Shown here piece by piece: positions 1 through 64,000 of a stretch of 64,000 nt of DNA. Origin of the DNA: an uncultured Lachnospira sp. (lineage in GTDB: Bacteria > Bacillota > Clostridia > Lachnospirales > Lachnospiraceae). Location of the stretch: NCBI GenBank assembly GCA_946186125.1, contig CAMHLZ010000011.1, positions 1 to 64,000 of the forward strand, written 5' to 3'. A program made the position numbers and the translations under genes. Every line of letters begins with the position of its first letter. The stretch's first letter is position 1. Below the pieces are notes generated by a model. It searched no databases. It worked only from the letters and a program-made list of their open reading frames with translations, and was not told where the DNA came from.

Positions 1-186
1 TGTCTTCTGATGAACCGGATTTCGAGCCCGATTCTCCCATTCCGTTATGGTTTTGTGGCTGACTGCTGCTTCCTGAGCCGGCTTCTTTTCCACTGTCTTC
101 TGGTGAACCGGATTTCGAGCCCGATTCTCCCATTCCGTTATGGTTTTGCGGCTGGCTGCCGCTTCCTGAGCCGGCTTCTTTTCCTC
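1..186 (-). repeat. Tandem 93-bp repeat coding for a 31-residue tail unit
   Basis: Two almost identical 93-bp units start at positions 1 and 94. In the minus-strand frame each encodes a 31-residue block with DSGKEAGSGS, a Gln/Asn-rich centre and GMGESGSKSGS. Only scattered substitutions separate them, mostly silent or Ser/Gly changes. The array runs off the left edge, so the copy number is unknown. Confidence 0.9.
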
Positions 187-1993
187 CGGCTTCTTTTCCA
201 CTGTCTTTGCCACCGGAATCTCCTGCACCATGATTATTCTTTAATCCTAATGTGTTTGCATCATTCTTTGCATTTGAAGCATTTTGTTCTTTCTTATCGG
301 CTGATTTATTATTCTTTCCTGCCTGCCCCTGCTTAGAACCACCCTTCTTACTTCCTCCGATTCCCATGGCACTTCCTAGTTTCTTAAAGCCTGCACCAAT
401 TCCTCTTCCTACTGCAGCTCCTCCCTGTTTAACCTTACTATAAGCCCAGTCACCAAGTTCCTTTCCCGCTCTTGAACCCAAAGCTCCAAGCGGTGCTGTA
501 ATAGGCTTTGCTGCAATTGAAGCTCCTTTTTTAGCTAAAGCCCCCATACTGCTGGCTGCTCCTGAACCGACATCTCCTGCCTGAACCGACTGCAATCCCG
601 CACTGTCTGCCAAAATACCTGAAATCATCGCTGATGCCTTGTTACATGTAAACGCTGCACCAAAAAGGAAAATCAACTTTGCGATTATCTCTGGAAAACC
701 TCCACCTAAGAGTGAAATCTTAGAGTCAAATATAACCGGTACAAAAATCATAAGTAATCTGACTGATACAACCGAACCAAACACCGAAAGCGACTGTACA
801 ACAAATGCTGTTGTCCACTGTTTTGTTTTTCCACCTTCATCATAAGGCATGACCGCCAGAAACGGAGGTGCCATAATGTACAAAAGCATCATATTGAAAA
901 TTCTTGCCACACAATTCAGTGCCAAAACCAAAAACTGTTTGCATAAAAGCAATCCACCTATAATAACTATAAGGTGTCCAAAATCAAAATTTATCTCAAA
1001 ATCCTTTTTAACCTGCTCTAAATCATAAATATTTTTTTCTCCCGAAAGATACGGATACCTCAAAGAATCAAAAATCGAAGCATCATTATTATATTGACCG
1101 TTCTTTGCTGCTGACGTAGAACCTGTCAAAAAAAGTATTCTGTCTATACTTGTATTTTTGGAACTAAGCGGTGTCTTCCCGCTTTTCCATGTCTGTTCCT
1201 TTAACGGCTTGAAGTTACTGCCACTCGTTGTTATTATATCCATGGCATTTCCAATGGAAGCTATCAATGCAGCATCATATTCATCAATATCTGCTTCTTT
1301 CGTCAAATCATGTGACTGGGCTATACTTGACAACACAGACTGCCATGATTCTATACTCTCACCTTTAGCATCTTCTTTAACATAAGTGTACTCAAATATA
1401 TGCTTTTTATATAATTTATACATATCCTGTCTTATATCATTGTAACACGTATTGATATTATACCTGCTTCTGCTTGACGGATTAACCGAATAATTTCCTA
1501 TAGTATTCAACACTCGTGCCATCGTGGCATAGTCTTCACTATCAAAAGTAATTGTCTCATATCCTGTTCCCGTGGAAGCATATGTAAATAATTCATCAAC
1601 CGCCTGCATCAACGTATTAGTCAGGGTAATTGTCGCTAACATTATAAATTGCATTAAAAGAATAAAAAGAATACTTTTAAGTCCACTGCGTATAATATCA
1701 CCATATCCGCCTTTGACTTTATCGCCCTGGTCAAACATCTTCTTGATAACAATCATAATAGTAAAGCCAAAACATAAGGCAATTGAAATAAGTGCCATCC
1801 CCCAATAAACACGGTTAATAATACTATTGTCATAGAAAACATTTATCAAATATTTATCAGTAGAACCATACTTTACTTTCCTGATTCCTGCAAAAACCTC
1901 AAAAACACTGTACAATATAGAAAGGATTCTACAAACTAACGTATCAAGAGAATAAAACAATTCATATATCCACTCAAAAAGGCCATCAAACAT
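1..1993 (-). CDS. VirB6/TrbL-like polytopic conjugation membrane protein (Mbov_0396-like), 3' end outside window
   Basis: The frame is open from an ATG at 1993 (MFDGLFEWIYEL), with AAAGGAAAG upstream, to the window edge, giving about 664 visible residues. Hydrophobic segments lie near the N-terminus (residues about 60-80 and 100-125), then a hydrophilic, probably external stretch (about 130-320), then a dense block of membrane segments (about 345-480), and finally a Gly/Ser/Lys/Asn-rich cytoplasmic-type tail. This layout fits VirB6/TrbL-type inner-membrane channel subunits of Gram-positive conjugation systems, and the neighbours (coupling ATPase, pilin-like protein) agree. The tail carries 31-residue tandem repeats. 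It is the fourth gene of the pilin-VirD4-Ig-like series. The family assignment rests on topology and context rather than a catalytic motif. Confidence 0.72.
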   Translation of the reverse strand, partial: MFDGLFEWIYELFYSLDTLVCRILSILYSVFEVFAGIRKVKYGSTDKYLINVFYDNSIINRVYWGMALISIALCFGFTIMIVIKKMFDQGDKVKGGYGDIIRSGLKSILFILLMQFIMLATITLTNTLMQAVDELFTYASTGTGYETITFDSEDYATMARVLNTIGNYSVNPSSRSRYNINTCYNDIRQDMYKLYKKHIFEYTYVKEDAKGESIESWQSVLSSIAQSHDLTKEADIDEYDAALIASIGNAMDIITTSGSNFKPLKEQTWKSGKTPLSSKNTSIDRILFLTGSTSAAKNGQYNNDASIFDSLRYPYLSGEKNIYDLEQVKKDFEINFDFGHLIVIIGGLLLCKQFLVLALNCVARIFNMMLLYIMAPPFLAVMPYDEGGKTKQWTTAFVVQSLSVFGSVVSVRLLMIFVPVIFDSKISLLGGGFPEIIAKLIFLFGAAFTCNKASAMISGILADSAGLQSVQAGDVGSGAASSMGALAKKGASIAAKPITAPLGALGSRAGKELGDWAYSKVKQGGAAVGRGIGAGFKKLGSAMGIGGSKKGGSKQGQAGKNNKSADKKEQNASNAKNDANTLGLKNNHGAGDSGGKDSGKEAGGKEAGSGSGSQPQNHNGMGESGSKSGSPEDSGKEAGSGSSSQPQNHNGMGESGSKSGSSED

Positions 1994-2044
1994 TTTTCAC
2001 TTTCCTTTCTCTTCTCTCAAAGTAAATCTCTAAAACACATCCTA

Positions 2045-3133
2045 CTATCGCACACGAAGTTTTTTCTTTGAAACCTTCAGGTAAACAGCCAGCCCTATAA
2101 AAACACCTGTAAATAAAATCATAAATGCAATTCCTGCCCCACTTACATAAACCAGAATCACAAAATCATATTCTGACATATTCCCAGCCCTATCCTGTAA
2201 AACAATGTGATACTGACCATATTCAGTCATCTTTTCACTGTAATCAATCTTCTCACCGTCAAGAGTTATTGAAATTATATCCTCATTATTATAATCCTTC
2301 AGACTTACCGCACTGCGTGCCTGATTTTTTTTGTTAAGTTCCTTTAATTTCAAAGTCGGCGGGGTATGGTCAATCGTGGTATGGAAGGTATATTCAACCC
2401 CTGAACGTGAAAGGCTGTAGCTTACTGTGTACTCACCTTCCTCGGTAAAATCAACCTGACCCGCCGTAAACTCTACCGGTGTCTCTCCCATCATTACCTT
2501 AGTTATCTGATATCCATCCGGTGCTATATAATTTATCATATTTGAATAATCATCCAAAATAGTAAACGAAAGGGGCTCTTCAATCTGGCCATCATCTGTA
2601 GTAATCTGCAACATATAATACCCGGGATCACTTATCGAAAAAGCATCATCAAAATCCACCTTTGCACCGTTACGATAAAGCTGATAATTAAGGCCATCTC
2701 TTATCTCAATACTTACGGTATCATTAACTATCATTCCGTCATAAACATTAGCTCTTATGTCATCTTCTGCAAAATCTGTATAATTATAGATATAGGTATA
2801 CGACGAGACCTCATAGATACAATTCTCATCCATACTGACATTAGAAGCAACACTATAATCATCATCATAATATGCAAAAGGTTCTCCTGTATAACTATCT
2901 ATCTGTTTCTCGTTGTGAGATATTGTATCATCTCCATCCAAACCATCGATTTCGTCTATATACCCCATAGAATCATCGTAATCAGGCTCTGCATACACAT
3001 TTATCCCTGTGCCGATAAAAGAGAATGCCATCGTCACAACAAGTAGTACTTTCATTACATACTTTTTATACAAAAGTTTATGAAACTTTTTCTTTATCAC
3101 CAAGTATTTTTTTATTTCTTTCGTCAACATCAT
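2045..3133 (-). CDS. Membrane-anchored extracellular protein with Ig-like modules in a T4SS gene cluster
   Basis: The protein has 362 residues. A basic N-terminal stretch of about 27 residues precedes a hydrophobic signal segment (MKVLLVVTMAFSFIGTGINVYA). It is followed by an acidic Asp/Tyr-rich extracellular region, two or more beta-rich Ig-like modules (TVSIEIRDGLNYQLY, EYTVSYSLSRSGVEYTFHTTIDHTPP), and one C-terminal membrane helix (about 328-350) ending in KKKLRVR. The start at 3133 has AAGAGGTG five bases upstream. An inner ATG at 3055 lacks any ribosome-binding site. The start lies 56 bp inside the upstream coupling-protein gene, which suggests translational coupling. A surface or mating-channel accessory role is inferred from context; no family is recognised. 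Confidence 0.75.
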   Translation of the reverse strand: MMLTKEIKKYLVIKKKFHKLLYKKYVMKVLLVVTMAFSFIGTGINVYAEPDYDDSMGYIDEIDGLDGDDTISHNEKQIDSYTGEPFAYYDDDYSVASNVSMDENCIYEVSSYTYIYNYTDFAEDDIRANVYDGMIVNDTVSIEIRDGLNYQLYRNGAKVDFDDAFSISDPGYYMLQITTDDGQIEEPLSFTILDDYSNMINYIAPDGYQITKVMMGETPVEFTAGQVDFTEEGEYTVSYSLSRSGVEYTFHTTIDHTPPTLKLKELNKKNQARSAVSLKDYNNEDIISITLDGEKIDYSEKMTEYGQYHIVLQDRAGNMSEYDFVILVYVSGAGIAFMILFTGVFIGLAVYLKVSKKKLRVR

Positions 3134-5078
3134 AAAACACCTCTTCTGCCCTGAACATATGACTTCTGATATCCGTCATATCCATCTTGCCAAACTTATA
3201 ATAATTACAACGATAGCTCGGCGTATACTTCGTCATCAACGGGTAATTACCAAATGTAACAATGATAGCATTACCGGTTGATTCTTTATTATTAAGTTTC
3301 TGAAGTTCTGAAGGATAAATAAGCGGACGTACCTGCGTCTGTGTGGATACGCTCATCTCTCCGGTCTTACTTCCCGTACTTGAAGATGTACTTGAGGTCT
3401 TAACTGTCTTATTACCACAAAGTTCTGAAAACTCTTTACATGTACCAATGTCATTTGAACCGATAAACATCTTCATCGCACAGTTAGACTTAACAATATC
3501 CGCAACCTGTTCTCCATACACCGCATTAAGCTGTGAATAAGACTGTACAACCATGTTAAACCATATTTTTCTTGAACGGCCAACTGTAATCATCTTATCA
3601 AACTTCTCTATCTTAGGCATATTACCAAACTCATCAAGTATAAAATAAACATTTCTCGGAAGTGATAAATCTTCTCTTCCTGATGCTACCTTAATCAAAG
3701 CCTTGTAAATGCATAGAATAAACACTGCCGCAAGACCATGTCTTGTATCCTTCTCATCCGGTATCTTCATAAACAACGCCATAGGCTTATCGGCAAACTG
3801 TGATGCATTGATATCAGTAGCTGAAGTAAGGCCACATATTCCCTGATCATTAAACATATTCAGCTTATCAAAGGTTATTGACATGTAAGAGCTCATCGTC
3901 TGATCAGCTGCTCCAAGCACCTGTCTCGAAAGTGTCACTGCCTGTGAAAGCGGACTTCTTCCTTCAAAATATTTTTTCAACGCAGAATAATTATCAGTAC
4001 TATTAGTCAATATCTTATTAATATTAAAAAAATTAAATTTATCCTTTGTCATATTTAATTCCGGATTTTGGGAGTCTTCAAGCATTGCCAGACATGTCGC
4101 CAATATTATGGAACGTGCTCCCTTCTCCCACAGTGGATCTTTCTCATTTGTGATAGGACAAAGAACAGATACAAAATCATTTAAATCTTCATACATTTCA
4201 TCATAAATCTTTTGTTTTGCAACTGCTACCTCATCCTGACAGTGCTTCAGGTCAGAAAATGCCATTCCCTGATATTCAATCCACACATCACCCTCATCCG
4301 GTTCGTGCTCATCCATTCTTTTTAAGTCAGGATAAGCCTTCATGCTGTCTCTGTGTGCCTTCATCCCTTTTCCGGCATTTACAAAATCCTGATACATATC
4401 CCAAATGCCACCTAACGGATTCCAGCGGCTTGATGAATATGTATCTCGTAAATCAAGGACTTTAACATCATACCCTCTCGAAACCAGGTATTCCGAATGC
4501 ATATCAAACAATTCTCCCTTAGGATCCGTCATAATCATGCTGCTTCCTTTACCTGCTGCTCCAAGCAACTGTATCATTGGATTGATAAACGTGGTAGTTT
4601 TACCGGAACCGGTAGCACCGATAACAAGTGAGTGTGCACCTGACATAAAGTTACAATGCAAAACTCCTCTTTTATCCAGAATCGCTCTGACAGGAACTCC
4701 GTCATTTTTACATTCCTCCGCCGTTTCATAAGTAAACGGAGCAAAATTGTTATCTCTCTCCTTATTCGTCATAAACCTGCTGTTTTCCAGAACACTGGTT
4801 ACGTCACCATTCTTTCTACTTCCAAATATCTTATCACTTGATATTCCAAGATTGTCCATATTATTAATAATATAAACAACACTTAACATTACCATAGCAA
4901 AAAGTCCCAATCCCCATGTTTGAGGCTTTAACAAAACCTCCAAAGAAAATACGTATTCTTTTCCATCCGCCAAGTCTCCCACATACAAAAGAATCGTCTC
5001 TAAGACAACTCCGGTTAATATAACTCCAAATAGAAAAATCAACGGATAAATCCATCTATAAGTCTTATTAGTTTTCAT
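3078..5078 (-). CDS. VirD4/TraG-type type IV coupling protein (T4CP)
   Basis: The protein has 666 residues. Two N-terminal membrane helices (about 10-33 and 55-72) precede a VirD4-type ATPase. Walker A is GATGSGKT (154-161), Walker B is YFILDEFGN (478-486), and the family motifs MTDPKGELFD and RSRKIWFNMVVQSYSQL are visible. Coupling proteins recruit the relaxosome or protein substrates to the secretion channel and drive transfer. The start at 5078 has GAGGAGG upstream. It lies directly downstream of the pilin-like gene, separated by a strong hairpin, and overlaps the next gene. With no relaxase in the window, DNA transfer cannot be told apart from protein secretion. Confidence 0.93.
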   Translation of the reverse strand: MKTNKTYRWIYPLIFLFGVILTGVVLETILLYVGDLADGKEYVFSLEVLLKPQTWGLGLFAMVMLSVVYIINNMDNLGISSDKIFGSRKNGDVTSVLENSRFMTNKERDNNFAPFTYETAEECKNDGVPVRAILDKRGVLHCNFMSGAHSLVIGATGSGKTTTFINPMIQLLGAAGKGSSMIMTDPKGELFDMHSEYLVSRGYDVKVLDLRDTYSSSRWNPLGGIWDMYQDFVNAGKGMKAHRDSMKAYPDLKRMDEHEPDEGDVWIEYQGMAFSDLKHCQDEVAVAKQKIYDEMYEDLNDFVSVLCPITNEKDPLWEKGARSIILATCLAMLEDSQNPELNMTKDKFNFFNINKILTNSTDNYSALKKYFEGRSPLSQAVTLSRQVLGAADQTMSSYMSITFDKLNMFNDQGICGLTSATDINASQFADKPMALFMKIPDEKDTRHGLAAVFILCIYKALIKVASGREDLSLPRNVYFILDEFGNMPKIEKFDKMITVGRSRKIWFNMVVQSYSQLNAVYGEQVADIVKSNCAMKMFIGSNDIGTCKEFSELCGNKTVKTSSTSSSTGSKTGEMSVSTQTQVRPLIYPSELQKLNNKESTGNAIIVTFGNYPLMTKYTPSYRCNYYKFGKMDMTDIRSHMFRAEEVFYDVDERNKKILGDKEKVS

Positions 5079-5164
5079 ATCCTAAAACCTCCTCAGACGA
5101 ATACACTCATCTCATATCTATAAACCAACTTATTATTCGCTAATATATATCAGATGAATATCGT

Positions 5165-5211
5165 AACAGGCAGCTGCCACTAATACCTTAGTGTGCAGCT
5201 TATCCTGCCTG
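5165..5211 (-). promoter_or_regulatory. Strong intergenic RNA hairpin between pilin-like gene and VirD4
   Basis: The outer arms ACAGGCAG (5165-5172) and CTGCCTGT (5204-5211) are exact complements. An inner arm pair CACTAA/TTAGTG closes a TACC loop. No T-run follows on the minus strand, so it looks like an mRNA stability or processing hairpin, or a weak attenuator, rather than a full terminator. It could keep pilin mRNA above the downstream ATPase mRNA. Confidence 0.6.
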
Positions 5212-5234
5212 TCACATACATACTAACTTATGTA

Positions 5235-5624
5235 TTAAGAATTGTTCTTAACCCATGTCTGCATAATAGGCATCAAGAGTTTTAATACAAGCATCAGTAC
5301 AAATATAAGAACAAAACCGATGATTGCATTCTTAAGATGTGTCTTTGCCTTTTCATGTTCCTGTGGCTCCTCTGTCTTTGCAAATTTCACGCCAAGCACC
5401 ACACAGTAAATAGTTCCGACTGCTCCTACTATAGCGAGAATCGGATTCAAAAGACTGTTTATTAAATTAACAACCTTGTCTGAAACTTTTGTAAAATCAG
5501 CACTTCCATTTGCAGTAGTCGCAGATTCTGATGCCCATGCAGTTATCGCGGAGTTCATAGTAACACCAATCAAACACATTAAACCTACCACTTTTCTTTT
5601 TAGATTCCTTAATCTCTCTTTCAT
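5235..5624 (-). CDS. VirB2-like pilin-type conjugation protein (Maff2/Mbov_0395-like)
   Basis: The protein has 129 residues with an N-terminal signal-like segment ending near AWASES. Two membrane helices follow (about 58-80 and 100-120), separated by a short charged loop with AKTEEPQEHEKAKTHL. This resembles the small pilin-like proteins of Gram-positive integrative elements. The start at 5624 has TAGGAGG nine bases upstream. It heads the series toward VirD4, the Ig-like protein and the VirB6-like protein. Two promoters with the TTTGTCA direct-repeat architecture stand in tandem upstream, suggesting high or tightly controlled expression. It probably forms the surface filament or a channel-lining subunit; the family call comes from size, topology and position. 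Confidence 0.8.
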   Translation of the reverse strand: MKERLRNLKRKVVGLMCLIGVTMNSAITAWASESATTANGSADFTKVSDKVVNLINSLLNPILAIVGAVGTIYCVVLGVKFAKTEEPQEHEKAKTHLKNAIIGFVLIFVLMLVLKLLMPIMQTWVKNNS

Positions 5625-5658
5625 AAGTATCTACCTCCTAAATATTTTCTTTGATTTT

Positions 5659-5693
5659 ATGATATCAAACCTTCTATGACAAAACTGTGACAG
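5659..5693 (-). promoter_or_regulatory. TTTGTCA direct-repeat promoter, proximal to pilin-like gene
   Basis: On the minus strand CTGTCA (5688-5693) and TTGTCA (5677-5682) are exactly 11 bp apart. Twelve bases later comes the -10 hexamer TATCAT (5659-5664), preceded by TG one base away (extended -10). The inferred start of transcription, near 5652, lies just upstream of the pilin-like gene start. Confidence 0.75.
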
Positions 5694-5739
5694 TCTTATC
5701 TATATGCCTGATATACTGTGTTTTTATCTTACATATGTT

Positions 5740-5774
5740 ATAATAACATGCTACTACTGACAAATCAGTGACAA
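5740..5774 (-). promoter_or_regulatory. TTTGTCA direct-repeat promoter, distal to pilin-like gene
   Basis: On the minus strand TTGTCA (5769-5774) and TTGTCA (5758-5763) are 11 bp apart, followed after 12 bp by TATTAT (5740-5745) with an extended TGT. It has the same orientation and geometry as the proximal copy, so the pilin-like gene has tandem promoters. Confidence 0.75.
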
Positions 5775-5793
5775 AATAAAACATTTTAAATTA

Positions 5794-8700
5794 TTACATC
5801 ATCGCCGGTCCTAACTGAGGAGAACTTTCCACTTCAGGTACTTTAAGTTCAGCTTTCTTCTCACGAGCAGATTCCATCTCTTTTTCAGGTGTATTCTCTG
5901 CTTCTTTTATCATCTGTTCATCCAATATCTGTTTCTGCTCGACAATAGTTTCTTTAAGCAATTCTGTTCCCCTGTCCTCAGCCAAAAACCTTTTAATACT
6001 GCCCTGCGATATATTTGATGCTTCCTGTTGAAATGCCGGAAGTCTGTCTACTCCCGATGTGTAATCATATGCTTCCGGATCAAGCCGGATGTTATTGTTT
6101 GCAGCATAGGCTATGAATTTTTCTGCCACAATATCCTTCATATAACCTTTTGCCAGTTTTAAGTCTGCATCATTAAGTTCACCTTCTTTTTTGCCAAGCT
6201 CTGCCAGTTTAAGTCTGGAATCTTTCGCCCTCTCCATTACATCAGCCTGATTCGGATTGTCAATCTTACCAGATTTTAATAAATCCTCACTTTTTCTATT
6301 CTGTTCCTGAACAATCCTATCCAGTTTTACATCTGACATTTTTGCATATGTCTGTTCTTTTTCCATCTTCTCTACAGACGGAAGATTAGATACGGTTATA
6401 TCTCCATCTTTTTCAGCCACCGTAACATTGCCAAACAATCTTCCATTTACAATGCTTCCAAAATTTCTGTCATAGGTTTCCTGATTAAGTGACAGGTTGC
6501 CGTTAAATTCCTTTAATTTTGCATCATTAGTCATGCCATTAATTAAATTTTTGGCTCGTTCAGGCTCTTCATTATTCCTTAATAATCCTGTTACCGCTGC
6601 GTCCGGATTATTCTTTTGTGCCTCTCCGATTAAATTCCTTGTAGTAGTTGCTATAACAGCATTTTCCATTACCTTGGACTTTAACATATTATTTTCCGGA
6701 TTCTCTTCGCTCTTAACCACGTTTTCGTGCATTTTTTTTGCAGAAGACGTCAATGTCGATACCAGGTATATATCATTTTTCATTTCCTGTCTATGCCCGC
6801 CAAAGTTAATGTCTTTACCATCAAGTTCTTTTGCAATGGATATATATTGTTCCTTACAATTATCCATCGCCTTGAAACTTTCATTCATTGTCTGACATAT
6901 ATGTCCAAGATTAGCACATTCTTCTGATTGTAAAAAAGACGGATCTGTCAAATCAAAATTCTTCGCATAATCATCCATCATCTTCATGCATTTTTTTTGT
7001 CCCTGATAAACTGTAGCTGCCAGCCATTTCTGATTTTCTTCACGTCCGGCGCTTATATGTTTTATTACCTCCTTCCCTGCATTTGCTTTTTCTTCCTTAA
7101 GGCTGTCCGGATTCACGATATCTTCAAGTTCATAATCTCCGCTTGCCATAAGATACATCTCTCCGAGCGCCTGAATTCCGCTATTTGTAACCGCATATTG
7201 ATGTGGATTATTCATCTGTCTTACATCAACATTTCCTGTATAAGCTTTTTTACATACATCACTACCTAAATCCACCTGTTTTGAGTATGCATCTGCTTCT
7301 TTTTCTTTTGCAACCGCCTGTAAATCTTTCACATTTACAGTTTTCTGTGCCTTTAATTCTGCTTCAGCTTCCTTTTTTATGTCATCCTGCAGACTTTCTA
7401 CCGAATCAATATTTAACTTCATGCATTCTCTGACTTTTATCGCACAATCAATACGTTTTATCGTATCCTTATCGTTTTTTTCAAGATTTCTCTTTGTCTC
7501 CTGTGCATTCACATAGACATTCGCAGCCTCCATAAGTTCAGAGCCTTTCTGTCTGTATGCATCAAGTTGTTCACTTGTTACATCTCCTGGAGCAGAAGCC
7601 ATATTGTCAGCCAGTGTCTTTAACTCACCTGCCGTCTTCTTAATATTTCTAAATTCTTCCGGAGCCTTGAAAAACCTGCCATCTAATTTGCTGATATCAT
7701 CTCCAAGTTCTTTAATCAACTGTGCATTTTGTTTTAAACTAACCTCATCTATACCTTTAAGCTTCGCGATATCACCAAATTCACGATCCCAGAAATCTTC
7801 TGACTTGATACCTTCAATTTCTTCAAACTCATTGTCTTTATCTTCGCTTTTCCCCGGCTGATCTTCCTTCAGCAAATCTTCATCTGATAATTTACTGGCG
7901 GTTACTTCTTTTGGCTTTTTTGGTTCTTTTTCAACCAGCCCAGTGCCATATGTTAATTCAAAATCCGTAAACTCAAATTCATAACCTTTTTCTTTGGCTA
8001 ATTTTTCAAAATCAGCCGAATTATTTTGTGTAAACTCTTTCAGGTCATTAACAAAATCCAGACGCTTATAACTGTTTGAATTAGCAGGATCACCTTTATA
8101 TGTAACATATTGATCACATGCTTTATCCAGACGTTTTGTTGCCAGCATATAATTACGCAGTTCTTCTTTTGTCGGATTCTCGCCCATCCTCTTCGCTATG
8201 TAATTCAAATCTTTCAAACAATCTTTTACATTTTTGAACTCATTTGATGATTTTACGTAAAACGGGTCTACCTCATCCAGGTCATCCATAAAATCATTAA
8301 TATTTTGTGCATTGGTCCTTAAATTGTCCTCATCAAGCTTCTTAACCTTCAAAGATTCGATGTACTGTTCCTTCCAGTAATCTCTGTTTGCCTCAGCAAA
8401 TTGCTTTTTTTCTGTCACAAAACTAATACGTTCACGTGCAATCTTGGAAGGTTTTTTGTCTTTTTTCTTATGATCAAGATAATTATCTGCATCTTCCGCA
8501 AGTGTACGGTATGCTTTTGAAAACTTTCTCAATTCTCTTGACGTTGCAGGAATCGTCATTTCTTTTGAAAGACGGTCGACTTCCTCCATAGAACCTTTAA
8601 AATACTTAAATTCATCAGATGACCGAATATACGAAGGATCGATTTTATCCATTTCTTTCATGCCCTCGTCTATTTTTTCACGATGTTTTTCAAATTCTGA

Positions 8701-9060
8701 ACGTGATAATTCCGTCATACCTGTCTGTTTCTGCATAAACATCGCCATTTCGGCTTTTTCTTTTTCTTTTTTTCGCTCTTCTTCAAGTCTCTTAATTTGT
8801 TCTTCGTTCCTTTTATTGCCTTCGTCTATCTTTTTCTGAAGCTCCTCATATCGTCTTTTTTCCTCCTCCTCCCTCTTTTTTCTTTCTTCCTTATCCTGCT
8901 CCTGTCTTTGCTGATAAAGAATATCCTGCTCTTTTGCCGTCGGCTCAGAGGATATTTCTTCTTTTTCCTCTTCTTTTGTCACTTCATTTTCACCTTTTCC
9001 GGCTTCTTCTGTATCGTTGTTACCTGTATTATTATCGTTATTATTTTCTGTATCCGGCAT
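5794..9060 (-). CDS. Giant helical/coiled-coil protein A, paralogue of the 10548-13832 product
   Basis: The product has about 1088 residues, no signal peptide and no membrane helix. The N-terminus (1-130) is extremely charged, with runs of E, K and R typical of a coiled coil. A helical module with the signature D-x-DP-x-(F/Y)-x-x-S-x-EF-x-x-(F/V)-K recurs near residues 148, 270 and 468, with a diverged copy in the second half. The C-terminal half aligns by eye with the other giant protein, including a final Glu/Lys-rich tail. I chose the ATG at 9060 (MPDTEN), which has GGAG eight bases upstream. The in-frame ATG at 9102 would sit about 9 bases after the predicted transcription start and has no ribosome-binding site. 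No family is recognised. Candidates are a secreted substrate or a cytoplasmic scaffold of the secretion system. Confidence 0.75.
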   Translation of the reverse strand: MPDTENNNDNNTGNNDTEEAGKGENEVTKEEEKEEISSEPTAKEQDILYQQRQEQDKEERKKREEEEKRRYEELQKKIDEGNKRNEEQIKRLEEERKKEKEKAEMAMFMQKQTGMTELSRSEFEKHREKIDEGMKEMDKIDPSYIRSSDEFKYFKGSMEEVDRLSKEMTIPATSRELRKFSKAYRTLAEDADNYLDHKKKDKKPSKIARERISFVTEKKQFAEANRDYWKEQYIESLKVKKLDEDNLRTNAQNINDFMDDLDEVDPFYVKSSNEFKNVKDCLKDLNYIAKRMGENPTKEELRNYMLATKRLDKACDQYVTYKGDPANSNSYKRLDFVNDLKEFTQNNSADFEKLAKEKGYEFEFTDFELTYGTGLVEKEPKKPKEVTASKLSDEDLLKEDQPGKSEDKDNEFEEIEGIKSEDFWDREFGDIAKLKGIDEVSLKQNAQLIKELGDDISKLDGRFFKAPEEFRNIKKTAGELKTLADNMASAPGDVTSEQLDAYRQKGSELMEAANVYVNAQETKRNLEKNDKDTIKRIDCAIKVRECMKLNIDSVESLQDDIKKEAEAELKAQKTVNVKDLQAVAKEKEADAYSKQVDLGSDVCKKAYTGNVDVRQMNNPHQYAVTNSGIQALGEMYLMASGDYELEDIVNPDSLKEEKANAGKEVIKHISAGREENQKWLAATVYQGQKKCMKMMDDYAKNFDLTDPSFLQSEECANLGHICQTMNESFKAMDNCKEQYISIAKELDGKDINFGGHRQEMKNDIYLVSTLTSSAKKMHENVVKSEENPENNMLKSKVMENAVIATTTRNLIGEAQKNNPDAAVTGLLRNNEEPERAKNLINGMTNDAKLKEFNGNLSLNQETYDRNFGSIVNGRLFGNVTVAEKDGDITVSNLPSVEKMEKEQTYAKMSDVKLDRIVQEQNRKSEDLLKSGKIDNPNQADVMERAKDSRLKLAELGKKEGELNDADLKLAKGYMKDIVAEKFIAYAANNNIRLDPEAYDYTSGVDRLPAFQQEASNISQGSIKRFLAEDRGTELLKETIVEQKQILDEQMIKEAENTPEKEMESAREKKAELKVPEVESSPQLGPAMM

Positions 9061-9117
9061 TTTCATCTCTCCAATCCTTATCATATTCGTAAAAATCGGC
9101 ATACTAATATAGTTTGT

Positions 9118-9152
9118 ATTGTATCATACCATCTGTGACAAATCAATGACAC
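9118..9152 (-). promoter_or_regulatory. TTTGTCA direct-repeat promoter of giant protein A
   Basis: On the minus strand GTGTCA (9147-9152) and TTGTCA (9136-9141) have the 11-bp period, followed after 12 bp by TACAAT (9118-9123) with an extended TGA. The predicted start of transcription near 9111 supports the downstream translation start at 9060. Confidence 0.75.
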
Positions 9153-9159
9153 TATTTTG

Positions 9160-10455
9160 CTATTCACTTTTAGGAATAACCACAGTTACTTTAGTTCCTA
9201 TGCCTTTTTCACTCTCAATTTTAAGCTCTCCTTTTGAAATTAGTCTTAATCGTTTTTCTACATTGTAGATACCTACATGTTCACTGCCATCACTAAATTC
9301 CTTATCTACATCAAACCCGACTCCGTTATCTTCCACAATAACCAAAAATTCTGTCTCTTCCTCCACAGACGATATAGTAATAATTCCATTTTCGCTATTT
9401 TTTTTCAGGCCATGATTTATCGCATTTTCAATAAGCGGCTGTAGTGTAAGAAAGGGAATACAAAAATCTTCAGCTTCTATATTCTTCCTTATCTCTATTT
9501 TATCACCAAATCTGACGTTCATAATATATAGATAATTATCAACAAGCTGCAATTCATTTTTAAATGAAATAATCTGTTTTTTTGTCATAATATCAGTGCT
9601 TTTTCTTAGATAATTTGATAAATTATCCAGCATTTCCACCGCTTTATCCGAATCCTCTGTACACAAGTATCTGATAGATGCCAGCGTATTGTATATAAAA
9701 TGAGGCTTTATCTGTGATAATAATAAGTTCACCTGTGTCTGCTCTAATTCATGTTCACGTTCATACAGTTTCTGCCTTATCTCCATTTTATAGACACCGT
9801 AGAAATAATAATAGTATATCATTATATCGATAATAAGCATGTTTATCATTACTCCTCTTGCCATATCTTTTATTTCAAGCCAGCATGCAATCAGTGTAAA
9901 GATACTAATCATCATAACTACAAACGCTTTGTTTTTATCTTTATCCTTGATTAATTTTATTGAATATACCATTATCCAAATCATATATATGACTGAAGTA
10001 ATATAAGATATATGACTTAACGGTCCTCCATGCCAGTTACCATTGTTGTCAAAATAAAACACAATAGGTATTCTGCAAAATGACATAGTTTCAAAAACAA
10101 GTGTAATTATTTCCGGAATATATAGAACTATTTTGTGTCTGGTATTCGCAATAAGATTTGCTTCCATAAACGCAATGCTGCAAAATAATATGTGTTCCAA
10201 AAAAGTTTTAAAATATTGAAAATTTATAAACGGAGTCACATTCATTCCATCATGCGGTGACTCTAAAACCTGATAGACATATTTTTGCACTCCCGTAATT
10301 ACTATCAATATCATTGTCGAACATACAAGCATCCATATCCACTCCATACCCGGTGGCTTGTCATCTTTATCCGTTAATATTAAAACCGCCAGCATAATCA
10401 GCATCACCAGTGATATATAATTATTTGCTATAAATTCCAATATAATTTTAATCAT
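9160..10455 (-). CDS. LytS/YehU-type membrane sensor histidine kinase
   Basis: The protein has 431 residues. About six or seven membrane helices fill residues 5-225, with no obvious extracellular sensor domain. The His_kinase H-box QIKPHFIYNTLASIRYL follows, with His about 252. The ATPase boxes are PLIENAINHGLKK (N box), DNGVGFD (G1) and GIGTKVTVVIP (C-terminal glycine box). Such kinases usually pair with a LytTR response regulator, but none is in the window. It lies downstream of the terminator of giant protein gene B, with about 35 bases left for a promoter, so expression may depend on readthrough. The ligand is unknown. It may act upstream of the shared direct-repeat promoters, although the 11-bp repeat spacing is not the LytTR pattern. 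Confidence 0.88.
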   Translation of the reverse strand: MIKIILEFIANNYISLVMLIMLAVLILTDKDDKPPGMEWIWMLVCSTMILIVITGVQKYVYQVLESPHDGMNVTPFINFQYFKTFLEHILFCSIAFMEANLIANTRHKIVLYIPEIITLVFETMSFCRIPIVFYFDNNGNWHGGPLSHISYITSVIYMIWIMVYSIKLIKDKDKNKAFVVMMISIFTLIACWLEIKDMARGVMINMLIIDIMIYYYYFYGVYKMEIRQKLYEREHELEQTQVNLLLSQIKPHFIYNTLASIRYLCTEDSDKAVEMLDNLSNYLRKSTDIMTKKQIISFKNELQLVDNYLYIMNVRFGDKIEIRKNIEAEDFCIPFLTLQPLIENAINHGLKKNSENGIITISSVEEETEFLVIVEDNGVGFDVDKEFSDGSEHVGIYNVEKRLRLISKGELKIESEKGIGTKVTVVIPKSE

Positions 10456-10491
10456 TTTTTATCTGCTAATCCTCCTTTCGCATGCGATACA

Positions 10492-10526
10492 AAAAATGCC
10501 GGACATTTTTACCTGTCCGGCATTTT
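10492..10526 (-). terminator. Intrinsic terminator of giant protein gene B
   Basis: AATGCCGGACA and TGTCCGGCATT form an 11-bp GC-rich stem around a TTTTTACC loop. On the minus strand it is followed by TTTTTT. It stands about 20 bp after the stop codon of the 10548 gene. Confidence 0.88.
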
Positions 10527-10547
10527 AACTATAAATACAACTATAAG

Positions 10548-13500
10548 TTACATATGAATTACATCATCACTCTTTAATACCGGATGCTTTATTTCTTCTT
10601 TCTCTTGCACTTTTACAGTGGTATCTTTTTCTAATGACGTTTCAACCGACTTCTGTGCAGATGTCTGCTCAAGATTTTTCTGTATGTCAACCATTGACTC
10701 CTTCACAAGTTCAATAGCTTTATCCTCATATGCCATCTCTCCTAAGAATCCCATTCCCAGATATTCTGTGTTTTTTTCAAATACCGGCAAAGTTTCCACC
10801 GTCTTTGCCATAATTTTCTGCGCATTTTCAGGGATTTTTGCACCCGCTTTTTCAAGTGTTCCTACCATCTTTTCCGTCAAAATATCCCTTACGCAATTCT
10901 TTGCCTCTTCTCTTTGTTCGCCGACTAAAGGAGTCTTGTTGTCAATCATCTCTTTGATTTTGTTTACAGCATCCTTAGCCTTTTCGATGTAAGTCTTATG
11001 TACCGGAGATGCTTTCTCTGACAGCTTATCATATTTTTTGATTGCATCTTTAGTCATCTTACCTATCTGTCCTGGACTTATCATCTCCATATTCTCATAC
11101 TTAATATCCGCCTTAAGTTGATTAACGGTTGGAAGGCCTGTAAATTTTATTCCTTCTTCATCAGACACACTTTTTACCTTCATATCCTTAAGCATACTTC
11201 CATCCAAAATCTTAGGAAGAACACCACGCGAAAGTGACTCATCATTTGATATATCACTACCCAAAGACAAAACCTGTCCGCATACAGAAATAAATATATC
11301 ATTTTTTTCCATTTTTATGAAGCTATCTTTATATCTCTCCGAATACGTTACATCTCTGTTTTGATCATTTACCTTATTAATTTCATCAAGCTTAACTTTA
11401 AACTGTACTGCATGCATAAGCGCGCTTCCAAATATCCTTGAGTAATTTTCAGGGTCATTATTTATATCAGTTACAACTTTGTTCAAATTATCTGAATCAG
11501 ATGTAAGAGCCGGACCCATTTTTTCGGTAATATAATCTTTAAAATCAGCATATTCCTTCATCTCCGGATGATCCTTCTGTACAAGTTCCATCAATTCGTC
11601 CTTACAATGAGCCATCTCCTGCCATGAATCAAATATTACATGTGACATTTTACCAAATGCAATATATTTTTCATCCTTAACGAGATCAGGATTTGTATAA
11701 TCTATTTGCTTTTCATATTCATCTTTAAGTTTTATGGCAGACTGTAATCCATTGTAGTAAATATTTGCAAGATATTTTTGATTCTCCGGAGTCTTATTAT
11801 CCATACGTTTAAATATTTCGTCAAACTTCTCCTGCTTTTCTTTTTGGAACTTATCCGGACTTAAAAGTTCCTCCATGGTATACTTATTTTCCATCGACAT
11901 TGCTATAATACTGGCTGTCTGAACTGCTGAACGCTTAACACTGTAATCACTTTTTGATGCCTTCATATCCGCTTCCGTATATTTATCACCATAGAATACG
12001 TCGCTGCGCCTCTCAATGTTGTACTTAGCTCCCGTATTATTTATCTGGTTGCAATAATTACTTACTTTTTCAGCCGCTGAGCTTTTCTCTACATTATCCC
12101 TGTATTCTTTGCTCATGCTCTCCTGAAGTTCTCTGTCTTTTTCTTCATCTCTTTGTATTAATATATTATTAATTGATTCCCTGTTAGATAAAATATGCAC
12201 CTTAAGGTCTTTAATGGCACTTACTCTGTTCTTTTCATAATCCCCTTTTGGATTTTTCTTATAATCCAGATATTTATTAGACAGCTCTACAATATTTTTT
12301 GTCATCTTATCATATTTTTTCAAGTCATCCGCAGTCGGCTCTTTTCCTTTTTTGGCGAGCTCCTGTGCAAACTTTTTAAATTCCTTAAGTTCTTTCTTTA
12401 CATTTTTAAATTGATCCGATGACGTCTTATACCATGAATCCGTAGAATCTAAATCATCAAATAAATCCGAAATAATTTTCGCATTATTTTTTAAATCGTT
12501 CGTACTAAAACTATTAATCCCATATTTCTTAGTGCCCATTGATACTTTAGATTCGTTTATAAACTTTGTTGCCTGTTTTTCTGTTTTTTGAATTTCCCTG
12601 TTAAATTCTGTTTCATGTTTTTTATTAATTTCTTCTGCTGCATTCGGAAGTTTTACATCCGGAAACATCTCTTCAAGATTTTTATTCCTGATTGCATTTA
12701 TCATGTCATAGATTTCATCAGGTTCTGCCTCCACCATATCCTTATATTCATCTGAATTTATAATTGCATCATGATAGATTCTTTTTAACTGTTCTTCACC
12801 GTCAGGTTGCTGCATAATCATCTGAGTGTCAGAAATTCTGTGTTTACTGTGAATATCAAAGATGCCGTCAGATAATTTTTTCATCTCACCACTAGATGTA
12901 AGCTGTTCATATTCACTGTCCGGATCAGTAGCGATATCGGTTATTTCTATATCAGCTTTTCTCATCATGTCATCATTAAAATCTGATTTAAGCAAACTTC
13001 GATTTCCGTCCTCCGAATAAGATACCGCTCTCATATAACTATAAAACAGAATGTCTTCAACCATTCGCTTTCTTTCGTCGCTTCCTGCTACAGGTGTATT
13101 ATTCAGAATTTCATTTTCAATATCAGCACATTTTATCTTAGCATCCATCTGTTTTTCAGTATTTAACAGACGAATCTGTTCTATATCACCATAAGTACTT
13201 CCTGCATTAAGAGGATTGTTCTTAAGAAGTTTTGCTCCAAGTAAAACGGATTGAAGTTCGTCATTTGTTATATGCGATAAACTTTCTTTTTGATTATTGC
13301 CGACAGCCATCATTCTTGATGACAATACACAGGCATCTATATAATCCGTAAGCATTTTCTTTGCCGGTTCTTTATTTCCTTTTTTGTATTCTTCTATGGC
13401 ATCTTTTGCTTCCTGTCTGGCCTTTGGGATAAGATCTTCAAATTCTCCTACACGATTATCACCGCTAATATAATTATTGATAACCATGCACTGATTAAAA

Positions 13501-13832
13501 CCTAATACATTTGCACTTGAACCAATTGAAGAGCTTGTCATAACATGGTCACTAAGTCTGTCCGGACGCAAAATTGCACCCATTACAATTGCAGCAACTA
13601 CTTCCTCCGGCAAATCTTCAGGTGGGTCAATCACTATGTTGTCATATTCTGCTTTCTTCGGAAACGGTTTATGACCACCCTCATTACCAAACATCTTTCC
13701 GTTTGAACCATATCTTGCAATCTGTTTTGAAAACGGATTACTCTCCTTATAAGCATTAATCGCTTCCTGTCTGTCTTTTTTTAGCTTTTCCTGATTTTCT
13801 TTTGAAGTATTTCCATATTCCTTTCTTGCCAT
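10548..13832 (-). CDS. Giant helical protein B, paralogue of the 5794-9060 product
   Basis: The product has 1094 residues and no signal peptide or membrane helix. Residues 1-430 form a region not matched in protein A (basic N-terminus MARKEYGNTSKENQEKL, then a helical domain). Near 455-480 it carries the shared module LFDDLDSTDSWYKTSSDQFK. The C-terminal 600 residues follow protein A block by block (for example VRDILTEKMV against MKDIVAEKFI) and end in a charged tail. The start at 13832 has AGGAGGAACAGAT upstream. It has its own direct-repeat promoter and terminator, so it is a monocistronic unit. The function is unknown. Size, duplication and co-regulation with secretion genes make a secreted substrate or structural partner plausible, but that is inference. 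Confidence 0.78.
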   Translation of the reverse strand: MARKEYGNTSKENQEKLKKDRQEAINAYKESNPFSKQIARYGSNGKMFGNEGGHKPFPKKAEYDNIVIDPPEDLPEEVVAAIVMGAILRPDRLSDHVMTSSSIGSSANVLGFNQCMVINNYISGDNRVGEFEDLIPKARQEAKDAIEEYKKGNKEPAKKMLTDYIDACVLSSRMMAVGNNQKESLSHITNDELQSVLLGAKLLKNNPLNAGSTYGDIEQIRLLNTEKQMDAKIKCADIENEILNNTPVAGSDERKRMVEDILFYSYMRAVSYSEDGNRSLLKSDFNDDMMRKADIEITDIATDPDSEYEQLTSSGEMKKLSDGIFDIHSKHRISDTQMIMQQPDGEEQLKRIYHDAIINSDEYKDMVEAEPDEIYDMINAIRNKNLEEMFPDVKLPNAAEEINKKHETEFNREIQKTEKQATKFINESKVSMGTKKYGINSFSTNDLKNNAKIISDLFDDLDSTDSWYKTSSDQFKNVKKELKEFKKFAQELAKKGKEPTADDLKKYDKMTKNIVELSNKYLDYKKNPKGDYEKNRVSAIKDLKVHILSNRESINNILIQRDEEKDRELQESMSKEYRDNVEKSSAAEKVSNYCNQINNTGAKYNIERRSDVFYGDKYTEADMKASKSDYSVKRSAVQTASIIAMSMENKYTMEELLSPDKFQKEKQEKFDEIFKRMDNKTPENQKYLANIYYNGLQSAIKLKDEYEKQIDYTNPDLVKDEKYIAFGKMSHVIFDSWQEMAHCKDELMELVQKDHPEMKEYADFKDYITEKMGPALTSDSDNLNKVVTDINNDPENYSRIFGSALMHAVQFKVKLDEINKVNDQNRDVTYSERYKDSFIKMEKNDIFISVCGQVLSLGSDISNDESLSRGVLPKILDGSMLKDMKVKSVSDEEGIKFTGLPTVNQLKADIKYENMEMISPGQIGKMTKDAIKKYDKLSEKASPVHKTYIEKAKDAVNKIKEMIDNKTPLVGEQREEAKNCVRDILTEKMVGTLEKAGAKIPENAQKIMAKTVETLPVFEKNTEYLGMGFLGEMAYEDKAIELVKESMVDIQKNLEQTSAQKSVETSLEKDTTVKVQEKEEIKHPVLKSDDVIHM

Positions 13833-13880
13833 ATCTGTTCCTCCTATTCATAAATATATCTATCTTCACATCTCCCCTTT

Positions 13881-13915
13881 AATATACTCCTGCAAATATG
13901 ACAAAACAGTGACAA
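13881..13915 (-). promoter_or_regulatory. TTTGTCA direct-repeat promoter of giant protein B
   Basis: On the minus strand TTGTCA (13910-13915) and TTGTCA (13899-13904) are 11 bp apart, followed after 12 bp by TATATT (13881-13886). This is the only copy without the extended TG. Confidence 0.7.
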
Positions 13916-13923
13916 AGCAAAAA

Positions 13924-15507
13924 TTATCCCTCATAAATCATTCCAAGCATTGTAATATCATCAAATTGAGGGGCATCACCCACAAAGCTTTCGATATCTT
14001 TTTTTACTTCAACAAGTAATTCTTTTACATCACAATCTTTATGACTATTCAGAGATTCAAGCATTCGTTCGTTTCCAAACTGCACATTTTCACTGTTTGT
14101 TGCCTCAGGTACCCCGTCAGTATATAAGAACAGCATATCTCCCTCTTCAATATTCAATTCATATTCGCTGTATACGAAATCTTCCATTCCTGCCAGCACA
14201 AATCCATGTTTATCCTTAATCAGTTCAAAGTCTTTGCCTGCACGTTTGACTACAGGATACTCATGTCCTGCATTTGCAGCTACCAGCTTTCCTGTCGATA
14301 TTTCCAAAATTCCAAGCCAGACCGTTACAAACATATCCGCCTCATTATTCTCACAAAGCTGGTTATTTACTGTCTCAAGAATTGTCTTAGGTGAAGAATT
14401 ATTCTGCGCGCAGTTCTTTAATAATGTTTTTGTAATCACCATAAATAATGCTGCAGGTACACCTTTTCCTGATACATCTGCCATTACCATAACCAGATGG
14501 TCCTCATCCACCATAAAGAAGTCATAAAAATCTCCCCCGACCTCTTTTGCCGGATTCATCGTTGCATAAAGGTCAAACTCCGTATACTCCGGAAACGGTG
14601 GAAATATGCTCGGAAGCATATCTGCCTGAATCTGCGTTGCCACGTTTAATTCCGCACTGATTCTTTCCTTCTCAGCCGTAATAGTCGTCAGATTATCAAT
14701 ATAAGTATGGATTTCTTTTTCCATAATCTTAACTGAATTTGTAAGTTCTCCTATCTCGTCGTTAGAAAGTATCTGTAATTTTTCAATCGGTGACTCTTTT
14801 TGTTTTTCTTCATTTTTCTGTTTATCAGAGATGAAGTTTCTCGTTGCTTCAGCTAATCTTTTAATAGGACGTGTCACCATATTTCTCGTGTATAATACCA
14901 TACTTATCGTCGATATAAATGCCGCTATAAGTATTACTATCAAAACTATATTAAGAAATTGATGCCTTTCTCCCATAACCTGATTCATTGAAAGGTCAGC
15001 TCCGACTAAAGCCACTGTATTTCCATCCGAATCCTTTATTGGCTGAAATACTGAACACATCCATCCTACACCCTCTTCATTACTGATAAATGCAGGAATT
15101 CCATCCTCAAGTTTACTTGTATCCGCTCCTTTCGACACATCAAACTCTTCTCTGAAATCCATCGGATTTTCTTCATCAGTGTCCATAATGGCTATCGCCT
15201 TATCTCCTCTGATTACTTCTATATACAGATATTCTATATCATTTTGATTTGTAATTTTTTTAAGAATGGATAACATCTCTTCATACTCATCATCCATTTC
15301 ACGTTTATCAGCATAATCACCGATAATCTCGCTGTCCATCATGGATGCGGCAGTCTCAGCTACATTCGTAATAGTTTCTTTATAGTACTTGTCTATAGTA
15401 TTCGAATATGTACGATAACTGATGTATACTGAAGTTACAGCTGATAAAAGTGATGCTGATATAATCATTATCACCATTTTTGTTATCAATGACATCTTTA
15501 TCTTCAT
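13924..15507 (-). CDS. Membrane-bound SpoIIE/RsbU-type PP2C phosphatase with HAMP domain
   Basis: The protein has 527 residues. An N-terminal helix (about 8-28), an extracellular Cache-like sensor (30-185) and a second helix (about 187-208) are followed by a HAMP segment (RNMVTRPIKRLAEATRNF). The PP2C core has metal-binding acidic motifs GGDFYDFF, DVSGKGVPAALF, YTDGVPEATN and FDDITMLGM. Enzymes of this type dephosphorylate anti-anti-sigma (STAS) proteins in partner switching. It is last in the operon whose second gene encodes an RsbW-like ATPase domain. The start at 15507 follows AGAGGAAAAACAAT. No STAS partner is in the window. Confidence 0.9.
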   Translation of the reverse strand: MKIKMSLITKMVIMIISASLLSAVTSVYISYRTYSNTIDKYYKETITNVAETAASMMDSEIIGDYADKREMDDEYEEMLSILKKITNQNDIEYLYIEVIRGDKAIAIMDTDEENPMDFREEFDVSKGADTSKLEDGIPAFISNEEGVGWMCSVFQPIKDSDGNTVALVGADLSMNQVMGERHQFLNIVLIVILIAAFISTISMVLYTRNMVTRPIKRLAEATRNFISDKQKNEEKQKESPIEKLQILSNDEIGELTNSVKIMEKEIHTYIDNLTTITAEKERISAELNVATQIQADMLPSIFPPFPEYTEFDLYATMNPAKEVGGDFYDFFMVDEDHLVMVMADVSGKGVPAALFMVITKTLLKNCAQNNSSPKTILETVNNQLCENNEADMFVTVWLGILEISTGKLVAANAGHEYPVVKRAGKDFELIKDKHGFVLAGMEDFVYSEYELNIEEGDMLFLYTDGVPEATNSENVQFGNERMLESLNSHKDCDVKELLVEVKKDIESFVGDAPQFDDITMLGMIYEG

Positions 15508-15535
15508 ATTGTTTTTCCTCTCTTCCTAATTTTTT

Positions 15536-16387
15536 CTATTGTAAAGTCAAGGACAGCCAAAGGGATGCTGCCGGTACATCCCCCATTCCGGCATTAATAC
15601 GCTTTCCTTCATTTTTCGCTGTCTGTATTCTTACCTTCATCTGTGATACTTTATACAGGTTCAAAATACTGCTCTGATATAGTTTAAGTAACTCCAAGGG
15701 AATCGTCGTTTCCTCTACATGCATTACTTCATCTTTTATTTCTCCTATTATTGCAAATTGCTGGTTTTCTATTTTTAAAATATCACAAAATCCACCACAG
15801 AATCGTTTTTCCTTTAAACAGTACCCAAGCATCTCTTTATCCCATACAACAAAAGATTCTTTATCAAATCGCCGGTTACGCATTATCTCATACGTTTCCG
15901 CTTCCAACTCTTCTCTTTCCGGCAGACATTGCTCATCATTTTTTAATGCAAATGAAATCTCATTACTATCATAATAATACATAAGTCCTTTTTTTTCATA
16001 AAACGGTCTCATCTCCGGCAAAGCATATAATATAATATGTGCACTCTCATACTCCGCCTTTTTGAATATTTCCTGATACATTCCGGAAAACACTTTATTT
16101 CCCCTATAGTCACGCAACACACCTCCCGCATATAGATAATATGCTTTTTTTGTATGCTGCTCTCCCGTTCCTTCCGATTCTTTCCATTTTACCAGACATG
16201 GAAAAAGATAAAATGCAGATATAATCATTTCATTTTCAAAACCGGCAATCACCTGAATATTTTCAGGTGCATTTTCAAAGAAAAAATCGATATAGGTCTG
16301 TGTGTCATTAAAACACTCCATCCATACTTTCTTTAACCCACTCTGAACCGCATTGCTTTTCCAATCGGTAATCCACTTAAATTCCAT
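15536..16387 (-). CDS. GNAT-family N-acetyltransferase
   Basis: The protein has 283 residues. The central region YAGGVLRDYRGNKVFSGMYQEIF is the acetyl-CoA-binding motif A of GNAT enzymes, followed by ALPEMRPFYEKKGLMYYY (motif B). The C-terminal 120 residues resemble an SCP2-like tail, as in Eis-like acetyltransferases. The ribosome-binding site GGTGAGGAT precedes the ATG. It lies 8 bp after the MATE fusion gene and 28 bp before the phosphatase gene, so it belongs to one operon. The substrate is unknown. Confidence 0.82.
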   Translation of the reverse strand: MEFKWITDWKSNAVQSGLKKVWMECFNDTQTYIDFFFENAPENIQVIAGFENEMIISAFYLFPCLVKWKESEGTGEQHTKKAYYLYAGGVLRDYRGNKVFSGMYQEIFKKAEYESAHIILYALPEMRPFYEKKGLMYYYDSNEISFALKNDEQCLPEREELEAETYEIMRNRRFDKESFVVWDKEMLGYCLKEKRFCGGFCDILKIENQQFAIIGEIKDEVMHVEETTIPLELLKLYQSSILNLYKVSQMKVRIQTAKNEGKRINAGMGDVPAASLWLSLTLQ

Positions 16388-16395
16388 ATCCTCAC

Positions 16396-18138
16396 CTACA
16401 CCAATATATTTAACGTGTTAAAATTCAAATACCTGCGATAGTAAAATTTTTTTGCCTTTTGCTTAACGATAAAGATTCCAAGTCCCCCAAGCTCACTGTC
16501 ATCATCTTCTTCTACTTTTCCCGCCTCTAATTCAAACGGATTAAAAGCTAAGGCATTATCCCTGATACATAAGCGGAAATCCCCGTTATATTCTGCAATG
16601 ATTGTAAGGAAAATACTTATTGAATCATCTTCTTTTGCCGTCGCATTATCTATAATCGCAGAGCAAATCTCCTCTGCTGTAACCGTCACGTAATAATTTT
16701 GTTTTGCGGTCGCATCAAATGATTCGCAAAAGGCTTCGATATTTTCTATAAGCTGTCCCATATTGTTTTCATTTTTTCCCAGAACCATACTATAGATTCT
16801 GTCATCTTTCGGAAGTTGCTCTGAGCTCTGCAAAAAAGGCATCCTGCGAACAAGCAAAAATATTATAAGGCATCCTGCTTCAGTCAACGGGAACAGCATG
16901 AAAAATCCACTTGTCGATAAATTGATACAGATAACAGTAAAATACAATAGCAACGCCAATCCTCTTAAAAACGATATCAGATATGCTTTTTTTAATTCTT
17001 CAACAGACTGATAGTATGCGGCTGCTATAATGTTTGCACCGGCAAAAACTCCTCCCGCACAATACAATCTGACTGCTGCTGCTCCGAGTCTTATCTCTTC
17101 TTTACTTTCAAGTCCGAATATTCCACATACCTGCTCAGCTCCGATAATAATCGTCATTAAAAGAATACTTCCAAGAATCAGCCCATAAAACAACGACATT
17201 CTAAAGCTCATCTTCTGTGCATCAATATTTCTTTCTCCATGGAATGTACTTGCAAGCGGCTGCAACGAATCACCTGCCGCATAAAAAAACAGGAGTCCCA
17301 CATACGACACATTTAAAACAACATCAAACACTGCCACTCCGGTACTTCCCTGTCTGTTATACAGTATGTGATTGACTATCATTATAAAAACAAATTGCAT
17401 AATATACTGGCTTGAGGTCGCCAGACCACTATTTAATATTTTGATAATTCTTTTTATATCCAGAACTGTCAGGGCAAGTTTAATTATATGTTTTTCCCTG
17501 CTAATCAAGTGAACAGATAAAATCAGCATAGACAACATCTGTCCTATAACAGTAGCCCATATACTTCCTGCCACACCTGTCTTAATTCCCAGAACCAGTA
17601 TGAAATTCAACACTACATCAACAACATTACCTATCGCAAATCCTATACCTGATAATTTTGGATTATCATCATTTCTGATAAATATACAAAACGGTGTATT
17701 AATAAAAAACACCGGTGCACAAACCAGCAAAATTCGTGCGTATTGATATGACAACTGATATAACTTTCCATCACCCGGTGTAGTACCCAGTACCCACAAA
17801 ACCTGTTTTGTAAAGAAAACGCCGGTTAATGAAAAAATTACTCCTATACAGAATAATACCAGCATAGTCATATTAAAAATCTTCCTTGCTTCACTTATTT
17901 TTCCTTCACCTGTAAGTCTTGCAAATTCAACGGAACCTCCAACTCCAAGTCCCATGTAAAACACTGCATAGACCATATATATCGGAGCCGTTATAGCTAT
18001 TGTAGCCAGACCTACACTTCCCGTACTGATTCCAACCACAAGTGAATCCGCTATATTTGCAATTGCTAAACCAATCGCTGCCAAAATGGACGGTCCCATC
18101 AATTGCCAGAACATTTTTTTCATAAACTGATTCTTCAC
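16396..18138 (-). CDS. MATE-family transporter fused to an RsbW-like HATPase domain
   Basis: The protein has 580 residues. Residues 1-440 form a twelve-helix MATE (multidrug/polyspecific exporter) fold. Residues about 460-580 carry an anti-sigma-type ATPase: the N-box region AEEICSAIIDNAT, the G1-like box IRDNALAFNPFE and the lid motif GGLGIFIVKQKAKKFYYRR. The start is GTG at 18138 with GAGG eight bases upstream, 2 bp after the previous stop. The fusion ties a transporter to a partner-switch kinase-like domain beside a cognate-looking PP2C phosphatase. Transport substrate and phosphorylation target are unknown. The domain assignments are firm; the signalling role is inferred. Confidence 0.85.
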   Translation of the reverse strand: MKNQFMKKMFWQLMGPSILAAIGLAIANIADSLVVGISTGSVGLATIAITAPIYMVYAVFYMGLGVGGSVEFARLTGEGKISEARKIFNMTMLVLFCIGVIFSLTGVFFTKQVLWVLGTTPGDGKLYQLSYQYARILLVCAPVFFINTPFCIFIRNDDNPKLSGIGFAIGNVVDVVLNFILVLGIKTGVAGSIWATVIGQMLSMLILSVHLISREKHIIKLALTVLDIKRIIKILNSGLATSSQYIMQFVFIMIVNHILYNRQGSTGVAVFDVVLNVSYVGLLFFYAAGDSLQPLASTFHGERNIDAQKMSFRMSLFYGLILGSILLMTIIIGAEQVCGIFGLESKEEIRLGAAAVRLYCAGGVFAGANIIAAAYYQSVEELKKAYLISFLRGLALLLYFTVICINLSTSGFFMLFPLTEAGCLIIFLLVRRMPFLQSSEQLPKDDRIYSMVLGKNENNMGQLIENIEAFCESFDATAKQNYYVTVTAEEICSAIIDNATAKEDDSISIFLTIIAEYNGDFRLCIRDNALAFNPFELEAGKVEEDDDSELGGLGIFIVKQKAKKFYYRRYLNFNTLNILV

Positions 18139-18140
18139 TT

Positions 18141-19022
18141 TTATAACCTCGATTCAACCTTCCAGACTTCATTCATCCGTACAGGCTTCATTTTTTGCTT
18201 ATGTATCCTGATTCCCTCTATATTCATATCATCATCACCATTAACATACGTATATTGATTTGGAATCACCTTAAACATCTGCTCTAACAGGTAAAACATC
18301 AAGCCTTCTTTTTTTTCGCACATCTTAGCAACCTGAATCCCATAGGTATCATTCGTAATTTCACAACCAATAGCTGTTGCCATAGGTTTTTCGTCCACAT
18401 ATACCAATACACCCAAAAGTCCTAACTCTGAAAAATTCTTTATTGCACTCTCAGCAACTGATATATCTTCCATTGTCATGTTACTTTTTTCTTCTATATA
18501 ATTTTTATTCCACCCTTCAACTACGGTCCTGCTGACAGATAAATTCTTCTTTGTCAGAATCTCTGTACGAAGCGTATAATTTGATGCAAGATGATTGATT
18601 TCCCGCCTTATCCTTTGATATTTTTTCCCCTTCTTTAAAATATGTTCCAGCCTGTCATAAATGTATTCATAGCTTCCACTGTCATATTCAAATTTAAAAA
18701 AGCCTTTAAACCTTTCTTCTATCATTTCTTTACTTGCTTCATCAACATAGAATAGCCTTAGTTCTTTATTTTCACAATTTGTCTGTATCCAATTAAGTAT
18801 TTTTTCTTTATTGCCGCATGGACAAAAATAGCTATTTTCTCCTTTTAATCTGTATTTGACTACAAAAAAATCTTCTTCAAGATATATAGACAGTTTCATT
18901 GTCTCCTGCCATAAAAACAATGTATAAAATGAATGTGACAATAATATATTGCCAGTATTTTTTCTAATTTGTTCAATCTGTTGTTTGTGCGATATTTGAA
19001 TTTTTGTATATTCCATATCCAT
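18141..19022 (-). CDS. DUF2156 / LPG-synthase C-terminal-like GNAT-fold protein
   Basis: The product has about 293 residues. It resembles the C-terminal domain of phosphatidylglycerol lysyltransferases: an N-terminal block with YTLFLWQETMKL, then YDRLEHILKKGKKYQRIRREINHL, then a second GNAT fold with GVLVYVDEKPMATAIGCEI. It lacks the multi-helix flippase half, so it is a soluble acyl- or aminoacyl-transferase-like protein of unknown substrate. I chose the ATG at 19022, which has AAAAGG seven bases upstream; a TTG at 19058 has no ribosome-binding site. It is first in the operon with the MATE fusion, GNAT and PP2C, and a direct-repeat promoter stands about 100 bp upstream. Confidence 0.78.
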   Translation of the reverse strand: MDMEYTKIQISHKQQIEQIRKNTGNILLSHSFYTLFLWQETMKLSIYLEEDFFVVKYRLKGENSYFCPCGNKEKILNWIQTNCENKELRLFYVDEASKEMIEERFKGFFKFEYDSGSYEYIYDRLEHILKKGKKYQRIRREINHLASNYTLRTEILTKKNLSVSRTVVEGWNKNYIEEKSNMTMEDISVAESAIKNFSELGLLGVLVYVDEKPMATAIGCEITNDTYGIQVAKMCEKKEGLMFYLLEQMFKVIPNQYTYVNGDDDMNIEGIRIHKQKMKPVRMNEVWKVESRL

Positions 19023-19118
19023 TCCCATGCCTTTTACATTATTCCAGATATTTATCAATACGCAATTTTACATTTTCCTGCAAATTACAGAAAAAGAACC
19101 GATAATCATACGTATATT

Positions 19119-19153
19119 ATAATAACATACACCATATGACAAATCTATGACAA
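19119..19153 (-). promoter_or_regulatory. TTTGTCA direct-repeat promoter of the DUF2156-MATE-GNAT-PP2C operon
   Basis: On the minus strand TTGTCA (19148-19153) and TTGTCA (19137-19142) are 11 bp apart, followed after 12 bp by TATTAT (19119-19124) with an extended TGT. The geometry matches the promoters of the secretion-linked genes 5-13 kb away. Confidence 0.75.
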
Positions 19154-19216
19154 ATCATGAGCTGCATATGCTAAATCAGGTAAACACAAGATAGAATACC
19201 GGAACAAATTAATTTT

Positions 19217-19291
19217 AAAAAATGAAGACGTCTTTAAGACCTCTCCACTTTTGTATAAACTCATTAGCCAAGGAGGGATAGCCCCCCGGCT
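19217..19291 (-). terminator. Probable terminator region downstream of alaS
   Basis: On the minus strand, AGCC..GGGGGG..CCCTCC..GGCT can fold (19266-19291). A second small dyad, GTCTTAAAGAC (19230-19240), is followed by CTTCATTTTTT. The second element with its T-run is the likelier termination point. Confidence 0.45.
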
Positions 19292-19303
19292 GATGATATA
19301 TTT

Positions 19304-21943
19304 TTACTTTATCTGTTCTGATAATACCTGCTCTGCTTTGGCAAGTGCTTCATCGATTCCTGACGGATTCTTTCCGCCTGCCTGAGCCATATTAGGACGT
19401 CCGCCTCCGCCTCCGCCTACTAATGGTGCTACCTCTTTAATAAGGTTACCGGCATGTGCTCCCTTTGCCATGGCATCATCTGTTGCCATAACTATGAGAT
19501 TTACTTTACCGTCATTTGCCGAAGCTATGACAACCACACCCTCACCAAGTTTTTCTTTCAAACTGTCTCCAAGGTTACGAAGGCTGTTCATATCAGTATC
19601 CGGAACATTAGCTGCAAGTAATTTTACGCCTTTAACATCCTTGACATTATTCATAACATCACCGACTGAATTGTTAGCGAGCTTACTCTTAAGGCTCTCA
19701 TTTTCACTCTTTAATGCTTTTATCTCTTCGTTAAGCTGAACAACTTTTTCTGCAAGCTTTAACGGTTCTGTCTTTGCATTTTTTGCAGCTTTCTTTAATT
19801 CAGCTTCAATTCCTGCATAATATTTTGCTACACCTGTTCCGGTCAAAGCCTCTATTCTTCTGACTCCGGCAGCTACACCTGATTCTGAAATAATCTTAAA
19901 CTGCGAAATATTACTTGTGTTCGCCACATGAGTACCGCCACAGAACTCCTTAGAGAAATCTCCCATCGATACTACACGAACCTTTTCACCGTATTTCTCG
20001 CCAAATAAAGCCATTGCTCCGGTCTTTCTTGCTTCCTCGATACTAAGCACTTCCGTCACTACAGGTATGGATTCCTCTATCTTTTGATTGACTAATGCCT
20101 CGACTTTTGCGATTTCTTCTTCTGTCATAGCCTGAAAATGTGTAAAGTCAAATCTTAAGTGATCTTTATTAACTAAAGAGCCTGCCTGTTCAACATGTGT
20201 TCCTAATATTTCTCTTAATGCTTTCTGTAAAAGATGTGTTGCACTATGATTCTTTGCAGTATTGCTTCTTACTGTAGCATCAACTTTTAATGTAACCGTA
20301 TCATCTACCTTAAACATACCTTTGGTTACTTTTCCCACATGTCCGACTTTTCCGCCTAACAGCTTAATGGTATCGTGAACTTCAAACTCTGCACTATCTG
20401 TATATATAATACCCGTATCAGCTTCCTGTCCACCCATGCTTGCGTAAAACGGTGTCTCATCTACTATAATAGTGCCGTTATCTCCATCAGCAACAGCCTG
20501 TGTAATCTCTGTCTCTGTAGTGATAACAGATATCTTACTCTGTGCTTCTAATTTATCATAGCCGATAAATTCAGATGTGATGGCCGGGTCGATTGACTCG
20601 TATACTGTCGCATCAGCTCCCATGTAGTTAGTAACTTTACGTGCTTTTCTGGCAGTCTCCTTCTGTTTATTCATCGCAGCCTTAAAGCCTTCTTCGTCAA
20701 TGCCAAGACCCTTTTCTTCAAGAATCTCCATAGTTAAATCATATGGGAATCCATAAGTGTCATATAGTTTAAATGCATTTTCACCAGAAAGGACTTTTTC
20801 ATTCTTCGAAGCCATGTCCGCCTGCATGTCTGCAAGGATGCTCAATCCCTGATCGATTGTTTTACTGAATTTATTCTCTTCTTCAGTAAGAACCTTGAAA
20901 ATCATGTCTTTTTTCTCGTCAAGTTCAGGATAACCGTCTTTTGAACCTTCAATTACCGTTTCACTTAATTTTGCAAGGAATGCTCCGTCTATTCCAAGAA
21001 GTTTTCCGTGTCTTGCTGCTCTTCTGATTAATCTTCTTAAGACATATCCGCGTCCCTCATTTGACGGCATGATTCCATCTGAAATCATAAATGTAGCTGA
21101 ACGTATGTGGTCCGTCACTATTCTGATAGACACATCTTTTTTCTCGTCCGTCTGATATGTCGTATTCCCAAATTCGCATACCTTATTACGTAATGCACAT
21201 ACGGTATCTACGTCAAAGATTGAATCAACATCCTGTACGACACTTGCAAGACGTTCAAGTCCCATTCCCGTATCGATATTCTTCTGAACTAATTCTGTAT
21301 AATTGCCTTTACCGTCATTTTCAAACTGTGTAAATACATTATTCCAGATTTCCATATATCTGTCGCAGTCACAGCCTACTGTACAGTCAGGCTTACCACA
21401 ACCGTATTTCTCACCTCTGTCATAATATATCTCTGAACACGGACCACAAGGACCTGCACCATGCTCCCAGAAATTATCTTCTTTTCCAAAACGGAATATT
21501 CTTTCTTTGGCAATACCTATCTCTTTATTCCAGATATCAAAAGCCTCATCATCTTCAAGATAAACTGAAGGATATAATCTGTCTGCATCAAGACCTACCA
21601 CTTCTGTCAAAAATTCCCACGACCAGTGAATAGCTTCTGACTTAAAATAATCTCCAAAAGAAAAATTACCAAGCATTTCAAAAAATGTTCCATGTCTTGC
21701 AGTCTTACCGATATTCTCTATATCACCGGTTCTGATACATTTCTGACATGTAGTCACACGTCTTCTTGGCGGAATCTCCTGGCCTGTAAAATATGGCTTA
21801 AGGGGAGCCATACCTGAATTTATCAATAATAAACTGTTATCATTATGTGGAACCAGTGAAAAACTGTTCATCTTAAGATGTTCTTTGCTTTCAAAGAATT
21901 CCAAAAACATTTTTCGTAATTCATTTACTCCATATTTTTGCAT
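19304..21943 (-). CDS. alaS: Alanyl-tRNA synthetase
   Basis: The protein has 879 residues, the usual full length. The N-terminal class II catalytic core has FLEFFESKEHLKMNSFSLVPHND and RVTTCQKCIRTGDIENIG. The editing domain has the zinc-ligand pair HSATHLL and CGGTHVANTS. A coiled-coil linker and the glycine-rich C-Ala end (LVGGGGGGRPNMAQAGG) complete it. It charges tRNA-Ala and hydrolyses Ser-tRNA-Ala. It starts at 21943, a few bases after the stop of a 50-residue membrane-protein gene, and is probably co-transcribed with it and with tyrS. Confidence 0.98.
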   Translation of the reverse strand: MQKYGVNELRKMFLEFFESKEHLKMNSFSLVPHNDNSLLLINSGMAPLKPYFTGQEIPPRRRVTTCQKCIRTGDIENIGKTARHGTFFEMLGNFSFGDYFKSEAIHWSWEFLTEVVGLDADRLYPSVYLEDDEAFDIWNKEIGIAKERIFRFGKEDNFWEHGAGPCGPCSEIYYDRGEKYGCGKPDCTVGCDCDRYMEIWNNVFTQFENDGKGNYTELVQKNIDTGMGLERLASVVQDVDSIFDVDTVCALRNKVCEFGNTTYQTDEKKDVSIRIVTDHIRSATFMISDGIMPSNEGRGYVLRRLIRRAARHGKLLGIDGAFLAKLSETVIEGSKDGYPELDEKKDMIFKVLTEEENKFSKTIDQGLSILADMQADMASKNEKVLSGENAFKLYDTYGFPYDLTMEILEEKGLGIDEEGFKAAMNKQKETARKARKVTNYMGADATVYESIDPAITSEFIGYDKLEAQSKISVITTETEITQAVADGDNGTIIVDETPFYASMGGQEADTGIIYTDSAEFEVHDTIKLLGGKVGHVGKVTKGMFKVDDTVTLKVDATVRSNTAKNHSATHLLQKALREILGTHVEQAGSLVNKDHLRFDFTHFQAMTEEEIAKVEALVNQKIEESIPVVTEVLSIEEARKTGAMALFGEKYGEKVRVVSMGDFSKEFCGGTHVANTSNISQFKIISESGVAAGVRRIEALTGTGVAKYYAGIEAELKKAAKNAKTEPLKLAEKVVQLNEEIKALKSENESLKSKLANNSVGDVMNNVKDVKGVKLLAANVPDTDMNSLRNLGDSLKEKLGEGVVVIASANDGKVNLIVMATDDAMAKGAHAGNLIKEVAPLVGGGGGGRPNMAQAGGKNPSGIDEALAKAEQVLSEQIK

Positions 21944-21947
21944 GTTA

Positions 21948-22100
21948 CTAAATTCCTTTCTTATCCTCTACAACATCTGTTGAAGCATTCTTGTCCTTTG
22001 CGTCGCGAAGCTTTTTACCAATAATTACTCCTCCGACAACTATCCCCACCATAAAAATAAAATCTACAACGTAAAACACTACAGCCTGTCCTAAAGTCAT
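21948..22100 (-). CDS. Small 50-residue membrane protein between tyrS and alaS
   Basis: A short frame runs from ATG at 22100 to TAG at 21948. It begins MTLGQAVVFYVVDFIFMVG, continues as one membrane helix ending IVVGGVIIGKKLRD, and finishes with a charged tail. AGGAGTGAGGAAAT precedes the ATG, a good ribosome-binding site. It lies 15 bp after tyrS and 4 bp before alaS, tightly packed in the synthetase operon. The topology is one helix with a cytoplasmic tail. I do not recognise a family. Confidence 0.72.
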   Translation of the reverse strand: MTLGQAVVFYVVDFIFMVGIVVGGVIIGKKLRDAKDKNASTDVVEDKKGI

Positions 22101-22115
22101 ATTTCCTCACTCCTT

Positions 22116-23345
22116 TTAATTTACCTTAACCTGATGGAAGCCTTTTTTACCTTTCTTGATAATAATGGAACCATCTTCATCTAAATCCTGTTCCGTGAAT
22201 TTTTTATCAATCTCCGTAATCTTAACATCGTTTACGGAAACACCACCCTGAATAACAAGTCTTCTTGCCTCTGAACGATTCTTTGCGAGTCCTGTCTCTG
22301 CAAGTAATGCCAGAATATCCATAGACTCAAATTTATCCTTATCGTATTCTGTAGTAGGCATATTGTCGCTCTTACCACCGCTTGCAAACACAGCTCTTGC
22401 TGCTTCCTGTGCTTTTGTGGCTTCTTTCTCACCATGAACTATCTTCGTAATCTCAAATGCAAGGACTTCTTTTGCCTTATTAATCTCAGCATCCTTTAAT
22501 GCAGCCAGTTTTCTTACCTCATCCATCGGAACAAATGTAAGGAGACAGAGACATCTTTCAACATCCGCATCATCAATATTTCTCCAGTATTGGTAGAATT
22601 CATATGGTGATGTTTTTTCAGGATCAAGCCATAAAGCACCGCCAACTGTTTTACCCATCTTCTGTCCCTGACTGTTAGTTAGCAATGTACAGGTCATGGC
22701 ATATACGTCTTTTTGTGATTTCTTACGTACAAGATTAACACCGGCAATCATGTTAGACCACTGGTCATCACCGCCAAGTTCCATCTTACAATCATATTTT
22801 TTATTAAGCTCATAGAAATCATATCCCTGCATAAGCATATAGTTAAATTCAAGGAAAGTAAGACCTTTTTCCATACGCTGCTTAAAGCATTCAGCAGTAA
22901 TCATTTTATTTACAGAAAAATGTACACCTACTTCTCTTAAGAAGTCCATGTAATTCAGATCCATAAGCCAGTCGGCATTATTTACGATTAATGCTTTTCC
23001 ATCACTGAAGTCAATGAATTTTTCCATCTGCTTCTTTATGCAGTCAACGTTATGCTGTATGGTTTCTTTTGTCATCATCTTACGCATATCGTTTTTCCCG
23101 GTCGGATCTCCAATCATGGCAGTTCCGCCACCTATTAACGCAATCGGTCTGTGACCTGCCTGCTGCATATATCTCATAAACATCATCGCTATAAAATGTC
23201 CAACATGCAGACTATCCGCAGTCGGATCAAAACCTATATAAAATGTAATCTTTTCTTTTCCTAATAATTCTTTTATTTCCTGTTCGTGTGTAAACTGTTT
23301 TACATATCCACGTTCAACAAGTATGTCATATACATTCTGAGACAT
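22116..23345 (-). CDS. tyrS: Tyrosyl-tRNA synthetase
   Basis: The product has 409 residues. Class I signatures are LHVGH (HIGH-type) within [14 protein letters not shown] and KMGKT (KMSKS-type). The tyrosine pocket GGDDQWSNM and a C-terminal S4 RNA-binding domain ([17 protein letters not shown]) are present. I chose the ATG at 23345 (MSQNVYD) because GGAGGTAGAGAGA precedes it; a longer in-frame start at 23381 lacks such a site. It charges tRNA-Tyr and heads the run with the small membrane protein and alaS. Confidence 0.97.
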
Positions 23346-23420
23346 TCTCTCTACCTCCATACGTAAATTATAACTAATCATCTTAGTTTATCACAAAATA
23401 GCTTGTTATTCAATTAAAAA

Positions 23421-25100
23421 TTACTGCCATGCTCCTTTTTCCAGAAAGTCAGAAGCTTTATTTTCTGCATTTTTTACAATTTTATCATCATATCCAATCA
23501 TTTTAAGGAGTTTTATTGCATTTCTCGAAGTTGCCCTACCCTTGTACAATATAAAGTTAAATAATACATCATCATTCTTGACTTCCTCCTGGAAATGATA
23601 ATTTGCATAAGATTTCTCTAAAATGTGCGTCAATTCTATATCATGCGTTGCCGCGAAGCACACAGCCCCATTACCAGCCATATTTTGAAGAATCTCTGAC
23701 GATGCTGCAATCCTCTCGATAGTATTAGTACCCCTTAATATCTCGTCTACAAAGCACATAACCTTATTTCCTGAAATAATACTGTCTATAATTCTCTTTA
23801 ATGACTTTATCTCCACCATGTAGTAGCTTTCCTGTGTCTCAAGGTTATCTCTCAAAGCCATTGATGAATACACATTATAAAAATTTGTATAATACTTTGA
23901 CGCCGTACATGTAAATATAGTCTGAGCAAGTATCTGGTTAACTGCTACTGTCTTTAAAAAAGTAGACTTTCCCGATGCATTAGAACCTGTCAGAAGTACA
24001 CATCTATTCTCTTCCATGCTGTTTGCAACAGGGTTTTCTATTAAGGGATGATAAATTTCCGTAAATTTAACTCCGTCGGATTCTGAGAACTCAGGTTTTG
24101 TATAATAATTGCAGTATTCCCTGAACGATGCAACAGCAATGCAACTCTCAATCTTTCCTAATATGGAAAACAGATTATCAATATCATCTGTTTTTTCGCT
24201 GATAGTCTTCACAACCCTGTTAAACTTAATTATGTCAATATGCGTAAACATTTTCACATATTCCATTATAACATCAGCCAGTGAACCGCTGACGTTTTTA
24301 GAAGTTATCAAAAATGCACCACGTTTTACAGGCGAAAGATTTTTTATGTTTGTTTCTAAATCATCAAATTCAGTCTTAAGTACAGATATATCCATCTTTA
24401 TCAATTCTTCAGCTGTCTTCATCATTCTTAAAATGTATCCGAGGCTCATAGAATTGCTGTCAAGTTCATTCTTTTTCTTGTAATAGGTGTACATATTAAT
24501 ACTAATAACCGAAACAAGCGCTACAATTCCTATTACCGGATTGATGAAAAGAAGGGCAATTGCAAAAAAGAGACAGAACATCTGAATGTAATGCACAAGA
24601 TTATTCTCTTCTTTGCGTTTGTATAACTGTCTGATAAATGTAGTAAAGGCTACTTTCTTTGTTCTGCCAAGCTTATAAAAAACCTCCTGCACATTTTCTC
24701 TCTCGTTTTGATTTTTCATAAAATAATCTGCCAGAGAATCAATATTCTTAAGACCGGCTTCTTCCATGTCAGGAACCCGAAGCATTTTATACAGATACTC
24801 TTCTCCAGAAGAAGAATAAGTTGTATTTATTTTCTGAAAAAGCCTGTCCATATCAAGATCATTCCAGGTAATATCATCGACCACATTATTTAATCCATCT
24901 TCATTCTCTGCATATTGCCTGTAATATTCTGATATTCTTTTAAAATCTTTTTCATCATATACTCGGTCTGAGAGTTTCCCCCAATTATTCCTGATTGTTT
25001 TTTTCATTATTTTCATGTAATTCTTTTTTGTCTGTATTGCCGTATACAAAAAAACAACAAAAAGTACTGCAACAATAATTAAATATGATTCAAATTCCAT
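23421..25100 (-). CDS. MutS-related membrane ATPase (MutS domain V family)
   Basis: The product has 559 residues. Membrane helices lie at residues 5-20 and about 170-205. They are followed by a MutS core/lever-like helical region and an ABC-type MutS ATPase: Walker A GSNASGKST, the signature region YYMVEIKSLKRII, Walker B CFVDEILRGTN, and FAATHDIELT. The mismatch-recognition and connector domains of true MutS are absent, so it is not mismatch repair MutS. Start ATG 25100 follows GGAGGACTTA. The function of this membrane-bound subfamily is not established. It lies between tyrS and spoIVA. Confidence 0.85.
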   Translation of the reverse strand: MEFESYLIIVAVLFVVFLYTAIQTKKNYMKIMKKTIRNNWGKLSDRVYDEKDFKRISEYYRQYAENEDGLNNVVDDITWNDLDMDRLFQKINTTYSSSGEEYLYKMLRVPDMEEAGLKNIDSLADYFMKNQNERENVQEVFYKLGRTKKVAFTTFIRQLYKRKEENNLVHYIQMFCLFFAIALLFINPVIGIVALVSVISINMYTYYKKKNELDSNSMSLGYILRMMKTAEELIKMDISVLKTEFDDLETNIKNLSPVKRGAFLITSKNVSGSLADVIMEYVKMFTHIDIIKFNRVVKTISEKTDDIDNLFSILGKIESCIAVASFREYCNYYTKPEFSESDGVKFTEIYHPLIENPVANSMEENRCVLLTGSNASGKSTFLKTVAVNQILAQTIFTCTASKYYTNFYNVYSSMALRDNLETQESYYMVEIKSLKRIIDSIISGNKVMCFVDEILRGTNTIERIAASSEILQNMAGNGAVCFAATHDIELTHILEKSYANYHFQEEVKNDDVLFNFILYKGRATSRNAIKLLKMIGYDDKIVKNAENKASDFLEKGAWQ

Positions 25101-25122
25101 TAAGTCCTCCAATAAGTTATAG

Positions 25123-25160
25123 TTATTATAGTGTGAAAATCACTTTTCACACTATAATAA
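25123..25160. terminator. Perfect 17-bp hairpin between spoIVA and the MutS-like gene
   Basis: Arms 25123-25139 and 25144-25160 are exact inverted complements (TTATTATAGTGTGAAAA) around TCAC. There is no clean T-run on either side, but the position just after spoIVA and before the next gene fits a terminator or transcript-protecting stem. Confidence 0.6.
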
Positions 25161-25190
25161 CACAAAATATTTTTATTGTGAACTTAATTA

Positions 25191-26666
25191 TTATAAAATA
25201 ATACAAATTACTCCGCCGGTGCTTTCGTTTGTTATTTTTTGCAGCGTTGACTGCATTTTTTCTTTCGTCTCCTCTGATAAATTATTTAATTTTGACTGTA
25301 TGCCGTCTTCCACTATCTGTTCTACTGATTTTCCAAATATATTTGTGTTCCATATTCCATCATCACTTCTGTTTTCACTTTCTTTTATAAATTCTATAAG
25401 GTCATTCGCCTGTGCTTCGTTACCTACAATCGGTGCAATTTCAGTAAGTACGCTGGTCTTAATCAAATGTATTGCAGGTGCTTCTGCTTTAATCTTTACA
25501 CCGTATTTATTTCCTGTTTTTATTATCTCAGGTTCTTCTAACAGGATTTCACTTTTATCCGGAGTCACCATACCGTATCCCCCTGCTTTTACCTGCTCTA
25601 AAGCATAGCTTAATTTTGTATAGCTGTCCTTTAACATTGCAAATTCTTTAAGATTCTTTATCAGCTTATATTCATCCTGTATATCCATACCCGTGATTTC
25701 ACTTATTACTTTGTAATAATAATCATCGTTAAAATCTACCTGAATTTTTATTTTCCCCGTTGAAGGATTTTTTTCATATATAACAAATTGCTTTATGTAA
25801 CGGCAGTTATCCTCAAACTGCTTCTCTTTTATATCTTTCATAATCTTTATTTCAGGCATAATCTTTTTTATGCATTGCAATAATTCCTGTTTTACATAAT
25901 GGTCATTTGAGAGCATTTCCACCCACTTCGGTATAAAAAATTCCAATTCCCTTATTGGAAATTCCAGTAGTATTCCATTCAAAATTTCTATCATCTCTGT
26001 TTTTTTCATCTGCTTGCAATTAACGGGATAAACTGATACCATATTCTTTCTGCTGATTTCTTCTGCCAGTTTTTTTGTTTCCTCTGAATATGGCTTTGAC
26101 GTATTTAACAGTACAACAAACGGTTTGTTTAATTTTTTTAATTGTTCTATTGTCTCTTCTTCCGGAGGAATGTAGTTTTCTCTTTCTATTTCACCAAATG
26201 AACCGTCAGTTGTTACAACTATACCGATATTTGAATGTTCATGTATAACTTTATATGTACCAATCTGTGCAGCTTTTGTAAATGGTATGTCGCTGTCAAA
26301 CCATGGTGTTTTAACCATCCTTTCATTATCATTTTCAAGATGTCCTGTTGCTCCTTTAGTCATATAGCCGACACAATCTATCAGACGTATTTTTATCTCG
26401 CTGTTTTCATCTACCGGTATAACTGCTGCTTCCTGTGGCACAAATTTAGGCTCTGTTGTCATTATCGTTTTACCCGCTGCACTTTGAGGCATTTCATCAA
26501 CCGTACGTTTTTTTAAATCTTCATCCTTTATCTCCGGAATGACCAGAGTATCCATGAAATTTTTTATAAATGTAGACTTTCCCGTTCTTACAGGTCCTAC
26601 AACTCCTATGTATATCTCGCCATTTGTTCTTTTAGCTATATCGCTGTATATATTATATTTTTCCAT
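25191..26666 (-). CDS. spoIVA: Stage IV sporulation protein A (spore-coat basement ATPase)
   Basis: The protein has 491 residues, the normal family length. The N-terminal ATPase domain has Walker A GPVRTGKST (24-32), followed by DEMPQSAAGKTIMTTEPKFVP and DCVGYMTKGA, all hallmarks of SpoIVA. The C-terminus ends in ESTGGVICIIL, the membrane-targeting tail region. SpoIVA polymerises on the forespore surface to anchor the coat, so the organism is, or descends from, an endospore former. A hairpin containing its ribosome-binding site and a SigE-like promoter lies directly upstream. Confidence 0.97.
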   Translation of the reverse strand: MEKYNIYSDIAKRTNGEIYIGVVGPVRTGKSTFIKNFMDTLVIPEIKDEDLKKRTVDEMPQSAAGKTIMTTEPKFVPQEAAVIPVDENSEIKIRLIDCVGYMTKGATGHLENDNERMVKTPWFDSDIPFTKAAQIGTYKVIHEHSNIGIVVTTDGSFGEIERENYIPPEEETIEQLKKLNKPFVVLLNTSKPYSEETKKLAEEISRKNMVSVYPVNCKQMKKTEMIEILNGILLEFPIRELEFFIPKWVEMLSNDHYVKQELLQCIKKIMPEIKIMKDIKEKQFEDNCRYIKQFVIYEKNPSTGKIKIQVDFNDDYYYKVISEITGMDIQDEYKLIKNLKEFAMLKDSYTKLSYALEQVKAGGYGMVTPDKSEILLEEPEIIKTGNKYGVKIKAEAPAIHLIKTSVLTEIAPIVGNEAQANDLIEFIKESENRSDDGIWNTNIFGKSVEQIVEDGIQSKLNNLSEETKEKMQSTLQKITNESTGGVICIIL

Positions 26667-26671
26667 AAAAA

Positions 26672-26710
26672 AGCCTCCTGCATATACTGTTATACTATAT
26701 GCAGAAGGCT
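26672..26710 (-). terminator. Terminator-like hairpin whose 3' arm carries the spoIVA ribosome-binding site
   Basis: On the minus strand AGCCTTCTGCATATA and the near-complement TATATGCAGGAGGCT form a stem of about 15 bp with a short loop, followed by TTTTTT and then the spoIVA ATG. It can terminate the upstream YibE/F transcript. It also hides AGGAGG in any transcript that reads through. Confidence 0.65.
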
Positions 26711-26722
26711 GATATTTTATTC
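26694..26722 (-). promoter_or_regulatory. Candidate SigE-type promoter of spoIVA
   Basis: On the minus strand GAATA (26718-26722) is followed, 16 bp after its ATA, by CATATAGT (26694-26701). This matches the mother-cell SigE pattern (ATA, 16-18 bp, CATAnnnT). A start about 7 bp downstream would fall in the hairpin loop and free the ribosome-binding site. The call is motif-based only. Confidence 0.4.
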
Positions 26723-27478
26723 AGCAGTTTTTTTCATATAACGGCTTATGCAGACATATGCACATATTGCAACCGGTACTACTAATGCACATCCTGATGC
26801 ACTTAACAAAATCATTGCAGCCATGTCAAAAAACGCTTTCGAATTGATAAGTGTTACAAATGAATAATGGTATTTTCTAAACAGCAAAAACATAAGTAAA
26901 GACTCACCTATACAGGCAAACCACAATGTATTAATAGTTGAACCAAAAATACTTTTTCCAAGTCTTAATGAAGTCTTTATAAATTCCGATTCGTCTTCAC
27001 TTTCGTTATTAATACGCACTTCGTGGATGGAACTTGTTACGGCAACCGCAATATCTATCAATGCTCCCACAACTCCAAGCACAAGCATGCATATTGATAC
27101 ATCCGGTAAATTCAACTTAATATTTACTGATAAATACATTAATGTATCTTCATATAATTCAAATTCATTATATCCGCCCATATTTCCAAGCCGCCCCATA
27201 ATAAACGACAAGACTAAAAGTATGGATGATACGAATATGACTGCAATTAATGACGATATCGTCTTAATGTTTACACCATTTTGATATATCAATGTCAAAA
27301 GGCACATAAATACGATATCAAAAAGAACGATTATATACAAATTACAGTATTTCATTAAATACACACTGATAAAGAATACGATCACATTACCAAGAAGTGC
27401 CATTATGGATATAACACCCCTCGACCCGCCTATACAAATCATAAGAACTATCAATATTAATAATAATGCTAGATTCAT
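26717..27478 (-). CDS. YibE/F family membrane protein (second of pair)
   Basis: The product has about 253 residues and roughly seven membrane helices. The family signature region VVGALIDIAVAVTSSIHEV is followed by helices containing LRLGKSIFGSTINTLWFACIGESL. The ATG at 27478 overlaps the stop of the upstream partner as ATGA and has AAGGAAG eight bases upstream; a GTG at 27487 is less likely. The substrate is not known for the family. It is translationally coupled to the other YibE/F member. Confidence 0.85.
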   Translation of the reverse strand: MNLALLLILIVLMICIGGSRGVISIMALLGNVIVFFISVYLMKYCNLYIIVLFDIVFMCLLTLIYQNGVNIKTISSLIAVIFVSSILLVLSFIMGRLGNMGGYNEFELYEDTLMYLSVNIKLNLPDVSICMLVLGVVGALIDIAVAVTSSIHEVRINNESEDESEFIKTSLRLGKSIFGSTINTLWFACIGESLLMFLLFRKYHYSFVTLINSKAFFDMAAMILLSASGCALVVPVAICAYVCISRYMKKTAE

Positions 27479-28596
27479 TCTGTGCACTTCCTTTTTCCTA
27501 AAATCTTATACAACACAAGCCATGAGACAAATGCCGTAACAGGTATGGTTAAAATGATTCCTATAGAACCCGTTAAAAATCTTGTTAGTTCAAATGGCAG
27601 GTCAAATCTGAATATAAAATTCAGCTTATATTTATTCTTCATCTGAACCAGAATCATTGGTACGGCTGAACAAAAATATGCATAAAACAATATATTGACC
27701 ATTGTTCCCATTACATCAGCACCAAGAACCCGCATTGATTTTATATAATCTGCCGTTTTGAGCATTTTATTTTCTTTTAAAAGTTCACATGAAGTTTCAG
27801 ATACTGATACTGCAACATCCATTACGGCTCCCAGACATCCCATTATAATTTCGGTAAAAAACAGCTTATTTAAATCATTTGGTCCGGATACGTACTCAAG
27901 CATTATATAATCCGGCTGTTCACTCATGCTTAGTACAATTTTATAAATAACAGCTACAAGTATTAGCACTAACAACACTGATGCTATCGAAATGATAGTA
28001 GATTTATTAAATCCGCTTATGCATACAAGTGATACGACGGTAAATAATACAACCATAACATAACACAACGGTAATATATCCGTTCCTTTTGCATAATAAT
28101 CAAGTCCCAGATACAGGATTGCCACATTTACAGCCGAAGCAGCTACAAACGCAATTCCACGCATACCTGCCACAAGCACTAAGCAATATATAAATATCAA
28201 TAATATTGCAGCTACTACAGTGTCTCTTTTAAAACCTGTAATAGTACCCGAAAGCATACTCTCCTTATCAGTTACTTTTAAGAAAACCTCATCACCCAGA
28301 GTATATTTAACTGTTTTAACCTCGGATTTTGAATAACAGTTTTCTACCATTACTTCTTTCCCTTTGTGTTTTCCATTCAATATCTTAACATTCAGGGTCT
28401 GCACATAGTATTTCTCTGTCTTCATATTCGGACTTTTTTGTTTTATTTTATCTGTTACTTCACCATGTGTAACTATTCCAATCTCATCTTTGTATAAAAA
28501 TGTATCATTCGAAATAAATATAACTATACAAACAGATATAATCGCATATATAACCGTAAAATAAAGATTTTTTTTGCAAAAAAATATTTCTTTCAT
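27475..28596 (-). CDS. YibE/F family membrane protein (first of pair)
   Basis: The product has 373 residues. An N-terminal helix and an extracytoplasmic domain (about 30-120) precede seven or eight helices with the matching signature GCLGAVMDVAVSVSETSCEL. The ATG at 28596 has GAGGATAATTACG upstream; a GTG at 28611 falls within the ribosome-binding region. It is packed against the RNase E/G gene (12 bp) and overlaps its partner. Both paralogues presumably form one membrane complex; transport activity is inferred from topology only. Confidence 0.85.
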   Translation of the reverse strand: MKEIFFCKKNLYFTVIYAIISVCIVIFISNDTFLYKDEIGIVTHGEVTDKIKQKSPNMKTEKYYVQTLNVKILNGKHKGKEVMVENCYSKSEVKTVKYTLGDEVFLKVTDKESMLSGTITGFKRDTVVAAILLIFIYCLVLVAGMRGIAFVAASAVNVAILYLGLDYYAKGTDILPLCYVMVVLFTVVSLVCISGFNKSTIISIASVLLVLILVAVIYKIVLSMSEQPDYIMLEYVSGPNDLNKLFFTEIIMGCLGAVMDVAVSVSETSCELLKENKMLKTADYIKSMRVLGADVMGTMVNILFYAYFCSAVPMILVQMKNKYKLNFIFRFDLPFELTRFLTGSIGIILTIPVTAFVSWLVLYKILGKRKCTE

Positions 28597-28607
28597 CGTA
28601 ATTATCC

Positions 28608-29768
28608 TCACTTCAATATTTCATGTAAAGGTGGTCTCTCTTTTTTTCTGGTCAATTCCACCAGTCCAAGTTTAGTAACATCTACAAAAGTTGTTTTTAT
28701 GCGATCACACATTATCGCCTGCTTTACATCTTCAATCAATGAATCATTTAACGATTTATCTTTCATGTTAATAAAATCTATAATAATCATTCCTGACATA
28801 TTTCTTAATCTTATTTGTCTTGCGGTCTCATATGCAGCTTCTTTGTTGACTTTATAGAATACCTTATCATTATTCTTACCCTTTACACATTTTCCCGTAT
28901 TAACATCTATTACCCATAATGCTTCCGTATGTTCAATAATAAGATAAGCGCCCGAATCAAGCCACACTCTTTCCATCCTGCATTTTTCAAGGAAACTCTC
29001 AACATTATATAACTTATCAAGAGCTAACATCGGATCGTTGTAAAGGCGCACGGCATTCCCCATACTTTGCTTTAGCTCATTATATACTTCAACATCATCT
29101 GTAAGTATTTCTTCCACGTCATCTTTGAATAAGTCTCTTGCAAACACTTCATGACTTTTCGATGTATTATATAATCTGGTATATGGTGTCAGATATTTTG
29201 CCTTCTCTATTATTTCAGTATAAGAATCATATAATTTTGCCGCTTCAGAAATTATCATATCTAAACTGCAGCCTCCGGCCTTTGTCCTTATGATAAATCC
29301 GACTTTACCATTATACTCATTTCTTAAAGATTCTTCAATTTCTTTTTTTTTCGAATCATCTTTTAGCTTTGAAGAAAAGGAAATCCTTGTATCACCTGAC
29401 GTAAGAACTATATACTCACCCGCTAATTCAAGTTTTGAAGATAACACGGGAGCTTTTGTTTTTAAGGCTTCTTTCGCTACACGAACCAGTAATGTATCTC
29501 CCTGACATACTTTATCAGTATTCTTGTTATTTAAAAAAATCATGTCTTTGTTATCATCCAGTGAAAAATAACCTTTTTTTCCTTTAGAATACTCTATAAA
29601 AGCAGCGTTAAGATTTTTTACAACATCCGTAACCCTGCCTATATAAATATTTCCCAGCTCACTTTGTTCATCTGCGCGTGACACATCCAATTCCGTTACA
29701 TTTTTTCCATCATGTTTTAATGCCACGCGGTATTTATCATAATTTGTAATGATTATTTTGCCACTCAT
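28608..29768 (-). CDS. Ribonuclease E/G family endoribonuclease
   Basis: The product has 386 residues. The S1 domain (GNIYIGRVTDVVKNLNAAFIEY, about 35-55) lies inside the RNase E/G fold. Catalytic aspartates are in WVIDVNTGKC and IIIDFINMKD. It ends at RPPLHEILK without the CPxC zinc-link of E. coli RNase E, as is usual for short clostridial members. Start ATG 29768 follows GAGGA. It acts in rRNA processing and mRNA decay. It follows the two radical-SAM-linked genes, a common clostridial order. Confidence 0.92.
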   Translation of the reverse strand: MSGKIIITNYDKYRVALKHDGKNVTELDVSRADEQSELGNIYIGRVTDVVKNLNAAFIEYSKGKKGYFSLDDNKDMIFLNNKNTDKVCQGDTLLVRVAKEALKTKAPVLSSKLELAGEYIVLTSGDTRISFSSKLKDDSKKKEIEESLRNEYNGKVGFIIRTKAGGCSLDMIISEAAKLYDSYTEIIEKAKYLTPYTRLYNTSKSHEVFARDLFKDDVEEILTDDVEVYNELKQSMGNAVRLYNDPMLALDKLYNVESFLEKCRMERVWLDSGAYLIIEHTEALWVIDVNTGKCVKGKNNDKVFYKVNKEAAYETARQIRLRNMSGMIIIDFINMKDKSLNDSLIEDVKQAIMCDRIKTTFVDVTKLGLVELTRKKERPPLHEILK

Positions 29769-29785
29769 TTTATTCCTCACATAAT

Positions 29786-30484
29786 TTATGGAATTTCATC
29801 TCCAAGGTCTTCTAAGGAAATGAATTCTTTTTCACCCTGCTCTGCATAGACTTCCGTACGCTCTATCTCTAATGCAAATTCTGGCATCTTCCCGCCTATA
29901 AAATTGTAAAAGCCGCTGATAACAAGCTCAGGTTTTAGATAATCTGCACTTGATGAAGCAAGTTTTAAAAATATCTTATCATCAATCACGCTTCCTTCGA
30001 AAATCCCTGCTTTTATATCAACTTCTTTTTCACTTTTTTTTGTTTTCTTTGTAACTATAATAGAGTCACTTGACAAATACTCTTCAAACTTCGCCGCAAT
30101 GTTGATTCCCCCAGGCTCTTTTCCCTCTCTGAATGAAATCATATAATCGGCAGCAGCTACGATTGACATGGCTTTTTTGCCGTCATCCGGTATCTTTCTG
30201 TAACTGATTACCTTCATTCCTTCTACCATCTGTTCATTAAGCCTGTCAACCATTTCCTTTGAACTTTTAGTAGTATTTACTTCAATATCCATATATTCGC
30301 CTGTACTGGTCAGTCCAACACCTAAAGGTGCTGCAAATGACATTTTCTGGTGCGGGTTAAAACCTTCCGAGTACATTATGTCGATTCCGGCTCTTCTGAT
30401 TGCCTTCTGGAAATATCTCATTGTATCAAGATGTCCTATAAACTTCATATAACCAAGTTTTGCAAATTTAATTCTTATTTTCAA
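29786..30484 (-). CDS. TIGR03936/DUF2344 radical-SAM-associated protein
   Basis: The product has 232 residues beginning LKIRIKFAKLGYMKFIGHLDTMRYFQ, then RRAGIDIMYSEGFNPHQKMSFAAPLGVG, the hallmark N-terminus of this family. It nearly always follows the B12-binding radical SAM protein, as here. I chose TTG at 30484, which has GGAGGAGGTG upstream and lies 17 bp inside the upstream gene. Its biochemical role is not established; an RNA-modification or ribosome-linked role is often supposed. Confidence 0.88.
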   Translation of the reverse strand: MKIRIKFAKLGYMKFIGHLDTMRYFQKAIRRAGIDIMYSEGFNPHQKMSFAAPLGVGLTSTGEYMDIEVNTTKSSKEMVDRLNEQMVEGMKVISYRKIPDDGKKAMSIVAAADYMISFREGKEPGGINIAAKFEEYLSSDSIIVTKKTKKSEKEVDIKAGIFEGSVIDDKIFLKLASSSADYLKPELVISGFYNFIGGKMPEFALEIERTEVYAEQGEKEFISLEDLGDEIP

Positions 30485-32354
30485 AACAGACACCTCCTCC
30501 AAACCGGGCTGCACCACATCCGCTGCATTTCATACGGCAATTCGGTGTAACCAGCTCATTTTTGGCATTTTCCCATTCACGTTTTAAAAATTCCCTGCTG
30601 ACACCGACATCTATAAAATCCCATGGTAAAATCTCATCTATGTCTCTTTCTCTTGTAATATAAAAATCCATATCGATATCTGTATCTTCTATAGCCTGCT
30701 GCCATTTTGAAAAATCAAACGAATCACTCCACGCATCATACAGACATCCAAGCTCATACGCTCTTAACACCGTCTTTGCAACCTTCCTGTCTCCTCTCGC
30801 CAGCAAACCTTCTATTAACGATACATCTGCCTCGTGCCAGTTATATTTTATGCTCTTTTTATTAAGCATTTCTTTCATACGTGTATTTACAATCTTTGCT
30901 CTATCTAAAAATTGTTCTTTTGTACACATTGAAGCCCACTGAAAAGGTGTAAACGGTTTTGGTATAAAAAATGATGAACTTGCCGTAATCTGGACTTTAC
31001 CATTTCTTTCCTGCTTTGGTATCTCGTAATACACCTCTGCAACTTTTTCACAAAGTTCAGCAATACCCTTCATATCCTCTTCGTTTTCAGTCGGAATACC
31101 AAGCATAAAATAAAGCTTTACCCTGTTCCATCCGCCTTTAAAAGCCAATGAAGCTCCTTTTAAGATAACTTCTTCGGTAAGTCCTTTATTTATAACATTT
31201 CTAAGCCTTTGTGAACCTGCTTCAGGTGCAAATGTAAGGCTGCTTTTTTTTATATCCTGTACCTTACTCATAACATCTAATGAAAATGAATCAATCCTCA
31301 ATGACGGAAGTGATATATTCACTCCTTTTCCATGAAACTCATCTATCAGATAGTTTACCAGTTCTTCTAACTGTGAATAATCACTTGAACTTAGAGAACT
31401 TAATGATATTTCTTCATGTCCCGTATTTTTCAGCATATCATATGCCAGTTTTTTCAAATACTCAACATTTCTCTCTCTGACCGGTCTGTATACCATTCCC
31501 GCCTGACAAAATCTGCAGCCGCGTATACATCCCCTCTGTATTTCTAATACCACTCTGTCCTGAGTCGCTTTTATAAACGGAACCAGCGGTTTTCTCGGAT
31601 AATAGTTATATTCTGCCTCAGGATCTGTGCTGCTCATATCTGTTATAAGCTGTTTTACAACTTTATCAGGTGCATCTTTTGTATTAGATTTAAAACTTTC
31701 TATTGTTCCATCCTCTTTGTACGTCACATCATAAAATGCAGGTATATAAACTCCCGGCACAGATGCTGCTTTCTTTAAATAATCAAGTCTTGTACCGCCT
31801 GATGCTTTATTTTCTTTATACAGGTCAAGAAGTGTGTAATATTGCTTCTCTCCCTCGCCCATGTAGAACATATCAAAAAAATCTGCAAGCGGTTCCGGAT
31901 TATAAGCACACGGCCCTCCTCCTATGACAATGGGATCTTCCTGCGTACGTTCAGATGCAAGTAAAGGAATTCCGCTTAAATCAAGAATCTGCAATACATT
32001 AGCATAGCACATCTCGTATTGAAGTGTGATTCCCAAAAAATCAAAATTTTTTATCGGCTCCTGTGATTCTATGGAAAAAAGAGGGATGTTTTTTTCCCTC
32101 ATCACTTTATCCAAATCCATCCATGGTGAATATACTCTCTCACAATAAACATCATCACGTCTGTTAAACATATCATAAAGAATCTGTATTCCAAGATGTG
32201 ACATTCCTATTTCATACACATCCGGAAAGCACATTGCAAATCTGATATCAACATCCTCAGGATTTTTACGTACCATATTAACTTCATTTCCAATATATCT
32301 TTCCGGTTTGTCAATACTTAACAGTATCTCATCCGGCAATGCCAGCTTTCTCAA
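30468..32354 (-). CDS. TIGR03960 B12-binding domain radical SAM protein
   Basis: The product has about 628 residues starting (L)RKLALPDEILLSIDKPERY. An N-terminal B12-binding-like domain (DVYEIGMSHLGIQILYDMFN) is followed by a radical SAM domain with CIRGCRFC (CxxxCxxC) and a C-terminal cysteine cluster (CRMKCSGCG). I chose TTG at 32354, nine bases after GGAGGA, because homologues begin there; the longer start at 32381 would place the ribosome-binding site inside the gene. The substrate is not known. It is paired with the DUF2344 gene by overlap. Confidence 0.9.
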   Translation of the reverse strand: MRKLALPDEILLSIDKPERYIGNEVNMVRKNPEDVDIRFAMCFPDVYEIGMSHLGIQILYDMFNRRDDVYCERVYSPWMDLDKVMREKNIPLFSIESQEPIKNFDFLGITLQYEMCYANVLQILDLSGIPLLASERTQEDPIVIGGGPCAYNPEPLADFFDMFYMGEGEKQYYTLLDLYKENKASGGTRLDYLKKAASVPGVYIPAFYDVTYKEDGTIESFKSNTKDAPDKVVKQLITDMSSTDPEAEYNYYPRKPLVPFIKATQDRVVLEIQRGCIRGCRFCQAGMVYRPVRERNVEYLKKLAYDMLKNTGHEEISLSSLSSSDYSQLEELVNYLIDEFHGKGVNISLPSLRIDSFSLDVMSKVQDIKKSSLTFAPEAGSQRLRNVINKGLTEEVILKGASLAFKGGWNRVKLYFMLGIPTENEEDMKGIAELCEKVAEVYYEIPKQERNGKVQITASSSFFIPKPFTPFQWASMCTKEQFLDRAKIVNTRMKEMLNKKSIKYNWHEADVSLIEGLLARGDRKVAKTVLRAYELGCLYDAWSDSFDFSKWQQAIEDTDIDMDFYITRERDIDEILPWDFIDVGVSREFLKREWENAKNELVTPNCRMKCSGCGAARFGGGVCFENKN

Positions 32355-32382
32355 TACACACATTCCTCCATGCATTTTCAAC

Positions 32383-33624
32383 TTAACGTCTTACAAGTTC
32401 TCTTGTGATTTCTTCCCATGAGATTCCTTTTTCTGCCATCAATACCATTGTATGATAAATGAAATCCGAAATCTCATAAATAACTTCTTCCGGGTCAGGA
32501 TTCTTTGCAGCTATAACTATCTCTGTAGCTTCTTCTCCGACTTTTTTCAATATTTTATCTATACCTTTATCGAAAAGGTAATTTGTATACGACCCTTCTT
32601 TTGGGTGTTCTTTCCTATCCAAAATCACATTAAACACGTCATTAAATACTTCCAGCGGATTGGTATTATCATATTCTTTTTCTACAAGTGTGTTGAAGAA
32701 ACAGCTTCTGTTACCTGTATGACAGGCTGCCCCAATCTGTTTTACTTTTGCAAGTAATGTATCGTTGTCACAATCTATGCTTAGTGATTTTACATACTGG
32801 AAATGACCTGATGTAAGTCCTTTAATCCATAACTCATTTCTGCTTCTGCTGTAATATGTCATTCTTCCCGTAGATATAGTCATATTAAATGCTTCTTCAT
32901 TCATATAAGCTACCATAAGAACTTCGTTTGTCTTATAATCCTGTACAACTACCGGAATATGTCCGTCACTGTTTAACTTAAATTCTGAAAACTGCACGCT
33001 GCTCTCAAATAAATTAACATGTATATCTTTATCTTTTAATTCTTTCTTTATATTGATAAAGTCAATATCTGCATCTCCAGCAAGTACGCCTGCTGTTCCA
33101 TATGCACCCGGTTCTGATGCAAAATCAATCATTTCACTATTTACATTAAATCCACCTAATGTAAGTACAGGAAGTATTGTCTTATCCGCGTATTTCTTTG
33201 TTATCAACAGTCCGGCGCCGTCCTCTTTCCATGCATAGTCGGCAATATCTGCATTTTCTGCATATACTGCTATTTTTTCCTGACCAAATCTGTCTGATGC
33301 TTCTTTTATCATCTTAACGTTTGAGCTTTTTGACATATCAAGAATTGCCATGGCTCCGCCTGCATACAGATATTTCTTTACATCTTCAACTCTCTTTATG
33401 TTGCCGCCAATAAGCATCGGTATGTCGATTGCAGATGCAATCTTTTTTATAATACCAATATTTAAATCATGCTCCTTATCATTTTCTGAATCATCAATTA
33501 TTATTATTTCATCTGCTCCGTTATCGCAAAACATTTCACATAACGCAACCGCATCTTTGATATTTTCATTTACAGCTTCTCCATTTTTTATATGGATTGC
33601 AGGTATTAATTTAAAATATTCCAT
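32383..33624 (-). CDS. hisIE: HisIE with an N-terminal, apparently inactive HisF-like domain
   Basis: The product has about 413 residues. Residues 1-200 align by eye with the HisF/HisA barrel, but the catalytic Asp of IPCLDVKDG is His here (IPAIHIKNG), and the second Asp (AIDAKR in HisF) is lost (VYAENAD). Residues about 205-310 are phosphoribosyl-AMP cyclohydrolase (HisI), with the zinc-site motif [13 protein letters not shown]. The remainder is phosphoribosyl-ATP pyrophosphatase (HisE), with [16 protein letters not shown]. It catalyses steps 2 and 3 of histidine synthesis. ATG 33624 is chosen by homology; 33636 is an alternative. It is last of the his genes here. Confidence 0.9.
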
Positions 33625-33662
33625 TTTATTAACCATGCCTTTCTAATTATGTTTTCTATCTG

Positions 33663-34283
33663 CTATGTAAGCGAACCTTTTGTAGATAATAAATCTTTAA
33701 TTCTCATATCTTTTACAGTTGCACTGTCTAATGCCTTTGCAAATGCTTTAAACATGCCCTCAATTATGTGATGATTATTACTTCCGGCCATCTGCTTTAT
33801 ATGAAGATTCATTCCTGAAGTATATGTTATCGCATAAAAGAACTCTTTCACCATCTCCGTATCAAAGTATCCGACCCTGTCCGTCGTAAATTCGGCATCA
33901 AACACAAGATATGGTCTTCCTGATAAATCAAGTGCACACATAATCAAAGTCTCATCCATAGGAAGTATAACTGAACCATATCTTTTTATCTGTTTCTTAT
34001 CTCCAAGTGCTTCTTTTATCGCAGTTCCAAGTACAATACCAGTATCTTCGATGGTGTGATGACAGTCAACTTCCAAATCTCCATCTACTTTAACTTCCAG
34101 ATCAAATAAACCATGTTTTGCAAAACTTATAAGCATATGATCAAAAAAGCCAATACCCGTGTCAACATTCGCAAATCCTGAACCGTCAAGATTTATTTTT
34201 ATCTTAATATCTGTTTCGCCGGTTTTTCTGACAACAGAAGCTGTTCTGTCAGATGCAGCAGCATTATTCTTTCTCTTTTCCAT
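33663..34283 (-). CDS. hisB: Imidazoleglycerol-phosphate dehydratase
   Basis: The product has 206 residues. The manganese-binding motifs FFDHML, DCHHTIEDTG and NNHHIIEGMFKAFAKAL are intact. It converts imidazole-glycerol phosphate to imidazole-acetol phosphate. I chose ATG 34283, eight bases after AAGGAAG; an in-frame start at 34307 has none. It lies 16 bp after hisD in the his operon. Confidence 0.97.
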   Translation of the reverse strand: MEKRKNNAAASDRTASVVRKTGETDIKIKINLDGSGFANVDTGIGFFDHMLISFAKHGLFDLEVKVDGDLEVDCHHTIEDTGIVLGTAIKEALGDKKQIKRYGSVILPMDETLIMCALDLSGRPYLVFDAEFTTDRVGYFDTEMVKEFFYAITYTSGMNLHIKQMAGSNNHHIIEGMFKAFAKALDSATVKDMRIKDLLSTKGSLT

Positions 34284-34299
34284 AGCAAATCTTCCTTTT

Positions 34300-35592
34300 T
34301 TACTCAAAACGAACTTTTATTGAATTAGCATGTGCCGTTAACAATTCTGCTTCAGCAAATTTTTCGATGTCTCCATGAATCGGTTCCAATGCTTCTTTTG
34401 AATATGATATAATACTTGATTTCTTTATAAAGTCATCTACACTTAATGCTGAAAAGAACTTTGCCGTTCCATTTGTAGGGAGTACGTGATTTGGTCCTGC
34501 AAAATAATCTCCCAAAGGCTCCGAACTATACTCTCCAAGAAATATTGCTCCTGCATTTTTTACCTTTGTCATTGTATTGAACGGATCTTTAGTAACTATT
34601 TCTAAATGCTCTGAAGCTATCTCGTTTACTGCATCTATGGCATCTTCCATATTCTCCGCTATCAATATGTGTCCATAATTCTCCAAAGATTTTGTAATGA
34701 TTTCTTTTCTTGAAAGCACTTCCACAAATTCCTTGATTTCTTTATCTACTTTTTGTGCAAGTTCCTCACTGGTTGTTACGAGAATAGCTGATGCCATCTC
34801 ATCATGCTCTGCCTGTGAAAGCATATCAGCTGCTATATATCTTGGATTGGCTGTCTCATCAGCAAGTACAAGTATCTCACTCGGTCCCGCTATAGAATCT
34901 ATACTTACAAATCCATAAACAGCTTTCTTTGCTAATGCTACAAATATATTACCCGGTCCCACAATCTTATCTACTTTTGGAATCGATTCAGTACCAAAAG
35001 CAAGAGCTGCAACAGCCTGTGCTCCGCCTACTTTATATATCACATCCACTCCTGCTTCATTAGCCGCAACTAATGTACCCGGATTAACCTTTCCGTCTTT
35101 TCCCGGTGGTGTGGTCATTATTATTTTTTCAACTCCTGCAACTTTTGCCGGGATAATATTCATAAGAACCGAAGACGGATATGCTGCCTTCCCCCCCGGT
35201 ACATATACTCCTACTTTTGCGAGTGCCGTAACCTTCTGTCCAAGTATACTTCCATCAGGTTTGCTGTCAAACCAGCTGTACTGTCTTTGCTTCTCATGAT
35301 ATTCTACGATTTTCTTCTTTGCTCTTCTTATGATATCTACAAGTCCTGTCTTTCCAACTATTTCATATGCCTCATCTATTTCTTCCTGTGTGACTGTAAG
35401 ACTATCTTTTGATAATGCAACTTTATCAAATTTTTCTGTGTACTCAAACACTGCACTGTCACCGTTTTCACGCACATTTGCAACTATCTCATTTACTGTC
35501 TTTGTAAAATCGCCATAGTTATTCGGACTTCTCTTAAGAAGGTCATCCAATATATTTTTCTTTGATGTTTCGTCTAATTTTGTAATTTTCAC
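34300..35592 (-). CDS. hisD: Histidinol dehydrogenase
   Basis: The product has about 430 residues, full length. Signatures are AGPSEILVLADETANPRYIAADMLSQAEHD, with the zinc- and substrate-binding residues, and GPNHVLPTNGTAKF. It carries out the last two steps of histidine synthesis. The start is GTG 35592 after AAGGAGGAGAATATT, 13 bp past the hisG stop. hisC, hisH, hisA and hisF are not in the window. Confidence 0.97.
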   Translation of the reverse strand: MKITKLDETSKKNILDDLLKRSPNNYGDFTKTVNEIVANVRENGDSAVFEYTEKFDKVALSKDSLTVTQEEIDEAYEIVGKTGLVDIIRRAKKKIVEYHEKQRQYSWFDSKPDGSILGQKVTALAKVGVYVPGGKAAYPSSVLMNIIPAKVAGVEKIIMTTPPGKDGKVNPGTLVAANEAGVDVIYKVGGAQAVAALAFGTESIPKVDKIVGPGNIFVALAKKAVYGFVSIDSIAGPSEILVLADETANPRYIAADMLSQAEHDEMASAILVTTSEELAQKVDKEIKEFVEVLSRKEIITKSLENYGHILIAENMEDAIDAVNEIASEHLEIVTKDPFNTMTKVKNAGAIFLGEYSSEPLGDYFAGPNHVLPTNGTAKFFSALSVDDFIKKSSIISYSKEALEPIHGDIEKFAEAELLTAHANSIKVRFE

Positions 35593-35605
35593 AATATTCT
35601 CCTCC

Positions 35606-36250
35606 TTACATCTCATTTAATGTCTTTTTCAGATCTTTTATTATCTGCATTATACGCTCATTTTCCATCTTCATGCTCACCTGGTTAACTACCATTCTGG
35701 CAGATAACGGACATATTTCTTCTAACACCTGTAAACCGTTTTCTTTAAGTGTGGACCCCGTCTCCACTATGTCCACAATCACTTCAGAAAGTCCGACTAT
35801 AGGTGCAAGTTCTACCGAACCGTTTAACTTTATTATCTCAACCGTCTGATGTTTTTTGTTATAAAAATAATCCTTTGCAATATGAGGATATTTGCTCGCA
35901 ACTCTTATCATCTCATGGTGCTGTAACAATTCCTTTGCCGATTCCGGACCACATACACACATTCTGCATTTTCCAAATCCTAAATCAGCAACTTCAAAAA
36001 GCTTTCTTCCTTCTTCTAAAATCGTATCTTTTCCAACGATTCCTATATCTGCTGCCCCATACTCTACATATGTAGGCACATCACCTGCTTTTGCAAGGAA
36101 GAATTTCAGCTTTAACTCTTCGTTTACGAAAATAAGTTTTCTCGTCTTTTCATCTTTCATCTCTTCACATGTGATGCCGAATTTTTCAAACACCTCTAAT
36201 GATTTTTTTGCCAGTCTTCCTTTCGCAAGTGCAAATGTCAAATATCTCAT
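35606..36250 (-). CDS. hisG: ATP phosphoribosyltransferase, short form
   Basis: The product has 214 residues, the short HisG lacking the C-terminal regulatory domain, so it needs HisZ, which is encoded directly upstream. It starts [21 protein letters not shown]; the core motif [15 protein letters not shown] and the PRPP loop [12 protein letters not shown] are visible. It catalyses the first committed step of histidine synthesis. A GTG at 36259 is an alternative start nearer to AAGGA. Confidence 0.97.
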
Positions 36251-36281
36251 AGTAATCACACATTCCTTTCATACGGTAAGA

Positions 36282-37502
36282 TTAGTTATCAACATCTATA
36301 TCTTTTGACTTATCTTTTGCAATCATATAATGAATCTTTTCGATTCCCATCCGTTTTGAATAACTTACATATTCTTCTTCAGTTATGCTGCTTCTTTTTC
36401 TCATAAGTACAATCTTTTCGCCTTTTTTTCTCAATTCAGTAGCTAATTTTATTGCCTCATCATGCAATCCGTTTTTATATAATATCATACTGTTACTGTA
36501 GTCTATACTTATATCTATTTTCTGCCTGTTCATGGCAACCATAAGCTGGTCTTCATTTATGGCAAAACCTACGGCAGCAGAATTCTTACCGAATTGCTTA
36601 AGCAGGGAATCATACCTTCCACCGGCAACAATGGCATCACCAGTTCCATAAGTATATGCTTTGAAAATTATTCCCGTATAGTAATGATACTGACTTAACA
36701 TTCCTAAATCGAAAGATACATACTTCTCATATCCGTATGCCTTTAAAATGTTATAAAGTTTCTCAAGACGCTCCAATGCTTTTAATGACTTTTTATTCTT
36801 AGTAAGTCCCCTCGCTTCTTCAAGCATCTCAATATTTCCATACAACTCAGAAAACTTCATAAATATTGATTTTTTATCATCTGCAATATTCATTCCATCT
36901 ATTACTTCTTCCATTCCAAAGAAATTCTTATTCTCAATCAATGAACGGATACTGTCTTCCGCCTCTTCATCAATGCCGTTTTCTTCTATAAGGCCTTTAA
37001 AGAAATCAACCTGTCCTACCTCAACCTGGAACTCCTTTAATCCTGCTTCAAGCATAGAATCTATAACCATCGCCACGACCTCGGCATCCGCATCCGATGT
37101 GTTATCTCCGATTAACTCTGCTCCGAGCTGCGTAAACTCTTTTAACTTTCCCTGATACTCAGAATTATTGATATATGAATTAGCCTGATAACATAGTCTG
37201 ATAGGCATGTCTTCGTCCGAAAAATACTTTGCGGCAACTCTGGCAACAGGCGGAGTCATGTCAGGTCTCAATGCCATAGTATTTCCTTCTCTGTCAAAAA
37301 ATTTATACATGTCCTTTGAAGCAACGCTTCCTCGCTCTTTGCTGAAAATATCAAAAAACTCAAATGTAGGTGTCTGGACATCCCTGTATCCGTACTTTTT
37401 AAACACATTATGTATCTTGTCCTGTACATCTAACTTTTTCGCACATTCAACATTATAAATATCTCTGACACCAACCGGCGTATGTAACAGTCTGTTTTCC
37501 AT
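36282..37502 (-). CDS. hisZ: ATP phosphoribosyltransferase regulatory subunit (HisRS-like)
   Basis: The protein has 406 residues of HisRS-like class II fold: TPVGVRDIYNVECAKK, MALRPDMTPPVARVAA (motif 2 region) and YDSLLKQFGKNSAAVGFAIN. It lacks the anticodon-binding length and key catalytic features of a true HisRS and sits at the head of the his operon. It is the regulatory partner of short HisG, giving histidine feedback control. A sigma-A type promoter stands about 85 bp upstream. Confidence 0.95.
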   Translation of the reverse strand: MENRLLHTPVGVRDIYNVECAKKLDVQDKIHNVFKKYGYRDVQTPTFEFFDIFSKERGSVASKDMYKFFDREGNTMALRPDMTPPVARVAAKYFSDEDMPIRLCYQANSYINNSEYQGKLKEFTQLGAELIGDNTSDADAEVVAMVIDSMLEAGLKEFQVEVGQVDFFKGLIEENGIDEEAEDSIRSLIENKNFFGMEEVIDGMNIADDKKSIFMKFSELYGNIEMLEEARGLTKNKKSLKALERLEKLYNILKAYGYEKYVSFDLGMLSQYHYYTGIIFKAYTYGTGDAIVAGGRYDSLLKQFGKNSAAVGFAINEDQLMVAMNRQKIDISIDYSNSMILYKNGLHDEAIKLATELRKKGEKIVLMRKRSSITEEEYVSYSKRMGIEKIHYMIAKDKSKDIDVDN

Positions 37503-37584
37503 AATTCTTTATATCCTTTCTATTAAGCATCGCTTTATCTAATTAAAGTGCTAATTCGTTAATACATTCTTAAACTAATTAGAA

Positions 37585-37613
37585 ATTATACTTGATATCT
37601 ACATTTAAGTCAA
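37585..37613 (-). promoter_or_regulatory. Sigma-A promoter of the his operon
   Basis: On the minus strand TTGACT (37608-37613), 17 bp, then a perfect TATAAT (37585-37590). It overlaps the last codons of recU and points at hisZ. The leader of about 75 nt shows no T-box. Confidence 0.8.
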
Positions 37614-38143
37614 TCTCTAAATTGTAAATCCATCTGAAGCTGCTGTAAATAATGCAATGGCACACCCATACTTCCCTTAATTAAAAATGTTTTATCAATT
37701 TCATCATATCTTACACTCTTCCTTCCTCCCCGGGTTCCTCTCATATAAAAAGATTCTATATCTCTGAAAGGTACATAGTATGTTTCATTTTTTTCGGTAA
37801 AAGATAATATGATAAATGATACCGCATTTTGGTGTTCGTATGCTTTCATAAACTCGTATTGATGTTCATGAATATTTTGAAGTGAAAATGTCTCTGAGTG
37901 GCACTCTTTTGCATCAAAGCATATAGGAACCCCCTGAACCACGCCAATATAATCCACCGAACTCTTTTTATCAAAATATCCAAGCGTAATATGTCTTGTG
38001 GTTTTATCTATAGTAATTGGTTTTATGGGAGTCGGTACTTTCTGGATAAGTGCTATTCCTTTTTTTCTATATGTTTCATTTGTGAAATTAATCATTTCCT
38101 CAAGGCTTGAACCTCTTAATCCTCTGCTATTCCAAGTAGCCAT
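37610..38143 (-). CDS. recU: RecU-type Holliday junction resolvase
   Basis: The product has 177 residues, a typical length. NSRGLRGSSLEEMINFTNETYRKKGIALIQKVPTP is the RecU N-terminus. The nuclease metal site is in SSVDYIGVVQGVPICFDAKEC. It cuts Holliday junctions in recombination and chromosome segregation. ATG 38143 follows GAAGGTGAATTTG and lies 17 bp inside the pseudouridine synthase gene. No PBP1 gene, the usual partner in Bacillus, is adjacent. Confidence 0.93.
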   Translation of the reverse strand: MATWNSRGLRGSSLEEMINFTNETYRKKGIALIQKVPTPIKPITIDKTTRHITLGYFDKKSSVDYIGVVQGVPICFDAKECHSETFSLQNIHEHQYEFMKAYEHQNAVSFIILSFTEKNETYYVPFRDIESFYMRGTRGGRKSVRYDEIDKTFLIKGSMGVPLHYLQQLQMDLQFRD

Positions 38144-39110
38144 CAAATTCACCTTCTAATACTTTTTTAAATATAGCTCCCGGTTCACATCTGAATTCTT
38201 TACCTGATAAAAATAACATATCTCCCGTTGTCCCGGGAAATTTTACTATTCCCGCATGAAGAAGTTGTGATTTACATCCATATTTTTTTTCATAATAAGA
38301 ATTATTTTTTAAATCACCGTACTTGAAATCTCCAATGATTGCATGCCCTGACGAAGCAAGATGTGCCCTTATCTGATGTGTTTTTCCGGTAATCAGCTTA
38401 ACCTTTAAAAGTGTTATCTTTCCATTATTTTTTATCGGTTCATATGCTGTTATAATAGGCGAAGAATTTTCCATTTCTTTGTCACTTATTATAACTTTGT
38501 TCTTTTTTTCATCTTTGTATAGGAATCCTTCTATCTTTTTTCTTTCTGTCATTACCCCGTTTACAATACAATAATAATACTTATCTATAGTTCGTTCTCT
38601 TAATATTTCTGAAAGATATCTGCTTCCTTTTAATGTTTTACCTGCTAAAACCATTCCACTGGTATTTCTGTCAAGTCTGTTACACACAGAAGGTCTGAAA
38701 GTTGACATGCTTTCTTGTGTCACTTCTCCCTTCTCAAGCAGGTATCCGATTATATACTCATTTAACGAATCGGTTGTATTATCTGCTTTTTGGGATAGCA
38801 TACCTGACGCTTTATTCACTATTATGATATTCTCATCTTCATATACAATATCCAGATTTACTTTTTTCTTTACCGAAAAGTTTACTGATTCTCCCTTGAA
38901 TTTATCTATAGTCTCATCTGACATAAATATCTTAATTAAGTCACCGGCAACAAGTCTTTCATTACCGGAACACTTTTTCCCATTGCAGGTAATGTTTTTT
39001 TTCCTTAACATCTTGTATATAAAACTTTTTGGTGCTGCTTTAAAAAATTTTTCTAAGTATTTATCTATTCTCTGCCCCTCGTCGTTTGTTCCTATTATCA
39101 ACTCTTTCAT
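38127..39110 (-). CDS. RluA-family pseudouridine synthase
   Basis: The protein has 327 residues. An N-terminal S4 domain (residues 10-60, GQRIDKYLEKFFKAAPKSFIYKMLRKKNI) precedes the RluA catalytic domain. Its motif NRLDRNTSGMVLAGK contains the catalytic Asp; LITGKTHQIRAHLASSGHAIIGDFKYG follows. It modifies uridines in 23S rRNA, probably RluC/D-like, though the exact target cannot be read from sequence. It overlaps recU. Confidence 0.93.
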   Translation of the reverse strand: MKELIIGTNDEGQRIDKYLEKFFKAAPKSFIYKMLRKKNITCNGKKCSGNERLVAGDLIKIFMSDETIDKFKGESVNFSVKKKVNLDIVYEDENIIIVNKASGMLSQKADNTTDSLNEYIIGYLLEKGEVTQESMSTFRPSVCNRLDRNTSGMVLAGKTLKGSRYLSEILRERTIDKYYYCIVNGVMTERKKIEGFLYKDEKKNKVIISDKEMENSSPIITAYEPIKNNGKITLLKVKLITGKTHQIRAHLASSGHAIIGDFKYGDLKNNSYYEKKYGCKSQLLHAGIVKFPGTTGDMLFLSGKEFRCEPGAIFKKVLEGEFDGYLE

Positions 39111-39128
39111 GAATATAACCTTTCATCT

Positions 39129-39677
39129 TTACATTGAATATATACACATTAATTCGGCTATTCTTTTGTCTCTGATATCTTCCTGTTTATTTTTAATACG
39201 TTGTATGGCTTTTTTATATTGTTTTATATCATCATACACTTTAACATCAACGTCTTTAAATTCAGAATTTAGTATTTTAAGTAGATATTTCTCAAGTTCT
39301 TTTGAATCTGTTCGTTTATTCTCAGCACAGCAATATACGGTTTTCCCTTTTATTACGGCAAATTGGGCATACATGACTCTTTGTTCTGTAGTAATCACCA
39401 GTTCTGTTAAAACTTTGTATTTATCATCAAGTAATTCTTCATATAGCACCCTGTCTGTACTGTTAAATGGAATTAAAATAATGTATTCAACCAAAAACTT
39501 AGAAGCCGGAATTGCCATTACAGCTGCAATTACCGTATATATCTGCTTTACCGAATGGTACCTGAAAAATCCAAACAGTACAAGAATCATTACAACTGTA
39601 AGACATGCTAATGTCATAAGTAAATTGTATATCTTAAGATAGCTGATATAACCAAATTCTCCTTTTTCTTTCTTCAT
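39129..39677 (-). CDS. Unknown membrane protein with two helices
   Basis: The product has about 182 residues. Two membrane segments (about 17-38 and 45-65) precede a cytoplasmic alpha/beta region of about 110 residues (RVMYAQFAVIKGKTVYCCAENKRTD). The ATG at 39677 has AAGGAAGAG upstream; longer in-frame starts would run into the SDR gene. It lies between the SDR gene and the pseudouridine synthase on one strand. No family is recognised. Confidence 0.65.
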   Translation of the reverse strand: MKKEKGEFGYISYLKIYNLLMTLACLTVVMILVLFGFFRYHSVKQIYTVIAAVMAIPASKFLVEYIILIPFNSTDRVLYEELLDDKYKVLTELVITTEQRVMYAQFAVIKGKTVYCCAENKRTDSKELEKYLLKILNSEFKDVDVKVYDDIKQYKKAIQRIKNKQEDIRDKRIAELMCIYSM

Positions 39678-39703
39678 AAGTAAATTCTCTTCCTTTTTGC
39701 TAA

Positions 39704-40480
39704 TTAACTTTTTCTGCTGAAAATATCCATTATTTTCAATAATATCCCCTGTGGCAGAATCTTCGATGCAATGCATAAAAACTTCATCGACCTGCCATAT
39801 ATGGAGATTTCTTTTTTTTCTATTGAGTCTTTCATAGCCTGCTTAACAACATCTTCTACTTTACTCATAAAATAATTCTTATACCATGCACGTTTCACGC
39901 CGTTTTCTGCAATATGGAAAAACTCTGTATTTACCGGTCCCGGGCATACTGCCGTTACATATATTTTTTTACTCTTTAACTCATAATTAAGTGCTCTTGA
40001 AAAGCTTAATACATATGATTTAGTTGCAGCATATACTGCAAAATCCACCTGTGGTAAAAATGCTGCTGCAGACGCAATATTAATTATCCTTGCGTTTTTT
40101 TTCATATATGGAATGGTAATCGATGTTATATTTGTAAGTGCAATACAATTAGTCTCTATCATTCCAGTTTCTAATTCTCTTATCTGTTCTTCAAATTTAC
40201 CAAGGACACCATAACCAGCGCAATTAAGCAAAAGTCTTACATCAGGTTTTTCCTGCTTTAGCATAATCTTATATTTTTCTATAAATGTTTCTTTATTGAT
40301 ATCATCGTTTATCAATATACATGGAATATTTAATTCATTCTTTAATTCAACCAGTCTTTCATTTCGTCGTGCTATCAGCCAGATTTCTTCAATATTGTGC
40401 AGATTTTTTTCGATATAAAACGCAAATTCTCTTCCCATTCCTGATGATGCACCTGTTATAACCGCTATTTTTTTATTCAT
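39704..40480 (-). CDS. SDR-family NAD(P)-dependent oxidoreductase
   Basis: The protein has 258 residues. The classical short-chain dehydrogenase motifs are present: the nucleotide-binding [20 protein letters not shown], the catalytic Ser in [12 protein letters not shown], and YAATKSY (YxxxK). [10 protein letters not shown] follows. The substrate is unknown. The start overlaps the end of the YgiQ-type gene by 4 bp, indicating coupling. Confidence 0.92.
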
Positions 40481-42369
40481 TTTCTTCTCCTATCCGAATG
40501 CTTTTTCACATCATTCTTCTTATTATTTGATGTTTTTTTCACATTCTTTTTATTATAAGTTTTTACAGCATTCTTTCTTGGTTTTATCAGACATTTTTTA
40601 TCAAATCCTATTAAATCAGCTCTTCCTGCCTTTAATAATGCCTCTTTAACCAAATCATAATTATTTGGATTTCTGTATTGCATCAAAGCTCTCTGCATCG
40701 CTTTTATATGCGGGTTTCTCGTTATGGTCACGGGTTTCATGTTTCTCGGATCAAGTCCCGTATAATACATACATGTTGAAATAGTAGACGGAGTCGGATA
40801 AAAATCCTGTACCTGCTCCGGCATATATCCAAGATCCCTTAAATATTCAGCAAGCTGTATTGCATCTTCAAGCGTTGAACCCGGATGAGATGACATAAGA
40901 TACGGTACAAGAAACTGATTCATTCCCATCTCTTTATTTAATCGCTCGTATTTCTTTTTAAACTTTTCGTATACTTCATTTTTGGGTTTTCCCAGATACA
41001 TTAATACATTGTCAGAAATATGTTCCGGAGCAACCTTTAACTGTCCGCTTATATGATATTTTACCATTTCTCTCATAAATGTATCATCTTTATCGTAAAT
41101 CAGATAATCAAACCGGATTCCTGAACGTATAAATACCTTTTTTACTCCCGGAAGTTTTCTAAGTTTTCGTAAAAGTTCCAGATAATCCTTATGGTCTACT
41201 TTCAGATTTTTACATTGTGTTGGAAACAGACACTGCTTATTCGGACACACGCCTTTTGTCTTTTGTTTTTCACAGGAAGTATGTCTGAAATTGGCTGTCG
41301 GACCTCCGACATCATGTATATAACCTTTAAAATCTTTATCCTGTATGATTTTTTCTGCCTCTTCTATTATGGATTCATGGCTTCTTGTCTGTATAATTCT
41401 TCCCTGATGAAATGTAAGGGCACAAAAATTACAGCCGCCAAAACATCCTCTGTTACTTACAAGACTGAATTTCACTTCACGTATTGCCGGAACTCCACCT
41501 TCTTTTTCATAACTCGGATGATAGTTTCTCATATATCCATATGAATATACATCATCCATTTCCATCTGTGATAATGGTTTTGCCGGTGTGTTTTGCACAA
41601 CATATAAAGTATCTTTGTATTTTTCTACAAGAACTTTTGCCACAAACGGGTCTGTATTACAATATTGGGTATAAAAACTCCGTGCGTATTCACGTTTATC
41701 TGCTTTTATCTGCTTAATATCCGGAAGTTCTATATAATCATATAGTATATCTAAAGTCTTTGTCTTAAATACCGTGCCGTCTATAAAAGTAATATCTTTT
41801 ACATCGATTCCCGAATTTAGCGCATCTGCAACTTCTACAACCGTTCTCTCACCCATTCCGTATATAAGCAGGTCTGCACCTGAGTCAATTAATATTGAAT
41901 TTTTTATTTTATCAGACCAGTAATCATAATGTGCCAGTCTTCTTAAACTGGCTTCGATTCCTCCTATAATTATTGGGACATCCTTATATGTCTGCCTTAT
42001 AAGGTTGCAATACACTACAGTAGCATAATCCGGTCTTTTCCCCATGACTCCACCCGGACTAAATGCATCCGTCTGTCTTCTTTTCTTCGATACTGAGTAG
42101 TGATTAACCATAGAATCCATGTTTCCGGCCATTACAAGAAAACCAAGCCTTGGTCTTCCAAATACATCTATACTTGACCGGTCATTCCAATCAGGCTGAC
42201 TGATAATTCCTATCCTGAATCCGTTAGCCTCAAGAACACGACTTATAATAGCATGTCCAAACGACGGATGATCCACATATGCATCTCCGATAACATATGT
42301 AAAATCAACATAATCCCAGCCTCTTTTTCTCATATCATCTTTGCTGATTGGTAAAAAGTCATTAATCAT
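40477..42369 (-). CDS. YgiQ-family radical SAM protein
   Basis: The product has 630 residues, full length. [19 protein letters not shown] is the family N-terminus. The radical SAM cluster site is CFGGCNFC, and [12 protein letters not shown] and the C-terminal [19 protein letters not shown] are typical. The last 40 residues are a Lys/Arg/Asn-rich tail. The reaction is not known. ATG 42369 overlaps the stop of the preceding pseudouridine synthase (TGATG) and follows GAGGAATAGTTG. Confidence 0.93.
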
Positions 42370-43088
42370 CAACTATTCCTCATTTCTGTTAATGCACGTA
42401 TTTCTTCATCATTAAGCATTCTGTACTCGCCCTTATCTAACGATTCATCTAATATTATATTTCCCATTTTTATTCTCTTTAAATATATAACCTTCATCCC
42501 TATAGCTAAAAACATTCTCTTGACCTGGTGAAACTTTCCTTCGCGTATTGTTATCTCAACTTCCGAAATGTCTCCTGATGAAATAATAATAAGCTCTGCA
42601 GGCAATGTTTTTTTCTTTTCGCCAATATCTATTCCTTCTTTGAACATTTCAACATGCTCTTTCATGACATTTCCCTCTATCTTTGCATAATATACTTTAT
42701 CAACATGCTTTTTTGGAGATAATATCTCATGAGCTATCGCACCATCATTTGAAATAATCAGTAATCCTTCCGTATCTTTATCAAGTCTTCCTACAGGGAA
42801 TAAATCTTTTCTGCAGCTATCCTTTATCAGCTCAAGAACTGTCTTTTCTTTTTTATCTTCTGTAGCCGAAATATACCCTGCCGGTTTATTTAACATAAAA
42901 TATTCATACCGGATATAATCAACCTTACATCCTGATATGAACACTTCATCACTTTGCTCGTTTATTTTGTATTCCGGTTTTTTTACTACTTCATCATTTA
43001 CGGTAACAAGGCCTTTTTTTATCATTTCTTTTACCCGGCTTCTTGTACCTTTACCGGTTTCCGATATATATTTATCTAATCTAATCAT
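42369..43088 (-). CDS. RsuA/RluB-family pseudouridine synthase
   Basis: The product has 239 residues. An S4 domain ([28 protein letters not shown]) precedes the catalytic domain with [20 protein letters not shown] (catalytic Asp in RLDKDT) and the tail [17 protein letters not shown]. It modifies 16S or 23S rRNA. ATG 43088 overlaps the stop of the alarmone synthetase gene; a TTG at 43112 is an alternative. Confidence 0.92.
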
Positions 43089-43881
43089 ATTGTGATCTGT
43101 ATCCCTCTGCAATTATATCAAGTTCTCTGTAAAATCTCTTTAGTGCCTCCATATCTCCGGTCATGTATATCCTGTAAAATTCATTCTGAATATTTACAAT
43201 TTCTCTTCTATTTGCCACCTTACACAGATTCTGCATTAAACTCAGTATCTCCGTTACAAGTTTTTCTTTTGTATCATAAGAGTTTTGTGCATCCATTATT
43301 TCATTTCTTATAGAGGACATTTCCGTATCCATAATAATCACAGCTTCAGCAGCTTTACTTAGTCTGCTCTTAATATCGCCCGGCATATTATGCTTGTATT
43401 TATATTGTAATGAATGTTCTATAACTGCCCAAAAGTCCATGGCAAGCGTCCTTATCTGTATCTCGACAGGTATAACCTTTGTTCCTTTAATTGTCTCGAC
43501 TTTATATCTGACTATCATATGATAGCTTCTATATCCGCTTGGCTTACTGTTTGTGATATAATCTTTAACTTCTTTAACTTCCATATCGCCTCTTGACTGT
43601 ATTATGTTTGCGACTAATCCTATGTCTTCTACGAACTTGCATATTATACGTATCCCGGCAATATCTTCAATTTTATCTTCAAGCTGATCAATTTCTATAT
43701 TTTTTTTATGTAATTTTTCCAAAATACTTGATACTTTTTTTACTCTTCCTTCAACCTGTTCAATCGGACAATATCTTCCCGCCGATTTGTACTCACTTAT
43801 TAAATATTTGAATTTTACAACTATCTCATTTACAGCAAGCTTATATGGTGATAATAATTCTTTCCACAACTGCATTTCCAT
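43081..43881 (-). CDS. Small alarmone synthetase ((p)ppGpp synthetase, RelQ/YjbM-like)
   Basis: The product has about 266 residues with a RelA/SpoT synthetase domain and no HD hydrolase or TGS domain. Visible motifs are EDIAGIRIICKFVEDI, KPSGYRSYHMIVRY and PVEIQIRTLAMDFWAVIEHSLQYKY. It makes (p)ppGpp or pGpp from GTP/GDP and ATP in stress. The start is uncertain: ATG 43881 has AAAGG ten bases upstream, and 43899 is possible. It is followed by overlapping pseudouridine synthase and radical SAM genes. Confidence 0.92.
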   Translation of the reverse strand: MEMQLWKELLSPYKLAVNEIVVKFKYLISEYKSAGRYCPIEQVEGRVKKVSSILEKLHKKNIEIDQLEDKIEDIAGIRIICKFVEDIGLVANIIQSRGDMEVKEVKDYITNSKPSGYRSYHMIVRYKVETIKGTKVIPVEIQIRTLAMDFWAVIEHSLQYKYKHNMPGDIKSRLSKAAEAVIIMDTEMSSIRNEIMDAQNSYDTKEKLVTEILSLMQNLCKVANRREIVNIQNEFYRIYMTGDMEALKRFYRELDIIAEGYRSQYD

Positions 43882-43906
43882 CTTTCTCACGCCTTTCATC
43901 GCCTTA

Positions 43907-44536
43907 TTAATATTTATATTTTATCGTTTTTTTACTTATCTCATTTAAATACGGAAATGGATTGATACTTTTTTCTTCGCCATTTTTATTTGTAATATAT
44001 ATCCCTATATGCAAATGCACGTCAAACATCCCCGTCGTACCTTCAGGGCCATAGCCGGTGTTCCCCATATATCCAAGCAATTGTCCGGCTCTTACTCTTC
44101 CTCCCTCAATTATATCATCCGCATAAGAATCCAAATGAGCATAATAAAAATATCCTCCGTTTTTGCTTCTTATCCCCACTCTATACCCTCCAAGTTCAAG
44201 CCAACCCTTATTCTCAACAATACCGTCAGTCATGCTTACTACCGGATACTTTCCTGAAATGTTTTCTATAGCCAAAATGTCGATTCCCTCATGTTTTCTC
44301 TCTCCACCATATGTCCTTGCATCCCCCCACGAATTTTCATAATAAACATATGGAGTAGAATCATTAGTAGAACGGGCAACCGGAAAATATTCTATATCAT
44401 CCGATAATGCATATTCATCCCTGAATCTGTCCCCCGGATTTAATACCTTATCTTCCAATAAAATTATGAAAAAAATCATCCAAAGGCATCCCGCCGTCAT
44501 CAGCATACATACTACTATATTTTTCCTTTTTAACAT
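43907..44536 (-). CDS. Membrane-anchored M23-family peptidase
   Basis: The protein has 209 residues. One N-terminal helix (8-28) is followed by a LytM/M23 domain with HEGIDILA (zinc His and Asp), GYRVGIRSKNGGYFYYAHLD and the second zinc motif HLHIGIYI. It is a cell-wall hydrolase or hydrolase-like activator outside the membrane. The N-terminal part lacks coiled coil or LysM. It lies between an alarmone synthetase gene and an FtsA-like gene. Confidence 0.9.
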   Translation of the reverse strand: MLKRKNIVVCMLMTAGCLWMIFFIILLEDKVLNPGDRFRDEYALSDDIEYFPVARSTNDSTPYVYYENSWGDARTYGGERKHEGIDILAIENISGKYPVVSMTDGIVENKGWLELGGYRVGIRSKNGGYFYYAHLDSYADDIIEGGRVRAGQLLGYMGNTGYGPEGTTGMFDVHLHIGIYITNKNGEEKSINPFPYLNEISKKTIKYKY

Positions 44537-44582
44537 TTATACCCCAAAACTTTTTATTATATATCTATGTTGGAAATGATTA

Positions 44583-46616
44583 TTAATTCGTCCAATATAT
44601 ATCTATTTTATCACCAGCGGTAACAGGGGCATAAAAATCACATATCTCATCATTTACTTTTGTAATAAGATCAGTTCCTTTTGGTGTTCTTGTATCAAAT
44701 GGATAAAAATCCAAAATATCTACAAAAATGTATGCTTCCTTTCCTGACAACTCTACATTTTCACCATTAACCTCTACAACTATTTTCTTAGTATGCTTTG
44801 TTTTTTGGGGTTTGGGCTTTTCTTGCATTTTATTATCTGTTTTGTCTTTTATCTCATCTTCAAAATCTTCATTTTTTTCTATAACAAGACTGAAATTCTC
44901 ATATACCGGCTCATCTCCATATGCTTCAACATTATTTAGAAGAATAGTGGAATTTGTGATGTCTATATCCATGAATTCTACCAGTCTGTCAACTGTGTAA
45001 TAATCAAGTATCTCTATCTCGTCACCATCTGCCACCTTATAATCGCCTGTCTTAATCTCATTACCTACCTGAACTAACTTGGGACATATAACCAATTTAT
45101 CGTTAACATAAACTTTTATCTCACTTTTATATTCAGGTATCTGTTCAATATAGAATTCTGCTTCTTTTCCTGCAGTCGACTCTATAATCTTTACCCTGTC
45201 ATTTTTCTTTATAGATGTATTAATATTTGCTTCTTTATCATTTACCGTAATGACAGCAGGTTCTCCCAACTCGCCCCTGACCAATCTATGCTCACCATTG
45301 ACTTTGTAGTTTAATTCTTTTCCTCTTTTTGCAAACAGAGATTTATTATCAAATCCTATTTGTAAAACAGCATCTACAACCGTCAATCTGTCATTATCGT
45401 ATAATTTTATACGTTCTCCATTCACATGGACAAATATGAAATTATTATTCTGATTATAATAATTGATACATATACCTATCGGTGTAACTAAGAGTGGATC
45501 TTTCTTTACATTTTCATCTATAAATTCTACTCCGCCAAGTACTTCTTCACCTCTTAAAGCAACTCTTTCTTCCTCTAATCCCAGTTCTTTCGCTATGGCA
45601 TTTGTAAATCCGTAAATCTTTCCGCCTCCACCGACTACAAATACGGCACTTACACTCTTCCCACCGTTTAATTCTTTTATCTTTGAAGCAACTTCCTTTG
45701 CTGTATTAGCAACAGTTTCGGCATATACTTCCCTGACTTCCTTTGGTGATACTTTTTTCTTAATTCCCATTATATCCGTAAATGCAATTTGTCTGTTTAA
45801 TACGGATGCCTTTTTTATATCTTCTGCCGTATTAAAATCAACCAGGTATTTTCCTACAAGTGTTTCTGTAAATTCATCTCCTGCTTTTGGTATCATTCCA
45901 TATGCCACTATACTTCCATCTTTTGTAATGGATATATCTGACGTTCCCGCTCCTACATCAACAAGTGCTATATTCAATAATCTGTATTTTTTAGGTATGG
46001 CTACATTTATGGCTGCTATAGGCTCCAATGTAAGATTCGCAACCTGTAAACCTGCTCCCTCAACTGCCGCATACAAGCCATCAACTACATCTTCAGGTAA
46101 AAATGTAACAATTATGTCTGCGCCGATTTTTTTTGCCTTATGACCTTCCAGATTAGCTATAACATAATCATTTAAATAGTATTTTACTACTGTATAACCT
46201 ACTGAATAAAAACGTATTTTATCCTGTGCAGAGTTAATACTCTCATACGCTTCTTCTACACCCATCAGCTCTAATGAATAAATGTGTTCTCCTGTAATAG
46301 CCGTCTCTTCCGGCAGTTCATAATCTTTATGTACCGTAACCGTCTTAAGTACTCTTCCGGCTGCAGCAATACAGACATCTTTTAATTCAACACCCAGCTG
46401 TTGTTCTAATTCATCTTTTACTTTTGCTATTGAATCAGACACTCTGCCTATATCGTGTATCTGTCCGTCTAACATATCCCTGCTCTCATGTTCTTTTACA
46501 TAATGAGCGATTACTTTAAATTTGTTTTTTTCTAAATATCCAACCGAACCCACTATACTTCTTGTACCTATATCCAATCCAAAAACTACCTGATCCATAT
46601 ATTTATTAAGTGCCAT
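44583..46616 (-). CDS. FtsA-like actin-fold protein with a long C-terminal beta-grasp-like extension
   Basis: The protein has 677 residues. The first 350 or so form an FtsA/PilM-type actin fold: VFGLDIGTRSIVGSVGYL (phosphate 1), NIALVDVGAGTSDISIT (phosphate 2) and VFVVGGGGKIYGFTNA (adenosine). The remaining 320 residues contain successive modules ending in DRVKI, DEIEIL and DKIDIYW, reminiscent of ThiS/ubiquitin-like or SLBB repeats. FtsA itself is about 420 residues and ends in a membrane helix; that helix is absent here. A role in division or envelope organisation is possible but unproven. ATG 46616 has GGAGG upstream. Confidence 0.8.
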   Translation of the reverse strand: MALNKYMDQVVFGLDIGTRSIVGSVGYLEKNKFKVIAHYVKEHESRDMLDGQIHDIGRVSDSIAKVKDELEQQLGVELKDVCIAAAGRVLKTVTVHKDYELPEETAITGEHIYSLELMGVEEAYESINSAQDKIRFYSVGYTVVKYYLNDYVIANLEGHKAKKIGADIIVTFLPEDVVDGLYAAVEGAGLQVANLTLEPIAAINVAIPKKYRLLNIALVDVGAGTSDISITKDGSIVAYGMIPKAGDEFTETLVGKYLVDFNTAEDIKKASVLNRQIAFTDIMGIKKKVSPKEVREVYAETVANTAKEVASKIKELNGGKSVSAVFVVGGGGKIYGFTNAIAKELGLEEERVALRGEEVLGGVEFIDENVKKDPLLVTPIGICINYYNQNNNFIFVHVNGERIKLYDNDRLTVVDAVLQIGFDNKSLFAKRGKELNYKVNGEHRLVRGELGEPAVITVNDKEANINTSIKKNDRVKIIESTAGKEAEFYIEQIPEYKSEIKVYVNDKLVICPKLVQVGNEIKTGDYKVADGDEIEILDYYTVDRLVEFMDIDITNSTILLNNVEAYGDEPVYENFSLVIEKNEDFEDEIKDKTDNKMQEKPKPQKTKHTKKIVVEVNGENVELSGKEAYIFVDILDFYPFDTRTPKGTDLITKVNDEICDFYAPVTAGDKIDIYWTN

Positions 46617-46652
46617 AACACATTGCCTCCGAGATAAAATTCTATACCAATT

Positions 46653-47240
46653 TTAACATAAAACCTTGTGAAACTCTAGTAATTTTTCTATTTGGGACTT
46701 TGTATTTTCAATAGTTGATGAATTGTTAATCGTTGCATCTGCCTTTTCTTCAAACTCTTTTTCCCGTAGCTGTCTTCCCATTATATTCTCTATTTTTTCT
46801 TCTGACAGTCCCCTTGATTCTTTTAGCCTTTTTATCCTCACATCTATGTCAGAATATATATACCAGACCTCATCACATATCTCGTTGACTCCTGCTTCAA
46901 AAAGTATTGCTGATTCTACGACAATGTTTTTTGAAGTGTTACTTTCGATTATATTTCTTATCCTTCTTTTTACCGCAGGATGTATAATTGCATTTAACTG
47001 CTCTAATACATCCGGCTGGCAAAATGCTATCTCTCCCAACTTTATTCTGTCTATCTCATCTTCAGAGTCTAAAATATCATTGCCGAACTTTTCTACAATT
47101 TTTAAATATGCTTCCTGCCCTTTTTTCATTGTTTCATGTCCGATTTTATCAGCCTCAGCAATTATAAAACCATATTCTTTTAAGATATTTAATATTGTTG
47201 ATTTACCGGTTCCTATTCCTCCCGTAATTCCAATTACCAT
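46653..47240 (-). CDS. coaE: Dephospho-CoA kinase
   Basis: The product has 195 residues. The P-loop GITGGIGTGKST (residues 4-15) and the CoA-binding motifs EADKIGHE and ESAILFEAG fit CoaE. It phosphorylates dephospho-CoA in the last step of CoA synthesis. ATG 47240 follows GGGAGAAGAG; the longer start at 47255 overlaps the polA stop. The polA-coaE order is common in Firmicutes. Confidence 0.95.
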   Translation of the reverse strand: MVIGITGGIGTGKSTILNILKEYGFIIAEADKIGHETMKKGQEAYLKIVEKFGNDILDSEDEIDRIKLGEIAFCQPDVLEQLNAIIHPAVKRRIRNIIESNTSKNIVVESAILFEAGVNEICDEVWYIYSDIDVRIKRLKESRGLSEEKIENIMGRQLREKEFEEKADATINNSSTIENTKSQIEKLLEFHKVLC

Positions 47241-47254
47241 CTCTTCTCCCAACA

Positions 47255-49870
47255 TTAATGAGCTTCCAACCAGTTTTTGCCGGTTTTTGCGCTGACTTCC
47301 AATGGAACATTCAACTGCACGGCATTGCTCATTTCCTCTACTAATATTTTTTTCGCATGCTCTATCTCATTTTCAGGCACTTCTAACATTAATTCATCAT
47401 GCACCTGAACTACAATAGCTGAATTCAACTTCTCTTTTCTTAGTCTTTTATCTACATTTATCATCGCTATTTTTATTATATCGGCTGCAGTTCCCTGTAT
47501 TGGCGAATTCATTGCTATTCTTTCTCCAAATGAACGCTGCATATAGTTTGATGATTTAAGTTCAGGTACCGGTCTTCTTCTTCCAAACATTGTCTCTGAA
47601 TACCCTTTTTCTTTTGCATTTTTTACAAATTCATCAATACAGCTCTTTATCTTTGGATATGTTTTAAAATAATCTTCAATGTATTGCTCTGCTTCTTTTC
47701 TGGTTATGCTTAAATCCTGACTTAGCCCGAATGAACTGATTCCATACACTATTCCAAAATTCACGGCTTTTGCATTTCTTCTCTGTTCATCTGTTACTTC
47801 TTCAAGCGGCACATGGAATACCTGTGAAGCTGTCGCCCTATGAATGTCTTTCTCTTCTTTGTAGGCTTCTATCAGTTTTTCGTCACCTGACATATGGGCA
47901 AGAATTCTTAATTCTATCTGCGAATAGTCTGCATCTATAAAAACACACCCATCATTCGGAATAAATACTTTTCTTATGGCTTTTCCTATTTCCATTCTTA
48001 TTGGAATATTTTGTAAATTAGGTTCCGTGCTGCTTATTCTTCCTGTAGCCGTTATTGTCTGGTTAAATGTACCGTGTATTCTTTCATCAGTCTGTATATA
48101 TCCTGCCAGCCCCTGTGCGTAGGTCGAATTCAATTTTGTCAGCTGTCTGTATTTCAAGATATTCGATACTACAGGATAATCCGGTGCCAGTTTTTCTAAA
48201 ACGTCAGCAGCCGTAGAATATCCTGTTTTTGTCTTTTTGCCACCTTGTATTCCCATTTTTTCAAACAGGATAACCCCAAGCTGTTTTGGTGAATTAATAT
48301 TGAATTCTTCACCCACTTCACCATATATCTTTTTTTCAAGTTCCGATATCTGAGTTTCAAGTTCTTTTCCATACATACTTAATGCATTTCTTTCTACTCT
48401 GATTCCTTTATTTTCCATTCTGTTTAATGAAAATACCAATGGCAGTTCTATCTCTGAATAAACATTTTCCATATTCATCTGTTCTATTTTTTTCTTTAAA
48501 ACATCTGATGACTTATAGGCGACACATGATGAATATCCCATGATTTTCATAAATTTATCCGTGTCCGAAAAATACATCTCATCATACGTACTTTTTCCCA
48601 TTATATCTTTTTCTGATGATAATGTTATATCCAGATAATCTCTGGCAACATCATCATACAGATACCTGTCTTTTAGAGGATTTACCAGATAAGCCAGAAT
48701 ACCTATGTCGTTTATATTTGCATTATCCGATATTTCAATTATTTTCAATATTTTTTTTAAATCTAATACAGATATTTCTGTATTACTATCAATAATATCC
48801 GTCATAATTGCCTTTAACTGTGCTTCATCACATAACAGTATTTTTGTATTATTTTCAGCCGTAGTTATTGAAATTGCAATTTTTCCTATCACCTGTTCAA
48901 GATGTAATCCTATACCAGATTCACATTTTTTTATATCTTCTATTATTCCTTCAAAATCGTCGGCCAATTTGATGGTTTCATCAATATTAGTGTTCAAATC
49001 ACTGACATTGAATCTGTTCATAATTGTCCTAAGTTCCAGTTTTTTTAGTAATTTAAATGTTTCTTCGTTGTATATATTATCAACTACTGCATTCTTTAAA
49101 TCTATATCTATAGGGGCATTTATATCTATCGTTGCCAAAACCTTACTCATCTTTGCTGAATCAACATTATTCTCAAGCGATTCTTTCATTTTGCTTTTTT
49201 TCATTTCCGAAATATGTTCATACATATTTTCAATACTTCCATATTGGGAAATAAGTTTTGTAGCTGTTTTTTCACCCACGCCCGGTACACCCGGAATATT
49301 ATCAGCCGCATCTCCCATTAACGCTTTTACATCAATAAACTCTTTAGGAGTAACTCCATATTTTTCTATAACATCCTGCTCGTAATAATTCTCGATTTCA
49401 GTATTTCCTTTTTTTGTTTTTGGTATTTTTATCTGAACTTTTTTTGTAGCAAGTTGTAATAGGTCTCTGTCTCCCGAAAGCACAACCACATCCATTTCCA
49501 TTTTTTCGCCTAATCCTGATAACGTTCCTAAAACATCATCCGCTTCATATCCAGGAAGTTCGGCAACTGTAATATTCATGCTTTTTAATACTTCCTTCAT
49601 TACAGGAACCTGCTCTCTTAGTTCTTCAGGCATAGGTTTTCTTGTTCCTTTATATTCTGCATACATTTCATGTCTGAAGGTCGGCTGTTTTACATCAAAT
49701 GCTACCACACAATAATCAGCTTTCTCATCTTCTAATAATTTCAGCATTATATTCAAAAATCCATAAACAGCATTCGTGTGCAATCCTTCTGAATTCGTAA
49801 GTTCAGGTATACCATAAAATGTTCTGTTCAATATGCTGTGTCCATCTATTAATACTAATTTTTCTGACAT
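47255..49870 (-). CDS. polA: DNA polymerase I
   Basis: The product has 871 residues. The N-terminal 5'-3' nuclease (LVLIDGHSILNRTFYGIP, VLSGDRDLLQLA, GDAADNIPGVPGVGEKTA) is followed by a degenerate exonuclease-like middle (about 300-465) that lacks the Asp-x-Glu catalytic motif, so no proofreading is expected. The polymerase A domain has VFIDADYSQIELRILAHMSGD (motif A), RRNAKAVNFGIVYG (motif B) and VQVHDELMLEVP (motif C). It functions in repair and Okazaki fragment maturation. ATG 49870 follows GGAGGAATTTG. Confidence 0.97.
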   Translation of the reverse strand: MSEKLVLIDGHSILNRTFYGIPELTNSEGLHTNAVYGFLNIMLKLLEDEKADYCVVAFDVKQPTFRHEMYAEYKGTRKPMPEELREQVPVMKEVLKSMNITVAELPGYEADDVLGTLSGLGEKMEMDVVVLSGDRDLLQLATKKVQIKIPKTKKGNTEIENYYEQDVIEKYGVTPKEFIDVKALMGDAADNIPGVPGVGEKTATKLISQYGSIENMYEHISEMKKSKMKESLENNVDSAKMSKVLATIDINAPIDIDLKNAVVDNIYNEETFKLLKKLELRTIMNRFNVSDLNTNIDETIKLADDFEGIIEDIKKCESGIGLHLEQVIGKIAISITTAENNTKILLCDEAQLKAIMTDIIDSNTEISVLDLKKILKIIEISDNANINDIGILAYLVNPLKDRYLYDDVARDYLDITLSSEKDIMGKSTYDEMYFSDTDKFMKIMGYSSCVAYKSSDVLKKKIEQMNMENVYSEIELPLVFSLNRMENKGIRVERNALSMYGKELETQISELEKKIYGEVGEEFNINSPKQLGVILFEKMGIQGGKKTKTGYSTAADVLEKLAPDYPVVSNILKYRQLTKLNSTYAQGLAGYIQTDERIHGTFNQTITATGRISSTEPNLQNIPIRMEIGKAIRKVFIPNDGCVFIDADYSQIELRILAHMSGDEKLIEAYKEEKDIHRATASQVFHVPLEEVTDEQRRNAKAVNFGIVYGISSFGLSQDLSITRKEAEQYIEDYFKTYPKIKSCIDEFVKNAKEKGYSETMFGRRRPVPELKSSNYMQRSFGERIAMNSPIQGTAADIIKIAMINVDKRLRKEKLNSAIVVQVHDELMLEVPENEIEHAKKILVEEMSNAVQLNVPLEVSAKTGKNWLEAH

Positions 49871-49918
49871 CAAATTCCTCCAATCTGAGCATAAATATCC
49901 GTGTTTTAGCAGTAAGAT

Positions 49919-50263
49919 TTACAATACACGAAAATATGCAAGTAATGACGCTATAAACGAAATCACAATACAACTATATGCCGTACATACAATAATCCTG
50001 TTACATGTATTGAATTTATATCTTAAATCTGCTTTTCTCTCTAACTGACTAATTTTTTTCTTTAATTGTCCTGCAAGATCAAAAGATGCTTTATCATCAT
50101 TCTCTATCATCTCAAGTCCTACATTTAACATATAATTTATCTCTAATTCTTCATAACAGTCTTTACATTTTTTTGCGTGTGCGATAAAAAAATCTAAATC
50201 CTCAGGATCGATTTCATCTTTTGTAAACTTATTTATTTGTTGTTGAAATCTTCTACATGACAT
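49919..50263 (-). CDS. Putative zinc-finger (zf-HC2-like) anti-sigma-type membrane protein
   Basis: The product has about 114 residues. The N-terminal half has the zf-HC2-like arrangement Cys...HAKKCKDC (HxxxCxxC). A single membrane helix (about 90-110) follows. Such proteins are often anti-sigma factors of ECF sigma factors, but no sigma gene is adjacent, so it is an orphan. ATG 50263 has GGTGG five bases upstream; 50275 is an alternative. It lies upstream of polA on the same strand. Confidence 0.72.
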   Translation of the reverse strand: MSCRRFQQQINKFTKDEIDPEDLDFFIAHAKKCKDCYEELEINYMLNVGLEMIENDDKASFDLAGQLKKKISQLERKADLRYKFNTCNRIIVCTAYSCIVISFIASLLAYFRVL

Positions 50264-50299
50264 ATTTACCACCATGTCCTTTCATAGCCTGTACATATT

Positions 50300-50328
50300 A
50301 CTATACAACAATTCTTTGCTTTTTTAAA
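50300..50328 (-). promoter_or_regulatory. Weak sigma-A promoter for the zf-HC2-like gene (and perhaps polA)
   Basis: On the minus strand TTTAAA (50323-50328), 17 bp, TATAGT (50300-50305). The -35 box is poor. Confidence 0.4.
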
Positions 50329-50378
50329 GTCTTTGTATACCTGATTTTTTATCCTGGAAAATAAGTTTATTTTTTCTA

Positions 50379-50407
50379 TTGACAAATTTTATAATAAATG
50401 ATAGTAT
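50379..50407 (+). promoter_or_regulatory. Sigma-A promoter of tRNA-Leu
   Basis: TTGACA (50379-50384), 17 bp, TAGTAT (50402-50407), about 10 bp before the tRNA gene. The perfect -35 box points to the tRNA on the plus strand. Confidence 0.6.
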
Positions 50408-50417
50408 ATTAAAGCAC

Positions 50418-50500
50418 GCGGATGTGGCGGAATGGCAGACGCAGCAGACTCAAAATCTGCCGGTGGTGACATCGTGCGGGTTCAAGTCCCGCCATCCGCA
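50418..50500 (+). tRNA. tRNA-Leu (anticodon CAA)
   Basis: This is an 83-nt class II tRNA. The acceptor stem GCGGATG/CATCCGC pairs fully, with discriminator A and no encoded CCA. The anticodon stem GCAGA/TCTGC holds the loop CTCAAAA with anticodon CAA. A long variable arm follows, and the T-arm is GCGGGTTCAAGTCCCGC. Confidence 0.97.
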
Positions 50501-50551
50501 TCTTTATATTTTTACACATTATTTTTTTCATTTTTTATTCTCACTTTATCT

Positions 50552-50586
50552 AAAGAGACTGTACAATTTGTTTGTGCAGTCTCTTT
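50552..50586 (+). terminator. Terminator downstream of tRNA-Leu
   Basis: AAAGAGACTGTACAA pairs with TTTGTGCAGTCTCTTT (one mismatch) around ATTTG, followed by AATTTTC. It is about 50 nt after the tRNA on the same strand. Confidence 0.75.
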
Positions 50587-50606
50587 AATTTTCAATTATT
50601 TAATCC

Positions 50607-50661
50607 AAAAGGCTGTCACAACTGATATCGATTATATCAATACCACTTGTGACAGCCTTTT
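50607..50661. terminator. Terminator of the 50666-51220 gene (bidirectional)
   Basis: AAAAGGCTGTCACAA (50607-50621) and TTGTGACAGCCTTTT (50647-50661) are exact complements. A-rich and T-rich flanks allow termination from both sides. It lies directly after the minus-strand stop at 50666. Confidence 0.82.
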
Positions 50662-50665
50662 ATCT

Positions 50666-51220
50666 TTATAGGTCTTTATATGTCTTATTTCCATGAAATA
50701 TAAGATTACGATCAGACGGATTAACATCAACTATCTTTCCATATTGATTGTATGTGGTCAAAATGTCCGTATTCTTAGCCAGCGTTTTATTACCGCCTTC
50801 CGAAACATACTCTTCAACTTCCTCAAGGGTCATATCTTTAACAGACTTTTGTACAATTCTTTCCTCCCTGCCTTCTTCTGTGATTACTTCATCCGAATTT
50901 CCATTCCACACTCTATACAAAAACTTTAAAACTATATCTTTCCATTCATTTATCTTATCACGTACAGAAGATATCAGCGGATAGTCAATAACTATCTCTT
51001 TTACAGGCAAATCAGTCTCTTCTTTATGAACCTGACTGATTCCTGAAAGCTGTAATTCAACACCACTGTCATCATTTTCAGATTCTTCAATGTTTTTGCT
51101 TAAACTGTCTTCCTGTCTCCCATAATCTAAAGAAAACTCAGAACTTTTCTTCACATGATGCTGTTCCCGATTAATATCAGGAATTGTATATGATGAATTA
51201 TCTCCAACTCTGTTAATCAT
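50666..51220 (-). CDS. Unknown hydrophilic protein
   Basis: The protein has 184 residues, is acidic, and has no signal peptide or membrane helix. The first 90 residues look disordered (Ser/Glu/Asp/Gln-rich). A short helical part (VRDKINEWKDIVLKFLYRVW) follows, then TLEEVEEYVSEGGNKTLAKN. It has a strong terminator downstream and the Crh-like gene 35 bp upstream, so it is probably co-transcribed with it. No family is recognised. Confidence 0.65.
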   Translation of the reverse strand: MINRVGDNSSYTIPDINREQHHVKKSSEFSLDYGRQEDSLSKNIEESENDDSGVELQLSGISQVHKEETDLPVKEIVIDYPLISSVRDKINEWKDIVLKFLYRVWNGNSDEVITEEGREERIVQKSVKDMTLEEVEEYVSEGGNKTLAKNTDILTTYNQYGKIVDVNPSDRNLIFHGNKTYKDL

Positions 51221-51255
51221 ACAATCCTCATCCTATAAAATTATTCAATTTAAAA

Positions 51256-51486
51256 TCAGGCAGCAAAATCCTTAAATGAATCTACAACAACCTTATACTG
51301 TTCATCATCATGAATCTGTAATACAACAGGTCTTTTTAAATCAAGCGTAAATAATCCCATAAGTGATTTTGCATCAATATACTTGTGTCCCTGCTCAATA
51401 TCAAAGTTACCTTTCATCTTTGCAATACTATTAAAAAATGTCTTTACTTTTTCTACTGAATTCAAACTTAACTTATATGATTTCAT
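51256..51486 (-). CDS. HPr-family protein lacking the phosphocarrier histidine (Crh-like)
   Basis: The protein has 76 residues with the HPr fold size and the regulatory-serine motif DAKSLMGLFTLDL, in which Ser41 corresponds to HPr Ser46. The segment that should hold GLHARP with His15 reads LSLNSVEKVKTFF instead, so PTS phosphotransfer is impossible. Like Bacillus Crh it could act only through serine phosphorylation by HPr kinase with CcpA. The start overlaps the DUF5662 stop (ATGA-type), indicating coupling. Confidence 0.8.
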   Translation of the reverse strand: MKSYKLSLNSVEKVKTFFNSIAKMKGNFDIEQGHKYIDAKSLMGLFTLDLKRPVVLQIHDDEQYKVVVDSFKDFAA

Positions 51487-52052
51487 ATCTTTCCTCCATT
51501 TGTACTTACAATTAACTCTTTTTTCTTTTCCCGCTTTATATTGTATCTTATATACCTAAAGGTATATTCTTCTCCTTTTTTGCTAAGCATTACAAGCATT
51601 TTTTCCAAAATCGCAGCAGTTTCCGGATGTATCATTCGACTCTTTTTGCCTTTTCGAAAATACGCAAGTGGCGCTCCATCATAGTATTCCGGCCCCATAT
51701 ATATCTTACTTGCTGCAACCCTGTCGCAAAACATTTCAACAACGTACTTGTATGGCATCTTAACAGGACTCATCTTTCTGGTTATATAATCATAATCCGT
51801 CCAATACTCAAAATGATGTTTATTCCTGCCTTTATGATGCATCCACGCTTTAGAATATCCGTATGCTTCCCTTTCACCCTCATTCGGACTTCTGTTACCC
51901 TGATAATATATTGCACCCACAATAAATTCAGCCGGCATATACTTAGACAAATCATGTATAAGACCCTGATACAGTATTCCTGCCCTGTAACAGTTCTTAA
52001 TCACTTCATGTCTATGTCTCGTTATTGTCTTGAAATGCCCAACAATATGCAT
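51483..52052 (-). CDS. DUF5662 family protein (HD-like, possible metal-dependent phosphohydrolase)
   Basis: The product has about 189 residues. GHFKTITRHRHEVIKNC and GLIHDLSKYMPAEF (His-Asp pair), then WMHHKGRNKHHFEYW, provide several candidate metal ligands typical of this family. The activity is not established. I chose ATG 52052 by homology; a GTG at 52061 lies nearer to AAAGG. It is first in the unit with the Crh-like and unknown genes. Confidence 0.82.
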   Translation of the reverse strand: MHIVGHFKTITRHRHEVIKNCYRAGILYQGLIHDLSKYMPAEFIVGAIYYQGNRSPNEGEREAYGYSKAWMHHKGRNKHHFEYWTDYDYITRKMSPVKMPYKYVVEMFCDRVAASKIYMGPEYYDGAPLAYFRKGKKSRMIHPETAAILEKMLVMLSKKGEEYTFRYIRYNIKREKKKELIVSTNGGKI

Positions 52053-52188
52053 TATATTCACGTACCTTTCACACCCCGTGTAAGATTCTGAACCTCCGAA
52101 TAAATAATCAAATCAGTCTTCATTCAATCTATATATCAATCCCAAAACATCATATATATAATGATTAAACAAATCCTATCCGAAAATC

Positions 52189-52215
52189 TTCACCAGTTTT
52201 TCACAAAATCTTCAC
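52189..52215 (-). promoter_or_regulatory. Triple TTCAC/GTGAA direct repeat with 11-bp period
   Basis: TTCAC occurs at 52189-52193, 52200-52204 and 52211-52215, exactly 11 bp apart, within near-identical AAAATCTTCAC contexts for two of them. It lies just downstream of the predicted transcription start of the DUF5662 unit, a position suited to an operator. Confidence 0.45.
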
Positions 52216-52221
52216 ATAAGT

Positions 52222-52250
52222 ATTTTATAAAAGTATTCCTGATACGTCAA
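52222..52250 (-). promoter_or_regulatory. Sigma-A promoter of the DUF5662-Crh-like unit
   Basis: On the minus strand TTGACG (52245-52250), 17 bp, TAAAAT (52222-52227). The rest of the 52053-52427 intergenic stretch is A/T-rich with no other recognisable gene, apart from a possible weak AAAAAGC/GCTTTTT stem near 52326-52370. Confidence 0.6.
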
Positions 52251-52427
52251 GTGTTTTTTTTCATAATTATACTAAAGATTTTTCAAAATAATACTGGAAT
52301 GACTTTTTTTCATTTTTACATAATCAAAAAAAGCCTTAAATCATGCGCAATCATGCATAATTACGCTTTTTAGAAGACTTTTTTCATATGTATATTTAAT
52401 TACTTATTCTGATATTTTTGTACAAAA

Positions 52428-52727
52428 TTATTTATATTCTTTAGAATAATAATATACAGTTATACTTCCACCTGCATACAGACTATCATCTTTCATATTA
52501 TTCATCTTCTTAATCTCACTTATATAATCTGCATATGAGGTATATTTGGTATCACAATACTCATCTGCTATCTTCCAAAGAGAATCTCCTTCATCAATCA
52601 AAATAGTCGTATAATACTTGTACAAATCCGATGGTATCTTTTTTTCTGTAGCATTGGTATTCAATGCCATTGATATAACAATTATCATAATAACCGCTGA
52701 AACAACCATTAAGTGTCTGAACTTCAT
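52428..52727 (-). CDS. yneA: YneA-like SOS-induced cell-division suppressor (helix plus LysM)
   Basis: The protein has 99 residues. One N-terminal membrane helix (7-24) is followed by a LysM-like domain (ILIDEGDSLWKIADEYCD... then GGSITVYYY). This is the same layout as Bacillus YneA, which is also divergent from lexA. Its promoter region contains LexA boxes. YneA delays septation during DNA damage. The gene name is by synteny and architecture; sequence identity with YneA was not tested. Confidence 0.78.
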   Translation of the reverse strand: MKFRHLMVVSAVIMIIVISMALNTNATEKKIPSDLYKYYTTILIDEGDSLWKIADEYCDTKYTSYADYISEIKKMNNMKDDSLYAGGSITVYYYSKEYK

Positions 52728-52744
52728 TCTATCTCCTCCATTCC

Positions 52745-52821
52745 AAACATCTGTTCTGAACTTATGTTTGTATTTTATTATATGAACATAAGTTTGTCAA
52801 TCTTTTTCTGAACATTTGTTT
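52745..52821. promoter_or_regulatory. Four LexA (SOS) boxes and divergent yneA/lexA promoters
   Basis: GAAC-N4-GTTY boxes lie at 52745-52756 (minus orientation), 52758-52769, 52784-52795 and 52810-52821. The yneA-like promoter (minus) is TTGACA (52795-52800), 17 bp, TAAAAT (52772-52777), with a box between the elements. The lexA promoter (plus) is TTGTTT (52820-52825), 17 bp, TATACT (52843-52848), with a box over its -35. Confidence 0.85.
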
Positions 52822-52894
52822 GTTTTTTTTATTCTTTTATGTTATACTTATATAAAGTTAAGAATGTTATGCAAATTATAAGGAGGCTTTTTTT

Positions 52895-53509
52895 ATGTCA
52901 TATGGAAAAATCTCAGCTAAGCAGCGTGAGATATTGGAATTTCTAAAATCTGAACTACTTAAGAAAGGATATCCACCATCAGTACGTGAGATATGTACTG
53001 CCGTTAGTTTGAAATCCACTTCATCGGTTCACTCACATCTTTCTACATTAGAACAAAATGGTTATATCCACAGAGATCCGACAAAGCCCAGGGCGATTGA
53101 AATTATTGATGAGAACTTTAACATAGCAAGAAATGAAATTTCAAGCATACCTATTGTTGGCACTGTTGCTGCAGGTCAGCCGCTTCTTGCTACTGAGAAT
53201 ATCTCAGGATATTTTCCAATTCCTACAGAATACTTATCAAACAAGACAACTTTTATGTTAAAAGTTAAAGGTAACAGTATGATAAATGCAGGAATATTTG
53301 ATGGTGATACCATACTCGTTGAACAACAGAATGTTGCAAAAAACGGTGAAATTGTAGTTGCTCTTGTAGAGGACTCTGCAACTGTTAAGACCTTTTATAA
53401 AGAAAGCGATCATATAAGATTACAGCCTGAAAACGATTCAATGGAACCTATTATTGTTCCGCACTGCCAGATTCTTGGTAAAGTTATTGGTCTGTTCAGA
53501 CTTATGTAA
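52895..53509 (+). CDS. lexA: LexA repressor
   Basis: The protein has 204 residues. An N-terminal winged helix (KQREILEFLKSELLKKGYPPSVREI; recognition SLKSTSSVHSHLSTLE) is followed by the autocleavage site Ala93-Gly94 (VAAGQP) and the catalytic dyad Ser128 (KGNSM) and Lys165 (ATVKTF). It represses the SOS regulon and its own gene through the boxes upstream. The ribosome-binding site is AAGGAGG. It is the only plus-strand protein gene recognised in the window. Confidence 0.97.
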   Translation: MSYGKISAKQREILEFLKSELLKKGYPPSVREICTAVSLKSTSSVHSHLSTLEQNGYIHRDPTKPRAIEIIDENFNIARNEISSIPIVGTVAAGQPLLATENISGYFPIPTEYLSNKTTFMLKVKGNSMINAGIFDGDTILVEQQNVAKNGEIVVALVEDSATVKTFYKESDHIRLQPENDSMEPIIVPHCQILGKVIGLFRLM

Positions 53510-53539
53510 CATAGAATAAACGTAATTAGTGCCTGCACG

Positions 53540-53690
53540 GCACACACTTAAAAATGCAGGGACAACTGAGGTGCCCCCTCAAAGTTAGACTTTTTTACGA
53601 GACGACTTCGGTCGTCTCGTTTTCTTTATAGTATATCTCTTGTTTTAGTAATCCGAAGAAGTTTTCCATTACTGAGTTGTCTAGTATAGT
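53540..53690 (-). mobile_element. Remnant of an IS3-family (IS150-like) element
   Basis: The minus frame reads LDNSVMENFFGLLKQEIYY, the conserved end of the IS3-type orfB integrase core, then breaks off at KENETTEVVS and a stop. GTCTAACTTTGAGGGGGC beyond it looks like the element's right end. The rest of the transposase is missing. Confidence 0.8.
53597..53628 (+). terminator. Strong TTCG-loop terminator downstream of lexA
   Basis: ACGAGACGAC, TTCG, GTCGTCTCGT form a perfect 10-bp stem, followed by TTTCTTT on the plus strand. It lies inside the IS remnant, so lexA now seems to use a terminator brought in by the element. Confidence 0.82.
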
Positions 53691-53699
53691 CGTACTTCC

Positions 53700-53904
53700 A
53701 GCAACTTTTTGACTTCATCTCTTTTGGCAGACTTATCCGTATTTCCGAGACTCATATGTGATTTCTGTCCGTCGGACCAAGAGTTTGCCTACAGATTCCT
53801 TCAGATTCCACCTCACGATAGACACCCTTGCTGTTTACGCTATACACTTCCTCGTTGCCCAGGCATGTTCGGGACTTTCACCCGTTAGAGCGCGCCCATG
53901 GCAC
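53700..53904 (-). mobile_element. 5' fragment of a group II intron (domain I)
   Basis: The minus strand from 53904 starts GTGCCATGGGCGCGCTC, then ACGGGTGAAAGTCCCGAAC, AGCAAGGGTGTC, ATCGTGAGGTGGAATCTGAA and GGTCCGACGGACAGAAA. These are familiar blocks of bacterial group II intron domain I. The boundary near 53700 is approximate. No reverse transcriptase or domains V/VI are present. It begins directly after the rsfS terminator. Confidence 0.82.
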
Positions 53905-53911
53905 GCAAACC

Positions 53912-53948
53912 AAAAAGCTATGAAAAGATAATTTCTTTTCATAGCTTT
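53912..53948 (-). terminator. Intrinsic terminator of the rplU-rsfS run
   Basis: AAAGCTATGAAAAG and CTTTTCATAGCTTT form a perfect 14-bp stem. On the minus strand it ends in TTTTT, 5 bp after the rsfS stop. Confidence 0.88.
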
Positions 53949-53953
53949 CTTTA

Positions 53954-54292
53954 TTAAAATTCTACAACTTCTCCATCTCTCCATATTTTTTCCAAATCAT
54001 AGAATAATCTGTGTTCTTCGTTAAAGACATGTATGATAACGTCATCATAATCCATTAAAATCCAATCCCCTGAAGTATATCCTTCTACATGATTACGACT
54101 AACTTTTAATTTTGCAAGTTCTTCTTCCACATTATCAGTCATCGCCTGCACCTGATTCTTGTTACTTCCGCTTGCGATTATAAAGTAATCTGCCACAACC
54201 GACACTTTACTTATATCAATTACTTTTACGTCAATTCCTTTTTTATCATTTAGCGCATCAACAATCACTTTTACCTTTTCTTTAACATCCAT
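53954..54292 (-). CDS. rsfS: Ribosomal silencing factor RsfS (Iojap)
   Basis: The protein has 112 residues, a typical size. VKVIDISKVSVVADYFIIASGSNKNQVQAM, then EGYTSGDWILMDYDDVIIHVFNEEHRLFYDLEKIW are the family core. It binds L14 and blocks subunit joining in starvation. It starts 1 bp after the yqeK stop. Confidence 0.95.
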   Translation of the reverse strand: MDVKEKVKVIVDALNDKKGIDVKVIDISKVSVVADYFIIASGSNKNQVQAMTDNVEEELAKLKVSRNHVEGYTSGDWILMDYDDVIIHVFNEEHRLFYDLEKIWRDGEVVEF

Positions 54293-54293
54293 C

Positions 54294-54875
54294 TTATCCT
54301 CTCCTTTTATTAACTATATCTTCATAGTACTTATAAGTCTCAACTGTAGTCATGTCTATCGAATCGTCATCTTTTTGCAAATATTCCAGCGTATCTTTTG
54401 AAATCTGATATACACACTCATCAATATCGCTAAATGCAAGTTTTCTGATTTTTTTCAGATTTGTAGCTTTATTTCTTGACGGTTCTATATAATCTGCAAT
54501 ATAAATGATTTTTTCCAACATTGTCATATCCGGTCTTCCGGTTGTATGATATAGGATAGAGTTTATTATATCATCATCTTCAATTCCGTATTTATAACCT
54601 GCGTAAAAAGCACCAAGTTTTGCATGCAGAAGATACGGGTGAGTTTTCTCAATAGAACTAATTTTCAAATCATGTTTTTTACATTTTTGCACGAGTTTAT
54701 CATCCGACATACATTTCGCATTATCATGTAAGAGTCCGGCTATATTTGCTTTTTCAATGTCCACATCATGCACCATGGCCATACACATAGCAGTATATGC
54801 AACGCCAATAGTATGCTCATATCTTTTTTTTGTAAGATTTTCTTTTAATTTTTCTTTTATCTCTTTTACGTCCAA
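54294..54875 (-). CDS. yqeK: HD-domain Ap4A hydrolase YqeK
   Basis: The product has about 193 residues. HTIGVAYTAMCMA, GLLHDNAKCMSDD (HD metal site), HPYLLHAKLGAFYA and YHTTGRPDMTMLEKIIYIADYIEPSR are hallmarks of YqeK. It splits diadenosine tetraphosphate symmetrically. I prefer TTG 54875, about eight bases after AAAGGG; GTG 54884, overlapping the nadD stop, is possible. Confidence 0.94.
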   Translation of the reverse strand: MDVKEIKEKLKENLTKKRYEHTIGVAYTAMCMAMVHDVDIEKANIAGLLHDNAKCMSDDKLVQKCKKHDLKISSIEKTHPYLLHAKLGAFYAGYKYGIEDDDIINSILYHTTGRPDMTMLEKIIYIADYIEPSRNKATNLKKIRKLAFSDIDECVYQISKDTLEYLQKDDDSIDMTTVETYKYYEDIVNKRRG

Positions 54876-54880
54876 AGCAC

Positions 54881-55480
54881 TCACCCTTTATATAAATTAT
54901 TTTCATATATGAATTTTTCAACATTCTCGTTTATCATATATTTTATCGTGTTGTCTTTTCTGATACGTTCTCTGATATCACTTGATGAAACTCCAATATA
55001 AGGAATGCGCAAAACGGATAATGAACATTTAAATGTTTTTGTGAAAGCTTTTATTTTTTCATCGATACCCGTACCATTACTTCTGACTGCTACGACAATA
55101 TCAGACTGACTGACGATTCGCTCAGGATGATACCATGTTTCAAAACTGTCTAACGAATCTTCTCCAATTAAAAAATATAATTTATCAGAACTATATTTTT
55201 CTTTCAAAAGCTGTAATGTATCCGCAGTATATATGACTCCGTCTCTTTTGAGTTCAAAATCCGAACACTTTATGTGTTTATTATCTCCGATAGCCCTTCG
55301 TATCATCTCACATCTTACATTGCCGTCCAGGATTATTCCGCAGTCCTTATGCGGTGGATTACCAGAAGGCATCATCCAGACTTCATCAAGATTTAACTGT
55401 TCATAAAAGTTTTCAGCCATAATCATATGACCTATGTGCACCGGATTGAATGTTCCTCCAAAAATACCAATTTTACTCAT
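54881..55480 (-). CDS. nadD: Nicotinate-nucleotide adenylyltransferase
   Basis: The protein has 199 residues. GIFGGTFNPVHIGHMIMAE contains the nucleotidyltransferase HxGH motif; VWMMPSGNPPHK and the C-terminal ISSTxxR-like VSSSDIRERIR are present. It makes NaAD in NAD synthesis. The nadD-yqeK-rsfS order is the usual Firmicute arrangement. Confidence 0.97.
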   Translation of the reverse strand: MSKIGIFGGTFNPVHIGHMIMAENFYEQLNLDEVWMMPSGNPPHKDCGIILDGNVRCEMIRRAIGDNKHIKCSDFELKRDGVIYTADTLQLLKEKYSSDKLYFLIGEDSLDSFETWYHPERIVSQSDIVVAVRSNGTGIDEKIKAFTKTFKCSLSVLRIPYIGVSSSDIRERIRKDNTIKYMINENVEKFIYENNLYKG

Positions 55481-55489
55481 TTTTATACC

Positions 55490-55774
55490 TTAAAGTATGA
55501 TTTTCGGCGTTTTTTCTGACTGTCTGTACAAAACTATTTTTCTTCCTATAATCTGAACCACCTCTGATTTTGTACGCTCCGCCAGAGTTTCAGCCATTTG
55601 TCTTGGATCATCCATGCAATTCTTTAAAATGTTAATTTTAATAAGTTCTCTTGCTTCAAGTGCTTCATCAACACCCTTAGTCAGTTCCGGTGTTACCCCG
55701 GATTTTCCAATCTGATATATAGGATTTATTGTACTTGCCAGACTTCTTAAATATGCTCTCTGCTTACTTGTCAT
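55490..55774 (-). CDS. yhbY: YhbY/CRM-domain RNA-binding protein
   Basis: The protein has 94 residues. MTSKQRAYLRSLASTINPIYQIGKSGVTPELTKGVDEAL is the CRS1-YhbY fold N-terminus, then IGRKIVLYRQS. It associates with pre-50S ribosomes. It lies between obg and nadD. Confidence 0.94.
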   Translation of the reverse strand: MTSKQRAYLRSLASTINPIYQIGKSGVTPELTKGVDEALEARELIKINILKNCMDDPRQMAETLAERTKSEVVQIIGRKIVLYRQSEKTPKIIL

Positions 55775-55800
55775 AATATTTTATCCTTTCATCACAAAAC

Positions 55801-57087
55801 TTATTTATAATAATCAAATTCATGTCCAAATATTTTTACGGTATCTCCATCCTGTATTCCAAGTTCTTCCAATTCATCCAATATGCCGTTTTTCTTCATG
55901 AAATTTTGGAAAAACATAAATCCTTTTTCCGACTCCAGATTCGTATATCCTAGCATTCTCTCAACTCTCGGTCCCTCTATAGAGTACAGACCTTCTTCAA
56001 GTTTTTCCACATAATATGGTTCTTCAACATTATCATTAAATTCTCCCGGAAAGTATTCCTGTTCGAACACTACCGGCTTTGAATCCATATTTTCAAGTAA
56101 CTGGTTTACAGCATACAATAATTCCTTTAATCCCTTTCCACTGACTGCAGAAATCGGAAATACTTTTATTCCTTTTGGTTCAAACTCTTTTTTCAAATCA
56201 TCAACCGGTGACTCATCACCTTCATATAACACATCTATCTTATTTGCCGCAATCACCTGTGGCCGTTTAATAAGCTCAGGATTATACGCTTCAAGTTCAG
56301 CATTTATTTTTTTGATATCTTCAACCGGATCCCTTCCTTCTGTAGATGCCGCGTCTACCATATGAATGATAACTTTAGTTCTCTCGATATGTCTTAAAAA
56401 CTCATGACCCAGTCCTACTCCGTCAGATGCTCCTTCAATCAATCCCGGAATATCCGCGATAACAAATCCTTTATTTCCATCAAGATCTACTACTCCAAGA
56501 TTAGGATTCAACGTTGTAAAATGATAGTTTGCTATCTTTGGTTTTGCATTCGTTACTCTGGATAATAAAGTAGACTTACCAACATTCGGATATCCAACCA
56601 GACCTACATCTGCAATAACTTTTAATTCAAGACGTACCCAGAGTTCCATACTTTTCTGACCCGGCTGTGCATATTTGGGAGCCTGCATCGTAGCTGTAGC
56701 ATAATGCTGGTTTCCTTTTCCGCCGCGTCCGCCTTTTAATATAACTTTTCTCATTCCGGCTTCAGACATATCAGCAATAACCTTGTCAGATTCATCTTCT
56801 ATAATAACCGTTCCCAACGGTACTTTAATGATGAGATCCTGTCCATCCTTACCATGCTGGTTTTTTTTGCTGCCTTCTTCTCCCGGCTGTGCACAATATT
56901 TTCTATTGTGTCTGAACTCTGTCAACGTGTTAAGTCCTTCATCTACGACAAATATGATATCTCCACCACGTCCGCCATCTCCGCCGTCAGGTCCGCCATT
57001 TGGAACATATAATTCTCTTCTGAAACTTACATGACCGTCTCCGCCTTTACCGGATTTTATAAATATTTTTGCTCTGTCTGCAAACAT
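55801..57087 (-). CDS. obg: Obg/CgtA ribosome-assembly GTPase
   Basis: The protein has 428 residues. The glycine-rich Obg fold (residues 1-158, for example GGDGGRGGDIIFVVDEGLNTL) is followed by the G domain with GYPNVGKST (G1), DIPGLIEGA (G3) and NKID (G4), and by the C-terminal OCT domain (about 350-428). It acts in 50S assembly and stress control. A terminator separates it from rpmA upstream. Confidence 0.97.
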   Translation of the reverse strand: MFADRAKIFIKSGKGGDGHVSFRRELYVPNGGPDGGDGGRGGDIIFVVDEGLNTLTEFRHNRKYCAQPGEEGSKKNQHGKDGQDLIIKVPLGTVIIEDESDKVIADMSEAGMRKVILKGGRGGKGNQHYATATMQAPKYAQPGQKSMELWVRLELKVIADVGLVGYPNVGKSTLLSRVTNAKPKIANYHFTTLNPNLGVVDLDGNKGFVIADIPGLIEGASDGVGLGHEFLRHIERTKVIIHMVDAASTEGRDPVEDIKKINAELEAYNPELIKRPQVIAANKIDVLYEGDESPVDDLKKEFEPKGIKVFPISAVSGKGLKELLYAVNQLLENMDSKPVVFEQEYFPGEFNDNVEEPYYVEKLEEGLYSIEGPRVERMLGYTNLESEKGFMFFQNFMKKNGILDELEELGIQDGDTVKIFGHEFDYYK

Positions 57088-57127
57088 TGATAATCCCTAC
57101 TTTCTTATTATCACAAAGGCTTATGTT

Positions 57128-57161
57128 AAAAAAAGCTCCAAACGTTCAATATGTTTGGAGC
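57128..57161 (-). terminator. Terminator or attenuator between rpmA and obg
   Basis: GCTCCAAAC and GTTTGGAGC form a 9-bp stem. On the minus strand TTTTTTT follows. It probably reduces readthrough from the ribosomal protein genes into obg. Confidence 0.85.
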
Positions 57162-57170
57162 CTTCTATCA

Positions 57171-57455
57171 TTATTCTGCTACAGGTACTACAGAAACCTG
57201 CTTCTTGTCTCTGCCTTTTCTCTCAAATCTAACTACACCATCTGTTAATGCAAATAATGTGTCATCTCCACCCTTACCTACATTTACACCTGGATGAATA
57301 TGAGTTCCACGCTGTCTGTAAAGAATGTTACCTGCTTTTACAAACTGTCCGTCAGCTCTCTTTGCGCCTAATCTCTTAGATTCTGAATCTCTACCGTTCT
57401 TTGTAGAACCTACACCCTTTTTATGAGCGAAAAACTGAAGGTTTAACTTTAACAT
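57171..57455 (-). CDS. rpmA: 50S ribosomal protein L27 with cleavable N-terminal extension
   Basis: The protein has 94 residues. The Firmicute-type presequence [10 protein letters not shown] precedes [27 protein letters not shown]. The extension is removed after LQFFA by the Prp protease, encoded next door, to expose the N-terminus that reaches the peptidyl-transferase centre. Confidence 0.98.
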
Positions 57456-57458
57456 AAC

Positions 57459-57788
57459 CTACACCTCCTTGTATGTCATCTTAATATAATCATAATTTCC
57501 ATCTTTAATTATGGATTCGATTCCCAATGCGAATGAACTCATTAACAGTTCCGTATCATGACTTACATCTCCGATAAAATCGACCTTAATGTATCCCTTT
57601 TCTTCATCTGAGTCAAACTCAAACTTATCCTTAGTAAATGCTTCAACAGAATTAATCGTATTAAATGTTAATATCGACACCGCTGAACATACTATATCTT
57701 TTCCCAGGTCATCATACTCGGCATGCCCTGACACGGTAAATCCTTTGCATCTTTTATCTTTATCCATATAAATACACACTTGAATCAT
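57459..57788 (-). CDS. prp: Ribosomal-processing cysteine protease Prp
   Basis: The protein has 109 residues. GFTVSGHAEYDDLGKDIVCSAVS contains the catalytic His (in GHA) and Cys (in DIVCSAVS). It cleaves the L27 N-terminal extension. It stands between rplU and rpmA, its canonical place. The start at 57788 has no clear ribosome-binding site, so it probably depends on coupling with rplU. Confidence 0.95.
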   Translation of the reverse strand: MIQVCIYMDKDKRCKGFTVSGHAEYDDLGKDIVCSAVSILTFNTINSVEAFTKDKFEFDSDEEKGYIKVDFIGDVSHDTELLMSSFALGIESIIKDGNYDYIKMTYKEV

Positions 57789-57796
57789 ATAAATGA

Positions 57797-58105
57797 TTAA
57801 GCATTGATTTTTTCAATCTTAACTTCAGTATAAGACTGTCTGTGTCCGTTTTTCTTGTGATAACCGGTTTTTCTCTTATACTTATAAACAATAACTTTTT
57901 TTGCTCTTCCTTCTGTAACAACTGTTCCTGAAACGTTAGCATTCTCAACTGTTGGATTACCAACTACAACTTCACCGTTGTTAACAAGAAGAACCTTGTC
58001 AAATGTTACTGTCTCTCCAGCTTCCTTACCAAGCTTCTCAACTCTGATAACGTCGCCTTCTGATACTTTGTACTGCTTACCACCTGTTGCTATAATCGCG
58101 TACAT
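57797..58105 (-). CDS. rplU: 50S ribosomal protein L21
   Basis: The protein has 102 residues, from [18 protein letters not shown] to [17 protein letters not shown], the full L21 fold. ATG 58105 has TAGGAGGTGCCAT upstream; the longer in-frame extension to 58171 is leader RNA rather than protein. Confidence 0.98.
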
Positions 58106-58183
58106 ATGGCACCTCCTAATTAAATTACTCGCCAGCTTCGGTGTCTGACAATCAGAACTTTTAGACCTCACTGTGCGGCATAC
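58106..58183 (-). promoter_or_regulatory. Ribosomal protein L21 leader RNA
   Basis: The leader carries GCCGCACAGTGAGGTC, then CACCGAAGCTGGCGAGTAA directly before the ribosome-binding site, resembling the Firmicute L21 leader motif thought to mediate autoregulation. The call is from motif memory; a covariance-model search was not possible. Confidence 0.7.
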
Positions 58184-58189
58184 TGTAAT

Positions 58190-58218
58190 ACTTTACCATC
58201 AATTCTTGCAAATGTCAA
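58190..58218 (-). promoter_or_regulatory. Sigma-A promoter of the rplU operon
   Basis: On the minus strand TTGACA (58213-58218), 17 bp, TAAAGT (58190-58195). Transcription would start at the beginning of the L21 leader. Confidence 0.75.
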
Positions 58219-58427
58219 TATAAATTTAGATTTATTTTATTCTGAATTTTGTCATGATTGTATACCTTTACACTCTCCTCCAGTTTTTCTATCCTGACTT
58301 CTTCAACGCATACGCTCTCTCCGTTTTCAGTACTGAGTTTATCGCCTTTTTGAAGGTTTGATGCTGCTTTCCATTCTTTTCTGCCATCTTTTTCCGTCAT
58401 GAACGGATGGAACTATGTATTAGTTTT
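58215..58427 (-). pseudogene. Degenerate pre-toxin HINT domain fragment
   Basis: The frame reads FHPFMTEKDGRKEWKAASNLQKGDKLSTENGESVCVEEVRIEKLEESVKVYN, matching the second half of the two HINT domains at 60.0-60.5 and 61.5-62.0 kb. A stop codon replaces the Met before FHPF. After VYN the similarity ends and the frame drifts to a stop beside the rplU promoter. It has no start and no toxin domain, so it is a relic. Confidence 0.85.
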
Positions 58428-58513
58428 GACACCTAAATTATACCACATATTGAGTCTCTTTTTTATTCACTTAATAAGTGAAAAGCAATATTCATTTGAA
58501 ACATATTAACGAT

Positions 58514-58548
58514 GTGGCTTTCAGCCACTTTCACGGCTGCGCCGTGAA
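58514..58548. repeat. Twin small hairpins (REP-like)
   Basis: GTGGCT-TTC-AGCCAC (58514-58528) and TTCACGGC-TGC-GCCGTGAA (58530-58548) follow each other directly. They are GC-richer than the surroundings, in the gap between the HINT relic and the next immunity gene. No T-run marks them as a terminator. Confidence 0.5.
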
Positions 58549-58589
58549 TAATCTAGGCTTATCTTTATTATAAATATCAAAATTTAGAT

Positions 58590-59018
58590 TCATTCAATAT
58601 TTGTTTCCAAAACAACTTGATTATCTGGATCAATTTTAATTATTTCATTTACTATTATTTCAGCCTCCTTTTTTTCTATTAGTTTTTCAGGAATATTATA
58701 AAAAAATAATATCATCTCTAAATTTTTTATATTTTTTTCATAAGATAATAATTCTCTAGCATAAAACAAAGCAACAGAATAGGCACCTTCTATGAAACAT
58801 AGTGGATTAATCAATATATCTATAGCAAGTTCTATCCAAAATATATTTTCTTGTTCTTTTGTTATCATATACTGAACAAAAGAATAAACAGATATACTTT
58901 CGGTGTCATAGGCAATTTCCATAATTGTTTTTTTTATTTTACTTCTTCTCATTTTAAAGCATAAGTTTGCTGCATCCTCGTACTTTCCTTGAATTAGTTT
59001 CAACTGAAAATCTTTCAT
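58590..59018 (-). CDS. Putative immunity protein (unknown family), orphaned
   Basis: The protein has 142 residues, largely helical and acidic, with no signal peptide or membrane helix. It has TPR-like features (KYEDAANLCFKM, AYSVALFYARELLSYEKN). TTAGGAG precedes the ATG. It lies 10 bp after a 23-codon scrap of a toxin C-terminus, the normal place of an immunity gene. The function is inferred from position only. Confidence 0.6.
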   Translation of the reverse strand: MKDFQLKLIQGKYEDAANLCFKMRRSKIKKTIMEIAYDTESISVYSFVQYMITKEQENIFWIELAIDILINPLCFIEGAYSVALFYARELLSYEKNIKNLEMILFFYNIPEKLIEKKEAEIIVNEIIKIDPDNQVVLETNIE

Positions 59019-59028
59019 TTTAAATCTC

Positions 59029-59100
59029 CTAACTTATCACCCATGCATCGGATATTTTTATTGTTCCATCATCTAACATTTTATAAGTTACTTCAACTTT
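59029..59100 (-). pseudogene. C-terminal scrap of a toxin domain
   Basis: A 23-codon open stretch reads VEVTYKMLDDGTIKISDAWVIS and a stop. It is preceded by a stop codon and the structured repeat at 59101. It looks like the last beta strands of a polymorphic-toxin nuclease whose upstream part was lost. Confidence 0.55.
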
Positions 59101-59192
59101 TTAACGATAACTCGCTCTCGCTCCATTCGGACGTAGCGGTTCTAGGCTCGTTTCCTCGCTAAGTACCGACGTCCTCATAGGGTTATCGTGTA
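59101..59192. repeat. Structured repeat with nested inverted repeats (copy 1)
   Basis: The ends AACGATAAC and GTTATCGT are complementary. Inside, GGACGTAGCGGT can pair with ACCGACGTCC. The right half, CGACGTCCTCATAGGGTTAT and the following TGTAAAAC to TTATTTGCACA, recurs at 63100-63141. It is GC-richer than the neighbourhood and replaces the body of a toxin gene. Confidence 0.65.
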
Positions 59193-59284
59193 AAACTTAT
59201 TTATTTGCACATAGTACCTGTTCCTATAAATAAAACTGATGCTTTTATTATTGTCTATAATTTCTATAAATTAACCAACTTTTA

Positions 59285-59698
59285 TCATAAACTATCTAAT
59301 TTTGTCCCTAATATATTCAGCAAGTCAAAAAACTCCTGACGTTCCTCTTCAACAAGCCACTCATAATTAACATTTTTATTAGTTGCATCATTCAATATTA
59401 TCTTTATTTTCTCCTTATGACTTTCCAAATAACTTGAATCTATTCTTAGAATCAATTCGATCAATTCCCCCTCATATCGTTGTCCACAAAAAGGATTGAT
59501 TTTCAAATACTCAATAGCCTTCTTTACTGCTATATCCAAAAACATATTTTGTATCAACATTCTGGTGACATCAAACAAATCCAATTGAGTATATGTTTTA
59601 TTAATCAGATTTTCATACCAAATATGCATTGAACATATTTCATCCTCTGGAATAGTGTTTAAATCAAATTCAATATTATATATATCTTTTATTTTCAT
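59285..59698 (-). CDS. CdiI-type immunity protein (contact-dependent inhibition immunity family)
   Basis: The protein has 137 residues. The pattern LDLFDVTRMLIQNMFLDIAVKKAIEYLKINPFCGQRYEGELI resembles contact-dependent inhibition immunity proteins (VxDLRxLIxQNxGLxxLxPxALxxLxxNP). It starts 6 bp after the stop of the HINT-toxin gene, as expected for a toxin-immunity pair. It presumably binds and neutralises that toxin in the cytoplasm. Confidence 0.75.
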   Translation of the reverse strand: MKIKDIYNIEFDLNTIPEDEICSMHIWYENLINKTYTQLDLFDVTRMLIQNMFLDIAVKKAIEYLKINPFCGQRYEGELIELILRIDSSYLESHKEKIKIILNDATNKNVNYEWLVEEERQEFFDLLNILGTKLDSL

Positions 59699-59704
59699 AA
59701 CTCT

Positions 59705-60784
59705 CTAAATTCCTCCAAACGGTTCAAACAGCTTTTCTATCTTCAGTATATATAAATTAGCTTTATCTAAACTTTTTTGCAATACACTTCTACTTCTATT
59801 AGTTAAGTTTGGATTTTTTAGTGAGCCTTCCAATCCTCTCTTTATTTTATTTAACGATACATATGACTGTTTCATTTCCGTCAAATGACCATAATATCCA
59901 CCTAAAGGATTTGGAACGTGGTTCCCTTGCAGTTCACGTAAAATTCCACTAAAGTCAGTGTCTTTTAAATTATGCTCAATTGTGTTTTCCAACGCATTAA
60001 TTCTGCTTTTTTGAGCATCCGTTAAATCATCACTTCCACACATATTATGCACCATTACCCCGGCCGCATAATACACATGCAAGTTCTCAACCTCAAGATT
60101 GTATACTGTTACACTCTCCGCCAGTTTTTCTACCCTGACTTCTTCAACATATACACTCTCTCCGGTTTCGGTAATGAGGTTATCACCTTTTTGAAGGTTT
60201 GATGCTGCTTTCCATTCCCTTATGTCTTCTTTTTCTGTCATGAACGGGTGGAACATGGTGGTATTGATGTCTTTTCCATCTGAGGTTTTTACGTGTACGA
60301 TAACGTCGGTCTCTGACTCTTTTACTTTCGTTACCTTTTTAAGTACTCTTTCGCCTTTTTCGGTGTCATAAGACCATACCATTTCTCCCGGTTTTATTTC
60401 GTCTATTCTGGTTTCGCCTTCTGCTGTGCTTACTAACGTTTCTCCGGTGAAACACTGGCAGGTTAAGGTGAAAAGCGAGACTGATAACCGCAATGATTCA
60501 ACTATTATCTTCTCCGGGTCTCCGCTTTTTACAGCTTCCACAAAGGATACACTGTTCATGGAGATATTTACGGCTTTTAATACCCATGCCGCTGCCTCGC
60601 CAAGGACCGCTGTTGCCGCACATGTGATTAATGCCTGCACTATAAAGCCTTTTGCGAGTGCAAAGGTAAGTCCTAAGATGTTTGCCTCGCCAGCATATAT
60701 CATGCGTATCTGCTGTGCCACGTCGTATGCTGTCACTGCCATGTTTGCCCATGACATGATTTTCTTTACGTTAAAGTATGTCAC
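59705..60784 (-). CDS. Orphan polymorphic-toxin cassette: pre-toxin, HINT and type-28-like toxin domain
   Basis: The protein has 359 residues. A pre-toxin region with membrane-like stretches (about 1-115) is followed by a HINT autoprotease with CFTGETLVSTAEGETRIDEI (Cys nucleophile), FHPFMTEKE and the end HVYYAAGVMVHN. The C-terminal toxin domain of about 110 residues contains GGYYGHLTEMKQSYVSLNKIKRGLEG and resembles polymorphic toxin type 28. The GTG start at 60784 has no ribosome-binding site and no Rhs or secretion part, so it is probably a silent cassette for recombination with an upstream full-length gene. The immunity gene is adjacent. Confidence 0.78.
   Translation of the reverse strand: MTYFNVKKIMSWANMAVTAYDVAQQIRMIYAGEANILGLTFALAKGFIVQALITCAATAVLGEAAAWVLKAVNISMNSVSFVEAVKSGDPEKIIVESLRLSVSLFTLTCQCFTGETLVSTAEGETRIDEIKPGEMVWSYDTEKGERVLKKVTKVKESETDVIVHVKTSDGKDINTTMFHPFMTEKEDIREWKAASNLQKGDNLITETGESVYVEEVRVEKLAESVTVYNLEVENLHVYYAAGVMVHNMCGSDDLTDAQKSRINALENTIEHNLKDTDFSGILRELQGNHVPNPLGGYYGHLTEMKQSYVSLNKIKRGLEGSLKNPNLTNRSRSVLQKSLDKANLYILKIEKLFEPFGGI
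60031..60541 (-). repeat. HINT module direct repeat, copy 1
   Basis: About 510 bp nearly identical to 61516-62025, spanning the HINT domain and the short pre-toxin EAVKSGDPEKIIVESLRLS. A third, partial copy lies at 58215-58427. Conserved HINT with divergent flanks is the pattern expected for toxin-tip exchange by homologous recombination. Confidence 0.9.
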
Positions 60785-60823
60785 TATTGAACTTACATAG
60801 ATTTGTTGTGTTTCTAAAAAACA

Positions 60824-61198
60824 CTATATAATTGTTTCAATGAATCCCGAAACCTCTATAATGTCTCCATCGAATATTGATATTTTATTAGTATGCCCTG
60901 ATACATTAAACGAAATATCTGCATCATATATACTTCTTATATTTTCAAGTAATGACATGAATTCCAAATTTGTCAGAACAATTTCATGATTATCAAGAAG
61001 TATTTGGCTAAACTCATATAACTTTTGACTTGGAGACTCCAACGCATAACCAACACCACTATAATCAACTGTATAAATTGGAACAGCTTCAAACTTCGTT
61101 ATAACCCATTCGCTGATATTCGACGAAATTTCAATTTTTTTAATCAACTCCATTATAGTAATGATATTATAGTTGCAATCATCACAAAAAATCCGCAC
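60824..61198 (-). CDS. Putative immunity protein (unknown family)
   Basis: The protein has 124 residues, acidic, alpha/beta, with no signal peptide. It begins 5 bp after the stop of the second HINT-toxin gene, so it is the natural immunity candidate. MELIKKIEISSNISEW may be the true start (Met 16), since the first 15 residues overlap the intergenic region. No family is recognised. Confidence 0.62.
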   Translation of the reverse strand: MRIFCDDCNYNIITIMELIKKIEISSNISEWVITKFEAVPIYTVDYSGVGYALESPSQKLYEFSQILLDNHEIVLTNLEFMSLLENIRSIYDADISFNVSGHTNKISIFDGDIIEVSGFIETII

Positions 61199-61203
61199 AA
61201 TTA

Positions 61204-62031
61204 TCAGCCTCCTAAAGGTGTATTAATATCTGTTCTATGATTAATTTTTATACCATATTTTAATAATGCATTGTAAACTATTTCATGCCAGTGTGGTACT
61301 GTGTGAAAATCAGGTAAATTAACGTCTCCAAAACCATGATCTTTATAATCAACCCATCCTATCTCTCTGCCATAGTCATCACACATTTTAATTTGTTTGA
61401 CATTTCCAAATTCATCATATTTAGCCAAATATTTCGTTCCAGGACTAACTTGTTTAGGTAAATTTTTATTATAATACTCATCAGGTAAGAATAACTCAGT
61501 TTCTTTGCTATTGTCACTTCCACAAATATTATGCACCAGCACCCCTGCCACATAATACACATGCAGTTCCTCTACCTCAAGATTGTATACCGTTACTTTC
61601 TCCGCCAGTTTTTCCACTCTGACTTCTTCAACATATACAATCTCTCCGGTTTCGGTAATGAGGTTATCGCCTTTTTGAAGGTTTGATGCTGCTTTCCACT
61701 CTCTTCTGCCTTCTTTTTCTGTCATGAATGGATGGAACATGGTGGTATTGATGTCTTTTCCATCTGAGGTTTTTACGTGTACGATAACGTCGGTCTCTGA
61801 CTCTTTTACTTTCGTTACCTTTTTAAGTACTCTTTCGCCTTTTTCGGTGTCATAAGACCATACCATGTCGCCCGGTTTTATTTCGTCTATTCTGGTTTCG
61901 CCATCTGCTGTGCTTACTAATGTTTCTCCGGTGAAACACTGACAGCTCAAGGTGAAGATTGAGATTGATAACCGCAATGATTCAACTATTATCTTCTCCG
62001 GGTCTCCGCTTTTTACAGCTTCCACTAGCAT
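61204..62031 (-). CDS. Orphan polymorphic-toxin cassette with HINT domain, 5' truncated
   Basis: The protein has 275 residues. The frame opens within the pre-toxin segment (EAVKSGDPEKIIVESLRLS), then HINT with CFTGETLVSTADGETRIDEI and HVYYVAGVLVHN. The C-terminal toxin domain has GYGREIGW-like DYGREIGWVDYKDHGFG and PDFHTVPHWHEIVY, a His-rich nuclease-like motif of unassigned family. The upstream junction joins an Rhs repeat in another frame, so the gene is a truncated cassette. A putative immunity gene follows. Confidence 0.75.
   Translation of the reverse strand: MLVEAVKSGDPEKIIVESLRLSISIFTLSCQCFTGETLVSTADGETRIDEIKPGDMVWSYDTEKGERVLKKVTKVKESETDVIVHVKTSDGKDINTTMFHPFMTEKEGRREWKAASNLQKGDNLITETGEIVYVEEVRVEKLAEKVTVYNLEVEELHVYYVAGVLVHNICGSDNSKETELFLPDEYYNKNLPKQVSPGTKYLAKYDEFGNVKQIKMCDDYGREIGWVDYKDHGFGDVNLPDFHTVPHWHEIVYNALLKYGIKINHRTDINTPLGG
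61516..62025 (-). repeat. HINT module direct repeat, copy 2
   Basis: About 510 bp nearly identical to 60031-60541. Similarity stops abruptly after CAGCTTCCAC (62025), where Rhs-repeat sequence begins, and at the toxin boundary after VHN. Confidence 0.9.
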
Positions 62032-62128
62032 CCTTTACTTCCGTTAGGTTATCGGCTGCATCATATGTGTAGGATGTCTCATTTCCGTTTGCGTCTGTCT
62101 GCTTTATTATTCTGCCTCTGGCATCATA
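62027..62128 (-). pseudogene. Rhs/YD-repeat remnant
   Basis: The minus frame reads YDARGRIIKQTDANGNETSY then TYDAADNLTEVKDAS, a textbook YD repeat of Rhs/WapA-type proteins. It is fused out of frame to the HINT segment and overlaps the 3' end of the next immunity gene in another frame. Confidence 0.88.
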
Positions 62129-62691
62129 CTATGTCTCTTGATTTTAGTATCGTAATACTGATCTTCGTATATTTTAGATAATAATTTATCTCCAAATGAA
62201 TCTTCATTAATTTTATTATAGTTTATAAAAATCCACATCAAAAGTTCCATAATATATTTAAAAGAGCTATTACTTGATCCTATTTCATCATATGCACCGC
62301 CAATAACCTCAATAGTTCCATTTGGAATTATATTCTTCGGACACTCTTGAAAGAATTCATATATTGCATCTGCAAAATAATCATCTAATCCGATAACCGC
62401 ATTTTTATTAAACAACTCATTCTGCACATTATCCATACCACAATTTCCGTAATTAATTATTATGTTTGTATTATCTGATTGAGTACGAATATACTTTACA
62501 CATACCATTGCGTAATTACTTGCATGTCGAGGATTTAATCTCGCCTCTATGCATATAATTTCTTCATTCCAAAAGTATTTTTCTGAATCCATTGTCATTT
62601 TCAATTTTTTACTTGGATTATAACTAAATGGAACCTCATTATTCCAAACACGCACTTTTCTGAATCCATTGTCACTTTCAAAACTTAACAT
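62107..62691 (-). CDS. Putative immunity protein (unknown family), C-terminus altered
   Basis: The protein has 194 residues, soluble and acidic. It starts 2 bp after the stop of the toxin fragment at 62694, indicating a toxin-immunity pair. The last residues (HSMMPEAE) are read out of frame through the Rhs remnant, so the native C-terminus was replaced at a recombination junction. It shows WMIFxNYNK-type aromatic/helical segments but no family I recognise. Confidence 0.6.
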   Translation of the reverse strand: MLSFESDNGFRKVRVWNNEVPFSYNPSKKLKMTMDSEKYFWNEEIICIEARLNPRHASNYAMVCVKYIRTQSDNTNIIINYGNCGMDNVQNELFNKNAVIGLDDYFADAIYEFFQECPKNIIPNGTIEVIGGAYDEIGSSNSSFKYIMELLMWIFINYNKINEDSFGDKLLSKIYEDQYYDTKIKRHSMMPEAE

Positions 62692-62693
62692 AT

Positions 62694-62963
62694 CTAATGC
62701 ACCTCAATTCCCCAAAACTCAAACCATGCCGAACCAAATTCCCTATGATATTTACTAATAACTTCAGGATGATAAAAGTTGAATTCTTTTGCATTATAAT
62801 AAGCTTTTGCAGCTACATGAGCATCTTGATATCCCATTCCCTTTTCCATCATCACTGATTCAAAAACTTCATGTGCATAAAAATCTAAATCTGCACCACT
62901 TATCTTAATATTGTTTTTGTATGCATTTTCTAGTCTAGTATAGTCGTAGGATTTGACGCTTAC
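62694..62963 (-). pseudogene. C-terminal fragment of a polymorphic toxin
   Basis: The stretch is open from a stop at 62966 to TAG at 62694, with no start codon or ribosome-binding site. It encodes about 89 residues with GADLDFYAHEVFESVMMEKGMGYQDAHVAAKAYYNAKEFNFYHPEVI. The sequence has a helical, His/Glu-containing toxin-tip look. The 5' part is replaced by an IS1182-type fragment. Confidence 0.7.
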
Positions 62964-63098
62964 TTATTAAATCGTATATATCTATGTACGGACTTAGTAT
63001 TAATTTCTGCTGTTGTTCAATCATAAAAAACACCACCTACATTTGATATTTATATTATATCAAATATTGGCAGTATTATCTACTTTTTCAGTGCCCTC
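62935..63098 (-). mobile_element. 5' end of an IS1182-family element
   Basis: From ATG 63024, with AGGTGGTG upstream, the frame reads MIEQQQKLILSPYIDIYDLI, the familiar IS1182-type transposase N-terminus. It breaks after about 20 residues into SKRQILRLY and a stop. The GCACTGAAAAAGT end near 63082-63095 is a plausible terminal inverted repeat. The 63142-63298 stretch beyond holds nothing I recognise. Confidence 0.75.
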
Positions 63099-63099
63099 C

Positions 63100-63141
63100 C
63101 GACGTCCTCATAGGGTTATGTAAAACTGATTTATTTGCACA
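63100..63141. repeat. Structured repeat, truncated copy 2
   Basis: CGACGTCCTCATAGGGTTAT and TTATTTGCACA are shared with 59167-59211. The left half, present in copy 1, is missing; the IS1182 end abuts it. Copy 1 has an extra CG after GGTTAT. Confidence 0.7.
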
Positions 63142-63298
63142 GATACAATTACCTTTTATAAAATCTTAATATTGTTCAGTGTATAATAACAAGAACGAGA
63201 GTTCAAATTATTATCAACAATTGTTATTAGAGCAAAATAGTTGTACAATATAGTTTTATATTATAAATCCACGACTCATAACTTTAATAAAATGTCAA

Positions 63299-64000
63299 TT
63301 AAATATTCATATCACACAACTCCAGTATATTAAGATTTCTATCTACCAACATATTATTCATATCCAGAAATATTACTTCTTCACGGGCAATTTCTTTTTT
63401 GAATTCCAAAGCGCCATCCTGCGTATTTAAAAAATGCAATTCTTTATTTTTATCGCGCTGTCTATAGTAGAATATTTCAACAATGACTTTATTTATGCAT
63501 TGTGAATATGCAATCTTTCCAAAACGCACATTTGTATCACTTAAATACTCCCAAAGAAGATTCCCATCAAAATCATAACAAGCTACACGTCCAAATAATT
63601 CTGATACAATAATTCTATCCTTTTGTTTAATTACAGAATTAAATAGTGTGAATCTTGAAGGCTTAATCCGCTTAGTTCCTAAACTTATAAATGAATCTTC
63701 TACTAGATACTGTTCTCCACATATATCCATCGGCAACGTTTCAACATCTTGCTGATTTTCAATAAAATCACCTTTCATCGTAAAAACATCTATACTGCCA
63801 TCAATGTAAATTATATGTGCTTTTTCATCCATAATTAATACAGCTTCAATGCATTTTTGTGTTGTCACGGTTTTTATATTATAATTATTTTTCATATCAT
63901 AAATATAAAATTTTTTTTCGTAAATAGCCGAAAGAATATAATTTCCATCATTAGAAACAGCTATTCTATCACCTCCTGCACCACATATAACATTTAAAGA
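63299..64000 (-). CDS. Beta-propeller-like protein, 5' end outside window
   Basis: The frame is open from the right edge to TAA at 63299, so the gene starts beyond 64000; the Met at 63895 is internal. The sequence shows WD/PQQ-like blade rhythm: GDRIAVSNDGNYILSAIY, FYIYDMKNNY, IIYIDGSIDVFTMKGDF, ACYDFDGNLLWEY. In this toxin-cassette setting it may be a large immunity protein or an unrelated propeller; there is no signal sequence information. Confidence 0.65.
   Translation of the reverse strand, partial: SLNVICGAGGDRIAVSNDGNYILSAIYEKKFYIYDMKNNYNIKTVTTQKCIEAVLIMDEKAHIIYIDGSIDVFTMKGDFIENQQDVETLPMDICGEQYLVEDSFISLGTKRIKPSRFTLFNSVIKQKDRIIVSELFGRVACYDFDGNLLWEYLSDTNVRFGKIAYSQCINKVIVEIFYYRQRDKNKELHFLNTQDGALEFKKEIAREEVIFLDMNNMLVDRNLNILELCDMNI

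Follow-up and report, generated by a model that had tools for sequence, protein, structure and literature searches.

The window analysed here is a 64,000-nt stretch (positions 1–64,000, forward strand) of contig CAMHLZ010000011.1 from an uncultured Lachnospira sp. (assembly GCA_946186125.1, 3.39 Mb, labelled G000). The contig is referred to as C11, and a second locus lies on contig C12. The genes discussed below are as follows.

2..1993, minus strand: VirB6-like membrane protein, cut by the contig end (NF045848, 154 bits, cut-off 90)
2045..3133, minus strand: 362-aa protein with a C-terminal membrane helix, a conserved T4SS-locus gene (36% to its co-located homologue in genome G093)
3078..5078, minus strand: VirD4-type coupling ATPase of the CD1115 family (PF02534; NF045973, 291.9 bits, cut-off 250)
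5235..5624, minus strand: VirB2-type pilin, T4SS_pilin (PF18895, E=1.9e-15; NCBIfam NF045849 above cut-off)
5794..9066, minus strand: giant protein 1, predicted export substrate, without a Pfam match; paralogue of giant protein 2
9160..10455, minus strand: histidine kinase (PF06580/HATPase), predicted sensor; related kinases adjoin regulator orthologues
10548..13832, minus strand: giant protein 2, predicted export substrate, with box-headed relatives in genome G351
13924..15507, minus strand: SpoIIE-type PP2C phosphatase with a sensor-like N-terminus (PF07228, E=2e-46)
15536..16387, minus strand: GNAT acetyltransferase (PF13527)
16396..18138, minus strand: MATE transporter fused to an RsbW-like HATPase_c_2 domain (PF01554 and PF13581)
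18141..19058, minus strand: phosphatidylglycerol lysyltransferase C-terminal-domain protein (PF09924, E=2.8e-20), the first gene after box 5

A coupling ATPase, a VirB4 ATPase, a VirB6 channel and a VirB2 pilin come together in one locus; the VirB4 protein scores 523.5 of 590 bits, below the cut-off of the nearest NCBIfam model, with PF19044 present. The two giant proteins are 24% identical over 679 aa (E=9e-30). A sequence search of the PDB with giant protein 2 gave no match, and a protein search matched at least four proteins. Five short minus-strand sites, here called boxes, lie among these genes.

5740..5774, minus strand: box 1, TTGTCACTGATTTGTCA, 12 bp, then TATTAT with TGT; the more distant of the two pilin boxes, identical in genome G003
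5659..5693, minus strand: box 2, CTGTCACAGTTTTGTCA, 12 bp, then TATCAT with TGA; proximal to the pilin, 34 nt from the end of the -10 to its ATG, identical in G003
9118..9152, minus strand: box 3, GTGTCATTGATTTGTCA, 12 bp, then TACAAT with TGA; before giant protein 1
13881..13915, minus strand: box 4, TTGTCACTGTTTTGTCA, 12 bp, then TATATT, without TGn; before giant protein 2
19119..19153, minus strand: box 5, TTGTCATAGATTTGTCA, 12 bp, then TATTAT with TGT; before the LPG-synthase-like/MATE/GNAT/PP2C operon

Each box comprises two TTTGTCA-type heptamers 11 bp apart, followed after 12 bp by a -10 box. All five sites of the original prediction were recovered at these positions, and all are intergenic. 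The pattern TGTCA-N6-TGTCA-N12-TANNNT is exact at 5/5 sites, including the 12-bp distance to the -10, against 0.23 expected (mean of 100 dinucleotide-preserving shuffles, largest 1), and even with one mismatch allowed it finds only these five in the window. The 11-bp period likewise holds at all five; the longer shared repeat that had been claimed, TTGTCA-N5-TTGTCA, is exact in only three, the variants starting with CTGTCA at 5659–5693 and GTGTCA at 9118–9152. As predicted, four of the five sites have an extended TGn, and none has a proper -35 at 17 bp, where the hexamer agrees with TTGACA at 1 to 4 of 6 positions. The five copies of one architecture head four transcription units, two boxes standing in series before the pilin. 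For giant protein 1, the first ATG of the reading frame (9102) lies only 15 nt past the -10, and a start at 9066 or 9060, behind a ribosome-binding site, is likelier. The kinase probably reads from box 4, since it is positioned after giant protein 2. A second layer, based on partner switching, is suggested by the PP2C, HATPase and MATE genes.

Genome-wide, this pattern gave six exact matches, five in the window and one on C12 (box 6), compared with two for the reversed pattern over 3.39 Mb; the rigid layout 7+4+7+12+(-10) is common to all six. Nine additional one-mismatch matches were treated as background, the reversed control giving seven at one mismatch or fewer, and most matches with two to three mismatches were dismissed likewise. 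Sites scattered through coding sequence, which would have spoken against the original prediction, were looked for and did not occur.

A gap of 32 nt separates the end of box 6 from the ATG of a response-regulator gene (C12:58629–59393), our candidate regulator. Its receiver domain spans residues 3–112 (PF00072); neither PF00486 (Trans_reg_C) nor a BTA domain was matched at E≤0.1. The 136-residue output domain gave only noise by sequence against the PDB. Its predicted model (pLDDT 82.0) contains a winged helix followed by about 20 low-confidence residues, and in Foldseek it retrieved AfsR first (8hvr_I, TM 0.68, E 2e-4, and 8k60_J), followed by EmbR, ArlR and PhoB. On this modelled fold, the output domain is predicted to be SARP-like and closest to AfsR. 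The regulator is not filed as a SARP because a receiver domain occupies residues 3–112 and the BTA domain has no match. With the full regulator, VIA-align returned a list dominated by the receiver domain, in which CosR aligned across 201–203 residues.

The geometry of the boxes is that of OmpR/PhoB-fold activators, and the original prediction assigned them to such an activator. Binding by a regulator of the classical OmpR/PhoB type (PF00486), such as the one for phosphate, would fit the E. coli Pho box, described as two 11-nt units with CTGTCAT as the most conserved motif (PMC4415409), and the genome does encode seven PF00486 proteins. None of the seven lies on C11 or C12, however, the candidate regulator is not among them, and across genera the box co-occurs with and adjoins the C12-type regulator. 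We therefore consider a PF00486 regulator improbable. Phosphate control itself is rejected, no phosphate gene standing behind any of the six sites. What survives of the prediction is that the sites behave as a single activator-type regulon, in which the MATE/PP2C operon joins the pilin and the two giant proteins; the likely activator is the C12 protein.

In the near relative G003, one 31-kb stretch (G003:C2) carries all six boxes on one strand, five exact and one with a single mismatch, and unites on one contig the pilin, VirD4, VirB6, VirB4, kinase, regulator and giant proteins. There the VirB6-like protein is complete (1004 aa) and is followed by VirB4, a 1913-aa protein, box 6 and the regulator. 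The counterpart of box 3 has TGTTA as its first half-site, and box 5 is kept although the surrounding sequence has diverged. A 345-aa gene stands first after box 5 in G003, in place of the phosphatidylglycerol lysyltransferase-type gene. Loss of the repeats at related loci, which the original prediction had named as evidence against itself, was not observed.

In genera beyond this one, boxes are likewise found ahead of the pilin and of large soluble proteins whose tail is acidic and then G/P/M-rich. A box lies before the pilin in eight of nine T4SS genomes with a visible pilin upstream region (G000, G003, G093, G351, G415, G349, G264 and G179; the miss is G172), in line with the claim of one regulon. 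The half-site spelling drifts across genera (TTTGTCT, TTTGTTA, TTTGTTG) while the spacing stays constant, and both copies alter together between genomes. Among 32 collected sites the period is 11 in all, as imposed by the search pattern; TGn occurs in 21, though no pattern demanded it.

The spacing was examined separately in 13 T4SS stretches from ten genomes that had no part in building the motif. Tandem TTGT-type sites numbered 10 at period 11 and 0–4 at the other periods compared (8–15); shuffles gave 0.95 (largest of 20: 5), and one site was found in 119,798 control bases, a set that excludes stretches with known Ruminococcus boxes. These ten come from 16 further VirD4-bearing genomes, G065, G130, G133, G180, G360 and G379 being left out. 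Four of the ten (G347, G139, G350 and G172) showed no tandem site in the stretch taken. One G351 box (C74) has no evident target downstream. In Ruminococcus G416, where the search turned up no close VirD4, the boxes stand ahead of different proteins; the box is therefore a marker of the regulator and not of T4SSs in themselves. Of the 32 genomes scanned, 30 gave one-off matches that were counted as background, only G000 and G093 exceeding two, and a match on G093 C27 was dismissed as such because it lies inside a long ORF.

Could the boxes be promoters of an alternative sigma factor instead of activator operator pairs? The rigid spacing to the -10, and the partner-switching-type HATPase (RsbW-like) and PP2C genes in the locus, would suit such a factor. 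But each site requires a tandem pair of copies spaced by one turn of the helix, the -10 boxes are of the housekeeping kind and frequently carry TGn, and the joint variation of the half-sites is that expected of a dimeric regulator; we regard a sigma-factor origin as very improbable.

Activation by the C12 regulator also agrees with the distribution of its family. Across 397 genomes, the box is present in 12 of 64 with the regulator family and 10 of 333 without (p=2.1e-5), or 9/61 and 10/333 when G000, G093 and G351 are removed (p=7.6e-4), with the genomes related to one another. The exact box is missing from 52 of the 64, one half-site spelling having been searched. The reversed-pattern control leans the same way (7/64 and 16/333, p=0.059), so part of the association may reflect composition or genome size. 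The next-best regulator (G210, 304 bits) had no convincing box.

A kinase matching that of the window adjoins the regulator orthologue in eight of nine loci (L117 and L119–L125; the near-identical L116 excluded); none was seen beside the remaining one (L118, G093 C35). Boxes also stand beside regulator or kinase genes in G093 (C35, C11), G243, G040, G416 and G349. No TTTGTCA-type box precedes the L117 regulator in the stretch examined, and none of TTTGTC type was found near those of L120, L123 and L124 in a scan with that pattern; the L120–L125 regulators have only weak two-mismatch matches nearby. The window's kinase (9160–10455) and the C12 regulator are likely a sensor–regulator pair that switches on the units behind all six boxes.

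The large proteins behind the boxes are predicted to be T4SS cargo, judging indirectly from co-regulation and a common C-terminal tail. The tail comparison covered 32 proteins and, separately, a set restricted to the 15 complete soluble products of genes that come first behind a box, the candidates having been selected by the author after some tails were already known; the acidic, then G/P/M-rich tail is missing from two large proteins that had been omitted (L119, 840 aa; L196, 1087 aa). A PDB sequence search with a 798-aa PI3/PI4-kinase-like protein was uninformative.

Alternatively, the T4SS may serve ordinary conjugation for an integrative element, either decayed or resident, with the large proteins as its structural or regulatory parts. 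The models matched by VirD4, VirB6 and the pilin take their names from conjugative elements (CD1115, MMCAP2_0566, Mbov_0395), and DNA transfer is described as the role of most known Gram-positive T4SSs (PMC12857230). Against this, no PF03432 relaxase was found on C11 or C12 (8 elsewhere in G000), on G003:C2 (5 elsewhere), or anywhere in the G093 and G351 assemblies (88 and 90% complete). Contigs on which no T4SS genes are visible also encode box-headed proteins, in G093 (C15, C66) and G351 (C161, C222), and these proteins differ between genera, whereas VirD4 stays 74–81% identical. Conjugation is an unlikely explanation, though one that carries real weight.

Our preferred reading, to which we give a probability of roughly three in four, is that the boxes are sigma-A promoters that depend on an activator, probably a SARP-like two-component regulator that binds them, and that they drive the T4SS together with large proteins predicted to be exported. 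The window's kinase would phosphorylate the C12 regulator, two molecules of which would sit head to tail on one DNA face across the two 11-bp units. Placed 8 bp before the -10, the bound pair would substitute for a -35 element. With box 6 in front of the regulator and box 4 in front of giant protein 2 and the kinase, the system would feed back positively on itself. Their C-terminal tails would direct both giants, the PI3/PI4-kinase-like protein of 798 aa and comparable box-headed proteins out through the T4SS.

More broadly, and with the odds in our judgement evenly balanced, Lachnospiraceae of rumen and gut may possess dedicated protein-injecting T4SSs with giant, fast-evolving cargo arsenals, in which one SARP-like two-component regulator activates machine, cargo and itself. 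The tandem-heptamer code would be respelled in each genus with its spacing frozen, so that it would list the cargo of any such genome. If one regulator pair drives all boxes, a box would flag proteins predicted for T4SS export. According to a 2025 review, it has long been asked whether Gram-positive T4SSs have become dedicated effector translocators, and one case is well supported (PMC12857230). The locus offers a secretion machine, candidate cargo together with a candidate tail for export, and a probable switch, and makes this question directly testable in non-pathogenic gut and rumen bacteria. SARP-like control, known from the antibiotic genes of actinomycetes, would also reach a two-component system of Firmicutes. 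Among open-access PMC articles, searched by title and start of abstract, we found nothing on this regulon or on Lachnospiraceae T4SS cargo.

The closest parallel is AfsR at the afsS promoter, where two 11-bp direct repeats are reported, the upstream one covering the -35 region and the 3' one lying 8 bp from the -10 (PMC10936776). The 12 nt that follow the heptamer here equal 8 nt after an 11-bp unit, and the predicted output domain is closest to AfsR chains. Unlike AfsR-type SARPs, in which an N-terminal DNA-binding domain is followed by an all-helical BTA, the present regulator has a preceding receiver domain and no BTA was found; its hosts are Lachnospiraceae, not actinomycetes, and its predicted targets are secretion and cargo, not antibiotic genes. 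It departs from PhoB and the Pho box in lacking a PF00486 match, in its PF06580-type kinase and in the absence of phosphate genes at its sites. The operators of the SARP-LAL regulator PimR are similar, each 22-nt box being described as two heptamers plus spacers of four nucleotides, but have a different heptamer, one target gene and a three-repeat main operator (PMC5930380). For export, the comparison is with the 89K T4SS of Streptococcus suis, a Gram-positive T4SS reported to export the protease SspA-1 (PMC12857230, PMC4897608); whereas that system, on a pathogenicity island, is described with one protease, here many large proteins of unknown fold share a promoter box and are predicted to be exported.

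All five sites that the original prediction placed on the minus strand were recovered at their positions. Searched at up to one mismatch, the pattern TGTCA-N6-TGTCA-N12-TANNNT gave five sites in the window, all exact and all on that strand, against a mean of 0.23 and a maximum of 1 in shuffled windows. The longer spelling of the repeat fared less well, TTGTCA-N5-TTGTCA being exact in only three of the five. The box is best described as two TTTGTCA heptamers separated by a 4-nt spacer; 12 nt beyond them lies a -10 hexamer, in most cases extended by TGn. Since the two pilin boxes are arranged in series, there are four target units.

Across the 3.39-Mb genome (G000), the exact pattern has six matches and the reversed pattern two. 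The sixth lies on a second contig, C12.

C12:59426-59459, box 6, 32 nt upstream of the ATG of a 255-aa response regulator

The VirB6 gene at the start of the window is the same gene in which C12 ends, and the break (window 1-1993; L016 19102-20000) falls within the repeat-rich C-terminal part of this VirB6-like gene, with QPQNHNGMGESG repeats present at both contig ends. Because the assembly is broken there, the regulator was hidden from the original prediction. In a near relative (G003; uncultured Lachnospiraceae RUG13174, record CADADA010000002.1) the locus is unbroken and carries six sites on one strand from C2:58612 to C2:89954, five exact and one with a single mismatch, in this order:

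box - 345 aa - LPG-synthase-like - MATE/HATPase - GNAT - PP2C - box - giant 2 - kinase - box - giant 1
box - box - pilin - VirD4 - 362 aa - VirB6 - VirB4 - 1913 aa
box - regulator - 364 aa - HATPase - 481 aa - 366 aa - 798 aa - 379 aa

The secretion genes and signalling operon originally proposed thus form a single type IV secretion system (T4SS) locus that has a two-component system of its own.

Conservation between the two genomes says little for boxes 1-4, which lie in identical or near-identical sequence throughout (boxes 1, 2 and 4, 230/230 and 170/170 aligned bases; box 3, 185/190). Box 5 is more informative: only 178 of 320 aligned positions are identical, whereas neither heptamer nor the distance between them has changed and, by eye, 46 of 52 positions are kept from the box through 14 nt beyond the -10. 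When window 18141-19153 is set against L112 8611-10628, a 345-aa membrane-type gene is seen to separate box 5 from the LPG-synthase-like gene in G003. It is missing from G000, where only its last codons seem left and box 5 therefore directly precedes the next gene.

The kinase and regulator probably belong together. In G000 their genes are apart, yet each follows a box: box 6 lies directly upstream of the regulator, and box 4 upstream of giant 2, after which the kinase comes. A PF06580-type kinase matching that of the window adjoins regulator relatives at eight of nine loci (L117, L119-L125; near-identical L116 left out), L118 being the exception and the call in L123 a 90-aa fragment only. Pfam recognises only a receiver domain in the regulator, PF00486 not being among matches at E ≤ 0.1. 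The full-length predicted model resembles OmpR/PhoB-type regulators (DrrB, VanR, RpaA, KdpE). For the modelled output domain (pLDDT 82.0, pTM 0.79), the only matches below E 1e-3 were the AfsR chains 8hvr_I (TM 0.68) and 8k60_J, followed by EmbR, ArlR and PhoB.

Boxes recur in other genera. G093 (JAQXIP01, a Clostridiales MAG; regulator, VirD4 and pilin 60%, 78% and 47% identical to those of G000) has nine, six of which precede the pilin and proteins of 575, 404, 758, 697 and 805 aa; the other three lie on three contigs with no T4SS genes in view and precede a 422-aa protein, a 350-aa protein and an ORF truncated where its contig stops. RUG12922 (G351; VirD4 81% identical) has eight, preceding the pilin, two PI3/PI4-kinase-like proteins, two giant-2 relatives or operons, and 423-aa and 1456-aa proteins, with one lacking an evident target. 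In UBA1781 (G415) a box precedes VirD4-VirB6-VirB4 and a TTTGTCT variant the pilin. In the Ruminococcus genome G416 a box diverges from a kinase-regulator pair, and further boxes precede proteins with signal-peptide-like starts; a search there for a close VirD4 found none. Box and regulator thus travel together, and the T4SS is only one use of them. In Ruminococcus RGIG2388 the box, found upstream of proteins that begin like signal peptides and divergent from the kinase-regulator pair, marks a separate predicted regulon independent of the T4SS:

L203 2969 (+), box
L203 4834 (+), box
L204 2838 (+), box
L205 2986 (+), box

Half-site spelling drifts between genomes while spacing stays constant. 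A search for heptamer pairs containing TTGT upstream of a -10 covered 13 stretches of 10 additional genomes that carry VirD4. It yielded 10 sites at period 11 (spacer 11-13), compared with 0 to 4 at periods 8-10 and 12-15, an average of 0.95 in shuffles (0 to 5 over 20 runs) and 1 in 119,798 control bases. TTTGTTA-N4-TTTGTTA occurs three times in G349, once upstream of a pilin behind regulator and kinase genes, and TTTGTTG-type sites occur in G179, G264, G094, G006 and G234; the stretches searched of G347, G139, G350 and G172 held no tandem sites. The pilin is preceded by a box in eight of the nine genomes whose pilin upstream region is visible (the miss is G172; that of G006 lies beyond the contig end and was not counted).

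Among 397 family genomes, the exact box occurs in 12/64 that have a member of the regulator family (E ≤ 1e-50) and in 10/333 that have none (p = 2.1e-5), or 9/61 and 10/333 when G000, G093 and G351 are excluded (p = 7.6e-4). Part of this association may reflect composition or size, since the reversed pattern leans the same way, more weakly (7/64 versus 16/333, p = 0.059). Close VirD4 relatives occur in 19 of the 397; 10/19 have the regulator family, against 54/378 others (p = 1.7e-4). Of 30 loci of the regulator family, four (L137 from G093, L144, L159, L162) have tandem TTTGT-type repeats of period 11 together with a -10, and one has them at period 9; 20 other response-regulator loci include one case of period 15 and no period-11 site. 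At L159 2624 (-) and L162 2307 (+), next to other regulator-family members, the pairs consist of TTTGTG-type heptamers with period and spacing unchanged.

VirD4, VirB6 and the pilin score above NCBIfam cut-offs of conjugation families, and VirB4 slightly below. A PF03432 relaxase was found neither on C11 (the window's contig), C12 or G003:C2 nor anywhere in G093 and G351. The giants, paralogues of each other, match nothing in Pfam or the PDB. A weak PI3/PI4-kinase hit in the 798-aa protein scores 25.4 bits, under the 27.1-bit cut-off, and large proteins with such a core form a family in three genera, several box-headed:

L016 1508-3904 (-), PI3/PI4-kinase-like
L119 4995-7517, PI3/PI4-kinase-like
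L196 3-2633, PI3/PI4-kinase-like
L197 2452-5517, PI3/PI4-kinase-like

Box-associated large soluble proteins have a common tail, an E/D/P/Q-rich stretch followed by G/P/M and hydrophobic residues (for example EEPGLGGPGL, EPLLGGPGI, EEMNIGGPGV, SPQLGPAMM). For the 15 genes that come first after a box and are complete, compared with 44 window proteins, G+P+M averaged 2.73 versus 1.07 in the last 8 residues (p = 1.5e-4) and E+D+P+Q 5.00 versus 2.34 in the preceding 12 (p = 1.5e-7); all 32 candidates gave 2.44 (p = 2.7e-4) and 4.34 (p = 3.8e-6). Because the candidates were hand-picked by the analyst and include many paralogues, and the controls come from one genome, the putative shared tail is a lead only.

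The gene at window 16396-18138 (-), beside that of a SpoIIE-type phosphatase, encodes a fusion of a MATE transporter with an RsbW-like HATPase_c_2 domain. RsbW-like, STAS and PP2C genes recur at the T4SS loci of G093, G349, G094 and G264, which suggests that partner switching is part of the system. Elsewhere in the window, 59705-62031 (-) looks like a polymorphic-toxin cassette: two adjacent proteins bear PT-HINT/intein-like domains, one of the two also matches Ntox28 weakly, and small ORFs lie between and after them.

The sites, their layout, the locus, the neighbours and the recurrence are observed, and the fold of the regulator is predicted. We put at roughly three in four the probability of the regulatory statement as a whole, namely that a SARP-like two-component activator drives the T4SS and its cargo. 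A phosphorelay would lead to binding at the boxes and activation, with feedback, and the predicted cargo would be exported; the odds that this cargo is really an injected protein are about even. We do not file the regulator as a SARP, because it carries a receiver and lacks a BTA domain. The targets of SARPs, as described in PMC10936776, carry direct repeats at 11 or 22 bp, the 3' one lying 8 bp from the -10, and the boxes, counted as 11-bp units, likewise stop 8 bp short of it.
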